This document shows, piece by piece, positions 1-64,000 of a stretch of DNA of 64,000 nt (positions are counted from its first letter, which is position 1; every line of letters starts with the position of its first letter). Position numbers and translations under genes: made by a program. The DNA is taken from contig JAQOOI010000015.1 in the NCBI GenBank assembly GCA_028554645.1, positions 558,001-622,000 of the forward strand, in the 5' to 3' direction. The notes under the pieces were generated by a model. The model saw only the letters and a list, made by a program, of their open reading frames with translations, did no database searches and was not told the DNA's origin. The DNA is from Omphalotus guepiniiformis (lineage: Eukaryota > Basidiomycota > Agaricomycetes > Agaricales > Omphalotaceae).

Positions 1-1153
1 GGTCGAAGTTTCCCATCTTTCTTTGCCACAAAGAAGAATGGTGAGGCCATCGGTGACTTTGATGGTCTAATTCGTCCAGATTTCAGATTTTCCTTAATGA
101 ACTCATCTAAAACTTTCTGTTCCGAAGGATTTAATGGATAGACCTTGCAATCTACTGGCGTAAAGTCTGGCTTCAGTTCAATTGCATGGTCCCAGGGTCT
201 TCGTTCGGGTAAATTTTGGAAATCGGCTTCATCAAAAACATCCTTGTACTCATTGACGTACTTGTCTGCTTTTGACTCAGTCTTTTTGCCTTTTCCAAAG
301 TTCATACTCCGAAGATATCCGTCCCAATTCAGGTAAAACAACCGATCCCCTTCTTCCAGTTCTCGGACTTCAGCGTCGGATTCAGGTTTTAGGTAATACG
401 GTATGTAACCACACTTCTTAGGACATCGATCAAATTTTAAGGTTGAGTCATTCCAATCTATATTGGGGTTATGACGTCTTAACCAATCGAGTCCTAGGGA
501 TATGTCCGTTTTGCCTAAATTTGTAACAGCAAGTTCAATGCGTTCCGCATGATCTCCCATTACTAATCTGACTTCTATGAATCCTTCAATTGAACCGTCC
601 TCGTTTAAGGTACCATCAGCATTGTATACCGGCATCTTTACTGGTAATCTCTTAACAGTTAAGCCATGTCGCTCTACGAATTCTTTATTGACGCAAGAAC
701 CCGTTGCTCCACTGTCAAGTAATGCCGATGTTTCTATCTGCTTGCCACTTTCGATGTCATCGATTGTAACAGACAGCTTGAGATCTCTGCCTTTAGTACC
801 TTTTACGAACCGCAAGTTTTTCTTGAGTGACTTTACGGCTGTGACGGCTTCGCTAATGTCCAATGACCGGATCTGGGCAACCGTTTCTTCTGATGCTTCC
901 CTGGCCCGACAGGTTGGCATCCATGCTCTCAAAATTCCCACCGCTCGTTCTGACTCATCCTCCCTTACTCTCTGCGCTATCCATTCTGGTGAATTTGGCG
1001 GATAATGTTCTCTCACAGGCTTTGAATCGGACTTTGTAGATACTGACGCAAATTTATTCTCAGGATGATTAAATACAAAGTGAAAATTGCTATCTTCATG
1101 ATCTACACTAGACTGTTCCGATTCCGACTCAGAAGGACCTGTATTCACTTCTG
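1..1153 (-). CDS. pol of chromovirus copy A, partial (protease and start of RT)
   Basis: Start of the polyprotein read in the -1 frame relative to gag. Segments that can be compared with copy B match at protein level through the retropepsin DSG region and into the first RT motifs, where the window begins. I saw no stop in the compared stretches. Being downstream of the gag nonsense codon and normally made by frameshifting, it is probably not expressed from this copy. Confidence 0.75.
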
Positions 1154-2038
1154 AGCTTTGACAAAACCCGTGTCCGATTTCAACCAGTTTAAGAACCAAC
1201 TCGGCGGCTGTTCTTCTTTCTTCTCTTCTTCCTGCACATTCACCTGCCTCACTCTCTGACCCCGCTTTGCTGGACAATCCCGCGAGATATGCCCCCTCTG
1301 TCCGCAATTGAAACACTGCCCATTCCTTCGAGCCGCGTCAATGTCCATGGGTTTACCTGTACCCCCAAAGGTTGTTCCTGTGGCGTCTCTCCGATCACCA
1401 CTTCCTGCCGCATTTTGCGGACTTTCTCTTCTTGGCGTAAACACCGGTCGGTTCTGATTCTGATTCTTGCGCCATTCCTGACGCCTTCTCCATAGTTGAT
1501 CAATCTTGATCACTACGTCCTTCCATTCATCGTACACTTTGGGCAACTCGTCCCTCGTGTAGATGGCATCAATAGTTTTCTCGTTAATGCCCTACTCGAT
1601 GAGCCGCACCACATACGGGTCATCCTTCTTGTAATCCGCCTCTGTCAACAGTATCTCCAACTCCTGGAAATATTCCTCCGCCGTCCCTGCTCCCTGCTTC
1701 AACAACTCCACCTTTTCCTGCGCTGTCCTCTGCAGACCGGAATCTAGGAACGCCTTGTTCAAGGCTTGCTTGAAATGCGCCCAGTCCTTCTGCCACTTCT
1801 CGTTGTCTTGGTCAAAATGGGTATTATAGTAATTATTGACCCATCCGTCTACAAGCTTCCCATTCATGAAAGAGATTGCAACATCAATCCTTTCATCGTC
1901 GGTCGTGATACCGTTTTTCTTATCACGGATATATGTGAAGAGTCTTCGACGCCAATTCTTGAATTCGGATTTGACGCCGGTGAAGTTATCGGGTTTGTTG
2001 AGGAGTGATTTTCCTCGCGAAGTTTCAATTTCAGACAT
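1145..2038 (-). pseudogene. gag of chromovirus copy A, broken by an in-frame stop
   Basis: Structural Gag-like protein. Alignment with the intact 297-aa gag of copy B (29670-30563) shows the same frame throughout, but the codon at 1592-1594 is TAG where copy B has AAG (Lys). The broken product would be 148 aa, losing the CCHC zinc knuckle, which is still readable downstream (CFNCGQRGH). The slippery heptamer GGGTTTT near the gag end is kept. Copy A therefore cannot make normal Gag or Gag-Pol unless helped in trans. Confidence 0.9.
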
Positions 2039-2573
2039 TCTGATAGGAGTATGAGGTCGGGTAGAATAGGTAGATGATGCAAGAGATTTGTATGAAGGTG
2101 TGACAGGTGATGGGATAGTGGTTTCTTCGAAGAGACTGCTAAAGTTCCCCCAAGATTCCGTAATGGTAGAGTTTACTTCGGTCCGTCAGTAACCTCACGA
2201 AGAGATTTCGGGACCTTTTCTGCCTCTAATAAACGAGTTCCTAAATCTGTGCTCACTTGCTGAGTAAACCTGGGCGTGCCTTTCTAGGAGTGCACCTCGT
2301 TCCCCAAGCGCAAAGTCCCCTCCCCGAAGGTTGGTTATCAGACGATGCTTTCTGCTGCCAGTACCGAGTCGGACTCAACGTTACTCGTTTGTACTATAGG
2401 CGCAATTACTCTAATGGAGCACAGATTCCTAATTCGGACGGAAACCCGAATATCAAAGGGAGAAAACGAAGTAAGCGTGTGAAGGTGAAGAGAAACTTAC
2501 TTGCTACTGAAATAGCAACAAGAAGGCAAACTTGAATTGTGTTGGTCGGGTGAGTTGTGTAGCTTCGATCTTA

Positions 2574-3026
2574 TGTCAGCGACTCGAGTTATAAACTCAA
2601 ATAACCAAACACAATGATCTTAGTTTCACACGAGTAAGAGAAAAGCAGAAAGTGGAATTTGAGAAAAGAGACGATACAAGGAAGTATGCTAAGTACAAGT
2701 CTAAACTCGAGGAGTTATTGACAAGATCGAAGCTAAAGAAATATCTACCTAAGCGGACTTGTTATATACGTAAATAAAACCCTAAACCCTGGGCTATAAC
2801 CCTTGACTAATCCACCGTGTGTCTACCATGAGTTCGATCGCCTCAATTGTTTCATTAATGATCGTGATCGCCTTGAGGTCTACATGCTTGATCTCGATCA
2901 TCATGCTACCTACGTGTGTATTTAATATGACCCTAGATCTATAACTTAAGATGCTATCTACTGATAATAAAAGTGTCTATATGTACAAACAATGAGATAA
3001 GATGAAAAAAGAAAACATTCGTAACA
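2574..3026 (-). repeat. 5' LTR of chromovirus copy A
   Basis: 453 bp. On the minus strand it starts TGTTACGAAT at 3026 and ends GCTGACA at 2574, matching the 454-bp LTRs of copy B with a few substitutions (for example AACG to AATG near the start). It keeps the stretch complementary to the adjacent primer-binding site. Confidence 0.92.
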
Positions 3027-3854
3027 CTTCCGACGACGCGGAAGTAGAACACGTAAGGAGACACAGTGTTAGCGAACTACCGCGATACTTTCTAAAAGCG
3101 GCAAGATTATAACCCGATATAGGATACCCTGTTACCACGTACTATACTTCATCCCTACCTTACGCGGTGCACCATATGCACCATATATCTCATAACTGTC
3201 AAGTATCGCGACATTTGTTTGTACTATGTAAATAGAAATACTGTATATAAGAAATAGAACCTGGGCAAGGAAGGACAGGTTCCCGAGCCCCCCCCCCCAT
3301 AGAGCTAATAGCATTGGTGTGTGGAAAAGCTTAAGTCCCTCTGAGTGATTAGAAGTTTTAAAGTGTTAACCGTCGCGTTAGTTCATAAGTCAGTGTGCCT
3401 AAGTGTTTACAAGCGGGATCGTCTGGTACCGCGGAGCCTGTGTGTGTAGTGTGAATAAGAGTGGATCGTCTGGTCACTCGTTGAACTCGTCGTCTGGCAG
3501 TTCTGAAATCCTCCTATACCCAACTCCACTAAGCGAGAAGTCGTCTGGCATCTCCCAACAATCGTCTGGTTGTTGTATCGTTTGTAGTCACTGGTCGCGG
3601 TGATTTGTTAAAGTTACGCGTTAGTTCGTTTGAGTGGTGTGTAGCATAGAGTTATCTGTGCCGCGTCGGTTTTGACTGTGTCTCCGAGCTCCTCTTACAA
3701 CAACCTTATTCGCTTCACAGAGTTTGTTAGTCCCCCAAACCCCACGAACTTAAAAGTCTTTGTGTGTTGTGTGTGTGTTTTGAGTGCTTGATAGATTCAT
3801 TCGAGTTAGTTAGCACTTCTTCTCATTCATACCCCATACCAAGTACATCAACGG
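3026..3854 (+). repeat. Left arm of an 829-bp inverted repeat
   Basis: The reverse complement of 4435-5263 matches this arm without gaps; every stretch compared was identical. It includes a run of C near 3290 and TATATAAG at about 3243. Five TCGTCTGG motifs lie at about 3419-3567. On the left the match stops where LTR copy A was inserted, so the original arm probably continues beyond that retroelement. No recognisable protein is encoded. Candidate origins: long terminal inverted repeat of a foldback DNA transposon, or two LTR-element ends head to head (TGTTAGCG at about 3063 looks LTR-like). Confidence 0.93.
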
Positions 3855-4434
3855 AAGCGCGACGACGGATGATTACCTACCTGCGGTGTGATACCCATGT
3901 CTCTCATGTCTCCACTGCTTCAGTACAGCCCGTGGCCCAAGTTTTTCCTCGCGTATCGTGCACCTCGACGCAGTATTCGTCTCAGGACGTATCCTCGGCC
4001 GTCCTTGTTGGGTACGCTAGGGCAGATGTCAGCGTTCTGACGTGGTTAGCGACTACGCGATAGGCAGTGTCTATACCGTCGGCATCATCGTCTCCAAACC
4101 ATCCTTGATACGGTCTGACTCCAGTGTGTCGTCGAAGGTGACGGATAGCGAGGCGTGTACATAGTTGCGCTGATTGAGGTTCAAACTTGGGTGTGATTTC
4201 GAAGATTAGGACCTGGAAGTCGTAAACGAGAATTATAACGAGTCAGAGGAGATGTGTATGGTGACGGTAAGAAACTGTATCCATGGCGAAACTCACTTGC
4301 TTAATCTCTAGGCCTCGACACAGATAACGCTTCACGCAGGCTTCACGTACTCCGCTGCAGAAAAATCTCGACCTCTAAACCTCTAAATGTATATCCCGGC
4401 GTCGGCATTGTATCCAATTCTTTCTGGCAGAGCA
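3855..4434. other. Spacer between the inverted-repeat arms
   Basis: 580 bp of unique sequence. Only short open frames, no recognisable domain, no tRNA-like pattern. It would form the loop of the inverted repeat. The two arm-spacer junctions differ in sequence (AAGCGC on the left, TGCTCT when the right junction is read inverted), so the spacer is not symmetric. Confidence 0.7.
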
Positions 4435-5263
4435 CCGTTGATGTACTTGGTATGGGGTATGAATGAGAAGAAGTGCTAACTAACTCGAATGAATCTATCA
4501 AGCACTCAAAACACACACACAACACACAAAGACTTTTAAGTTCGTGGGGTTTGGGGGACTAACAAACTCTGTGAAGCGAATAAGGTTGTTGTAAGAGGAG
4601 CTCGGAGACACAGTCAAAACCGACGCGGCACAGATAACTCTATGCTACACACCACTCAAACGAACTAACGCGTAACTTTAACAAATCACCGCGACCAGTG
4701 ACTACAAACGATACAACAACCAGACGATTGTTGGGAGATGCCAGACGACTTCTCGCTTAGTGGAGTTGGGTATAGGAGGATTTCAGAACTGCCAGACGAC
4801 GAGTTCAACGAGTGACCAGACGATCCACTCTTATTCACACTACACACACAGGCTCCGCGGTACCAGACGATCCCGCTTGTAAACACTTAGGCACACTGAC
4901 TTATGAACTAACGCGACGGTTAACACTTTAAAACTTCTAATCACTCAGAGGGACTTAAGCTTTTCCACACACCAATGCTATTAGCTCTATGGGGGGGGGG
5001 GCTCGGGAACCTGTCCTTCCTTGCCCAGGTTCTATTTCTTATATACAGTATTTCTATTTACATAGTACAAACAAATGTCGCGATACTTGACAGTTATGAG
5101 ATATATGGTGCATATGGTGCACCGCGTAAGGTAGGGATGAAGTATAGTACGTGGTAACAGGGTATCCTATATCGGGTTATAATCTTGCCGCTTTTAGAAA
5201 GTATCGCGGTAGTTCGCTAACACTGTGTCTCCTTACGTGTTCTACTTCCGCGTCGTCGGAAGT
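4435..5263 (-). repeat. Right arm of the 829-bp inverted repeat
   Basis: Reverse complement of 3026-3854. Beyond 5263 the sequence continues with similar composition and more CCGCG-type motifs (5387, 5459, 5581), suggesting that the repeat unit really extends to the right and that only the left copy has been cut by the retroelement insertion. Confidence 0.93.
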
Positions 5264-6658
5264 ACTTCGTGTTACATCGTACGTCTAGACCCTTCTGTGG
5301 CTCAACCATGGTCATTAGATATGACTAGTGCACGGAGCTACTGCTACCTGGCTTCTAAGTCTGGCCTTCTGAGTAGTGCCGCGGTACTTCGTTACCTACG
5401 CGTTGGTTTATACAGTATTGGGGCCATCAAGTTATACACGTCGGACCTTAGAACAAGTGCCGCGACGCTTTACTTGAGTGCATACTTAGGTAATACCTAC
5501 ACTGAGAAGACCCATTTAGTGCCGTTCTACAGTCTTGTACACCTTTGTACACATATACTAGTGGTTGAATGTGCGTAATACACCGCGGAACTTAGGACTA
5601 TACAGTGTATTTAGTAGGTTTGTACTGGAGTGATCAATCCTGCGAGGCTGAAAATGGGAGTGGTATTCCCGCGGTCGTATCACCATTCCTTTCAACCCTC
5701 TGCCTCTGCCTCGTCTCCTTTTCTCTCTCCTCTTTTTCACCGCCGGGTAGCATAACGACCTCCTACCTCTCGACCTCGACCTTCTTATCAGGCGGACAGC
5801 AACATCGTGTAGCGAAGTCACGAACCGAGGGTCAATGCGAATTAGAAAAGACGATCTTGAATCGAGGTACGTGTCATTAGATTGCTGCGTGCTCAGACAG
5901 TCTTACCATTCCCCTGCTCAAGCCCATCCTCCGTCCCTCATCGTATTGATCACATCAACCCGCGCCGTCCTTTTAGAATATTACACGTTTACGAGACAGA
6001 CGAGACAGGAGAAAAAAAGTGAGGACTCTATAGTAGTGAGGGAGTCGAGTATTCAACTGATATAATGAGCCGCTTCCCTGTATTATCTATACGACTGTAG
6101 ACTAGCGGTAAAGTATGCTCTCTTTAACAATTAATATTATTAGTAGTACGATAGTTCGAATCCCAATAGAAGTAAAATTTTCAAATAATAGCTACCCTTG
6201 CTTACGTAATCAGATAACGCACTAAATAATATAATACTAGTAAGTCAATAAAAGGATATGTAATTCAGAAAAAAGATAGTAGTAAATGATACCAGTTAAA
6301 TAATAGCGGTTACTACATAACTCAATAGAGCCGCGGACGGATACCTTTTTCTCATTCGGCTAGGCACATAAAATATGCGACATATATGGCATATATATAC
6401 TACCATATATTTCTCCTTATTTACCATGATATATATGTCCGAATATCCTTCCATATATAGCCTCCACATATGACACCATATCTGCCCGATCTTTATTCTT
6501 GTATGGCCAAATATGCCAGTGCCGAGCAATACGGCCAAACAGTTGAATATATGGCCATATTTGCTCCTACCGGGATCTCCGACATGGTTGCTCCAAACTT
6601 GTTTGCTGGCCTGGGCCGGTGCCCAGGCGGGTACGAGTTCGTGGGTTGAGGGCCCTAG
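5264..6658. other. Non-coding relic region right of the inverted repeat
   Basis: No supported gene. It contains GCCGCG/ACCGCG motifs up to about 5590 that resemble those inside the repeat arms, a possible degenerate tRNA-like promoter at about 6105-6155, and an A+T-rich stretch (6370-6565) with many ATATGG/CCATAT words. Short open frames here show no family resemblance. Confidence 0.5.
6105..6160 (+). other. Degenerate tRNA-like (Pol III A/B box) sequence, possible SINE head
   Basis: TAGCGGTAAAG at about 6110 resembles an A box, and AGTTCGAATCC at about 6146 matches the B-box consensus GGTTCGANTCC at all but one position, with spacing near that of a tRNA. The T-stem and acceptor stem do not pair, so it is not a functional tRNA. 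A tRNA-derived SINE head or a decayed tRNA are the main readings. Confidence 0.35.
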
Positions 6659-7303
6659 TCATCGAGTACGACCTTGAGCGTCGTCAAAGACGGAAGATGA
6701 AGTAAAGGTGCGCCACCACGCTGAGCTGCGACTGACGACGACGAGGAAGATTGAGCGGTAGCCCAGATTGATGTGCTCTCTACGAGAGACGCGAAAGGCG
6801 CGGTACTTCATAAGCATATGTTCGACGGATGGGGTAATCGTCTTCAAGTACATGATATGGTCCTGCAAACCGACATCGCCGTAATTTGTCCAGCTAAGGC
6901 GTCGAAGTGCATTGCCCCTTCTCGCGAGGACCTTCAACAGTTCCTCAGGCGCAGAGCGGGGGTCATACTCTTCTTCGAGAAGATTCCGTCGCACAGAGCG
7001 ATAGTCGCTGTATACGACGAGGCGTGGAGAATAGTCGAGAATAGTTCGGATATCAGCAGGGTTACAACGTTCTAGAATGCTGGTCTCAATGTGCAGCCGG
7101 CGAATGTGGATTCCAGAGTGTGAAGGGGGTCGAGAAGAGTTGGAGCGAAGGGAAGGCGGATCAGCGCACACTTGACACAGCAGCGTCAATGCTAATGCCT
7201 TGGCTTGCGCGGCCCTAGAGATCCAGACATGCTCATAAAGCACGGGCTGAGTATAAGCGTTCCAGACCTTTGATACGAGCGCGTAGGAGAGTTTGAGACG
7301 CAT
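6659..7303 (-). pseudogene. F-box-like protein fragment
   Basis: A 214-aa open frame starting inside what looks like an F-box helix: the segment LVSKVWNAYTQPVLYEHVWI has the pattern of the second half of agaricomycete F-box domains (LVSKxWxxxxxPxLYExV). The frame is open a little upstream (to about 7350) but no full F-box N-terminus is seen. After about residue 170 it loses any likeness. Probably a truncated member of the large mushroom F-box family, whose proteins act as SCF ubiquitin-ligase adaptors. It lies beside another ubiquitin-pathway fragment (7399-7779) in the same orientation, which may be chance. Confidence 0.5.
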
Positions 7304-7398
7304 AAGTTGTTTGTACTTGAAATGTGTGTGTGATCCAGCACAGGAGGTCGAAGGGAATTGGGAATATATTCATTAGCCTTGCGAGGACGGCGGGGACT

Positions 7399-7779
7399 CA
7401 CGCACTCTCTCCAATGTACTTGTCAACGATAGCAGAAGATACAACCTTCAGAAACTTTGTTTGAAGAGTGGCGGCGACGGCTTGAGCGAGTAGAGTTTTG
7501 CCTGTCCCCAGTGGATTGTAGAGAAGAACACCCTTGGGAGGGTTGATCCCAACACGTTGAAATAGCTCGGGATTTAGGAGAGGATGCGCGTGAGGTAAGA
7601 GGTTTCAAAGAAGTTTCAAAGAAGCGTAAGATACGACGCACCTCACGCAATACGCTAACTTGATCTGTCAAGCCACCTATACCAGCAAAAGTTGCACCTC
7701 CAGGGTCCTCCAGGCTCATTTTGTACACAAGAGGGTCAACTTCTCGGGGTAGAATCCGCATTATCGTCAGCGTTGTCAT
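7399..7779 (-). pseudogene. RPT4: 26S proteasome ATPase Rpt4 fragment, decayed
   Basis: The first part reads in the Rpt4/PSMC6 frame: [14 protein letters not shown] followed by [16 protein letters not shown] and LREV. Then the frame is lost. A second block at about 7580-7399 in another frame gives [19 protein letters not shown], a Walker A region (NPLGTGKT instead of GPPGTGKT) and [10 protein letters not shown]. Between them is a damaged intron (GTGCGT at the 5' side, no good 3' AG). The 5' end stops at a (TA)n tract. Walker A damage, frame loss and truncation at both ends mark a non-functional relic; the real Rpt4 gene must be elsewhere. Confidence 0.85.
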
Positions 7780-7794
7780 ATCAAGCGAAACATG

Positions 7795-7814
7795 GTATAT
7801 ATATATATATATAA
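7795..7814. repeat. (TA)n microsatellite
   Basis: About nine TA units directly at the broken 5' end of the Rpt4 fragment; a possible breakpoint. Confidence 0.9.
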
Positions 7815-8983
7815 CTTCTCCACTGGTAACGCCGGGCGGAAGGAAACAACATAATGCGGTCCCGATGAGGCTTTAACGTTTTTGGAAACCTTTCCTCGAT
7901 ATAACATCACTCAAACTAATATCAAAGGAGCATTCACGTTTTCCCGCAAGGTTCTTTAACGATGACTATAAGATAAAATAGATAAAGGCATGGAAGGAAA
8001 GTAGTGAGGTGAAGAAATCAATTACGACGCGGACGGCTGAAAGGCACAAAAATGAGAATGACGACACCGCTCACACTTAACAGGATCAAGGCAAGGAAAA
8101 TTGGGCTTCACCAGGGTGACACGTGACAGTCAGGAATATGCCGAAAAGTGACGTGCCGAAATGAATGACAGCGGCATCACGCTTAACTGGATCAAAATTG
8201 GCACAAAAATCGCGAGAAAGAACGAGTTCTACATTTACATTTCGAACTCGTAACAACGCACGGACCATCAAAACTGTGTTCCGAATCCCAGCCAGTTCCA
8301 GCATTAAACGCACTGAGCTTTACGTTCATTCTCAATCTCTGCAAAGGCAAGACATCAAGATAATTAGAAAAGGGAATGCTTAACAGGATTCATAGGCTGG
8401 TACTGCTTGAAGGACCTTATAAGGTGAGTTCAAGTCGATTTTTTGTTTCACTTTTTTTTCTGTGCTGTCTTTTATGATGAGATTTTTCAAAGAGTTTCAA
8501 CGAGCGTTCGTTCATATGAATGACGCGATGTGTCTTTCAAATGATCCTAGTTATCCTGAACCCTATCCTTTCATCTTGCTATACTCTAAAATTTTTTGCT
8601 GTGGGCTAATTCTGAATTTTCTCTAGTTTTCATCCAGAGTCTTTGAATCGTCGATTTTCTTTGTATAATAAGATTTTCATGGAATACACATATGTTCGCC
8701 CTTGTCTTTCCGAGTTTATGGTACGACGCACGCCGTCACCGGACAGACAATTGAATACGAGAAAGCATACATGAGGACCGCTTAAAGAACGAGATACTCC
8801 CCATTCGAATATGGCGAGTATTTGCGGCTTTGCGTTCGAGCAGACTACAAAAACACTGCGCAGTTCTGGGAGCGCAGCCGAAAGCCTTTTGTTTCTTCCA
8901 GCTTTCATGCGTGCTCTATTAGTGTCTTTTTATGAATTCAACGCTAAATGTTATCAGCAAACTTCAACCCTAGCTGCTAGAAT
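7815..8983. other. No gene seen, left flank of the KDZ element
   Basis: Only short open frames without likeness. Two similar stretches (about 8046-8090 and 8160-8205, both with a CAC(A/G)CTTAAC-GGATCAA pattern) may be an old short duplication. The KDZ element begins at the right edge. Confidence 0.5.
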
Positions 8984-9263
8984 GAAGATTAAATAAGGGT
9001 AGTTGCCCATCAAGGGAGAGCCTTCAGAAAGGGCAGTTGCCCTTGACACTTTATAGGGCGCATTTTTGGGCTTTAGGGCAGTTACCCTTATCCCTTATAT
9101 GGGTATGTCACACATCACATATTGTTACAGATTGTCACGGTGTCACTCGGAGTCACTGGTGGCTACAATCACGTGACCTGGAAACTTTTTCTGGGCGTCC
9201 CATTTTGGATTCTGTTCACACACGGCAAGGGTGACTCACAAAATACATACTTGTCACATGATT
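8984..9263 (+). repeat. Left terminal inverted repeat of the KDZ element
   Basis: Starts GAAGATTAAATAAGGG and matches the reverse complement of 20933-21210 almost perfectly (one extra AC at about 9222). Holds three near-palindromic words of the form GGGYAGTTRCCC (8998, 9031, 9076), probably sites for transposase binding. Confidence 0.93.
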
Positions 9264-9442
9264 AAATGAGATTTTTCCGGCCCGTTTTGCATGCCCTTTA
9301 TATATTTCCACCCAGCTATTTTGATGCATTAGCTAGATCCGTCATTTTGAGTACATCCGTATTATTGAGATGAATTAATACATTTTGTTATCACAGAAGT
9401 GTTCGTCTCTATATAGGTTGCAAAAATGCTCAGTTAAGTATG

Positions 9443-9512
9443 TGTTCACATGGACAAGTGGGTGGTGTCTCCGTTGATTGTGTAACGCGGAGGTCCATGG
9501 TTCAAGCCCTTC
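9443..9512 (+). other. tRNA-like sequence inside the left end of the KDZ element
   Basis: GGTTCAAGCCC at about 9489 resembles a Pol III B box and is preceded by CTCCG...CGGAG, which can pair like an anticodon stem. The acceptor stem is not convincing. Best viewed as a possible tRNA-derived relic or SINE. Confidence 0.3.
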
Positions 9513-9683
9513 TGACCACAAACTTTATTTTGATTTTTCAGTCCCTTATAACCAACTATGTCAAATTTTTGTTCCGAAAGTATCTGCAGTTCCTCATAAA
9601 ATATTAAACACTTCATTGCACTTTGTATAGTTCTCATTACTTCACTAACCACTGAAATACAAAGGAAACACCGCACATCCATT

Positions 9684-12227
9684 TTAGACAGATGACGAGG
9701 CCTCAGGGACCCCCACAATAAGCTGGCCAAGTACAAAACACACGTCACGAATTGCCGCAGAGATCACCCCTCCCTCCTCCTCCTTCTGAGCCTTCTCTCG
9801 ACCTGTCTTGGTTGGCATTTTGTCAACAATATGAATCCAGAATGCCAAGCAGGCAATGACCACCGAAATCCCGTTAGGGCCTGAGTGTGCAAGCTCGTCC
9901 CACTGCCCACGCCCCCCCTGGTGCACAACGTCGTATTTCTCCAACACCGGCCGATGATCAATGAAGAGTGAGAGACGCCACTCTGGCTGCAACGCCTCCC
10001 ACCAGACCCAGAACTGGGAGCCGAGCATCTTTGAGTCAGTTGCAAAAGGTCGCCAGTCAGGACGCCGGGCCCTGGCAACCCAGTCCCCCACACAGATCGG
10101 CCTACCTTCAGCGCTCAGCTTCTTTGACACCCCTCCGCTATGCGTGTCCTCGAACTTCAACCACAATTTCAACATCTCCCGCCATTGAGTCTGTGAATGA
10201 TGTGGGACATCCTTCGCAACGGTGAGGGTGTTTAGAGCATATAATGGTGCCTCGACGCTGAGAACAGGCAGGCCGGCTTCATCAAAGGTGATGGGAAGTG
10301 GGGGCGCCCGCTTACGTTCGACCCCTTGGAGCGCAGCCTTTCGACTTGACCTCTTTCTCTGAGGCTCGCTCTCATCAAAACCCACCCTCTTCCGCTTCTT
10401 ATTCGCCACTGCCTCTACTACTTTCCGCTTCTTACTCTCCACCTCCTTCCCCTTCGATCGGTTTGGCGCTGCTTCGTTATCCACCTTTTTTCCCCTCTTC
10501 GAAGCCTTCTTCATACTTGCGGCGGACTTCCTCTCAGGTTGCGCTCCAAGTTCTGGACTATCAGCGCCACGGTCCGCTGCCGACGGCTCTGGAGTACCAG
10601 CAGGACTGGGCACTGGGGTGGCTGGAGCAGAGGAAGTAGGACCAGCAGAGGGGTGTTCGGGTACAGCATCCATAGCCTTGGGAGAGGGAGCAGAGATAGC
10701 ACCAGAGGCAGGTGCAGCAACGGTAGTCGTTGACAGAGCGGTAGCAGGAGGTGGGGAAGGTGGGGAGCCAGTTGGCTGAGTACCAACTGCAGGCGCGCTG
10801 GTCGAAGTAGAAGAGTCGGTATGCCTGGAGCCAGCAGACAAGACGGGAGGGGACATCTGGCCTGCAGATTTTGTACGACTTGATCGCTCAGTGTTCGACC
10901 CTGACAACGAGCGTTCTGCACGGTCTGAGGACCTCTTCTTCCGCCCCAAGTCCGACTGTGAAGCCTCAATATTGTTGCCTTCGGAAATAGACCAACTGAA
11001 AACGTTGGGGCTATCCTCGAGCGCAACTCCAAGCTCCTCCTCAAACTCGTCGGCCAAAGCTCGTGCTTTACATTCCTCCTCAGCTGTGAAATCACATTAG
11101 ATCCTTTCCATCTGATATGAAAGCATTCACGTACTATAGCACTTCTGCAAAAACCGCCCCATACTCGGAAATAGATGCTTGTTCCACGCCACGTATTCCG
11201 AAGCTCCAAAATTCTGTGGTATATCCCCTTGTGTAGTGCCAGAATGTACCCTGCCAACAATCTTAGTATAGTTCTATGGAGAGTGGATAGCACGTACGAG
11301 ATGATGTTCAATCTTCCCTTGTCGATTGGCTCTGGTCCACCTGCAACGAAGGAGCACTTCCACCCAGTGTGCTCGCAAATTCCATCGAGGATCGGCTTGA
11401 CAAAACGGGTAAGGTTGTTGATAGAACTACGCTGAGGTCAGTATCGTATCATAATGAATGAATGGCAGCTGCGTACCGTTGATAATCCTCACGCTTCGTT
11501 GACGCCGGTCCGGTCAGCTTTGCATTATATTCCTCCACATCTGCTTCGTGCTTTTCCTTTGCAACGACCTCCCACCTCCCCTTCTCGTCTTCCGACAGCT
11601 TATCCCACTCTTTCGTCACCACATCCTGATACAATTTTGCCATATCCCTACGAACCACCTGCTTCTTCGCATCCTCGTAACGTTGCCCGATGACTTCATC
11701 ATTGTCCTTGGCCCACACAAGCTTCGCGGTCTTGCGGCGTGGCTTTGAGGAACAAACACCATCGGTGAGCTTCAGCATCAGCACGGACAGAGGATTAAGC
11801 TCCTCCTTCTTCATCCCGATGTCGTTCTGTTTGGCGTAGGTGCTTTTGAGGTAACGTTCGATTTGCTGTGGGAAGAAACACGTTCGCTCAGTTTAGTCGC
11901 GTCGCGGTCAAGTGATCATTGATCAGAACTTACTCCTCGACGTAGCCTCAAAGTGTCTTTATACAGGTCATGTTTCTTTTGGGCCTCTTCGTCGCTACCT
12001 GGGTCTGGATACTCGACTGCGGCCAAGTCATCATTGACAGCATCAAGCTCTTCTTGTGTACGTTCCAGATCCAATGGTAAGTCAACCGGCCAACGGTTGA
12101 ACACCAGGCGACATATCTCAACAACACAATCTTTCGCGGTGCCAGCTCTGACAGCGGCCTCATATCGGGGATAGAGGGAGTCAATGAAAGCTTGCCGTTG
12201 CCCTTTAATGGCTCGAGGCTGGGGCAT
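9684..12227 (-). CDS. KDZ-cargo protein, 775 aa, HMG-like segment and low-complexity middle; function unknown
   Basis: Five exons: 12227-11934, 11865-11477, 11426-11298, 11250-11135, 11083-9684; all junctions are GT-AG and the frame closes exactly. In order: a charged N-terminus; a segment at about residues 165-200 (YQDVVTKEWDKLSEDEKGRW) with the look of an HMG box; a conserved-looking block with TGWKCSF and SVHSGTTQGD; a long Ser/Pro/Ala-rich stretch with basic KKRK-type nuclear signals; and a Trp-rich C-terminal block (QFWVWWEALQPEWRLSLF). Similar large proteins accompany agaricomycete transposons from memory, but I cannot name a function; nuclear DNA binding is an inference. It is divergent from the gene at 12651, sharing the 12228-12650 interval. 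Confidence 0.8.
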
Positions 12228-12650
12228 AACACGCTACTAGTTGTAATGTAAGTCAGATTATGATGCTCTGTCTGCATTGGCACACTCACCTTCCGATGCT
12301 GTGCAGGGAGAAATAGAGGGATTGAGGTACTTTTCCTCAGTTATTTTTGCTGGTGAGCAGTCCCTACTCTGACCTAGCTAGGTCAAAAATCACCAGGCGC
12401 AGACTATTTAGGGCAGTTACCCTTGAAAGCTTGATCTTCGGCTGGAGCCTCACCCCTAGGACAATATCCCTTAAAGTAAAACCACCATCACGCAAGATAG
12501 ACCATAATGATCTCCAAGCGACCAAGTGGCACAACCCTTTTTCCGGCAGACAGATCACCCGCTCCCCCGCGTGATACTGATACAGCCCTCAGCCCTTGGC
12601 CCTTTCGTGCCCAACCCACTCCATCCCTTCTTCTCTTCCTTGGCTCCATC
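12228..12650. promoter_or_regulatory. Divergent promoter interval with an internal copy of a TIR motif
   Basis: 423 bp between two divergently read cargo genes. It holds an 18-bp word (TTTAGGGCAGTTACCCTT, 12407-12424) identical to 9072-9089 in the left terminal repeat. This may be an internal transposase-binding site that links cargo expression to the transposase; that role is inference. Confidence 0.5.
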
Positions 12651-13650
12651 ATGCCTAACATCCCCCCTAGTAAGTCCTCCCCACTCCCTTGCTCCCTTTC
12701 TGCTCTAACCTGAGCCAGCACCTGCTACACCTACATTTAGTACACCTGGGAGGCGCATCAGGTACCAAGCTGAAGGAACTCCGACAAGCTGTACGTTTGA
12801 AGTTTTAAATTCCGATTATTGCTAAAGTTTCAAACCACGATAGATATCACGATCACTACTACGACTACCGTGGTGACGGTCGATTTTCAGCTCCCCCCTC
12901 AGCCAATCGTAATCTCAGACTCCGAGGACGAGTCCGAGGACCAACGTGAGGACCAGCCAACTATAATATCAGACTCCGAGGGCGACTCTGAGGATCAACA
13001 TTCGAACCAACGTGAGGAGGAGCCTAGAGCATTGCCGGTTGCGAACCACAAAAACGTACGGCCCACAGCAGAGTCACAGCAGCCACCACCGTCACCACCC
13101 ACATCTACTGCCCCAGCAGCGCTGCAACCAAGAGACTTGCAAGACCCTCCCTCGTACAACCAAGTCGTGAGATCGGTAAGCTTTCATTCCAATTCGTAAA
13201 CTAGGGCGCTTCAGGTTAAGATTTTACTTAGGTTGAGTTCACCAACGACACGTCCGATTTCTACGCCCGGCGCTTTACCCAGCCCATCATTGCGCCCCAT
13301 CAAATTGATGCCCAGTCCGTTTCAGGCAGAATGACCCCTATGAAATGGTACGTGGTCACCAGAGGTGCAATGGTTGGAGTTTTCGGGGACTGGTAAGTAC
13401 TTTTCTGACCAACCTCAGTGCACATACTCACTCCCTTCAAAGGCTGGAGGTTGCGCCGATCACTCAGGGGTTTAGAACTGCAGAGCAGAAAAGCTACAGG
13501 ACCCTCAGCCAGGCATTGGAGAGCTATACTAACAGTTATAATGCTCGCAAACTGACGGTCATAAATCGGGCAGGTATCCCTCAAACAAGGCAGTGGTGCT
13601 CCGGGTTAGACTTGACATCTCAGCTCTCAGATCTCACCCTGTCAGGATGA
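12651..13650 (+). CDS. KDZ-cargo protein with RNase H1 N-terminal-like (hybrid-binding) domain, about 244 aa
   Basis: Five exons: 12651-12669, 12719-12790, 12844-13175, 13232-13392, 13443-13650; phases close exactly with GT-AG introns. The N-terminal half is Thr/Pro-rich and acidic, with two IxISDSE-type motifs (IVISDSEDESED and IISDSEGD) that resemble SUMO-interaction motifs. The C-terminal part (WYVVTRGAMVGVFGDW, then GFRTAEQKSYRTLSQA) matches the caulimovirus viroplasmin/RNase H1 N-terminal fold, known to bind RNA-DNA hybrids or double-stranded RNA. No RNase H catalytic domain follows. A role in nucleic-acid handling during transposition is inference. Confidence 0.75.
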
Positions 13651-13804
13651 AAACGTGTAACTCGATGAAAACAAGTACTTCTCTACTGTAGCAAATTGAA
13701 ATATGTAAATTGTTTTCTCTCTATCCATTGACCCTGTTCCACATTGTGAATGAGTAATCAGTGATGGAATAATATTTCCAATATCAAGTGCAATTAGTGA
13801 CAGT

Positions 13805-14361
13805 CTAGACAGCAGTACCGACACAGCCCTTCTTCCTATGTCAGAAGTCAGTGGCTGAAGACTTTGTAAGAAAAGAAAGATCTCACCGAGCACGCCGTTC
13901 GCGTTCTTTCTGGGCCAACTTTTCTCGATTATCCTCCCGCCAAAGGGCTTGTTGGGCACGCTTCCTGCCTCGCACCTCTTCTTGCTCTTCATGGGACAGA
14001 GTACGAAGGAGCTCTTGACGCCTGCAATAAAGACTAAGCACCGAAACTAACACTATTATTGGCCAGACTTGCCGTTTATTAGCTTGTACTACTGCATGTA
14101 TTTTTGCATCTCGATTTCTAATAAGGAAAAAGTCTGAACCTGTGACTTGCGAGAGTATTCAAAAAAAAATTCGTACCTGCTATACTGCTTATGAGCACGC
14201 ATCCTCTTTAGAATCACTTGCCTCCCAATTTTGCGCATAGGGAGAAAAAGTGCAATTTCCTCCTCGTCGTGCCCGCGGTCCCGCATCCATTGAAGCTCAG
14301 CTTCGCCAGTCAAGTCCAAACGGGTATCTGGATCATTGAGCATTCGAGTGATTCGAGGCAT
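13805..14361 (-). CDS. Small highly charged helical protein, 116 aa, KDZ cargo
   Basis: Three exons: 14361-14177, 14021-13887, 13835-13805, with GT-AG introns and exact phase closure. The product is rich in Arg, Glu and Gln (QELLRTLSHEEQEEVRGRKR and KLAQKERERRARRKK), likely alpha-helical and possibly coiled coil with a basic nuclear-type tail. An N-terminal block reads LDLTGEAELQWMRDRGHDEE. I do not recognise the family. It lies downstream of the TET/JBP gene on the same strand; both fall between the terminal repeats. Confidence 0.65.
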
Positions 14362-14882
14362 GGACGTAGATCAATATGGTTCAATTGCCGTGCGGAATAC
14401 GGCTGTATGTGGCTAATGTGGCGTAAGGCAGAAAGTCGCCACGCCCAATCCTCGTAGAACTTCATTGACAGTATTTTAGCAGAGATGACCATTTGAGAGG
14501 GTACCCGAGGTAGCTTTCCATTTCTCCTGTAGTTTCGCGATCGAACTTGAACCGAAGGAGACAGCGGAATGTTACTCGAAATGCTCGTTGCCACTGGTTG
14601 GCACTAGTACGGTTCCGCAGGTTCGTTTGGGGGTCAAGAAGGTCATTGGTGTTCTGAATTATGTGTGGCATGTTCAGAAGACATACGGTTTGCATTTAAC
14701 ATCATAATTTGCATAGACTTGTTCCAGCGCAATTAACCTCCGGTCAGTCAGACAGGCAACCTTCGCTTTCACTTCACTCATTTGAACACACGTGGATTCA
14801 TGAATTCACAAGGTACTCAGGCTCGAATCACGAGTGTTTCATTGATACAATATTTTTCATTGATACAATACAAGACATCTAA

Positions 14883-16857
14883 TTAGGTTACTGCTAATCC
14901 AATATCTTTTAAGGTGGAGAACAGAGAAAGGCCCATCTGCCAGCGGCTGCGTCGACGTTCTAACTCCTGCTTTGCCTCCTCGGACCCCAGGCTCTCATTA
15001 AAATCTGCCTCTAACTGAAAACCATGGTCGACCCAGCGAAACAGAGCGCCGGCGCAGTATTGGGTGAATGACATACGGGTCTCATGCGGTCGAATAAGGG
15101 TGTTGTAATGTCTACAAACCCCTGAGGGAATCAAAATCAGAGAGCCGGGGGGAAATTCAATGACAACCTTGAAATCGGGTAGAACTAGGTGGCCGCCCTT
15201 CTTGGGATCGTAGGTCCCTAGACTCCATATTGCGCACCATCCGAACGGCAGGTTGGCGAAGTCCACGTGTTCCTGGCAAATTGTGTGGGGTCCGAAGTTG
15301 AAAGCTGCAGCTGCGAATACGCTGTTGTTGAACAGGCGGTTGAGAGACATGTTGGAGCCCAGAAGAGCGGTGAAGTGCCTCGAGTAGTAATCAAACAACT
15401 TGGGGGCCCATGCCTTGAAAACACCTGTTCGTGGGGGCTGTTAGCAAGATGGGGTTCTAAGGGGAGAAAACTTGCCTGTGGCGAAACCGGATAGCCGTTT
15501 GAATGCCCAGTGAGAAACAAGGGTGGCTAAAACCTTGGAGTTTGCTTTGTTATGAACAAGGTTGCCTGGGCGCTATTTGAAAAACCGTCAGTGGCTTGGT
15601 AGAGATTGTAGAAGCTGATACTAACGATCTGGCCTCCCCCGTGTGATATTCCGGTGGAAAGGGCTGGAAATTCCCCTCGTCGATGGCTGGTCTGGTCTGA
15701 TGAAAATTTGCAGGATGGCCGCAGTTTGGCTAGCAGCTCGGTTGCACTTCGGATCACATCAGGCCAAGCAGGGTCGTCAGGGTGCCCGGCTAGAAGGGCT
15801 ATCACTCGATTGTCTTGGTCAAGGAAGGGGGCTGAGGAGCTGAAGGGAACCGGTTAGGTTAGATGTATATCAAAGGTAGAGCTCCTGCACTTACTTGGCA
15901 TCCCATTCAATCAGTTCGTATTGAAACTCAGAGTCATGCCCAATTAGCTCTTCCACCCAGTACTGCCCAGGGTTAGGTTTGCTACGCAAGCCGACGTAGG
16001 CTGTGGATGCTACGGGTGCCTCTTTCTCCAGGGAGTAGGTGACACAGATGGGGTCGCAATGGGCAACGTGCTTGTGCAATGTAGCCGGTCACACCCTGAA
16101 GTCCTCAGCCGTTTGATTGGCGGCCTTGGCAGCCAACTCTTCCTGGCGAACTTTCTTTCGGTGGCGTTTGCTAGATTTTTTTGCATGACCTTTGCGCTTG
16201 AGTGGTGCAGGTTGGGGTGGGATACCCGCAGGGGTCGGGTGGTTGTGTGTTGGCCTTGTCAAAGGGATCGGGCTGGGGGACCTTGACCAGTCGGACAAGT
16301 CTGTGAGTGGGGAGAGTGGGGTTGGGGGGCGAGAGGATGGGGGGGTTGACGGTTGGTCCAAATTATCTTGTTCACCCTCATGCAGAATCATGTCGAATAG
16401 GGCGGACTCAAAATGATAGCCTTGGAATTCTGGCTTAACGGCGTAGGGGGAGAAAGGGGTCCCGCGGCGTGTTCGTCGACGCTGATCTGGAGAAATGGGA
16501 TAAATTTTCAATACAGATTATGAAGCTAATGATTAGTCTAAAAGATGTGGAGGAAGGCCACCCTGCACTAAACCTAGTATTCCCACGGCAGCGAGTATTC
16601 AAGGTGGGCTGGGCGGTGTGTCCAGCACTGTCTGTTGGGCTCCGAGGATGAACTTAAGCCTGAGTAGCCAAGTATTCCCGTGGCAACGAGTATTCAAGGC
16701 TACTGCAGGCCAGTTCAACCAGTGAGCTAACCCCTCGATCAGCCAAGTATTCCCGTGGCGATGAGTATTCATGGTGAGCGACGGGTAGTAATGCAACAGA
16801 GACTAATGAGAGGAAAGCAAAAGTAACGGACTCACCGTTTAGTATTGGCAGCCTCAT
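14883..16857 (-). pseudogene. TET/JBP-family 2OG-Fe(II) dioxygenase, catalytic domain intact but one in-frame TGA
   Basis: Oxidises 5-methylcytosine (or thymine, in JBP) with Fe(II) and 2-oxoglutarate in known relatives. Five exons: 16857-16836, 16486-15895, 15839-15626, 15572-15476 (GC-AG intron after it), 15424-14883; 489 codons. The catalytic block shows HRRGEFPALSTGISHGGGQ, iron ligands H361 and D363 (CQEHVDFANLPFG), H414 (GVCRHYN) and the 2OG-binding R425 (ETRMSFTQY). The N-terminal part has a basic nuclear signal (LKRKGHAKKSSKRHRKK). Codon 140 is TGA (16089-16091) with the frame open on both sides, probably CGA changed to TGA. Removing it as a 24-nt intron would keep frame but is too short to be likely. 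The first intron (16487-16835) is unusually long. Confidence 0.9.
16570..16780. repeat. Three-copy minisatellite in the first intron of the TET/JBP gene
   Basis: Three units of the form AGTATTCCCRYGGCRAYGAGTATTCAWGG begin at about 16577, 16671 and 16745, separated by unrelated spacers. Each unit holds the word AGTATTC twice. Confidence 0.85.
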
Positions 16858-17019
16858 CTTCCGAGGTGTAAGGGCGAGGGTTGTGTAAGAGCGGGGTCGT
16901 GGGCTTGATCAAATGTTTGGAGTCAAACCGTGGCCTGAAAACTAAGAAGGCTAACAAGGGCAAATAACGCATCCGCGTCGTTGCATGTGATCAGACAGTG
17001 ACAGCCTCAGACTATTAAC
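16858..17019. promoter_or_regulatory. Bidirectional promoter between TET/JBP and KDZ transposase
   Basis: Only 162 bp separate the two start codons, which face away from each other, so the dioxygenase and transposase are probably expressed together. No clear TATA box was seen. Confidence 0.6.
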
Positions 17020-20000
17020 ATGAAACGTAAATCCAGTCGTCAGCTGCAGCGGGGAGACGCTCATCGTCATCGAGTAAACGACACAAACTTCAGGGCAGTT
17101 TTTACCCGCGAAGGTCAGATATCAACCTACACCAGCCGTCTGCTCAAGGCTCCTCGAACCGCGGTCGATTCTTCCTCTGAATGGCTTGCCTCTTGGGCGC
17201 CGCTGGATGCTACGAGCTTGGGGATGGATAATGACGGTGTATGGTATGATGAAGAGATGGCGAGAGATCCGTTTGAGCCAGTCAGTTCTACGGTCGTTGA
17301 CATTGGGAAGCTGAAGAAAACCAAAAGGTCTAGACGTTCGGTGAGTTAATTATCCAGTACTTCCGACATGTGTGTTCAACGTGTGTATTAGAGACGACCA
17401 CATCTCGTATGGGCAGAGCAATACCGTCAATTATATCTGGATGAGCTACTTCGAGCGGACGGGCGAGGGGATTTCATGGGACAGAAAACTTGTGTAGATT
17501 GTGTTGGAAGAAAGAAGGCGGCTGCGGAGCAAGGGCCTGGGGAATATCGTTGTCGCGATTGCTTTATGCAAGACATGGTTTGCAGTGTGTGCTGTGTTCG
17601 TAGGCATCGCCAGAATCCTTTTCATAGGATCGAGGTATGTTTCTGTGAATATGGATTGAAATACAAAGTCTAACACTGTACGCAGAGATGGACTGGCAGG
17701 CAGTTCGTCCGGTCGACTTTACATGATCTTGGGCTGGTCATCCATTTGAATCACCTGAGTAGCTCTTGCCCCTCTGGCCACCCCTCCCACCAACAGTTGC
17801 GGATAATGCACACCAATGGCATCTATCAGGTTGTGGTGCAGTTCTGCCATTGCCAACGACGGGTTCCTGACCACATACAGCTCCTTCGACGGGGCATCTA
17901 TCCGGCCTCACAAGATGTGGTGAAGACTTGCGCCACCTTTCGTCTCCTGGAGCATTTACATTTACTGTCCTTGGTTGGGAAAGGTGGGACCTACGACTAC
18001 TATCGCTTCCTTGAACGCCTTACCAACAACACTGGTGTTGGTGTGCCACACCCCCGGTATCGGGCTTTGCAACGAATGCTCATTCAATGGCGAAACCTCA
18101 AGATGCTGAAACGTGCGGGGCGCGGCAATATTGTGAACGGGATAGCCACCACGGGTGCTGGAGAGCTGGGTTTACTTTGTCCCTCATGCCCTCACCCTGG
18201 TATCAATCTTGTAGAGGGATGGGACAAGGCTGGGCCTCAGGAAAAGTCCGCCGCTTATTTCTGACTTTCTTTACTGAGATTGACTTATCGTCTGCAGATT
18301 TCTTTATGCGATAGTGCTTTGTATCGATTTTAATTTTCGAATGAAAAACCAGTTGGTATCTTCTTGGATTCGAGATCCTGGGTTGAGTGACGGGTTGGCG
18401 TATTTTGTACCTCGGGCACCCTATGAGAAGTACATTCTGAAACATGTTGGGGAAGATGAGGTGTGTGGTGTATTCTCATCTTTCTGCCCTGATTGACCAG
18501 GTCCGCAGATAAGCTCCTGTGCTGGTTTTTCTGCATTGGCGCAGCAGAACACTCGGTCATCAAAGGGCTTAAGATATACTGGGGTGGGTGCAGTTAGTTG
18601 TGGAAGAAGTGAAATGGTGTTACCTCAGGGGGTTGGCAATTGTGAGAAGGGAGAACGGTGGGTACTTTCAACCTAATTCATTAGTTCCGTTGCTGAATTC
18701 TTTGCTAGATATGCAAACTCCGATTTTATTTTTGCCTCCAGCCTTCAACTTTACGCGCGTGCCCTCCAAATGCTGATAGTCAGCTATGATATATGCTGCC
18801 AGTGGTTCGCAAACCTGTACAAGAGGATGGAGAGGTGGGACGCTGGTCTAAAGGTTCCATTGTCGCTGGCTATGACCCCCGTTATCCCGAAATTTCACCT
18901 TCCTGCTCACCGAGAGGAGGGCCACCACGGGTTTAATTGTAATTTGGTCAAAGGTCTGGGTGCCTGTGACTGCGAGGGTCCTGAGCGCGTTTGGGCCGTG
19001 ATGAACGGCGCGGCGGCATCCACCAAGCCTATGGGTCCAGGTTCTCGAGTGGATGTTCTCAACGATCATTTCGGGTGGCACAATTATCAAAAATATATTG
19101 GACATGGTGAGGGGAGAGCGTTAATCTATTAAAGTATATCTTACTAACTCCCTGGCAGGAAAGCTCTACTCCTCAAAGTACAGGCAGGCCGTCAAGGACC
19201 GAAACACCCATGTAGAGGCGCATCGTGGTCTAACCGAAACGCTGCCGGAAGGATTGAGAGAGAAGTGGGAAAGTCAGTGTCAGGCTTGGGATGAAAGCAC
19301 CTATCCAAGGCGGGGCGTTCTCAACCCCTTCCAATCAACTCAAACTTGTGTGTACCTTTGATTATGATCCCCTCCGCCCTCGCTAATTGCCGCAACCCCA
19401 GTCATGTCCTTGGCGAAGGTGGAGAAAGAGCTTGCGGAGTATGAGGAGGATCGGTTGAGGAAGGGGGGGTATCCTATCATAAAACTGGACCCGGGGCATT
19501 CTTGATACTTGGCCTTGAACTAGAGGAATCTCAGTGCGTGTAATCCTTTCCACCAAAGATTGCTAATGCCTCACCAGTTTTCTATCACAGGTGTAAAGTT
19601 CGAAAACTCGCTCACGCCAATCGAAACCCCACCCAAATACAATCCACAGCACTTACGGAGCAGCGAACTGTTCTGCGTACCAAGATTCGTAACTGGGTTT
19701 TGTTGCGGCACATTTATATGCCTGGTCTTCTTCGCACGTTGATGTCCATAGGGGAAGAATTCGGTGATCCAACCAGTGACGACGTCCAGGCAGAAAACAT
19801 CCCTCTTTGGCTACCCTCCTCCCTACCTGCAGACCAACGGGAGGCGACCTGTTTTCCTGGCTTGCCCGGGATGGAGGACACTCTTCGAACTGCACAGTGT
19901 AACAACAGCCTAGATGGGGTGCGACACACATTGCGAGTCAAGCTGCGCATGCTCCTGTTCAAGTATGCAAACATTAGTGGCCAGCGAGACGGGGTACGGT

Positions 20001-20842
20001 CGCGTACTGTTATCGACGGAATTCATGAGCGTGCCAAGGGGTTTGCAGACACGTATCGGCGAGCTCGGCTTGCAAAGCTGGCTCTTTCAGGCCCTGGGAA
20101 GTGGGAGACCACCTTACAAGTCCTCCAGGACTCTGACGTCCGCTCTTATGTCGATCCAGAGCGTGTGCGGGACGGCCCGGGTCGAAGGGGTACTGTAGAG
20201 GTGGAAGTGGGAGACCAGCAAGAGCATCCAGGCCAACTTCCCCCAGTGGAAGGTAGCGGGATTGATCTAGTGTCAGAGCCCAGGCATGAGTTGGAGTTCC
20301 GACGGGAACATGGCACTGGACAGGCTCGAATGCAGCTGTCCTGGATCTGGCTCACCAGCCGAATCAACACCCAGGATGGAGCAGACGAAAATGATGAAAT
20401 ACTTCGGGAAGTGTGGGCCAGAAGCCGTGCTCGAGCAGAGCGGGCTAAGGAGGAAGTTCTACGGCTGAAGGAGGAGATGCGAAGAACCCTGGTGTTTCTA
20501 TTGTGGAAGGCGAAGTGGTGGGAGGAGCTGGTGGGTAACCGACATTCTGAGACCTCAGATACAGCACTCCAGGAAGGCTTAGAAACCTACGCTCTTAAGC
20601 AGGCCCTAAATCAAAGAGCCCTGGCTCAATGTTTCAAGGATATGTGGTCTACGTCACTTGCTAGCGGGGGTGGAATAGACCGGAGTGCGGGAGAGGAAAA
20701 TGAGGGCTGGGAAGATGAGGGAGATGAGGGAGGGGACGAGGAGGACGAAGATGAGGAGGATGATGAGCATGAGGGGAATGGGGAGGAGGTAGGAGATGAG
20801 GAGGAGGGCCAGGAAGCAATGCAGGTAATCAATGTGGACTAA
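17020..20842 (+). pseudogene. KDZ transposase (CxC2 cysteine cluster), one-nucleotide frameshift
   Basis: Catalyses excision and insertion of the element. Nine exons: 17020-17340, 17392-17634, 17686-18245, 18298-18460, 18509-18657, 18709-19106, 19159-19347, 19402-19533, 19591-20842. It would be 1135 aa. Residues ~140-186 form the CxC2 zinc cluster (CVDCVGRK, CRDCF, CSVCC, RRH). KDZ core motifs follow: LHDLGLVIHL, TNGIYQVVVQFCHCQ, GELGLLCPSCPHPGINL, FLYAIVLCIDFNFRMK, VSYDICCQW (Asp ~504), IPKFHLPAH, CDCEGPERVWA (~564), NDHFG, and PLWLPSSLP. The C-terminus is strongly acidic. Exon 8 is one base short: a seven-G run (19463-19469) needs eight for the frame to continue into HKTGPGAFLILGLELEESQ. 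That is either an inactivating deletion or a homopolymer error. Confidence 0.92.
19463..19469 (+). other. Frameshift site in the KDZ transposase (G7 run)
   Basis: With seven Gs the frame meets a stop at 19503. With eight Gs the frame continues and matches the family. All other exons fit in frame. Confidence 0.85.
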
Positions 20843-20932
20843 GTCATCATCTGTATGTAAGCAATATTGATTACATGAGCATATCTGGCAGAATTCCGTC
20901 TGAAAAAAACAATGCCAAAGGATGGCGCATTG

Positions 20933-21210
20933 AATCATGTGACAAGTATGTATTTTGTGAGTCACCCTTGCCGTGTGAACAGAATCCAAAATGGGACGCC
21001 CAGAAAAAGTTTCCAGGTCACGTGATTGTAGCCACCAGTGACTCCGAGTGACACCGTGACAATCTGTAACAATATGTGATGTGTGACATACCCATATAAG
21101 GGATAAGGGTAACTGCCCTAAAGCCCAAAAATGCGCCCTATAAAGTGTCAAGGGCAACTGCCCTTTCTGAAGGCTCTCCCTTGATGGGCAACTACCCTTA
21201 TTTAATCTTC
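20933..21210 (-). repeat. Right terminal inverted repeat of the KDZ element
   Basis: 278 bp, reverse complement of 8984-9263. It starts 90 bp after the transposase stop codon at 20842. The outermost bases (TTAATCTTC at 21202-21210) mirror the left end. Confidence 0.93.
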
Positions 21211-21320
21211 TAGGCAGCAGCTACTGGTGCAAACTTGAGGTGAAAGGATGTCAACGACAATCTCCCGCCCAGGCCTGTCCTCCTACTCCTCATTGCCTGG
21301 TTATGCTTGATTACTTTCCT
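21211..21320. other. Right flank of the KDZ element, no feature
   Basis: Short unique sequence between the terminal repeat and a decayed FunK1 gene. No matching target duplication was found next to the repeat. Confidence 0.5.
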
Positions 21321-22000
21321 TCGCCCTCGTAGACCGCAGCGTCTCCCATATCTCCTGCATCACTCTTCTAGGTTGCTTCCTAGGCGGTTAGGCATCGTGT
21401 TTCGGCATCGTATGCTCATTCCACTTCATGTTTCATGTCTTCGTTGGACCCCCAGTCAGTCTGCCGTGTTGATGGCATTGGTCAAAAGCTGAACCAGTCT
21501 TCCTCAGTTCAGATCATCCAGGCGTGCTACAAAGTCCACTCCGGGGGTCATCTTTCCGTAATTCTTCGCGTTCGTCTTCCGGTGTAGCAGCGTACTCAAC
21601 TTTCCATCTTTTTCTGAACATTATTGCAACGCATATCGAACGTACTCCGACTCAGACAAGAGAACGCCGAATGCGTTTGATGGGAGCTTGGGACAACGCT
21701 TGACAGAGTATCGAAGAACTATCCAACACAAGGCATGAAAGAAGCTTTCCAGATCGTTCCTCCAAGTTAGGGACGAGAATCTGGTACAGTATCAAGCAGT
21801 CCAAACCGACATGAATTGTCATAAGAGAGTTTATAGAGATGATATTACCAATCACGACTTACCGTGCGTTCACACCTCTCCGTTTTTCCAAGGTTGCTTC
21901 GATAGGTCCCAATCAATCAAAAATCTCTCCCTGCATTCATCAATCAGGATGCTCCCGATGTGCTGAGAGTACCTCGAAGTAGAGTCTTCACATTCTCCTA
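21320..22000 (-). pseudogene. FunK1 kinase pseudogene fragment
   Basis: Read on the minus strand, 21965-21864 gives SILIDECRERFLIDWDLSK, the FunK1 catalytic-loop tail and DFG-equivalent (IDWD), soon followed by an in-frame TGA and a splice-like GTAAG. After the intron, about 21830-21700 gives NDLESFFHALCWIVLRYS, the FunK1 C-lobe signature, again interrupted by stops. The HRD segment is missing. This is a decayed paralogue of the kinases at 38349, 41238 and 55847. Confidence 0.75.
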
Positions 22001-22920
22001 TTCTTCGCATTCTCCTATTCTTCGCATTGTGCGGCCATAGGGAACACGTCAGTTGTTTGCAGCGTGGGTAGAATCGAACATTGAAGACATACCCTCCACA
22101 TAGACAAAGTTCTTATTCCAAAACGAGCGTGTTAGTGGCATTACTGATAATGAGTGGCCATAAAGCTACCGCTTTGACGGCAGGAATTGTTCCCTCGGAA
22201 TTTCTTTACTATCGCTGGAAGTTGACGGCATCCTTGAGACACGTCGATGGCGTCCAGACGAGTGGTGAGTCTGGATGAAAAACGCTGTTAGCATTACTAT
22301 GATCGACTCGGAGTGTGAGGAAGCTACAGCGGGACTTCTGCAGGAATTTCCGATCGCCTAGATTTCAACTTACGCATCGAATCTAGCCCCATATCTTCCA
22401 CGGACAACTTCTCGCTTTTTTTAAAGAGTTCTTCAATGAGAAAGGCTCGGTCGCTTCATAGATTGAGTAGACGTCAGACTTTTTAGTATGTTAGAACATG
22501 TCGTCTTCATTGACACGACTTTGGCAGCGAAAAGCTGAACCCATTCGAACAATTTTGAAGCCTGAGATAGACGAGGTATAGAGAGTTCAAGGTAGAACTG
22601 AAAGGGTAGATAGCGGCTGATGAGGACGTACCATTAACCTTATCCTAGTCCTCTTATAGCTTTTAAACCCCCATTCTCGCCAAATGCTGAGCAAAGAAAA
22701 GCACAAGGAATGACATCATTACCTTGCTTGCAAGGTCTCTTTCCCTTCTTTAATTCGCGGTATTTATACCAAAGCTGTACAAACAATATCACATGATAGT
22801 TATTTGTAATTGTTCCTCTGAATTTCCTTGTAGAGCACTCGCTCTTCAAGTTTTAACATTCCTGCCATACCAACTACAAGTTTTTAGCATCGCAAACGAT
22901 TGCCCGTTTATCCTTGCTTT
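22001..22920. other. No gene seen
   Basis: Only short open frames without likeness to known families; no RNA or repeat signal recognised. Confidence 0.4.
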
Positions 22921-22922
22921 TA

Positions 22923-23221
22923 CATGGACTTAGGCGGCGACGAAAGCGGTACTTGCACCTTTTGACTTGTTCACTGTTTAACTGCTCGTAGATTATCGTC
23001 GATTGAAGATTTACGCACAAAGGGAGCGAAGGTCTTTCAGTTGGATGTGACGAGTCCTCCGGACGAGTTGAAGAAGTTTATGGAGGTTGCTATTGGGGCT
23101 TTGTGAGTAGTTTCGTCGCAACTTTTTGATTGAATCCCTCATTCCATCATCATAGTGGGAAAGTGGACATTTTGGTTCACAATGCTGGGTATTTGCTCGG
23201 CGGGGCTATAGAGGAAAACTC
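22923..23221 (+). pseudogene. Short-chain dehydrogenase (SDR) exon fragments
   Basis: Three pieces with intact splice borders: about 22923-22948, 22992-23102 and 23156-23221. They give LSSIEDLRTKGAKVFQLDVT and GKVDILVHNAGYLLGGAIEENS, the SDR segment around the NNAG motif (here HNAG). The 66-nt last piece has exactly the size and borders of exon 2 in the complete SDR gene at 57451-58606 of this window. The Rossmann N-terminus and the YxxxK half are missing. The last exon is followed directly by ABC-transporter exons. Confidence 0.8.
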
Positions 23222-23295
23222 GTACATGTTCAATAGTTCAGTCGTGCATAGTATATCAGACCAAACCATACTAATTACCTACCTCGTCGCCCCAG

Positions 23296-23820
23296 GGCAA
23301 GTCAACGACACTACAGGAAACAGACGTGTGGGATTTAAGTCCGTGTATCAAATCAAGGGCCGTTTTTGGAAAATTTAGCGCCAATGCGAACGACGATGCG
23401 AGTGCGGGTGACGCACTTGGCTTTGAGCAGAAAAAGCCCAAGAAAAAGACGTTACTAAGGCGATTATGGGAAGCCAATTCGTTCGATATTTGGTACGTTT
23501 TCTACTTTTCCGTGTTATCTTTGCTGCAAAAGGATCTCATGTTTGGTTTATGACGGTAGCTTGGACGCTTCGTTAACGATGGTTAGCGTATCTCTGGGGT
23601 ACTTTAACCCTTTCTTCCTAAAGTACGTGTCATTCCTCCCTTCAAAACTTTGAACCGCATATTTACCCTTTTGCCTTTCAGCGCTTGATAGGATATCGGT
23701 GTACCTCGATGAGGAGGAGGTGGATGAGTGTGTTTCGTCTTTGATGGGTGGAACTAGGGCTGCGCAGCGTGATCGAGGTGGGAGTGGGTCGACTGTGAAT
23801 GGTGCCTGTGATCATCATTC
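23296..23820 (+). pseudogene. ABC transporter (multidrug-resistance type) exon fragments
   Basis: Block 1 (23296-23492) encodes DVWDLSPCIKSRAVFGKF and TLLRRLWEANSFDIW, the N-terminal region of fungal MRP/ABC-C transporters. A short block at about 23565-23620 gives SLTMVSVSLGYFNPFFLK. Block 3 (23683-23812) gives ALDRISVYLDEEEVDECVSSL, the linker before the first nucleotide-binding domain. The nucleotide-binding domains are absent. The pieces are in the right order with splice-like gaps but cannot make a transporter. They follow the SDR pieces as if joined by an intron (23222-23295). Confidence 0.7.
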
Positions 23821-24653
23821 ACTGAAGTTCTTGTTCAGACGACTCTAATGCAATGGGATGGCCATGGACTCCACCTTGGGACGAAGATTTTGGTGTTGTG
23901 CTTCTTCGAGTGGGGACTGCGAGCCTGGAAGCAACAGATTTGAGAGGATGGAGCAATGAAGTAGGCGGGATAGGCCCTCCTCCTCCCTAAAACGGTGTTG
24001 AATCTGGGACCACTGCGAACAATGCTTCGGATGACACAACACTGTCAACAATCTCAACTACCATGCCTGCAACATGATGGAGTGCAAACAAAAATGCGTA
24101 AATACTGAATTGGTTGATGGTTGAGTCATCTGCCACAAAATGAAAAAATGTAGCCTCTCCCACGTAGATACAAACACCCATCACACAACGGACTATGTAA
24201 ATATTAATTCTCAATGTTTGATTGACTTTTGAGTAAAACTGTCCTGCCTACTGCACCTACTGCGTCATGCCTGCAACCAAGCAAGGTTTCTGCCGACGCA
24301 GTCGGCTTTTACCCTAGTCACTAAATCGAGGGAAAAGTGATGAGGCGTTGCAAGAGTTTGAATTTGATGTAGATAAGATACGTGTTGACCATCGGTTATA
24401 TGACCATATAAAGACACCGCCATAATCGTACGATATCATGACACGTTACGATTTTGCTGCCAGTAATATACCACATCGTCATCCCTCGTATTTTCTATTT
24501 CACCTCAAATTACTTGATAATCATAAGCAATAATTGCTACAACAATATATGGCAGTATGATAGAGGCAAATATCTGCATAAGAATGTAAGTTGCTACCAT
24601 TTGCTCGCAAGTTTTTTGACATACTGGTACACAGCAATAGTACAAAGTAATAA
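23821..24653. other. No gene seen; 3' flank of the Plavaka transposase
   Basis: A+T-rich with short open frames only. One end of the Plavaka element should lie here, but I could not find a matching inverted repeat on the other side. Confidence 0.4.
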
Positions 24654-27600
24654 TTATTCAGATGCGTAACCCATGTCAAAATCAGAGTCTTCCCCGTCGT
24701 CTGGACCGAACTCGAGCTCCTCTGCTATATCTTCACCTTCCCCCTCAATTGCACTAAGATTATCACTTTCAGTTTCCTCATCACTAGACTCCACCTCACG
24801 AGGTTCCGTGCCACCACTGTAGTCCATACTATCATCCTCGTCGTCTGAATGGGAGTCCCGAGTGTCTCCTTCGGGATCGACATTGACCAGAAGACTCACT
24901 TGTTCTTGGCCGCCGGTGGTCTCATTGTAGGTTTCAGATTCTTCGCTGCTGTCGTACATGCATTCATCTTCATCTCCGTCTTTCTCTTGCAGTCCATGTG
25001 TGTCAAGCAACATGTTATCAACATGGCCAATGCCTCCGCCAAGGTAGCGCATGAACATATCCCGGTCAACAAAGCTGCGAACGGACACGAAGCTCAGTAG
25101 AAGATTTCATACAAACGGAACACACTTACATCGTCACGTAGAAGTTTGCCCAGTCATCGTTCTCTCCTAGGGCTCGCGCTGCGGTAAGTGCCTCGGTTTG
25201 GAGCAAATCACCTGTTCTTCCAGTTGAAAAATCGGGGATTAGATGACAGGCCCGGATGATCAACGATGGATCAAGAAACCCGAACGCAAAGTCGTCAGTA
25301 TCAGGTACAAATCCAATTTTAGGTAGCCTTGCAGTGCTAATGCCCGAACGATAGCCTGGTTCAACGCCGAGCCAACGCACCCACAAAAATTCCATGTGAT
25401 GGCGCTTCACAGTGTGTCCCCTCTCAGTCTTTTTGTGGTGATGTACGTCAGCGTGGAATATTCCTAGTACACGAGCATACCAATACGGATGCGAACCAGC
25501 TTCAGTTTCGGGAGATAGAACCATCACAGTGCAGTGATCGGTACGGGGATTGATGACGTCCTGGTCCCGACGAACATCGTAAGTCGTATAATTGATTCGT
25601 AAAGTTTTCACAGCATAGAATTTCTCGTTGACGATCTCGATTGTATTGCGATCCTCATCAGTGAACGACTCGTGTGTGTCTCCGTCAAAATCGCGGTCAA
25701 GAAGACGACCGAGGAGGTGGTCTTGTAGTTTGGAAACGAAGTCCTAAGTGAATGACTAAAGGTGAGCATTAACTCCAGCAAATAAGCTACTACATCTGAC
25801 CTTTTTTGCAGGATCAGCTGGTTGCTGGTAGAGAAACGACGTTAGGTGTATTGGATGATCACGCCTGTCAGACATGAAGTGGTGAATATCTAGAGGTACA
25901 TCAAGATCCTCTGGGCGCTCGTCAATTCCAAATCCAACGTGGTGCGTATGAGTGTCAACGTTCCCAGATGTATGATGTTGTTCTGATCGGTCTCTCTGCT
26001 TGCCTTTCGCTAGTGCTGCTTTTTGCTTTGCATATCGGGCTTTCGCAAGCAGTCGTCCTCGGCGGTACCGTCGTCCGATCTGCTCAGTCGCGTTACGCTT
26101 GTTAGTCAGGGCATAATACTGCTTCACTAGTCGATGTGCACGTTCACCCTAGATACAAAGTGTCATATGCAATGCGAATATCAAAGGATGTAGCATATGA
26201 CTCACCATTTGGGTTGAATAGCTGTCGGTTGTTCCAAACTGTCTAATCGCTGACACGTAGTCTCCCAGAGCATGAAACTTGTATGTGAAAAGGTTCAAGG
26301 TCTTTGGTTTTCGTTGACCTGGAGTTTCTGCCGTAGCCAAGAGTGTGTTTGTGGAACGCTGCAAGTCTGTTTGATTTCGACGACGAGCTCGAGCTTCTTG
26401 TTCGCGCGGTAGTTCCATAGTATTAAACTGAGAGCACGTCTTATCCCGAAACTCTCTCATCAGCTTCCCTAGCTCAACTGTCAGCGTGTGTAGTTTCGCA
26501 AGGGTGGAATCTGTATGAATGCGGAGTTTTGCTAGTGCATGCCAGTGCGCGAGGCGGAACAGAAGTTTTCTAAGCCGATTATTATGTTCGTCATCCGGTA
26601 GCAATCCTTCAAAAGCAGGTATTGCGCACTACTATCTTTGTGAGTTGCAATTGAGGATATATAGCATAGAGGTTGCTGACCTGAAGGAGATCTTCGAAAT
26701 CACGCGCAGCCAGTTTCTTCATTTCAGATGCATTATTTGCGAACTTTCGTATCGTTGAATTCTTGAATGTCGGAATCAGACGGAATCTAAAGCAGTTTTA
26801 GAATTGTCGCAGGGTACTTTTCATCGTGAATGTTACCTTCGGTCTAGCTCAGCAACACGTTCTACACCACTTGGGGATGCATAGAGTAGCCGTATCAGAT
26901 GCGTAAACAGTGTTTTCCACACGCCTAACTCAAACTCGTGCATAAAGTCGACCACCAACATCTTTGACGGTTCAAAGTTAAGGCCAAGGCGATCAACAAA
27001 AGCATTCTAGAACAAGAAAGATTATCGTAATGGACGATGCAAAAAGAGAAGGAAGTGGTTTACAATGGTTGGGACAGATGAACTGCTCTGAAGAAGGTCG
27101 TTGACATTCTTGCCGCCAATTCGTAAGCCTAGCTCGTAAATAAACTGTCTCGCACGATTGACTTGATAGACCAGGTAGTTTCGAATGTTGATTGCCCGGC
27201 ACTGAAGATCTCTAAGCATACCCAGCTTGTCAAGCCAAGATTTTTGAATGAGGCATCGTGGACACGGGCATAAGCCTTTGTCTCGGATGGTGGCAAGCAA
27301 GACTCTGCATGCAATGTAATTTGTCTGTGAGCTAAGCAGAAATGATTTCACTGTTATGCTTACTTTTCTGGATAATCAGCAGAGTAGGTGAAGAACCGAG
27401 GATACACCCTACGTTCTATACCATCAGCACACCGAATAACAATTCCGTATTTGTACGCTTTGACGAATTCATCATCGAGTAAAATTTTCCAGACCGCATG
27501 CATGAGCTCACGCCGACAATGTGTCAATATTTCCTGTTTTTGCGTCTTCCACTTGGGGTGAAATGCCGCCACAAAATCCTGAAAATAATCTGGTAACTTT

Positions 27601-28677
27601 ATCACCCCGGGCCAGTGAGTAAGACATCAAGACATAGCTAAATGTTACTCACCGATGGAATGTAGGCAATATGATGACATGCACCCGAGCTTGGCTGCGC
27701 TCGAATATACTTCGTCAAGTTGCCGAGCATACCATAGATAGGCCATAGCTTAGCTATCCCAAAACTCGTGAGATGGGTTGAATCCGACCACACCATGAGT
27801 GCAGCAATGATATGTTCCAGTTTGCAAGAAGGAGAGTCTGGAGAAGGTGGAGCACGCTGGACTCTATCGTGCTCTGCAATGAAGGCATCTGATGTATAAA
27901 GTTCACCATAAACTCGCTGCTCCTGGTCCGCGTTTGGTGGCTGATGAAACAGTTTGAATGGAGACAGGTGATATTTCTTCGCAAGAGGATCTGCAAACAC
28001 GTCTCGAATGACTGAGAGCAAGTCACGAAAGTACAAGCCAGGAACAGAAAACACCTTCGGCGGAACATTCTTCTGACCCGATGGCACCTCAATATCAACA
28101 CTTCTCTCTTTAAAACCATTCAGAAAAGACGGCGACGAATCTACAGAGGCTTTGTCTGCTCGCTGATTCTCTGTGTGTGCATTGAACCCTGCGAGGTCTG
28201 CGACGTGAAAGTCTGGTGCCAGTAAAACTTCGTCAACCAGGCGAGTAGTTTCAGCCTCCGACTTTGAGCCACTACCACTATTCAACCACTGCATCAGGCG
28301 GTAAATCGACATATTCCCGAATGGCCAAGGTGGATTATTTTCAGAGGCGGTGGACATGGAACCAGGATTATCTTCGTTGGATTCAGCTGCTTGGTCGACC
28401 CTTCGATTGTAAAGGTCTCTTGCTTGGACAAACGAGTCGGGGTCATACGACGGACGATGGGGATACAAGCGATAGAGATAAAAGGGATTTAAGAGAGTTT
28501 TCAATGTATCGCGAACTATGAGGACTACACGAGGTAGTGACCGCAATGGTGTATCTGAAACTCCTGGGCTAGTGGTTCCGGTTTCATTCTTTTCAGCAAA
28601 GATAGCGGCTGGTGGCACCTGAGGCAGTATGTCTCGGTAACGTTTAGGAAGCTGAATATCCCGCTTTGGCCTGCCGG

Positions 28678-29131
28678 TGTTACGAACGTTTTCTTTTTTC
28701 ATCTTATCTCATTGTTTGTACATATGGACACTTTTATTATCAGTAGATAGCATCTTAAGTTATAGATCTAGGGTTATATTAAATACACACGTAGGTAGCA
28801 TAATGATCGAGATCAAGCATGTAGACCTCAAGGCGATCACGATCATTAATGAAACACTTGAGGCGATCGAACTCATGGTAGACACACGGTGGATTAGTCA
28901 AGGGTTATAGCCCAGGGTTTAGGGTTTTATTTACGTATATAACAAGTCCGCTTAGGTAGATATTTCTTTAGCTTCGATCTTGTCAATAACTCCTCGAGTT
29001 TAGACTTGTACTTAGCATAACATCTTTGTATCATTCCTCTTCTCAATTCTATTTTCTGCTTTTCTCTTATTCGTGTGAAACTGAGATTCTTGTGTTTGGT
29101 TATTTGAGTTTGACAACTCGAGTCGCTGACA
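28678..29131 (+). repeat. 5' LTR of chromovirus copy B
   Basis: 454 bp, TGTTACGAAC...GTCGCTGACA, identical to 34498-34951. Contains TATATAA (28936-28942) and the primer sequence TAGCTTCGATCTT (28969-28981). Confidence 0.97.
28936..28981 (+). promoter_or_regulatory. LTR core promoter and predicted transcript start
   Basis: TATATAA at 28936-28942. A start ~30 bp downstream would fall at about 28966-28972. The stretch complementary to the primer-binding site starts at 28969, so the predicted RNA would begin with the primer, as needed for Tf1-type self-priming. Confidence 0.7.
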
Positions 29132-29132
29132 T

Positions 29133-29145
29133 AAGATCGAAGCTA
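29133..29145 (+). promoter_or_regulatory. Self-priming primer-binding site
   Basis: AAGATCGAAGCTA, two bases after the 5' LTR end, is a perfect 13-bp reverse complement of LTR positions 28969-28981. This is the arrangement of Tf1, where the 5' end of the element RNA folds back and primes reverse transcription instead of a tRNA. Copy A keeps the same pairing. Confidence 0.8.
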
Positions 29146-29669
29146 CACAACTCACCCGACCAACACAATTCAAATCGCCTTCTTGTTGCTATTTCAGTAG
29201 CAAGTAAGTTTCTCTTGACCCTTCACACGCTTACTTCATTTTCTCCCTTTGATATTCGGGTTTCCGTCCGAATTAGGAATCTGTGCTCCATTAGAGTAAT
29301 TGCGCCTATAGTACAAACGAGTAACGTTGAGTCCGACTTGGTACTGGCAGCAGAAAGCATCGTCTGATAACCAACCTTCGGGGAGGGGACTTTGCGCTTG
29401 GGGAACGAGGTGCACTCCTAGAAAGGCACGCCCAGGTTTACTCAGCAAACAAGCACAGATTAGGAACTCGTCTATTAGAGGTAGAAAAGGTCCCGAAATC
29501 TCTTCGTGAGGTTACTGACGGACCGAAGTAAACTCTACCATTACGGAATCTTGGGGGAACTTTAGCAGTCTCTTCGAAGAAAGAAACCACTATCCCATCA
29601 CCTATCACACCTTCCTACAAATCTCTTGCATCATCTCCCTATTCTACCCGACCTTCTACCCCTATCAGA

Positions 29670-30563
29670 ATGTCTGAAATCGACACCTCGCGAGGAAAAT
29701 CACTCCTCAACAAACCCGACAACTTCACTGGCGTCAAATCTGAGTTCAAGAATTGGCGTCGAAGGCTCTTTACATACATTCGTGATAAGAAAAATGGTAT
29801 CACGACTGACGATGAAAGGATTGATGTTGCAATCTCTTTCATGAATGGAAAGCTTGTGGACGGATGGGTGAATAATTACTACAACACCCATTTTGACCAA
29901 GACAACGAGAAGTGGCAGAAAGACTGGGCGCAATTCAAGCAAGCCTTGAACAAGGCGTTCCTAGATTCCGGTCTGCAGAGGACAGCGCAGGAGAAGGTGG
30001 AGTTGTTGAAGCAGGGAGCGGGAACGGCGGAGGAGTATTTCCAGGAGTTGGAGATACTGTTGACGGAGGCGGATTACAAGAAGGATGACCCGTACGTGGT
30101 GCGGCTCATCGAAAAGGGCATTAATGAGAAAACAATTGATGCCATTTACACGAGGGACGAGTTGCCCAAAGTGTACGATGAATGGAAGGACATAGTGATC
30201 AAGATTGATCAACTATGGAGAAGGCGTCAGGAGTGGCGCAAGAATCAGAACCAGAACCGACCGGCGTTTACGCCAAGAAGAGAAAGTCCGCAACAGGCGG
30301 CAGGAAGTGGTGATCGGAGAGACGCCACAGGAACAACCTTTGGGGGTATAGGTAAACCCATGGACATTGACGCGGCCCGAAGGAATGGGCAGTGCTTCAA
30401 TTGCGGACAGAAGGGACACATCTCGCGGGATTGTCCAGCAAAGCGGGGTCAGAGAGTGAGGCAGGTGAACATGCAGGAGGAAGAGAAGAAAGAAGAACAG
30501 CCACCGAGCTGGTTCTTGAACTGGTTGAAATCGGATACGGGTTTTGTCAGAGCTCAGAAGTGA
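29670..30563 (+). CDS. Gag polyprotein of chromovirus copy B (297 aa)
   Basis: Forms the virus-like particle in the cytoplasm and packages element RNA. The first ATG after the leader opens a 297-aa frame. The middle shows the Gag-like helical block (FKNWRRRLFTYIRD, WAQFKQALNKAFLD, VELLKQGAGTAEEYFQELE). One CCHC zinc knuckle lies at about residues 242-255 (CFNCGQKGHISRDC). It ends TGFVRAQK at a TGA (30561-30563). The overlap with pol and the slippery site 15 nt before the stop indicate that pol is made by -1 frameshifting. The matching frame in copy A has a nonsense codon; this one is intact. Confidence 0.95.
   Translation: MSEIDTSRGKSLLNKPDNFTGVKSEFKNWRRRLFTYIRDKKNGITTDDERIDVAISFMNGKLVDGWVNNYYNTHFDQDNEKWQKDWAQFKQALNKAFLDSGLQRTAQEKVELLKQGAGTAEEYFQELEILLTEADYKKDDPYVVRLIEKGINEKTIDAIYTRDELPKVYDEWKDIVIKIDQLWRRRQEWRKNQNQNRPAFTPRRESPQQAAGSGDRRDATGTTFGGIGKPMDIDAARRNGQCFNCGQKGHISRDCPAKRGQRVRQVNMQEEEKKEEQPPSWFLNWLKSDTGFVRAQK
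30539..30545 (+). promoter_or_regulatory. -1 ribosomal frameshift heptamer GGGTTTT
   Basis: In gag frame it reads AC[G GGT TTT], the X XXY YYZ form. A -1 slip leads directly into the pol frame (GFCQSSEVNTG). It lies 15 nt before the gag stop, and the site is conserved in copy A. I did not work out a downstream pseudoknot. Confidence 0.75.
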
Positions 30564-33500
30564 ATACAGGTCCTTCTGAGTTAGAATCGGAACAGTCTAG
30601 TGTAGATCACAAGGACAGCAATTTTCACTTTGTATTTAATCATCCTGAGAATAAATTTGCGTCAGTATCTACAAAGTCCGATTCAAAACCTGTGAGAGAA
30701 CGTTATCCGCCGAATTCACCAGAATGGATAGCGCAGAGAGTAAGGGAGGATGAGTCAGAACGAGCGGTGGGAATTCTGAGAGCATGGATGCCAACCTGTC
30801 GGGCCAGGGAAGCATCAGAAGAAACGGTTGCCCAGATCCGGTCATTGGACATCAGCAAAGCCATCACAGCCGTAAAGTCACTTAAGAAAAACTTGCGGTT
30901 CGTAAAAGGTACTAAAGGAAGAGATCTCAAGTTGTCTGTTACAATCGAAGACATCGAGAGTGGCAAGCAGATAGAGACATCAGCATTACTTGACAGTGGA
31001 GCAACGGGTTCTTGCGTCAATAAAGAATTCGTAGAGCGACATGGCTTAACTGTTAAGAAATTACCAGTAAAGATGCCGGTATACAATGCTGATGGTACCT
31101 TAAACGAAGACGGTTCAATTGAAGGATTCATAGAAGTCAGATTGGTAATGGGAGATCATGCGGAACGCATTGAACTTGCTGTTACAAATTTGGGCAAAAC
31201 GGACATATTTCTGGGACTCGATTGGTTAAGACGTCATAATCCCAATATAGATTGGAATGACTCAACCTTAAAGTTTGACCGATGTCCTAAGAAGTGTGGT
31301 TACATACCATATTACCTAAAACCTGAATCCGACGCTGAAGTACAGGAACTGGAAGAAGGGGATCGCTTGTTTTACCTGAATTGGGATGGATATCTTCGAA
31401 GTATGAACTTTGGAAAGGGCAAAAAGACTGAGTCAAAAGCAGACAAATACGTCAATGAGTACAAGGATGTTTTTGATGAAGCCGATTTCCAAAATTTACC
31501 CGAACGAAGACCCTGGGACCATGCAATTGAGCTGAAGCCAGACTTTACGCCAGTAGATTGCAAGGTCTATCCATTAAATCCTTCGGAACAGAAAGTTTTA
31601 GATGAGTTCATTAAGGAAAATCTGAAATCTGGACGAATTAGACCATCAAAGTCACCGATGGCCTCACCATTCTTCTTTGTGGCAAAGAAAGATGGGAAAC
31701 TTCGACCTGTTCAGGATTATCGGAAGTTGAATGAAGCAACGATAAAGAACAAATACCCGTTGCCACTCATTCAAGAACTCATTGATAAACTGAAGGACTC
31801 GAAAGTATTTTCGAAAATGGATGTTCGATGGGGATACAATAATATCCGGATCAAAGAAGGTGATGAGTGGAAGGCGGCATTTAGGACTAATCAGGGGCTC
31901 TTTGAACCAACGGTTATGTTCTTTGGTCTTACAAATTCTCCGGCAACCTTCCAAGCGTTCATGAATCATATCTTAAGGGATTTGATCAATGAAGGTCATG
32001 TCATGGTGTACTTAGACGACATTTTGGTTTTCACAAATACAATCGAAGAGCACGAGTCAATTGTAAAACAGGTGTTAGATATATTACAACAACACAAGTT
32101 GTATCTTAGACCTGAAAAGTGCGAATTCGAGACCAGTAATGTCGAGTACCTTGGAGTGTTTGTAGGGAACGGACAAGTGCGGATGGATCCAAAGAAAGTC
32201 AAAGCGGTAAAAGAATGGAAAATACCAGGAAACAAGAAGGAAGTACAGTCCTTCTTGGGTTTCTGCAACTTTTACCGACGATTTATCCGAGGATTCAGTC
32301 AAGTGGCGAAACCATTGTCATCACTGACTGGGAATTCAAAGTGGGAATGGACAGAGCAGCAACAGCAGGCATTCGAAGAACTCAAAAGTAGAATTGCCGA
32401 AGAAGTTGTTCTAACCATACCCCGTGATCATGGGCAATTCAGAGTCGAGGCAGATTCCTCAGATTATGCGAACGGAGCTGTCTTATCGCAAAAGATAGAT
32501 GGAAAATGGTGGCCTATTGCATTCAGATCTAGATCTCTAAATGAAACGGAACGTAATTATGAGATCTATGATAAGGAAATGATGGCCATTATGGATTCCT
32601 TAGCAGATTGGAGACAGTATCTGATGGGTGCGGAAGAGTCATTTGAGATCTATACAGATCATCAAAATCTTCAGTATTTCAAAAAACCTCAGAAATTGAA
32701 TCGTCGACAAGCCCGATGGATCACTGAATTATCTGAATACGACTTTACACTGATTCATAAACCTGGAAAGTCGATGGGAAAGCCAGATGCATTGTCCAGG
32801 ATGGCCAATCATGAGACGGGGGAGAAAGACAATGAGGATGTGGTACTTTTAAAGCCGGAACTTTTTTCGATCAACAGACTAGAGATGCCCGAGGACGAGA
32901 TCTTAGATCTTATCAAGAAAAAGTCAAAAGTGCGGGACAATCTAGTGAATAAGGCTTTAGAAGGAAAAGAGAAGGATTGGGTCGAGTCAGAGGAAGGAAT
33001 TGTGACATGGCAGGATAGGATTTACGTGCCTATTGATAATAGGTTACGGGGAAAGATCATCGGACTACATCATGATACCGTTCTGACGGGACATCCAGGA
33101 CAGTTCAAAACCATGGAATTGGTGACGAGAAACTATTGGTGGCCGGGAATCACTCAGGATGTACGGAAATACGTTAAAGGGTGTGAAAAGTGTCAGGCCA
33201 CTAAGATTCATCGAACCAAACCAACGGGAACACTAGTCACAAACAATGTTCCACAAGGTCCCTGGGAAGTCATAGGAACGGATCTGATCGGAGAACTACC
33301 GGAAGCTGGAGGTTTTAATGCCATAAGTGTGACTGTGGATCATTTCACGAAACGAACACGTCTGGTACCCACACACATGTCGTTAACGTCTGAAGGAATG
33401 GCCAGAATCTATAGGGACAAAATCTTTCCTATACACGGATTACCGAGAAAGATTATTCATGATCGGGGACCCCAATATCATTCCCGATTCATGAAGGAAC

Positions 33501-34486
33501 TATACCGGTTATTAGGCATTCAAGGAAGCTTCACAACGGCATATCACCCACAGACGAATGGACAGACGGAACGGATGAACCAAGAGATTGAACATTATCT
33601 CCGGTTATTTATCAATCAACATCAGAACGACTGGCATGAATGGTTACCAACAGCAGAGTTCGTGTTGAATGATAGGATACACTCAGCCACGGGTGTTACT
33701 CCGTTCTATGCGGATATGGGACGACATCCGTATAAGGGAACAGCTCCAAGAACTCCGTCGGCAAATCCCACAGCACAGGAATTTGCCGATAAGATGATCA
33801 AGATCAGGGACGAAGTAGAGGCGGCGCTTAAGAAGGCAAAGGAAGACATGACTCGGTATTACGACAAGAAGAGGAAACCATCAGTCGAATATAAGCCTAA
33901 TGACAAAGTATGGCTTGAAGCGACAAACCTGACTTCTGATCGACCAATGAAGAAGTTGGATGATAAACGATTTGGTCCTTTTGAAGTCGTAAAGAAAGTT
34001 GGAGCGACGTCGTATCAACTAAAGATACCGAAGACTTGGAAGAGGATACATCCAGTCTTTAACGAAGTTTTACTGTCACCCTATCATCCGCCTGAATTCC
34101 CCGAACAGCCTAAGAATGATAATCCGCCACCAGTGATAGAAGGAGAAGAACCGGAGTTTGAAGTGGAAGAGATAGTAGATTCAGGGAAATATAGGGGAGG
34201 GAGATTCGGATACAAAGTCCAATGGAAGGGATACTCGCGGCACGAACAAACATGGGAACCATTAGCAAACCTTGCAAACGCAAAAGAAGCAATTGAAGAG
34301 TTTCATAAAAAATTCCCCACTAAACCACGACCACCTCAGTTAAGAAAGATTGAGGTTCCAATTTCCTTATTACCGACATCATTGTTACGACCTATCCCTG
34401 AAGCATATACGGAAGTAGTAGAAACGAAGAAGATGCCGACAGAAGCATTAGCAGTGAAGTTAGGACGATGGGGACATCGTCCCTAA
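30541..34486 (+). CDS. Pol polyprotein of chromovirus copy B: protease, RT, RNase H, integrase, chromodomain
   Basis: Open frame (30392-34486) in -1 relative to gag, translated after frameshifting at 30539-30545. Domains in order: aspartic protease with LLDSGATGSCVN (about 30985); reverse transcriptase with YLDDILVFT (about 32009); RNase H with VEADSSDYANGAVLS and YTDHQNL; integrase with the HHCC zinc region (LHHDTVLTGHPGQF...CEKCQATK, about 33067-33205) and DDE core residues in GTDLIG (33278), IHDRGPQ (33460) and TERMNQEIE (33568); and a C-terminal chromodomain (about 34155-34310, FGYKVQWKGYSRHEQTWEP) that in relatives guides insertion toward histone-marked chromatin. No stop or frameshift seen. 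Confidence 0.97.
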
Positions 34487-34497
34487 GGAGGGGGTCA

Positions 34498-34951
34498 TGT
34501 TACGAACGTTTTCTTTTTTCATCTTATCTCATTGTTTGTACATATGGACACTTTTATTATCAGTAGATAGCATCTTAAGTTATAGATCTAGGGTTATATT
34601 AAATACACACGTAGGTAGCATAATGATCGAGATCAAGCATGTAGACCTCAAGGCGATCACGATCATTAATGAAACACTTGAGGCGATCGAACTCATGGTA
34701 GACACACGGTGGATTAGTCAAGGGTTATAGCCCAGGGTTTAGGGTTTTATTTACGTATATAACAAGTCCGCTTAGGTAGATATTTCTTTAGCTTCGATCT
34801 TGTCAATAACTCCTCGAGTTTAGACTTGTACTTAGCATAACATCTTTGTATCATTCCTCTTCTCAATTCTATTTTCTGCTTTTCTCTTATTCGTGTGAAA
34901 CTGAGATTCTTGTGTTTGGTTATTTGAGTTTGACAACTCGAGTCGCTGACA
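34498..34951 (+). repeat. 3' LTR of chromovirus copy B
   Basis: 454 bp, identical to the 5' LTR. Preceded by a purine-rich tract (AAGGAGGGGG, about 34485-34494), the probable plus-strand primer site. Confidence 0.97.
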
Positions 34952-35389
34952 GCCGGACTGTGTAAGCTGAGGCAGACTCGGAGGAGACGGAAGAGGTGGA
35001 GGAGGCGGAGAAGACGGAAAACGACTTGAATAGTTATTGTTCGATGATGAGCCAGTTTGAAAATCCTCATTCGGAACATATTCAATGTCCATTGTTTCTG
35101 AATCAAGCTGAGATGCAGCCTGGAACATATGGGTGAGAAAGCACTATTAGAGAAATTATTATCATTGACGTACCACACTCGAAAGAGATAACTGTCGGAT
35201 CTTTCGCTGTTCCAACATGGTTCTCTTCTTGTCCTTTCCTTTCTTCCGACTAAGTCTGGAACGATTTAGCGACAACCTTTCGAAGTCATTCTCATGATAC
35301 TTGCAAGTCCGCTGGTGGATTTTGAGACTTCGGTCTGTGTCAAAAGCTTTTGCAGGACATGAGGGCACACATTGAAACGATCCTGACAT

Positions 35390-35699
35390 CTCTGCAAACA
35401 GAGCAAGAACGATAAGGAATGGGAGTAAGACCTTGCAGAGGCAAGGCATATTATTCCAGAGGCAGCGCCAGTGTACAAGTAAAATGATGTGATATGTCTA
35501 ACTGGATGGATTCAAAGCAACGATATCGGTCGACTCGGATATTTGCAATTTTAAAAAGCTCGTTAGGGGTTTTGAATCTGAAACAACCAGTCGCGATCAG
35601 GTGATGAATAGATGGATAATATTCAAATTGCAGACCAGATAAGACGCGACTTTGTTGATTCCTCTCTTGAACTTGAACCACCACCACCTCCCATCTCTC
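35390..35699. promoter_or_regulatory. Divergent promoter of the Plavaka transposase and DUF6698 gene
   Basis: 310 bp between the two start codons. No TATA box stands out; the shared interval suggests joint expression of the two element genes. Confidence 0.5.
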
Positions 35700-37463
35700 A
35701 TGCCACCCGCCAACCACAGTGACCATCTTGACTCCTTGCGCCGGGGTACAACAGGCAGTATGTCGTCTAGGGGAACACATAGTTCCTCACAGACAAGTAC
35801 TCCTGCACGAAGGCAAGATCAGAACTCGGGACGCAACAACATGATATCAGATGGGCTACCTTCTTCTCCAACTACAAACTCAAGTCCAACACGACTTTCG
35901 GAAAGTGAACGTCTCAAGCGCAAAGTGACAAGCCTTGAAGAGGAGCTCGCAGATCTGAAAGGGAGTAGTGCTAAGCGTAAAATGTATGTAAAGTTGAACA
36001 TACACACAATCATACTTTTCCTGACTTGCCACAGAGTAACGACAAAGACACTTGGTCGCGGAATCAAGAAGACTGCATCAATGTTTGTGGATGTCATGCC
36101 TCTTGTTATGGAATACTATCGACGTGATGAGGAGCCTGAGGATGAGCCCGAGGAACGTGTAGATGACGAGGATTTACTGAGTGAACAAGATTTGCGTGAA
36201 AGACAGAAAAAGGAGCTTGATAAGCGAGAGTGAGTGAATGATTTTGCTTGCATTGAATGTTGTAGTTGACTTACCTCTATATACAATGCTATTAGCCAGG
36301 ACCGGACCTTCGTTGGGTTCCAAATTGTCTGTGAGGTTGTACCTGGCTTCAAGAAAATGGTCAACACAATGGAATCACGAGAGCTGAAGAGCTTCTGTAA
36401 AGAAGTAAGTTCTCGAGTTGTTGCCAGTGAGTGCAGCAAAGAGCTAACGTGTACCTAGCTTGACGCAGAAGCTGTAGCTGCACGTGGTGATGATATAAAC
36501 AGAACCAAAGAAGCCATTGTTGACTGGCTGGAAGATCGTCATGACAAACCTCAACCACCACTAAGGCGGAAGACTCGTGTGGGGCGTGGTTTCAGAAACG
36601 ACGTCACTGGAAGACTCTTATGTCCAATTGACCTAGACTGGGACAGTCCTGAGTATGTTGGTCTTGTGCCTATATGCTATTTAGCTCAACTACTAGCATT
36701 CAGAGTTCGCTCAAGCATTCGCAAAAAGGAAACACGAACAAACGACAACTATTTTATTCGAGCATTCTATCAAGGCGAGAAAGGTGATCCTGAAGACGTT
36801 GAACGAGGTTTTCTTAAGGGCGACTTACTTGTCAAGGTATGCATTCATCAGGTCTATCGTGCTTATCCATTTCATCTGGTGTATCTTCTTAGATTTACCG
36901 TCACATCTTTACTTCAGCAGGATCTGTGGATGAGGAAGAAGGGATGAGTGGTGAAGACGGAAATAATCCAGAACCACCTTCAAAACGCAGTAGGATTCAA
37001 AAGCGGTCGACCCGAAAACTGTCGCACAACTTCTCAATATGGAAAATGTAACACCTCGAACCATTGCCTATGCTTGTGTACTGGTGAGTTGTCATAATCT
37101 CACTGTCGTCTGCTCACTGGCTGATCATTACTATAGCTTCGCTTTGGTCTCTCTGAGGCCACTGCTTGGAACAGTGACCGGTCATTCAACTACCAAGGTC
37201 TATACAACACGATCGTTGATTACTTTGAGGAGCCGGAGCTGAGTTCGCCTGCTGATAAACATGTAAAGAAATTGCTAGGGTGGTGGACTTGGTGTGTATC
37301 AATGTTCGTAACAAACATACATGTTCACTGATAGACTTGCAGGCAAATCTTCGCAGATGGGGAGGATGTTTCTAGCTCAACAAAGCCTCTCACAGACTTC
37401 AAGAACCGTCTTGCTGCCCAACGAGCAGAGAAGGAAGCCCGTGCACGAGTAGCACTTGAGTGA
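35700..37463 (+). pseudogene. DUF6698 protein, partner gene of Plavaka, one-nucleotide frameshift
   Basis: Seven exons: 35700-35983, 36035-36229, 36296-36404, 36459-36836, 36893-37083, 37137-37291, 37343-37463; would be ~477 aa. Features: Ser/Thr-rich N-terminus; a coiled-coil-like stretch (SESERLKRKVTSLEEELADL); the DUF6698 core GRGIKKTASMF, GFRNDVTGRLLCPIDLDWD, GDPEDVERGFLKGDLLVKIYRHIFTS; then VTPRTIAYACVL and a tail WWTWQIFADGEDV. The frame breaks at the AAAA run at 37014-37017: one more A would join RSTRK to TVAQLLNMENVTPR. Exon 4 may hold an extra 36-nt intron (about 36664-36699). Function unknown; proteins of this family accompany transposons in mushrooms, as far as I recall. Confidence 0.82.
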
Positions 37464-38348
37464 CAGTAGCTATCCATGTATGCATTATCAGCCTCTGTGC
37501 TTGTATCATATCAATATCACACATTTCACTTCTGCATGATTATTGTGTCTATTGAATCAGCCATACGGATGTGCTAGAAGAAAGATATATCATCATCACA
37601 TCCTGCATCACTGATGAGAATTGCGAATATAATATCGAGCTTCCTCGTTGTTTCAATGACTTATCATAGTGGTGAAATATTTGCGTAGTATGTTCATGCA
37701 GCACCACTAATACAGAAAATGAAATGTTTGTGTAAGGTTTGTATAGCTTCGTCATTAACACTCAATTATTTGACATTGTCAGAATGTGGAGTATATTTCG
37801 TGGTCTCTTGAAATTGTAATATAATAATTATCGAATTCAGTCCAAAGGTGTAATGAGTTATCGTCCATTACAATTACATATATAATGTTATAGAAAACTT
37901 ATATGTCTTATGCTATATTGCAGCCATTATCCAAGATTATAATGCATCGTAGCAACTTCCCCAATTCAGTGATGATACTGTCTGAAAGCCTAAGTTCTGT
38001 TGCTAAGCGGTCTCGGAATGCAGGTGAGGGTTTGCAGGGGTGAATCGAGTCTGCCCAGACGAAAAGCTACAAAGCTGATAGATAGCGTCGACGATGAGGA
38101 GGTCAAGAAGCAGAGTTGCTTGAAAGCGCATACATGCATTACGATTTAATTTTCCACGATGATGGTGGGTCGCGTACCGTCACTGTCACGTGGTCGTGTT
38201 GCCACTTTCAACGCGACCACGACCACTCACACTTGTGTGGATTCTGAGCTGCTGCGTTGGGCCACACTTGATTCTTCATTGTCTTCCAGGTATACTTAAG
38301 TGCTCTTCATCTATCTAGGAGAGAAGGCAAGTTCTCGCATCTTTCATC
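37464..38348. other. Intergenic, no gene; FunK1 promoter at the right end
   Basis: A+T-rich in the first 500 bp, where the right end of Plavaka should lie. Holds the CACGTG/CGTGTTG motif upstream of the kinase gene. Confidence 0.5.
38187..38215 (+). promoter_or_regulatory. FunK1 upstream motif: CACGTG plus inverted CGYGTTG/CAACGCG
   Basis: CACGTG (38187-38192) is followed 8 bp from its start by CGTGTTG (38195-38201) and, after 7 bp, CAACGCG (38209-38215). The same layout occurs at 55710-55737 before another FunK1 gene. Confidence 0.55.
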
Positions 38349-40827
38349 ATGTCATCTGCTAACTCAAAGAAATTCAGACACTCCGTTTTTCGTTCGGGCG
38401 TCGACTATTTTCCCTCGAAACGATTGGCCTTACCTGCTTCATCCATAGCGAAAGGAGCAATAGTACCACCGCGTCCCTCAACTCCTCCACCAGGTCCTGC
38501 TCTACCTGACCAAACTACGCCTATAAGGAGCATATATTCTAGCCTTGGTCCTAACACAACAACTCCATTGCCACGCGATCAGCGGCTAAAAGTTTACGCT
38601 GCTGATATCAACTATAACACTCTGGGGCCTATGTTAGCGACAGATTTTGTCGATCATTATTTCCCGGAAGCTGGACCAGTTCCGTGGGATGAGAAGAAGA
38701 GCTCACTCGATGCACTTTTGAAACTCAACGCGGTTAAAACTGAACTAGAGATGTATCCGATTCTGGTCAGTCCTTCTTCTTAAAGGTATTGTAAAAGTTG
38801 CTAATCGCCCTATTATAGCTTGATGCACTCGAGACGTTTTGTGATGGTCGAATGGAGCTCGTCGAGACCTCTAAAAATGCGGACACAGTGAATGCTGGAC
38901 CGGAGCAGGATGAAGTAAAGCCGGATATCACGATGTATAAGGTAAATTCAGGAAGAACGCGGCCAACGGATATGTCTCTTGCGCAGACACATTTCGAGGT
39001 CAAGTTCCATGGATATGATGACCCATTCGCTGACGTTCGCCGGGATGATTCACCCTTCGTGCACACCACCGACGCCGCACGAGCGACGCGAGGACAAATC
39101 ACCTGCTATGCCATCGCCCAATTCTCACAGCAGTATCGCACGCACCTGTTCACAGTGTTCATTCAGAAGCAATGGGTCAGGCTTATACGTTGGGATCGGT
39201 CTGGTGCAGTGGTCACCCAGAAATTCAACATTAGCACTGTCGAGGGAGCGAAACTCTTTGCAGAGTTCCTTTGGCGATTCAGTCGAGCATCGGATGCCAC
39301 TCGCGGTTTGGACGAAACAGTCACGATTCCTGATGAGGCAGATGCAGAGCAGGTCGCACAAGCTCGAAAGGAACTTGGGTTGAGCCCCACGGCTCCTATA
39401 TGGAAGTTCGCTGTCTACGATGACACGAAGGAGGGTGCGGTGAATTACTGCTATGGTAGCCACCCACGGTTCCGAGGTCGAAGTGCTCTTACTGGACGTT
39501 GCACTCGTTGTATACCGGTCTGGTATCCGGTGAAGAAGCGATGCGTTCTTTTGAAGGATACATGGCGTGTCGTTGGGGAAGATATGGTGAAGGAAGGTGA
39601 CATCTATGAGAAGCTGCGGACAGCGGAAGTGAACAATATCCCAGAATGTCATCAAGCTGGCGACATTCCTCTTCCTCACCATCACACTGAAACATGCGAC
39701 GTCGTTCTTGAAAGAGATTGTAAACCCCTCCGCCAGCATCAACATTATCGACTGCTGCTTGAAGATGTGGGTAAAGACCTCACTCACTTCGACAACACCC
39801 GTACGATGGTTCGTGCTATGAAAGATGCCATGCAAGGTGAGTGTATGCTACTTCCTATTTCCTCTATTTCTGACGAAAACATTCTTAGCGCATCATGAGG
39901 CTTACAAAAAAGCCGGGATCTTGCATCGCGACATCAGTACGGGAAATATTTTGATTGGGAAGGATGGGCGTGGATATCTGATTGATTGGGATCTCTCGAA
40001 GCCCGTGGCAAAGCTCGGAAAGGGAGCACGTCAATTTATACGCACGGTACGTCTTCATCGTTTGTTCCCATGATGGCCTGGCATGAAATTGTTCACTCTT
40101 TCAGGGCACCTGGCAATTCATTGCGGCTCGGCTTCTCTTACAATCTGAGGATGATCTGGGCCCTGTGTTCCCAGAACTCGAGGATGACCTTGAAAGCTTC
40201 TTCCACGTCTTGTCTTGGATAATACTTCGGTACACCAAGAATGGTGTGTCGAGCGAGCGGTTGGCGACCCTAATGACCATGGTCTATGATTATGTTGCCC
40301 CAAATACCAATGCTCCGGGAGGAGTTGAAGGTGGCGAACAGAAGAGAGATCATATCAGGAGCAAGTACATGAAAAAGTCTGCTAAACTTCCAGCGACTGC
40401 GCTCCGAGATCTAATCTACGACCTCGAGATTGTTTTCACCGTCCGGTATGAGGATAAAGCTTTCTCGCAAGCGTTAACCGACAAGTGGAACATGGATTAT
40501 GAAATTGTCTCTGCTAAAATCCGTCAAGACATGGAGGCGAGGGATGACATGGGTGTCATACGCGGGAAAAGGCTCAACTCAGATTGGATGATAAAGCGCT
40601 TCCAGGAGGCCATCGACTCTGACAACTGGCCTGAAGAGGACTGTGTGCGCATAAAAAACGAGATGAAATACCCGGACTCAGTGTTTCCTGCGGTTCCAAC
40701 GGTTCCCGACAAGCCAGGGAGTAGTTTGAAGCGGAAGATGTTGTGCAGCGACGTACAGAGCAGCGAGTTACGGGCGTCCCAGAGCGAGGTGCGGGAGTCC
40801 AAGAGATCGCGACTCGGATGTGATTGA
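38349..40827 (+). CDS. FunK1-type fungal protein kinase, 771 aa
   Basis: Four exons: 38349-38765, 38819-39836, 39889-40046, 40105-40827; the frame closes exactly. The N-terminus is Pro/Ser-rich. The middle has the FunK1 block (AQTHFEVKF, YRTHLFTVFIQKQWVRLIRWDRSGAVVT, LLKDTWRVVGE, EGDIYEKL, HQHYRLLLEDVG). The catalytic loop is HRDISTGNIL (D493, N498) and the magnesium loop is IDWD (D511-D513) in place of DFG, as in this family. The C-lobe shows ELEDDLESFFHVLSWIILRYT. The C-terminus is basic. It is a eukaryotic-like kinase family expanded in mushroom-forming fungi; substrates unknown. All key residues are present, so it is probably active. Confidence 0.93.
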
Positions 40828-41237
40828 GCCCGGAGGTAATCCAAGAAAGGTTATATAATATACATTGTATCTGTAGATTTCATGTACTTACTTAGTTCCG
40901 TGATATAGCACTACTGCGATACTTATTCTCATCCTGAAGATTGCAACTATGCACGAAAAGACTTCTGAATCGATGATTAGTTCCGTCCTTAGGCCTTAGC
41001 AACGACAGCTCGATGCAAAGAATCCACAAAACAGTTGCTCACGGAAAGCGAAGCCTCAAAGCAAAATGCATGATCTGTCGGACAAGTTACTGGTAGTGTG
41101 TCAAATTGGTTCTCTCATTCCTGAGCACATCTATTGGCATATGTAGTAATAAAACTGGCAGTGGCGCAGCTAAAATATCATCAATATATCAAGTGTTCAG
41201 ACTCGCCAAAGCACTAAATCTCGATATTGAGTACTAT
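40828..41237. other. Convergent 3' region between two FunK1 genes
   Basis: No gene; both kinases end toward this interval. Confidence 0.6.
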
Positions 41238-43971
41238 TCACTCATCGTCCTCCTCGTTGTCCTCCTCGCTCTCCTCCTCGCTGTCCTCCTCGTTGTCCTC
41301 CTCGTTGTCCTCTTCGCTGTCCTCCTCGTTGTCCTCCTCTTTGTCCTCCCCATTTGAGTTCCCCTCCTCTACCATGGACTCTTCCCTCTCACCTTTTGTT
41401 TGCGTACCATCTTCATTCTCAGTGTCACCCCCTGTACGAGGTCGCTTCGCGTTGCTCGGGCTATAGAAATCGTTCATGTTTTTCTTCTTCTCTGGTCTGC
41501 CATTATAGTCCGGAATGACACGCTCAATCCGTGCCATATCTTCGACAGACCCCCAATCCCCTGAGTCGATGGCATCGGTCATGCGCTGAATCAAGCACTT
41601 CGGTTTGAGTGCATCCAAACGTAGCATGTACTTTGTTACAACATCTCGTCTTCGCATCCATTTGCGCAACTCCTCCGGGGCTTCTCGATATTCCTGTCGA
41701 CACTGATCTACTTCTTCTTGCGTGGGTTCTGGTGCCTCATAACGCACGGAAAAAATATCCTCAAGTTCAGATATCAGCGCATGGAAAGCATTTGACGGGA
41801 GCCCTGCCCACGTCTTCATATATTTCTTCGCAAAGTGGCTCCGTTTTCCACTGCCTCCAGTCGCTAGACTCGGATCGGCAGCAGGTGTTATAACTTGGTC
41901 ATATACCGAGTGAAGAATGCCACTCAATGCAGAGGGGTTGACCCTATGCTGAGTGAACTGAAGAGCGATCCAACATAGAACGTGAAAGAAGCTTTCCAGG
42001 TCGTCCTCCAGGCCAGGAATGGGACTGTCTAGAACAGTGTCAAGCCTAGGATCAAGTAGTCGAACCGCGGTGAATTGCCATGTGCCCTGCAGTGAGACTT
42101 GTATGAATAGATAGACAAGCTAAAATGAAATGCGATGGCATACCGTACGCTCGAGCTGCCTCGCCACCTTTCCAAGCAGATCCCTTGGCTTCGATATATC
42201 CCAGTCAATCAGGAAACCTTCTCCGCGTTGATTGATCAAGATGTTGCCGGCACTAATATCTCGATGTAGGATCCTCGCCTTCTCGTAGGCTTCAAAGTGT
42301 GCTACAGTAGAAAACCCTTTAGTCGTATGCAACATATGTAGGCAGGCAGGAAAGGCTCACCTTGCATCGCATCCCTAACCGCCCCCACCAGCTGTCGAGT
42401 GTCCGGAAAGGTTGTAATATCCAAGCCAACATCTTGAAGAAGCATACGATAGTGTTGATGCTGCCGTAACCTCACATAACGCTTCTCACCTGGAAGCTTG
42501 ATACCAGTCGTCTCGGTACGGTGGTGATGCAGAGGAATGTCCCCCGCCTCATAACACTGAGGAATGTGCGAGACTTTGTTCGCATGCAATTGCCGATAGG
42601 TAACACCTTCCTTCACCATATGTTCCCCAATCACCCGCCACGTATCCTTCAGAAGAACCATTCGGTCATTCTTTGGGTCCCAGATGTGTATCATACGAGT
42701 ACACCTGCCTGCGAGCATGTGGCAAGCTCGGAAGAAAGGAACACCACCATAGCAGAAAAGAGGACGGTCGTCTGGTTTCTCGTCGTTGTACACCGCGAAT
42801 CTCCATATATCGCCCTCTTCAATACCAAGCTTAGCACGCGCCTGACTGACGTACGCATCCTCAGATGGCGCTGAGTACGTCTTGATATCTTGAAACCCAT
42901 CGTCATCGGGCTCAGCAATATAGTTGAATCTACGGAATCTCGTGACAGTTGCGTCCAGTCCCCGATCCGAGTCTGGGGCATGCGTGAATCGCCAGAAGAA
43001 ACTAGCCAAGAATCGTGCCCCCTCATTGCTGAGGATATTGAACCTCTTCGTGACAATAGCACCAGCTCGATCCCACCGGATTAGCCTCACCCACTCCTTG
43101 CACATGAACACCGTAAATAGATGAGTCCGATACTGAAATGCGAGTTGTACCATGGCATACGAAATGAGTTGACCTAGGACATCCTGCGAGTCATTTTTCT
43201 TGAGAAATGGTCCCCGGTCGCTGAATGGGTCGTCCTTCTTGCTGTACTTGAGCTCGAAGTGTGTCTGCGCCCAGGACATATCCGTGATAACTGCGTACTC
43301 CTTCATTTCTTCAGGCTTGGCCATATTCCCGAAGCGTTCGCGTCTTAGCCGCAGATCCTTCGCCTGCCGATCCATGCGCAACCTAGCAATCTCTTCCGCT
43401 TTGTACATCGTGAGATCAGGCTTGATTGTGCTACCAGCAGGACCAATGTTAGTTGTATCCAGATGGTTCGATGTATTTACAATCTCCATGCCAGGAATGA
43501 AGTGTCGCAGTCCGGTAATCTGCACATATGGACGTCAGATTCAACGTGAATCGCAGGCAAATGATCGTGAATAGTACTTACCAATGGCTCATACATGCGC
43601 TTTTCAGAATCTACTTTAGGCACGCCCTTCAGCGTCTCAAGCGCAGCGATGATGTTAGGGTCTTCCCATTGCGGAGGTGATTTAACATTGGCGAAATAGC
43701 AGTTGACGAAATCTCGAGGGTCCACCGGTCCGATGAACTTGGTCTGCATGCCAGCGGCTAGCCCTCTCAAGCGATCATCGCGTTGGAAATGTGTCGACGT
43801 AAATGGCGCACGAGCGTTTCGTCTCATCGGCGTGGTACGCAGAGTAGTATCACTTTTGATGCTGGGAGGCTCGCCAGTGTTGTGAGTAGACGGATCTGGT
43901 GCGGTAGGCAGCTCAGGAGTCCAAAAACTTGCAGTGGGAGGTAATATGTAATCCTGCTTTGTATTAGACAT
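41238..43971 (-). CDS. FunK1-type fungal protein kinase, about 851 aa, acidic repeat tail
   Basis: Four exons: 43971-43582, 43519-42361, 42301-42144, 42086-41238, with the same exon pattern as the gene at 38349 (exon 3 is 158 nt in both). Core motifs: AQTHFELKY, YRTHLFTVFMCKEWVRLIRWDRAGAIVT, LLKDTWRVIGE, catalytic loop HRDISAGNIL (D531, N536), IDWD (549-551), and GLEDDLESFFHVLCWIALQFT. The tail is a run of acidic units (EEDNEEDSEED type) from a 12-nt minisatellite. The start is uncertain: ATG at 43971 is the only in-frame one, but a similar N-terminal coding stretch at 44299-44207 could be an upstream exon or a duplication. Convergent with the 38349 kinase. Confidence 0.9.
41247..41349. repeat. 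12-bp minisatellite encoding the acidic tail
   Basis: About eight to nine units of GTCCTCCTCGYT within the last exon of the kinase at 41238-43971. Length change in whole units keeps the frame. Confidence 0.9.
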
Positions 43972-44560
43972 ATATAGGGACGGCTCGCTGTAATTCGCCG
44001 GTCCTGGTGGCAGTTCAAAGTTAGTAGACGCGTCAAGCAGAATGGCCAATTACCACAAACACGTGACGTTTGGCGGCATTTACGGACCCCCGGCACTGCT
44101 GTGGGCAAGGATTTTTGCGTGGGATTTCCGGAGGGTAGAATCTACTTGCGTTTGCCGCAGATTTCCGGAAGTGAAAAGACTTCATTTTTGTATAAAATGG
44201 GTAGCTCTGCTTTGTATTAGACGCATATAGAGACGGCTTGCAGTACTTTGCCGCCTTCAAGGGACCTGTGAAGACAGGTTGAGCGGCTTTGGAGGGCATT
44301 TTTGAGGTAATTGTAAGAAGAGATAATTGAAGACATACCTTCTATCGGCCTTCCTTAAGTATCCTGTGAGGACAATGGACTATGTTTTCTGTTCCAAAAC
44401 CGGTTTTCTTGGTGGCAGTTGTGGATTTGGTTCAATGGTTGCGTCAAAGCAAGTGGCCCACAGGCCACACGGCAGATAATGTACCACGGACACGTGACGA
44501 TCAACATGGCGGCATTTACGGTCCGTCATTGACACATACAGCTTTGACGTGCACCACCAA
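43954..44560. repeat. Duplicated N-terminal/promoter segments upstream of the second FunK1 gene
   Basis: The stretch at 43954-43985 (coding PSLYMSNTKQ on minus) recurs at 44207-44245 (PSLYASNTKQ). A second pair, CACGTGACG followed by TGGCGGCATTTACGG, occurs at 44059-44088 and 44489-44522. Both pairs lie in the same order, which suggests a tandem duplication of the promoter and first codons. Confidence 0.7.
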
Positions 44561-45580
44561 CACTACCCCATTCATTCTAGAGAAATCTGTCCATTGACTA
44601 TCTCTACTACATATTTATCACTGTCGCTGTTTCTGTTCCGTCAAACCATTGACAATGGCCTACACAACGAGTTTCTGCTGGTACGCAAGATCGATGTTTT
44701 TCCACACAATACACAATCACGAATAAGAATTGTAAGCTATGATCAGCAGCTTCGACATTCAACCATTAACCTTTTGCATGAAACGCAGAAGTGTTGTGGA
44801 ACCTAGTCCGCGAATTTAAGTTGAGCAGGGTTAGGAGACACAGCATGTAGTGCTGCTGGTATGGTCGGGATATGAGACACCTCGAGCGAGACCTGGACTA
44901 ATGTGTCACGGTGGTTCGATCTCGTTGGCTATATGCGGCATTCGTACAGTGAGGAGCGTTTGCGAATGTTCATCTAGAGAACTCGTCACAGATAGCTCAC
45001 ATAAATGTAAAGAAAACACTGACCAAAGAATGTCTGCTTTCGATCCAAGCTCTGCACGCGAGCAAGTCATTCCTCCGCCGCCGCATCCCAACTCGCCGAA
45101 CGACGTTAAGGTCCTGCAGAAGGAACTCGCAGTTCAGACACCAAAACATCGAACTCGATGCCAGGAAAGTCATCCTCGAACATGATGGTATCCCAGTGTG
45201 AGAATTTCATCGACAGTACGTTACAGCTTGAAGCGCTATTATATGCTGCGTAACGTCGTCCGAAACTACAATATTTGCCAAGGAAGAAGACAAGAGTCAG
45301 AAAAATGAACGAAATTGAAATGGAGAAAGAGAACTTCACCTTGCACCGTGAACCCACAGTGGACGTATGAGTACAAATTCAATTGTCGGCCACGTCTTCC
45401 CACGCATACATCCAGCGCAAAGAGCAAACGGTGTGTGCAATGCTACATAGCTGCGAAACAGCGCCTAAAATAAATTGATTGAATTCGGACCAATTTACTA
45501 TTTGTGAGTGCATTGTTGAATTATAGTTCACGTAGTACAGGCTGCGAGTAAAGCTCTACTCAAATGCATATCGTATCCCG
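44561..45580. other. No gene seen
   Basis: Short open frames only. A stretch at 44820-44915 (AAGTTGAGCAGGGTTAG) slightly recalls 5S rRNA but does not fold or align well. Confidence 0.4.
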
Positions 45581-48060
45581 CCCCCCTATGATAGAGGTAA
45601 TACGCAACTCAACCCAACGTCCAGAGCACACGCCCAACACTCTTCACAAGAACCCATCGTTCCAACGCAATAGCTACCAGCGCCCGACGCACACCACACT
45701 CCACCCTCTTCGTCCTCTCCAAGACGCATAAGCGGAACAGATGGTATGTTTCGTTTTGTCTTTTGGTTCTTCAAGGCTCAATAGTGCGAGAAGGAGGGCG
45801 AAGCGAGTGTACATGGATGATGCAAATGCGAGGACGAACGTTCGAGGGAGTAGTGGTTGGGACCAAGTCTCGAAGTGTGGTGTCAGGATGTGGTTGTAGT
45901 TGTGGTTCTGGATAAGGAAAGGGTCGAGGATGATCGATGAATAACGATCAACTGAATGCACCCGAAAACCCATCACACAAAAAAACCCAACAATCTCTTC
46001 CTCTTCTCCCTCGTTGTCATCAGCCCAAACCCGTGCCCTTCTCCCGCTCCCGCTCCTCCTCCTCTTCCTCGAAACATATAACAATCAGAACATGCAGAAA
46101 GACCTCACAATCGAGTTCGAACCGGGAGGAGTCTGTGGCGGCGGCGGAACGAGTGGGTTTACATGGGTATGACGGAAAGTTGGTGTTGATGGATGGAGAT
46201 GAAGGCGAACACGATGAACGCGTCAACGTCGAGGAAGAAGCATGCCATTAGAGATAGCCTCGAGAGACCTGCGGTTGGGCTCGAGATTATGGAGAAGATG
46301 ACAGCTGGTTACGGTCTTGCTTGCGGGGTCCAGGGCGGTGTTGTCGAGAAACCCGAGGGTGAGAGGCAGGGTAATATCTTAGGGATTGGCATGATGCATG
46401 GGTCTGTTGGCGTTCGACCCATGCTTATACCAATGCCTATGGCCAGCACCAAATGTACGACACGACACGACACCGCTGAGCAATATTCCTGGCTGCTCTT
46501 ACCCCTAAAAACCACCCTCTTTTTCCGAGTCCTCGTTTATATCGACACAGTCCTGGTTCGAGAGCGGGAGCAGGTACAAGAGAAGGAGAGTGTGACGGTG
46601 GGGAGAGTGTATGCCCATATGTTTTCTTTGTGGAATGATGCGAGGCGAAGACAAGGGACGAGTATGGGAAGGTGAAGGTGGCGGAGGAAGAGAACGAGTA
46701 AAGGTCGGGTCTTGCGGTGTTGTAATGAAGAAATTTCACAGTGCAGCTCAGGACATGAAGAACGTCGAAAATGAGACACAGCCAACCCCAACGCGTGCCT
46801 GAAACCCATCGCACAAAGACCCCACCCCACGAAACCAAGACCAGCCTGGTCTTTTTCTTCATCTTCCTCGTCGATATGACAACGAGCGACATAGGTCAAT
46901 GAATCTCGTATTCGTTTGGATCTTGGGTCGAGGACCGGAGCTGGTAGAGCAGACACGGAAGAAGATAGCGCCAATGGTGCGAGTTTATGTGCATGGGTAG
47001 TATGATGCCAAGACGAAGGTGAAGATGCAGGTGAAGGAGAAAGTCGTGGAGGAAGACTAAGAGACATGAGTGGTGGTTATTCTCAAGAGAGGTTGAGGTG
47101 ACCTTGACATCGGTAACGCGCAATGCAGCGCCAACGTTCGAACATCCGACCCAGCGCACAACCGCAACACACCTAACTTCCTCTCTGTCTGTCATGGTCC
47201 TCAACCCTCAATCGTCACACCTAAGCCCCTCCCTTCTCCTCCACCTCCACCTTCTCCTCCTTATCGAGATGAACGAGTGGTACGCGTAGATGATTCTCGT
47301 ATCCAGGCTTCGCTCCGGATTCGGGATCGAGCGCGGGAGCAGGAGCAGGAGTCGAAGTACATAGGTGACCCTACGGCCGCGGCGGTGGGGTAGTAAGGGA
47401 AAAATATACATAAGAGAAAAGATGGTGACGGTGAGGCAGAGGTCTCGTCGAAGGAGCAGATGCACCCGTAGTGTTTGAGTCTCGAGTTACGCTTGTAGAT
47501 GAGGATGAGGATGAGGTTGAGAGTGAGAGGACGGGGATAACGTTGTTGTTGACGTTGGCATGGAGAAGTAACCGGTAGCCAAGCACAACCCAACCCAACT
47601 CAACCGACCTCAACCAGCCGAGATGTGAGGTGGAGGCAGAAATAGAGACCCTGGAGGGCAAGAAGGCATTCGAAAGCTGCATGACCCCTTCTGATACGAC
47701 GACGACCCCAGGTTAATGAGATGGATGTTGAATAAGGTGCTTGGTGGTGCAGAGTGTACGATATATTCTTCGTCGTCGTATCGTGTATTATACTGCCTCC
47801 ACGACACTGACTGCAGCCAGTGGCAGCCACCACCTCCGGCGTGCTCATATCACCCGTGACCCTCGTCCTCCTCGCCGTCATATTCCTCGTTGAACCAAAT
47901 ACAGAGTCACCTCCCGACTTTCACCCCAGTCAACTCCGACTCCGACTACCACGGGTAGTATGAACATATACGTCCAAGTACGCAGGTCTGAGAGGCGTCA
48001 TACGGTATGGTTAATGCCAGTGGAATTTGCGTTTGGATGGCGAAGTTGTACGTAGAGTCC
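45581..48060. repeat. Array of decayed copies related to the C-terminal exon of the 53536-54947 gene
   Basis: Repeated blocks resemble parts of the gene at 53536-54947. Best pair: 47725-47995 against 53900-54170 (AAGGTGCTTGG(T/C)GGTG, CCATATCACCC-like words, AACATRTAYGTCC, GCAGGTCTGAG-GGCGTCA). Another: GCGGGAGCAGGAG-AGGAG at 47329 and 53648. Blocks are separated by C/A-rich CCCAACNC words (45610, 46800, 47130, 47585). No long frame survives. I read it as degenerate partial duplications; exact unit borders need alignment. Confidence 0.5.
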
Positions 48061-48352
48061 TAGGCGGGTGATACGTGGCCATGTATCTTTACTTTGTGTT
48101 TGCTAGTCGCCCTATTGAAGTAAATGTTGAACAAAGCAGGTGAGTGGGGTGCGAAGACACGGCGTACACTAGAGCAAGCATACCATATCATCTGTTCCAA
48201 GTCAGGATTGTGTACGTGCAGATCTCGGAGAGAGGTGGTCCGTTGAATTGACGCCACCGTTCCATCAATAGTTGGTAAGCTTTGCTTTGATAAGCATATA
48301 AAAGGAGGGTGATTGATCTCGATAACAGATCACTTCTTTCTCTCTTTCTACC
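48061..48352. promoter_or_regulatory. Upstream region of the NLR gene
   Basis: A TATAAAAGG box (48296-48304) lies about 50 bp before the start codon at 48353. Confidence 0.55.
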
Positions 48353-51300
48353 ATGGCGCTGTCCTCTGCTGGTCATATAGGCTCTATTCAACAAGGCAAT
48401 GACAAGTATGTTATTTGATGATCAGAAGAGGCTATTAATCAATCTATATTTGTACAATTATAGTCAGTTGCAGCAGCAACTGTCGCAGACTAGTTCTATG
48501 CATATCAACAATCAATTTTTCAGGTACAAGCAGACAATTTTTATATCAACAAGCTGTGACTGACAATGTATTCTAGCCACAGTTCTGACTTTGGTATCAG
48601 TGGTGGTACATTTTACAATATTGCTGGAGACCATATTGTGAATGTGAATCATGGTAAGAGAATTTGACCAACTGAATACAGAAGAGCTAATTTATGAGAT
48701 CTCAGCACCTGATTTAAAGTCTCAAATTTGTAAATGGCTCAAAGCAACAGAGTTTCAGACAAACTTCATCACTGCAAGTGATAACAGAGTGCTAGACACA
48801 GGTGCTTGGCTTCTTGAGGATTCAAGATATGTTCAATGGAAAGCAAATGGGAAATTATTATGGTTGCAAGGCAAAGGCAAGTATTTGTCTATATCTAGCT
48901 TTACCTTACAATAGCTAATCTTTGTACAGTTGGTTCTGGAAAGACCTTTCTATGGTAAGAGTGACTTCTTAGATTGCTATTAACACAGATGATCTAAAGT
49001 TATTATTAGCACTGCAGTGATTGAAGATCTGCAGACTGCTCATCTTGGAATGCTGCCTCCAATCTATCACTATTTTGATTCTCGTGATAGGGACAAGCAT
49101 ACTTATAGAGGACTTCTTTCATCTCTTCTAGCTCAGATAGCCTTGTACTCTGAGAGAGCACCATCTGAGTTGCAAAGGCTGTTTGAGAAATGCAGCAATG
49201 GAAGACTGGAACCAAGTCTCTCTGATCTACAGCAAGCAGCAGACACTGATTTCTCCATCATCTGGCACCCCAGTCTATATTGTGCTAGATGCCATGGATG
49301 AGTGTGAGGAGAAGACACAGTATGAAGCTGTTAGCTTAATCAAGAGTCTTCTTGATATGAACAAAGTGTATGTGCTAGTAACTAGCCGACATGCTCCTAA
49401 GGAATCATTGATGGGTCACAATATCATTGTGCTACATCCTAATGAGACCAGTTCAGACATTAAGAAATGTCTTGATAACTGGATTTCAGAGCTACATCTT
49501 CCAAGTATAGAGAATGAGATGATGCAGTTTCTGATGGATAAAGCTGACGGACAGTAAGATCATGTTTATTTTGCCAGTTGATAAATTGTATTGACATACT
49601 ATTAGATTTAGATGGGTAAATTGTCAAATCATAACACTTGGGAATTGTGGAACACCAAAGGCAGCCAAACAGGTGTTGAGAAAACTTCCACTGACTCTTG
49701 AGACCACATATATTGAGAAACTCTCTTGTATCACATCTGAGCACAAGCAGGATGCAATACACATTTTTCAATGGCTCACATATGCCAGAAGGCCTGTATC
49801 ACTGAAGGAGTTACAAGAGATCTTGGCAACAGATTTGGAATCCTGCTCATTTCAAACTCAAGATCGAGTGCAAGGACTTCAAGAAACACTCCATAGAATT
49901 GTGGACACCACACTGGTGACTGTGGGACATCATGTTGTACAGCTGGCTCATCATTCTGTGAAGGAATTTCTGGTAAAGGATTGCTTGAAGTTTGAATCCA
50001 CTGTTTCCTTCCACATTGATGAGCAGCTTGCACATAATGTTATTGTTAAAACTTGCCTTATCTATCTACTTCACAGTGGTTTAGATGCATATCAGTCTGT
50101 AAAGCAAGTGATATCTAGTGAAGATTTCCCTCTAGCCAGATATGCAGCTAGATATTGGACAGATCATTTATCCTCAGTAGCAAGCATAAATCAGCAAACT
50201 CTGCAGGTTGCAATGAGGCTGCTAGATGATAGTTGTCCTGCATATTCCTACATGTTAGACCTACATGGCCTAGATTTTCAGGATTTTGTGTCAGCAAAGA
50301 TTCAGCAGCCAAAACCTCTGTACTATGCAGCTTATACAGGCCTTAAAGATATTGCAGCAGAGTTAATGAAGAAGAAAGTAGATGTCAATGCTGAGGTGGG
50401 TCGCCTTGGCACTGCTCTGCATGCTGCTGTGTATTCTGGACATGGGTCTATTGTGCAGCTACTTCTCTCCTCTAAAGCAAATGTCAATGCTGAAGGTGGT
50501 TACTATGGTGGCACAGCTCTCCAAGCTGCTGCTTCACATGGACATGAGGCCATTGTGCCACTGCTTCTCTCCTCTGGAGCAGATGTCAATGCCCAGTATA
50601 GTCTATATGGCTCTTCTCTCCAAGTTGCTGCTCGATTTGGACATGAGGCCATTGTGCAGCTGCTTCTCTCCTCTGGAGCAGATGTCAATGCCCAGGATGG
50701 TCAACATAGCTCTGCACTTCAAATTGCTGCTCATTTTGGGCATGAGGCGATTGTGCAGCTGCTTCTCTCCTCTGGAGCAGATGTGAATTTCCAGGATGGT
50801 TACTATGGCACTGCTTTGCAAGTTGCTGCATATGGTGGACGTGAGGCCATTGTGCAGCTGCTTCTCTCCTCCAAAGCAGATGCCAATGCTCAAGATGGTA
50901 AATATGGCACTGCTCTCCAAGCTGCTGCTGAATCTGGACATGAGGCCATTGTGCAGCTGCTTTTCTCCTCTGGAGCAGATGTCAATGCGCAGGGTGGTCA
51001 ATTTGGCACTGCTCTCCAAGCTGCTGCTAGATCTGGACATGAGGCCATTGTGCAGCTGCTTCTCTCCTCTGGAGCAGATATCAATGCTCAAGGTGGTGTA
51101 TATGGCACTGCTCTCCAAGCTGCTGCTTATCATAGACATCAGGCCATTGTGCAGCTGCTTCTCTCATCTGGAGCAGATGTCAATACCAAGGGTGGTTACT
51201 ATGACACTGCTCTCCAAGCTGCTGCTTATCGTAAATGTAAGGCCATTGTGCAGCTGCTTCTCTCTGCTGGAGCAGATGTCAATGTCCAGGGTGGTAAATA

Positions 51301-51694
51301 TGGCACTGCTCTCCAAGCTGCTGCTGAATCTGGATATGAGGCCATTGTGCAGCTGCTTCTCTCCTCTGGAGCAGATGTCAATGCTCAAGGTGGTGAATAT
51401 GGCACTGCTCTCCAAGCTGCTGCTGAATATGGACATGAGGCCATTGTGCAGCTGCTTCTCTCCTCTGGGGCAGATATCAATGCTCAAGGTGGTAGATATG
51501 GCACTGCTCTCCAAGCTGCTGCTTGTTATAGACATGAGGCTATTGTACAGCTGCTTCTCTCCTCTGGAGCAGATGTGAATGCCCAGGGTGGTGAATATGG
51601 CTCTGCTCTCCAAGCTGCTGCTTCTTGTGAACATAAGTCCATTGTACAGCTGCTTCTCTTCTCTGGCGCAGATGCAAGTGTTCTCAACAACTGA
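48353..51694 (+). pseudogene. NLR-like STAND protein: NACHT NTPase plus 13-14 ankyrin repeats; frameshift between Walker A and B
   Basis: Fungal NOD-like receptors act as signal-sensing NTPases in programmed cell death and non-self recognition. Seven exons: 48353-48405, 48464-48523, 48577-48653, 48706-48876 (GC-AG intron after it), 48930-48954, 49010-49553, 49606-51694; about 1005 aa. The N-terminus has the FYNIAGDHIVNVNH motif seen before basidiomycete NACHT domains. Walker A is GKVGSGKT (residues ~119-126), split by an intron; Walker B is YIVLDAMDECEE (~218). A winged-helix-like region follows, then ankyrin repeats (~544-1005) of 33 aa with unit GADVNAQGG-YGTALQAAA--GHEAIVQLLLSS. Between SDLQQA and SGTPVYIV (about 49235-49255) the frame shifts by one base, which either kills the gene or marks a sequence error. 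A 52-nt intron (49181-49232) could also restore frame but would remove plausible coding sequence. Confidence 0.85.
50382..51690 (+). repeat. 99-bp tandem repeat array coding near-identical ankyrin repeats
   Basis: Thirteen units of about 99 bp with blocks such as GCCATTGTGCAGCTGCTTCT repeated almost unchanged. Variation is concentrated at a few positions (two residues after NAQGG and three after QAAA). Confidence 0.93.
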
Positions 51695-53535
51695 CTCAGG
51701 TATATGTCTGAAATTTCATTAGTGATTGCACATTCTGTGAGTGCAATGATTTCTTTTCACCATGATTGTTGCTCATGTTTCTCATGTTATTAGTAGTTTC
51801 TGAAAAACTGTGATCCTTGTAACAATTGGTTTGGTGTGACTATTGAAGAAAACTGCTATTCTGGCAGTTCTGTTACCTTGATATTGTCTCAAATGTGATA
51901 AAATCCTATACACAAATATCCATTCTGTTCTAGTACTGTATCTGTATAGTCAATACAGAACTCAGCTATGTTGCCAACCAGTGCGTCTGCTAAGTCTGTA
52001 AGACTATGAAAATAAGGTAAAACAATGAAAAGTAACGAAAAGCAATGAAAAGCAAAGCAAAGCAAGGTGTAACAGCTTAACAATGTCCAATGACAACCAG
52101 GCGAAACAAAAAGACATGACTGCAACGTAAGTAAATGTGAGTTCAATGCACAAGGCGAGGCTGGGCTCGAGTGTCTGCGTAATCCCGGTTGGAGACTCAG
52201 AGTATGTTCAGGACTACCCACCTGTCGAAATCGACTGACAGCGCGCGCGAAGGCGAAGACAATAGAGGGTCAAGGAAGAGGAAGATGATGGATTGATGTA
52301 CGAGATGGGAATTGGGATTGGGGGTGCCGGTGAGGCCGTGAGGTCTATCGTTGAGGGTGAGGAAACACATTTCCTATCTCCGGGTATCGTCGTTCAGCCC
52401 CAGATAGACCTACGCTTATCCTCCTCCTCCTCTACCTCGTCAAAACAACCGACGATCAGCACGTGTCAAAGGTCCTCATACGTGGGGTTTGTACCCAGCA
52501 TTCACCAGCGGTCTCGGGGGGCAAGGGGTGCGTAAAGATTGGTGACGGGTTGGTGACCACAAAACGAGGATGACGTGGAGATGAAGTTGTAGGGGAAGAA
52601 AAAGAATAAGGCGAACGTAGTGGATGGCTTCAATGTGTTGCGATGATGAGAGTGAGCCCAACCTGACCCAACACGCCCAACGCCCAACACCCAACCACAC
52701 ATGCCCAACCCATTGCCCAACACACAAGAACCTCTGACCTAAACCACACCCACCCTCGTCGAAAGAACAACCAACGAACCTTCCACATCGTATACGCAAA
52801 TCCCGTACTCCGTTTCAAATCGAATCCAGGTGAGGTGCAAACGTTGCTGAGCGGGTAGCAGTGGGTGGGTAGCGGGGATTCCGGGGTGATATATCTTTGA
52901 GACGGAACGAATGTATGTGCATGATGATAATGATGCATGATGTATGTATAGCAGCAGCAAAACGAGTAGAGATAGACGAGGAAGAAGTCGAAGCATGAGA
53001 TCAGAGAATATTCTTGAGCACTTGAACTTGAGGTACGGTGACGAAGTGTGGGGCGGGGGCGGGGCGGTAGGTTGGGTATGAGTGGGCAAGATTAACCCAT
53101 ATCCGTCTCTACGTTACACCTAAACCGCACCCAATCACTCATCGAAATCAATAACGAGTGAAGGTCAAGAAGACGGTGACGGTGGCGGCAGTAGGAGTGG
53201 GAGTGACGAAGTCAAGCGTAGCATGTGTCTGTGGGATTGAAATGAAAGAATGATATGGATGTAAAGGCGAAAGCGGTGAAGGAATGTATGCACAGGACGG
53301 ATGAGGATTGAGGTGAGCGTGAGCGTGAGCGGCTGAGGATGTTGAGGATGTTAAGGGTGAGGACGAAAACGAGGGTGAGGGTGAAGATGAGAATGAGGGT
53401 GATGTCGACGTCAACGTCGAGCAATAACCGCTAAGCGCTAAGCGCTAACCAGTAGCGCCCATCAGCCAACCAACGTCCAAACCCGTAGCTGTTGTCTTCC
53501 TCCCTCACAAAACCGACCTCAACTAACAGCCGTAA
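51695..53535. other. No intact gene; decayed repeats continue
   Basis: 51695-52240 is the 3' flank of the NLR with a short AAAGCAATG/AAAGC tandem stretch at about 52025-52068. 52240-53500 carries further G/A-rich and CCCAAC-rich blocks like those of 45581-48060. No gene supported. Confidence 0.5.
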
Positions 53536-54947
53536 TCAAAGCCCTCCCTTCTCCTCTCCCTCCTCCTTCTCCTCATCATCGTCATCGTCAAAATCAACAA
53601 CAAGCGGTGCGGGTAGATAAATCTCAATTTCATACCCGGTGTTCACCGCGGGAGCAGGAGTAGGAGCAGGAGACGTAGGTGGTGGCGGAGCTGGGGTTTC
53701 TGTATCTGTATCTGTATGGTGCCTAGGAAAAGTCGAATGTGTGGGTGAAGGAGGTGGAGGAGGAGGGAGTACGCATATGAGCGGTGATTGAATGAACGCT
53801 TGAGGCGGGGAAGATAGAGGTGATGTTGGAGGGAGGGAATCGAAACCCGAACGACCTCTCCTAACGTACGGCCTCGGTGGCGGGGCAACGAGACGAACCC
53901 CTAGTAAGGTGCTTGGCGGTGTAGGATATTCAACATCTTCCCCAGCATCATCTCGTAAGTTATCCTCTCCATTTGGATGTACCTCACCGACACCGACTCC
54001 ATCCGCCAGTGTACCCATATCACCCATAACCCTCGTCGCCGCCGCCGTCGAACCAAACACATCATCACCCCCAGGACTTCCACTTCCATCCCGACTCTGA
54101 CTTCGACTCTGACTACCATGCGCATGAACATGTATGTCCGAGTGTGCAGGTCTGAGTGGCGTCAACCGTCGTGGTTGAATTTGTGTTCGGGTTCGAATGT
54201 GGGGGTATGAATATGGGTGGGAAGCCATGCGAACTGACTTTGGGGTCGGCGTCGATGCACGCGTTGGGGTAGTCGTACGTACAATCCTGGGCGTGCGTAT
54301 ACGTGGCCTTGGACGACGGGTACGAGATGTCGACGGGGATCGTGGTGGTTCTGGTGATGCGGAAGCGGAAGCGGAAGTAGTTTGTTGAGATAGGTGTACG
54401 GGCAAAGAAGCCGTCGAACGCGTTGGTATTAGCGAGTCTCCATACTCATACGAGTATGTATACGGAAGAGAAGGAGAAGGAGAATCAGGAAATGAGAATT
54501 GATGAAATTGAAAAGGCGTAGCAGAAAGTGTATTAACCATGTACCCTCCTTTGTTCTTGACAATCTCAACCAACCTATCGATATATTTCTGTCTTGAGGG
54601 CGATATCGTGGGCGTTTCAGGGCTGCATAAACGAGCACAATGAACATTAGAAGGAAAACACAAAGGGAGGTGAACTTACTCGTCTGAATGAGAGTGACGC
54701 TGAGAAGGTATAAGTAGCGAAGATTCTTCATCCTATCCAGTTCACAGTCAAAGAAAAGGTCGATTTGAGTAAGCATTATACTGTAATTATGGCAGGTACT
54801 TACAGTATTCCCAACGTCACCATCCTTCTTCAAACGACCAAACCATCCTTTCCTGCTCTTCCTTCGACGTGGCGGGACGCAACAGCAACAGCAGCCACAG
54901 AACTCCAAAACCAGGTTGAAATTATTGATGTTGAGGATGGACGCCAT
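53536..54947 (-). CDS. 427-aa protein with Cys-rich N-terminus and disordered Pro/Ser/Thr body; unknown
   Basis: Three exons: 54947-54804, 54732-54680, 54622-53536, GT-AG introns, exact phase closure. The N-terminus has five consecutive cysteines followed by basic residues (CGCCCCCVPPRRRKSRKGW), a possible lipidated membrane-attachment segment. Next come DEESSLLIPSQ and SRQKYIDRLVEIVKNKGGYM, which weakly recall LAMTOR1/EGO1-type vacuolar-membrane adaptors. The rest is low complexity (Pro, Ser, Thr, Arg), ending in an acidic tail (DFDDDDDEEKEEGEEKGG). Partial decayed copies of the body lie at 45581-48060. Family assignment is not secure. Confidence 0.7.
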
Positions 54948-55098
54948 TGACGTTAGCATCCATCCGTGTCAGAGGCTGTAGCGAGTGAGAAATTTAGAAA
55001 GGATTCAAAGGAAGGCTAGCGTGCTGGGAAAGGAAAGGCAACGCGGAAAACGTAGTGCAAATGCAGTCTGTGTTGCTCAGCAGTGCACAAGTAACCAC
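54948..55098. other. Short intergenic, nothing seen
   Basis: Upstream of the 427-aa gene on one side and the tRNA on the other. Confidence 0.5.
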
Positions 55099-55188
55099 GG
55101 GTGCATGGTCTAGAGGCATGATTCCTGCTTTGGGTGCTTATATCACACAAATTGCAGGAGGTCCCCGGTTCGATCCCGGGTGCGCCCC
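55099..55188 (+). tRNA. tRNA-Pro: tRNA-Pro (UGG) with an 18-nt intron
   Basis: Acceptor stem GGGTGCA pairs with TGCGCCC (one T-G wobble), discriminator C at 55188. The TGGTCTAGAGG-ATGAT D-arm is typical of tRNA-Pro. Anticodon stem CCTGC/GCAGG with loop TTTGGGT gives anticodon TGG. An intron sits one base after the anticodon, the canonical position. The T-arm is CCCGG-TTCGATC-CCGGG. No CCA is encoded, as normal in eukaryotes. Confidence 0.92.
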
Positions 55189-55229
55189 ATGCTGTTGGAT
55201 GCAAATCAATTTTTTCCCGCTCTGTCGGC

Positions 55230-55275
55230 GACGGGCGTTGGGTGTCCTGTGCTCTTCTAACTGAGCTATGGTCGG
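55230..55275 (-). pseudogene. 5' half of a tRNA (relic)
   Basis: On the minus strand CCGACCATAGCTCAGTTAGA begins a canonical D-arm (GCTC-AGTTAGAA-GAGC, 55266-55251), but there is no matching T-arm or 3' acceptor strand downstream. It lies 40 bp from the tRNA-Pro. Confidence 0.5.
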
Positions 55276-55846
55276 TTTATTGCTTACTCGATACGATATG
55301 AAGCGCTATGGTGGCTCTTTTTCAAACATGCTTCATCTTGCTGAATCGTGGCTTTTACACTGGATACGGAAGGAGATCTTGCGTATGAGTAGGATGAAGA
55401 TGGAAATCCCTCAGGCCTCACTAGTCAAATTCAAAGCTTCGCATCCGATATGAAAGGTTTCTATTTTTTTTTATGATCGGTTCTGAGTCGGGTTGTGGAG
55501 GATTCACTACAGATTAGTTCTGGGTTTCAGTCTGTGCGTTATTAGTGTTCACCGTGACTGTGGGTCATCCCCGCCTTCCTTGCCTCGTCTGTTGTGCGTC
55601 CTTGCACATGCCTTCCTCTCCCTTCCCTTCCCGGGCCTGTATACATTACAGCTAAAACCTGCCTTCACCACCACCTGCTCTGCAGGGCGGGCAAGAAGTG
55701 ACAATGAACCACGTGTTCGCGTTGTGGCTTCAACGCGCGCCACTTCGTTGGAACACAAAAATTCCTCGACATTGTCTCCTCAACCACTGGCACTTATAAA
55801 CCCCTTCTCATTACACACATGGACTTACTAAAAGTGATTCTTCATC
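55276..55846. other. Intergenic; promoter of the third FunK1 locus
   Basis: No gene. Contains the CACGTG/CGCGTTG motif and TTATAAA at about 55794. Confidence 0.5.
55710..55737 (+). promoter_or_regulatory. FunK1 upstream motif, second copy
   Basis: CACGTG (55710-55715), CGCGTTG (55718-55724) and CAACGCG (55731-55737), the last two a perfect 7-bp inverted repeat. Same order and spacing as 38187-38215. Confidence 0.6.
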
Positions 55847-56693
55847 ATGTCAACGACCATCTCGAACAAACTTGTCCCATTGCTCGCTGCTGTTCATCCG
55901 GACGTCCTGGGAATCGCTTCGTCGACACGATTGATTGGAAAAGATGGGCTTAACTGGGACCTGTCGAAGCTAGTTGTGGCAGAACCGGGAGATGGTGAAC
56001 GTCAACCAGTGTACACGGTATGTCATCAATCTGCTCCTCTGACACGCCACGATATTAACATTTGACTTCTTTCAGGGAACATGGCAATTCCTCGCTGCTC
56101 GACTACTTATGGCCACTTCAGAAGACTTAAAACCTCCTACCCCCGAGCTAGCAGACGATCTCGAGAGTTTCTACCACGTCTTATCCTGGGTAATTCTGTG
56201 CTTCACAAAGCATGGTTTGAATAGCAGTGCGCTTGGGTCAATGATGTACTTCGTCTATGATTATTCTTTCGAGCATGGCAGAACTCCTATGGGAATTTTG
56301 ACAGGGATGTCTAAGGCAGGTCATATTCGGAGCAGGTTCATGAGAAAGTGGGCTCGTTTGCCGCAGACTGCGCTGAGGGATTTGGTTTGCGATCTTGAGG
56401 AAGTGTTTACAATTCAATATGAAGACAAGGAGCCTCCTCTTGAAGAAATGATCGAATGGTGGAAAACGAAGTACAACAATGCGTCTGAAGAACGACGAAG
56501 ATCTATGGAGAGATACGATGATATGGGTATCATACGCAAGGGAAGACTCAACTCGACTTGGATGATAAATCGTTTCGTGGATGCTATAAAGTCTGACGCG
56601 CCGGAGGATTGGCCTGAAGAGGAATGTGTGCGCGTCGTGAATGAAATCAAACCATTTCGTCCGATGTACGTCGCTCCACCGATACCGTATTGA
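55847..56693 (+). CDS. FunK1-related protein lacking the kinase N-lobe and catalytic loop, 262 aa
   Basis: Two exons: 55847-56017 and 56076-56693. Exon 2 is a full FunK1 C-lobe (GTWQFLAARLL, LADDLESFYHVLSWVILCFTKH, HIRSRFMRKWARLPQTALRDL, RLNSTWMINRF). Exon 1 is short and shows only the end of the core: RLIGKDGLNWDLSKL, where intact genes have GNILIGKDGRGYLIDWDLSK. The HRD loop, the Asn and the IDWD first Asp are gone, as is the N-lobe. It cannot be a kinase. The promoter motif and open frame are kept, so it may be expressed as a pseudokinase or may be a recent remnant. Confidence 0.85.
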
Positions 56694-57450
56694 AAGGAGT
56701 CCGAGGAAATGGCATTGGGAGCGTGTCCTGACGACGAGGACTTGGAGGATGAACGATGAATTGATGGATCATTATGCGCGTTTTTTGGGGGGGATTGTCA
56801 TTGCGTATGTAAGGCGTGGAACAATATGGCGGGGCTTATCGATATCGTTGTGTCCTTCATCTGATTTACTACAAAGTTGTATGAGGTGTCCGGGCCATTG
56901 CGTTTCGGTCTTACTTACGAACTAGTAAAAATAAAAACCTCCGCTCCTTCCCGCGTCATACCTTCCCATTGCTTTGAATGCTTCGGAATTGTTCGATTAC
57001 TCCTCTCCAATACACTAGATTCATATCATATCATGTCCGTGAGGGTGTTATATAAAAGATCCACGATACCAGTGACCTTCAAGGTCAGAAGCCCTGTTCG
57101 ATTGTCCCTGGCCTGAACCCTGACAAACTATGTTTTTCTACTCTCCTACACCGCTCCTACATAAGCCTTTGAAGTCCCAAGTCCCATGTCGTATGTAAGT
57201 CAATGGTGTAATGGTGGGCCGGTTGGTGGCATACGTATGCTCTGCGGCCAACATTGAATTTACCCCCTGCGGCGAAAGGGTAAGTGAGGTGAGTCAGCGT
57301 TCACACATCCAACTTCCAACCTTGCTTCCTGGACTCCGTCGCTGCTTTCGTTTTATCGAGGTTTACGTTCGACGTTCAAACGTTCAACCCGTCTTCGAGG
57401 GGTGTATATAACGACGCATACATACACAGATCAGAATCCATCCGCTACCG
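56694..57450. other. Intergenic, SDR promoter
   Basis: No gene. GTATATAACG at about 57404 is a likely TATA box, ~45 bp before the SDR start. Confidence 0.5.
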
Positions 57451-58606
57451 ATGTCCGCCGCCGCCACCACCACCCCACCAGTAATCCTAATAACAGGCTG
57501 TTCAACCGGTTTCGGTCGTTCCCTCGCTACCCAATCTCTCTCCCTAGGTCTCCGCGTCATCGCTACAGCCCGTAAGATATCATCAATCCAAGACCTCCAC
57601 GAGCAGGGCGCGGAAGTGTTTGAGTTGGATGTTACGTGGAGTAAGGAGGTTCTTGAGGGGTTTGTAGAGCGTGTTTTGGGTGTTTTGTGAGTTGTGGGTT
57701 TTGTTGAGTCTGAGATGAGAGGAGGTCTGATGTGAATGTGTATATATAATAGTGGGAGGATTGATATCTTGATTAATAACGCGGGGTACGTTCTCAGTGG
57801 TGCGATTGAGGAGAATTCGTACGTCTTTCAACCATTATAATCCCAATGCTTCGTCTTCTCACTAACCTCCCTCTCCCCTCCTCCTCCATCCTTTCTCCTC
57901 CCTGCTCCCTACAGCCCCACCCAAATCGAATCCCAATTCACCACAAACCTCTTCGGTCTCATAAACCTAACCACCTCCTTCCTCCCACACTTCCGTTCCC
58001 AAAAATCAGGCACGATAGTCAACATCAGCTCCCAAGGCGCGTATCTGGCTGCGAGTGGTGTAGGCGCGTATTGTGCGACCAAAGCAGGTGTTGATTGTGA
58101 GTGCTCGAGTCCTTGCATGACTACTAGCTTAATTTCTTCGGTTTATATCGGCGTGGCAGGTATATCGGAAGTTTGGTCGAAGGAGCTCGCGCCGTTTAAT
58201 GTCCGTGTTATGGCTGTTGATCTAGGAGCGTTCAGGACGGCAGCGGCGGGTGATAATTTTCAATTACCTTCAAAGCAGGTTCGTTCGCTACCAGCCTTCA
58301 CTAAACCTTCACGGTAACACACACGTCTAGATCCCCGAATACGAGGCAGCACACGCACTCTTCACGTACGCCCACTCCCAATCAGGTAAAGAAATGGGTG
58401 ACCCCACCAAAGGCGCTCGAAAGCTCCTTGACGTCGTGCTTGATCCTAGTATCACGACACTTCCTGTGAGGTTTGCTTTAGGTGAAGATGCTGTGCGGTT
58501 AATTGAGAAGAGTCTGAGGAAGAGGTTGGATGAGTTTATGGAGTGGAGGAGTGTAGGGATGGGAACGAATGTTGATGGGGTTGAGTATGATGATAAGGAT
58601 TGGTGA
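57451..58606 (+). CDS. Short-chain dehydrogenase/reductase, 292 aa
   Basis: NAD(P)-dependent oxidoreductase of the classical SDR type. Five exons: 57451-57686, 57753-57818, 57915-58096, 58160-58278, 58331-58606. Cofactor motif TGCSTGFG (residues 15-22); NNAG (87-90); structural N112; catalytic Ser in VNISS (~140); Y153 and K157 in YCATK. The C-terminal part (GDPTKGARKLLDVVLDP, LPVRFALGEDAV) matches the fungal group often annotated as retinol dehydrogenase-like or NAD(P)-binding; the substrate cannot be told. A decayed paralogue lies at 22923-23221 with a same-sized exon 2. Confidence 0.95.
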
Positions 58607-59961
58607 AGTGGAAAAATGTGAAATAATTACCAAGTTGTAAATTTGTATGTACTCGGTATTATAACCCGGCTATCAAGACTGTCTTGAGGTCGTGCGTCCT
58701 CATGAAATGTTTATATGAAATCTTGCTGGGTCCATACAGTCGTAATTTTTGTTCTGAAGAATGCTTGAACACACGGTGCGTCAGTGGCGTTACAGAGTAC
58801 AGAAGCAACGTTTCGTATGGTAAGATAAGTAGCGATGTGAATGAGAATACAGAGAGGAGTAAAAATGAATTTTGAAGGTTTTGAAGGTGAGCGCGAAGAG
58901 AATAGGGATGACAACGACCTACTTACGCTATTACAGTTGTGCGTAACAAGCATTACGTATATAGTCGGCTAGCTCTGAATTACATCAGCTCCGACCGCGA
59001 GCTTCCCTTGTTTTCCCGCCACCACTTCGTCGCCAGTCCTTCGGCCGCAGTATTTCCTTTGGTTCTACATGATCTTGGTTTCGTTTGGCTTCATATTTCG
59101 TCGAGACGCGTAATAAAAAACCTAAAATATTCGGATCTCGCGAAGGAAACGCGTAGCAATCTCGAAAAATGATGGGGCTACAAGGTTACTATAGGTGCGG
59201 TTGTCATCATTGAAGCTGCCTTTGTTGGTTTATTTACCTTTTTTTTCTCCAGGTCAGAACACAGGCTTACGTGAAAGCAGAAGCAGGAAGTGTTAGTGCG
59301 TCTCTGGTGCGTCTTCAGTACTTCAGCGGCAAGTGCTCGGAGGTTTTGAGATACGAACTGATTGTCAACACGCGTAGCTTCCATTATAATACGGCCTTTG
59401 AAGCCCGAAAAAGCTGCATGGACTTCACAGTCTTTCACAGTTCACGAAATCAGGATCTTCGAAGCTCATGCGCTGTGCCCTTGACACAGGTCGCTCACGG
59501 TGTATTACCGCCGTTCTTGCATTCGCTACAATCTCGACCGTCGACCTGGCGTTGGCTTGGCGTTAACATTCATGATGCATGCGCATGCTTTTGGATAAGA
59601 TATTATCGAAAAAAATCCCGCCATATGGCTAAGAAGTCGTCTTTTCCGTCACCTTAACAGGGCCACGAAAAGTTAGGATCACGGGAATCGAGAACGCCCT
59701 TGTTAGTTCTTCCAGTCACTCATAAACCCCGCTTTAGAAGGTCTTCGCCTCTCATGGCTCGCATATATTCACAGCATGCACCATGCTTGTCGTTATCTAC
59801 AGTATCTCGACGACGCATGTGTTATGTTTATATATAGTGCCGACCATATGCCGGGTAGGATGAAATATCTCACACCTACTATATAAGACGACAAGAAGTC
59901 ATTATAATCATCGTACGACCAAGACACTTGGATCAAGTCTCTCTTGTCGCTCGCTGCTCCG
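58607..59961. other. Intergenic, no gene seen; sedolisin promoter
   Basis: Only short open frames without likeness. TATATAAG at about 59878-59885 is a good TATA box, ~80 bp before the sedolisin start. Confidence 0.55.
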
Positions 59962-62287
59962 ATGGTCTCAATTCTCGCAAGATTGGTTCTCATCGCATGT
60001 CTCTCCTCCGCTACAGTGTTTGCAAGCGCAAAGTCAACCTTCATTGTTCATGAGAGCCGTGATGTTGTTCCGTCTGGATTCGTTCACCTGGGCGACGCAC
60101 CCGCGGAGCAGATGATTGACATGAGGATTAACCTTGCAATGGGCGATCAAGCGGGTTTACAGGCTGCATTGGAGAAGGCTAGCACTCCGGGTAGTCCCAC
60201 GTTCAGGCAGTGGCTTACTAAGGAGGAGGTAAGTACATCCCATGCGTATTGCTTCTTGTCGATTATCATCATGTTGATTTTCGGTCTTATCATTCATCTT
60301 GTGACGACATTACATCTTTGCACTTGGTGATCACACAGGTGGAATCTTTCGCTGCTCCTTCCGCTTCGACGCTGACTGCCGTAAATGCCTGGCTGAACTC
60401 GTTCTCTGTTACGCCTACGCCCGCTACACCTGCAGGTGACTGGCTCAAGTTCAGCGTTCCGGTCAGCACCGCGAACGAGATGCTCAACGCGCAGTTCTCT
60501 GTGTTCAACCACACTGATACTGGAGCTACTTCGATCAGGACATTGGAGTATTCCGTTCCAGCGGAGTTGCAGGGTTTGATAAGAGCAGTGCACCCAACTA
60601 CGTCGTACGTTTTGTTTTTCGTTCTCATTAGCATCGGTGTCTTTCTCATGTATGAGGTATACCGCCGGGTTTTTCTCAGGTTTTCAGGTCCTCTACGTGG
60701 ACGATCTCCAGTTGTGGCAGTATCTTCCCCCAAATTCAACACTCGCGCAGATGATGCCGTCAATTGCAACGCAACGATTACTCCTGCGTGCTTGCAGACT
60801 CTGTATAATATTCCCGCTACTTCAGTCCCCGCAGGAACGAAGAGCACCCTCGCTGTCTCTGCGTTTGATGATCAGAATGCGAACCTGGTACGAGTGGGGA
60901 TTGGTAGGCTGTTGGTTCGATGACTGAAGACTCTTTATTCCCTATTATATAGGCTGATTTGGCGGCGTTCCTTCAAGAATTCAGACCTGACATACCCTCC
61001 AATACAACGTTCTCGACCACTCTTATTGATGACGCTACTAACGACCAGACACGATCTAATGCTGGCGTTGAAGCTGTACGTTGAATGATTTCAATCGATG
61101 TGCTTCTTACAGCGCTTAACATTCTGTTGCATAGAACCTTGACATTCAATATACTGTTGGTATTGCGACCGGCATTCCTACCGCCTTTGTTGACGTCGGC
61201 GAATCCACAAAAGATGGACAAGACGAGGGGTTCTTGGATATCATCAATGCTCTCATTGCCGAATCAAACCCTCCACTAGTCATCTCTACTAGTTACGGAT
61301 TCGATACGGAGGCATCGCTTTCAGAGAGTTTGACTGTGTGAGTACTTTTCTATGCTGCTGTCCTCCCCAGTCATGTCCGGAGGAGAAAATCAAGATTGAG
61401 CGGCTAATGCGATTGTCCCGATCCTTCTTGTGTGGTTTTTCAACTTTCATAGCGCTATGTGCAATTCATACATGCAGTTGACTTCTCGCGGTGTCTCGAT
61501 CACTTTTGCAAGCGGAGATGGAGGGGTGGCGTCTACACCAGGTGTACAGTGCAACGGCAAACCGTTCCCACCTACCTTCCCTACCTGTCCATTGTGAGTT
61601 AAATTAAGTTAGATGTACAGTTTGAATCGAACTAAAGCTTTGCGATCTGTTTAGCGCAACGTTGGTAGGCGCTACACAAAATGTGCCCGAGACCAGTGCA
61701 GGACTATCTGCAGGCGGCTTCTCAAATTACTTTGCTCAGCCTTCATGGCGTGCGTATCGCGTTTCTCAAAGTTTTTCCGTTGTAACTTCATGCTTTGCTG
61801 AAACTATTTTGTTTTTCATAGAGGCCGATGCGGTAGATGCCTACATCACCAAACTCGGTAGCACGTACGAAGGGCTGTACAATAAGTCCGGCCGTGCGTA
61901 CCCGGACGTGTCCGCACAAGGAGAGCGTGTGCAGATCGTGGTGGATGGTCGAGTAGGCAGCGTCGGAGGCACTTCCTGCGCGAGCCCGATCTTTTCATCT
62001 GTAGTGGCGTTGATCAATGACGAGCTATTGGCAAATGGACAATCGCCCCTTGGCTTCTTGAACCCCTGGATATATGCGAATCCACAGGCATTCAACGACA
62101 TCACTACTGGTGAGTTATTTACGGATTGTTCTGCTGTGTTTGAGGTGTTGAATGTTACGTGCTTGGTATAGGAAGTAACCCTGGGTGCGGAACTTCTGGG
62201 TTTCCGGCCATGGCAGGATGGGACCCAGTGACTGGTATGGGGTCGCCAAATTACGTGGCCATGAGGGCTGCAGCGGGTTTATCATGA
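59962..62287 (+). CDS. Sedolisin-family (S53) serine-carboxyl protease, secreted, 568 aa
   Basis: Acid endo- or tripeptidyl peptidase. Nine exons: 59962-60228, 60339-60604, 60680-60887, 60953-61075, 61135-61337, 61453-61593, 61655-61749, 61822-62109, 62172-62287, with exact frame closure. Signal peptide at residues ~1-22 (ILARLVLIACLSSATVFASA). A pro-region follows (FRQWLTKEEVESFAAP, then PTTSF). Catalytic Glu319 and Asp323 lie in DGQDEGFLDIINAL, the oxyanion Asp in ITFASGDGGV (~377), and the nucleophile Ser in GGTSCASPIF (~485). The C-terminal Ca-site region reads WDPVTGMGSPN. All key residues are present. The start was chosen at the first ATG, after the TATA box and leading a clear signal peptide. 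Confidence 0.96.
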
Positions 62288-63120
62288 GTTAAACTAGTTT
62301 AACTGTGCAAGTGCGTTGAGGCGTTGTTGTTGTATATAGATTAACAAGCTTTATCGGTTTTACGTTTTGCCCTCGCATTCTCTAGTAAAGGAGAAAAATA
62401 CAAGAGACTGCGGGCGACTGATACCGAAATGCCCTCCTGGCGTGTTAGCGTGGCGGGATTTAGCCGAACGCCACATCACATATGTACACCCTTGTGGGCG
62501 CCTATTGACTTGTTCAGAACCCACCATCATCTACATTTCGAGTCTCCTGTCGATCTACTGTCGGATAGCGCGATTGTTTCAGCTATAGGCTGTCTGCTTA
62601 TAATTCTCAGCAACAGGTTTCCGTGGCCGCTCTACTTTGGCAAGGTTTTTGAAACTAGGCATGCAAGCTGGATGTCTTTCAGGTCCTCAGCTACCGCGCA
62701 ACAGAAGGCTGAATGGTGACGAATATCCCTTCTCGGTAACGTCAAGAACGTACTGATTGTGCTGTTGAAGCAGCCTTGCCTGGTTGCTGTGGCGCCCACA
62801 TTTCGCTCAAGGCTTTCTAGGCCTCACGAAAAAGAGCTAGCTTGTTGATCGAAGGAGATACTTGCGAATCTCAAGCTCATGCAGACGCCCTTCACATCGA
62901 GAGCTGTCCCCTAATACTTGGAGATCTCGGAGACTATTTCCCTTATGAAGGTGTTAGTGTTTCAAAGGTTTTTTCTCATTTCATCTTCAGCGAATGTTTA
63001 CTTCCACTCAACTCAATTTGCCACTCGCCACTCAACTCAAAATATTGAGAAAGCTTTAATAGGACGCCCTCTCGCAATCAACTCTTTTCTCCACTTCCAC
63101 AACTTCTTCGCTGGTACAAG
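62288..63120. other. Intergenic, no gene seen
   Basis: Short open frames only. A long 5' leader of the next gene may start here. Confidence 0.5.
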
Positions 63121-64000
63121 ATGTATTTGGCCAAAATGTATAAACACTCCGAGTTGCCGTCTTTGACAAAAGTTCAACGAGGCATATGGCAGGTTCTCAT
63201 GATAGACCAGCCTTTCTTTGACTTTCATCAATATTGGAATGATACATCCACAGCTCTACCACTCATCCAGAGGTTCTTTCGTGATATTTATCATTTGGAA
63301 CCACTTCTATTTGGGCTCTACCTTATTGCGAAATTGTGGAATTCGGTAGAAAGCGCTATGGTGCTATACTTTTCGACTCATCTCCTACGAACGGTATGTG
63401 AGCTCTTTACGTGTTGTCCTTGTGTATGATTTATGAAAATACACTAGGTCGAAGACGGAATCAAGAGAAATACTTCAGATCTAACGGTCATAATCAGAGC
63501 GATTCTCTTTCATCTACTCTGCCAAGTGACTGCAAGATTGGTGCGACGAAAGTGGTAAGTTTATCGTTTAATTTTCATTTCGGAGACTTTTCAAGTGAAA
63601 GTTTTTAGTAACCAGCTCATTCCCGACCTGCAAAGTCGTGTCACTTCTTACTATGAGCTGTTATTAATGAAAGGTAACCGGATGAGTCTGATCTTATCTC
63701 CTCCTACTCAGACTCACTGTGCTGGGTTTAGCCGACCTTGAGGTTGACATTCCAACCGCTAAAGGTAAACTCTATCTACGTTGTTGTAGTCCCGAAATTG
63801 ATGACCCATGTTTACAGAGCCTGGCCACCGTAGGCGAGCAACATGTGAAGCCGCATGGGGAGCGTTCGAAGGCATTGCACAGCTCGTCTTCGGTATTTGT
63901 ACGACTGCGATTCAGATATTTTTCATGATGCATTCATATCGATCCATTGACCGATGGTTCCTCCTGATATGTTCGGCCAGACCTCTGCTTGAAATGTTGC
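63121..64000 (+). CDS. Multi-pass membrane protein, probably ABC transporter N-terminal part, cut by window end
   Basis: Five exons seen: 63121-63393, 63448-63554, 63609-63673, 63732-63764, 63818-64000 and beyond. The reading is KVQRGIWQVLMIDQPFFDF, LPLIQRFFRDIYHLEPLLFGLYLIAKLWNSVESAM, VEDGIKR, RVTSYYELLLMK, ADLEVDIPTAK, AAWGAFEGIAQLVFG, with hydrophobic stretches that fit membrane helices. The pattern recalls agaricomycete half- or full-size ABC transporters with an unusual N-terminus, but the nucleotide-binding domains lie outside the window, so the call is tentative. The start may lie further upstream. Confidence 0.65.

Follow-up and report, generated by a model that had tools for sequence, protein, structure and literature searches.

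The window analysed here, the whole stretch of 64,000 nucleotides from Omphalotus guepiniiformis, contains a KDZ transposon of 12,265 bp at positions 8965–21229, with five genes inside. It is probably a full-length cut-and-paste element, of the Kyakuja type as judged by its ends and disabled in this copy. The Kyakuja assignment is drawn from the 7-bp duplication and the CA...TG termini. The features discussed below are the following.

8958–8964, no strand: left target-site duplication CAAACTT, identical to 21230–21236
8965–9268, plus strand: left terminal inverted repeat, near-identical to the right one except for its imperfect outer 19 nt
9684–12227, minus strand: HMG-box-like gene of five exons, with an uninterrupted frame of 775 aa
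12651–13650, plus strand: gene with an RNase H1 N-terminal (Cauli_VI) domain, 263 aa in five exons
13883–14361, minus strand: gene for a small basic protein of 107 aa, in two exons, downstream of TET
14883–16857, minus strand: dioxygenase gene with a TET/JBP fold, modelled with five exons and one GC-AG intron
16089–16091, minus strand: in-frame TGA in TET exon 2, upstream of the catalytic domain; the frame of the sister element on contig C43 is open here
16571–16774, no strand: 34-nt direct repeat in three copies within TET intron 1, next to the divergently oriented start of KDZ
17020–20842, plus strand: KDZ transposase gene, CxC2 cluster plus KDZ core
19463–19469, plus strand: run of seven G at which the transposase shifts frame, past the KDZ core; C43 keeps an open frame at this place
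20928–21229, minus strand: right terminal inverted repeat
21230–21236, no strand: right target-site duplication CAAACTT, a perfect 7-bp direct repeat that abuts the element end

The element begins at 8965 (CAACCCTAG...) and ends at 21229 (...TACTGGTG), which gives the CA...TG termini. Its inverted repeats are ca 300 bp long; the repeat search of the window pairs 8971–9221 with 20973–21223 and 9219–9268 with 20928–20977, both at 98%. On alignment, the inner part (8984–9268) agrees in 282 of 283 positions and has a single 2-nt gap, and the outer 19 nt agree in 11 of 19. The inverted repeats given in the preliminary description are thus real, but its element limits, 8984 and 21210, fall 19 bp short on each side and are rejected here. 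Shuffling of the two 45-nt flanks yields a 7-bp duplication next to CA...TG in 50 of 100,000 cases, and any shared 7-mer in 1,494 of 20,000. A 26-nt end pattern is found at four places in the genome (42.5 Mb in 80 contigs, the window lying in C14), namely in this element, on C16 and twice on C43. No near-identical copy of the terminal repeats is present elsewhere in the genome and the ends of the relatives are 77–89% alike to them, so that any recent mobility is conjectural.

The closest comparison is offered by a sister element of 8,510 bp at C43:56294–64803, with both ends present and its own 7-bp duplication, GAAGCAT. Since its ends are homologous to those in the window, the terminal repeats do not stem from two unrelated insertions, a case that had been named beforehand as one that would overturn the description of the element. 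The gene order in the window is HMG-like (minus), RNase H1-N (plus), small (minus), TET (minus) and KDZ transposase (plus), and the sister carries the last four of these five in the same order and orientation, such that the expected recurrence of the cargo between matching ends is borne out within this genome. The HMG-like gene was not found in this complete element and is therefore not obligatory cargo. The C43 element is repeated 20,101 bp further on, with 5 differences in 3,540 bp, and this second copy may be either a tandem duplication or an assembly repeat. A broken relative on C16 keeps one terminus, the HMG-like gene and the RNase H1-N gene in matching relative layout; an LTR retrotransposon, whose gag-pol-like frames are enclosed by 549-bp direct repeats (98.5%), lies between its remaining parts, and the second exon of the small gene stands beside RNase H1-N (profile search, E 2.3e-5). 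With C43 counted once, RNase H1-N occurs in 3/3 copies, HMG-like in 2/3, TET and KDZ in 2/3, and the small gene in two copies plus one exon in the third. These shared genes indicate that the cargo belongs to the family. The suggestion of a fuller cargo set than usually described holds in that the set recurs between matching ends, and fails in that the complete C43 element lacks the HMG-like gene.

Comparison with C43 or C16 gives protein-changing and silent proportions of 0.25/0.83 and 0.23/0.75 for two parts of KDZ, 0.26/0.78 for TET, 0.28/0.76 and 0.36/0.76 for RNase H1-N, and 0.35/0.72 for HMG-like; these ratios are rough, since they come from exon-wise tblastn alignments with silent sites near saturation, and they cover these four genes. 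Rough as they are, they indicate that all four have been kept as proteins in the lineage.

The gene models of the window element were spliced by eye, while C43 and C16 were compared without full models. A KDZ transposase together with four other genes had been proposed to lie between the repeats, and this is confirmed: the transposase has the core and the cysteine cluster expected of a KDZ transposon (at E ≤ 1, Pfam KDZ PF18758, E 1.1e-50; CxC2 PF18803, E 2.3e-35; CxC1 below threshold), and four more genes can be spliced, with the frames of the HMG-like, RNase H1-N and small genes open as spliced. The Cauli_VI/RNase H1-N domain (PF01693) is found in 3/3 family copies (window E 3.3e-8, best 1.2e-11), and the RNase H catalytic domain is absent among the Pfam matches of the window gene. 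Against the PDB its protein matches RNase H1 at E 0.022–0.94 only, and against a large protein set 0 of 949 candidates reach E ≤ 0.001. The HMG-like, small and TET genes gave no Pfam match at E ≤ 1, and hence no Pfam HMG match for the first of them; the HMG-like protein has 11 homologs at E ≤ 0.001 (7,998 candidates scored), and the predicted model of one homolog, P0124, suggests an HMG-box-like arrangement.

We now consider the dioxygenase. The window TET protein has no match in the PDB (phmmer), and a profile of its homologs (A1) returned 20 PDB rows, none of them TET, so a fold comparison was used instead. A search of the genome with PF20515 was not informative, because even the window TET gene went unmatched. 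The gene, interrupted upstream, encodes a TET/JBP double-stranded beta-helix fold with the HxD...H iron site and the 2-oxoglutarate arginine. The residues HVD, RHYN and the arginine all lie in the window exon, at columns invariant or nearly so in 38 homologs, which were hand-chosen, mostly long, from the best 120 of 604; the earlier statement that all TET/JBP catalytic residues are present is thus correct. Among these best 120 the highest scores belong to proteins of Stygiomarasmius, Lentinula and other mushrooms. HxD is found in 38/38 of the chosen homologs, as is an Asn three residues after the iron-binding Asp, which the window shares. The window and 38/38 homologs also have a Cys at the position equivalent to 337 of CcTET from Coprinopsis cinerea, placed by motif spacing and less certainly aligned. 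CcTET has the same fold and iron-binding residues, but according to the accessible part of PMC11040006 it carries Gly331 and Asp337 where, by motif position and less certainly for the second, Asn and Cys stand here; the invariant Asn instead resembles human TET2. As described in the accessible text of Kojima 2025 (PMC12730594), AG-type transposon TETs have Gly/Ser and a conserved Asp, and PE-type ones HxE; with Asn, Cys and HVD (HxD in the homologs), the window protein shows the residues of neither type.

If the element is, as we propose, a Kyakuja-type transposon, its transposase would recognise the terminal repeats and insert with a 7-bp stagger. The TET protein would oxidise 5-methylcytosine on the element or the host, by which the element genes would stay expressible, with the small basic protein as its putative partner. 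The HMG-like protein may bind or bend DNA, the RNase H1-N protein may bind RNA:DNA hybrids or double-stranded RNA, and a recurrent motif in TET intron 1, by the transposase start, could be a binding site or regulatory element.

It should be stressed that the window copy as assembled is not intact, a point that the preliminary description overlooked: both the TET gene (stop) and the transposase gene (frame shift) are interrupted. Either interruption may stem from the assembly, more likely so at the G run, as long-read assemblies often err in homopolymer runs. If both were errors, the element would be intact and active, and its near-identical inverted repeats would agree with that. However, the TGA lies outside any homopolymer, the two interruptions are independent, and the C43 sister is open at both sites, which means that neither is a feature of the family; we consider it rather unlikely that both are artefacts. 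A 24-nt intron that would remove the TET stop was considered as well and dropped as unsupported, since over that stretch the C43 frame runs colinear with the window frame and resembles it.

Other roles for the dioxygenase have also to be weighed. The element TET might act on a base other than 5-methylcytosine (e.g. 6mA, thymine or RNA) or be a structural protein. Its identity to CcTET is only about 11–14% over the aligned fold, 5mC and 6mA are both substrates of CcTET (accessible part of PMC11040006), and Pfam 2OG-FeII_Oxy_3 matches 13 of the 38 homologs weakly. The Asn found in the window and in every one of these homologs speaks against this, since its TET2 counterpart, Asn1387, bonds 5mC and blocks 6mA (same source and part), and such a role appears unlikely. 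Alternatively, the TET could serve the host, with the many KDZ/TET loci as a source of dioxygenase for regulating host genes and the transposon as its vehicle. There are indeed tens of TET-like loci, some on contigs without a listed KDZ gene (C54, C52), and no TET lies within 10 kb of 29 of the 55 KDZ loci. The remaining 26 of 55 (11 convergent, 10 divergent and 5 tandem) compare with a random expectation of about 1.8; the counts use one row per locus chosen by hand (55 of 98 KDZ rows; 69 of 150 TET rows, 68 after merging) and are not independent, several loci being near-identical copies. Since TET, small gene and KDZ stand together inside the ends of two elements, and since TET and transposase are both interrupted in the window copy, we regard a host role as quite improbable. 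Against our own preferred reading, the Kyakuja-type transposon, we count the lack of near-identical copies of the terminal repeats elsewhere in the genome, the interrupted genes, the repeat-less Laccaria Kyakuja and the CpG null result, the last two of which are described below.

That the TET removes host methylation at the element ends or promoter is plausible. In the accessible parts of Kojima 2025 (PMC12730594) and of a 2026 review (PMC13297926), transposon demethylation machinery in fungi is a proposal without experimental validation. The CpG content neither supports the idea nor argues it away: for 27 loci (20 KDZ loci of our own choice and 7 others), the median observed/expected CpG of the KDZ cores is 0.87 for the 14 with TET within 10 kb and 0.85 for the 13 without (p = 0.64), and the medians of the TpG/CpA index are 1.20 and 1.30 (p = 0.23). 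The window element has a CpG value of 0.72, its flanks in the window 1.05 and 0.88. As a separate observation, the three lowest values (0.32, 0.37 and 0.37) all belong to loci without TET.

A KDZ element carrying a TET/JBP gene, as first described for this window, is confirmed, and both the link and the proposed anti-silencing role are already in print (Kojima 2025, PMC12730594, accessible text). The TET-bearing Kyakuja of that paper resemble the present element in the KDZ-group transposase, the TET/JBP gene inside a complete element and the agaricomycete hosts. The 7-bp target-site duplication and CA...TG termini reported there for Kyakuja are found in both the window element and its C43 sister. 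The two Laccaria families described in that text lack terminal inverted repeats, while the window element has ca 300 bp of them; this absence is stated for those two families only and is perhaps not defining for Kyakuja. Zisupton transposons also belong to the KDZ group and have terminal inverted repeats, but their target-site duplications are 8 bp (same source, accessible text) instead of 7. KDZ elements are abundant in Marasmius oreades, as far as the accessible part of PMC8290104 describes them. HMG and RNase H have 0 occurrences each in the accessible main text of Kojima 2025 (PMC12730594); the window element has an HMG-like and an RNase H1-N gene.

The KDZ-linked TET/JBP expansions of basidiomycetes are said to have been described by Iyer and colleagues in 2014 with a divergent HMG-like companion; these systems reportedly combine KDZ, TET/JBP and HMG-like genes in a large expansion within one genome, as is the case here. 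A literature search, made without most subscription journals, found no paper on the RNase H1-N or small companion genes, and the small gene beside TET, the invariant TET Asn and the intron-1 motif were not met in the accessible literature. What the present element adds is a TET/JBP gene placed within precisely defined transposon ends, a sister copy that is independent of it, and a set of candidate partners: the small protein recurring beside TET, the HMG-box-like protein and the RNase H1 N-terminal-domain protein. It thereby provides a tangible case in which to ask whether a transposon brings along DNA-demethylation machinery of its own.

Finally, we turn to the small gene and the intron motif. 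A genome search with the small gene at E ≤ 1 gave six matches: two exons in the window, one match per C43 copy, and C72:285043 and C18:340020 (E about 0.1), both between a TET and a KDZ gene. A two-exon profile, built and tested with the duplicate C43 copy (L016) left out, detects it downstream of TET and co-oriented in 9 of 24 TET loci, in both divergent (C14, C43) and convergent TET/KDZ layouts. In the other 15 it was not found within the ca 1.5–2.2 kb covered downstream of TET, so that not found does not equal absent. Four of the nine positives supplied the profile (C14, C43, C72:283k and C13), and C72:508k and C46:378k resemble the C13 seed; C20:2274k, C16:197k, C18:338k and the C16 relative are neither seeds nor near copies. 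Among 39 control loci there are two matches, the C43 gene itself (L044) and the C16 relative (L046), both of which had been included in the controls by mistake. With the controls yielding only relatives, the small gene looks like a TET partner common to several KDZ families. More speculatively, and with low confidence, the element TETs might form a separate transposon-borne clade of TET enzymes outside AG, PE and PU with a TET2-like 5mC pocket, making up with the small basic partner a two-gene module that is exchanged among KDZ families, in either orientation, and aimed at the recurrent motif in a shared TET/transposase control region. That 24-bp motif, TATTCCCNYGGCNNYGAGTATTCA, whose reversed control pattern has zero matches in the genome, occurs three times in the window element, within TET intron 1 and close to where the transposase starts (placed by eye), and twice in TET intron 1 of each C43 copy, where one occurrence differs by 1 mismatch. 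It is also present with 2 mismatches at C79:473586, upstream of a TET-like locus, and with 3 mismatches at five further places in the genome.

We turn now to the window outside the KDZ element, where a Ty3-type LTR retrotransposon was assigned by eye:

28678-34839, Ty3-type LTR retrotransposon
29670-30563, gag-like frame of the retrotransposon
30392-34486, pol-like frame of the retrotransposon

Since the direct repeats that flank it (starts 28678 and 34498) are without a difference over 300 nt, this is probably a recent insertion. Part of the same retrotransposon is found again, inverted, at the left edge of the window (1-5263), with 95-99% identity to 28677-31707, and this edge also holds a perfect inverted pair of 829 nt (3026-3854/4435-5263).

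The CpG observed/expected ratio at 48001-52000 is 0.16, compared to 0.72-1.08 across the remaining fifteen 4-kb blocks, and the GC content at 48-50 kb is 0.40-0.41. At 50410-51798 there are direct repeats with a period of 99 nt (at least 12 registers), enclosed by a 673-aa frame whose sequence reads like ankyrin repeats.

Elsewhere in the genome, the sister transposon on contig C43 is present in two copies (C43:56294 and C43:76395) spaced by 20,101 bp, and over the 3,540 bp compared these have 5 differences, each one a transition. A further RNase H1 N-terminal-like exon (L042, C17:114043-117162; E 0.02) is located ca 5 kb from a KDZ gene (C17:110216) that lacks any TET gene within 10 kb. Finally, the genome contains a second TET/JBP clade, represented by the loci L078 (C46:181495) and L079 (C5:11678), for which one match is above the Pfam Tet_JBP cut-off and the other just below; judged by eye, this clade has an Asp at +3 from the presumed iron-site Asp.
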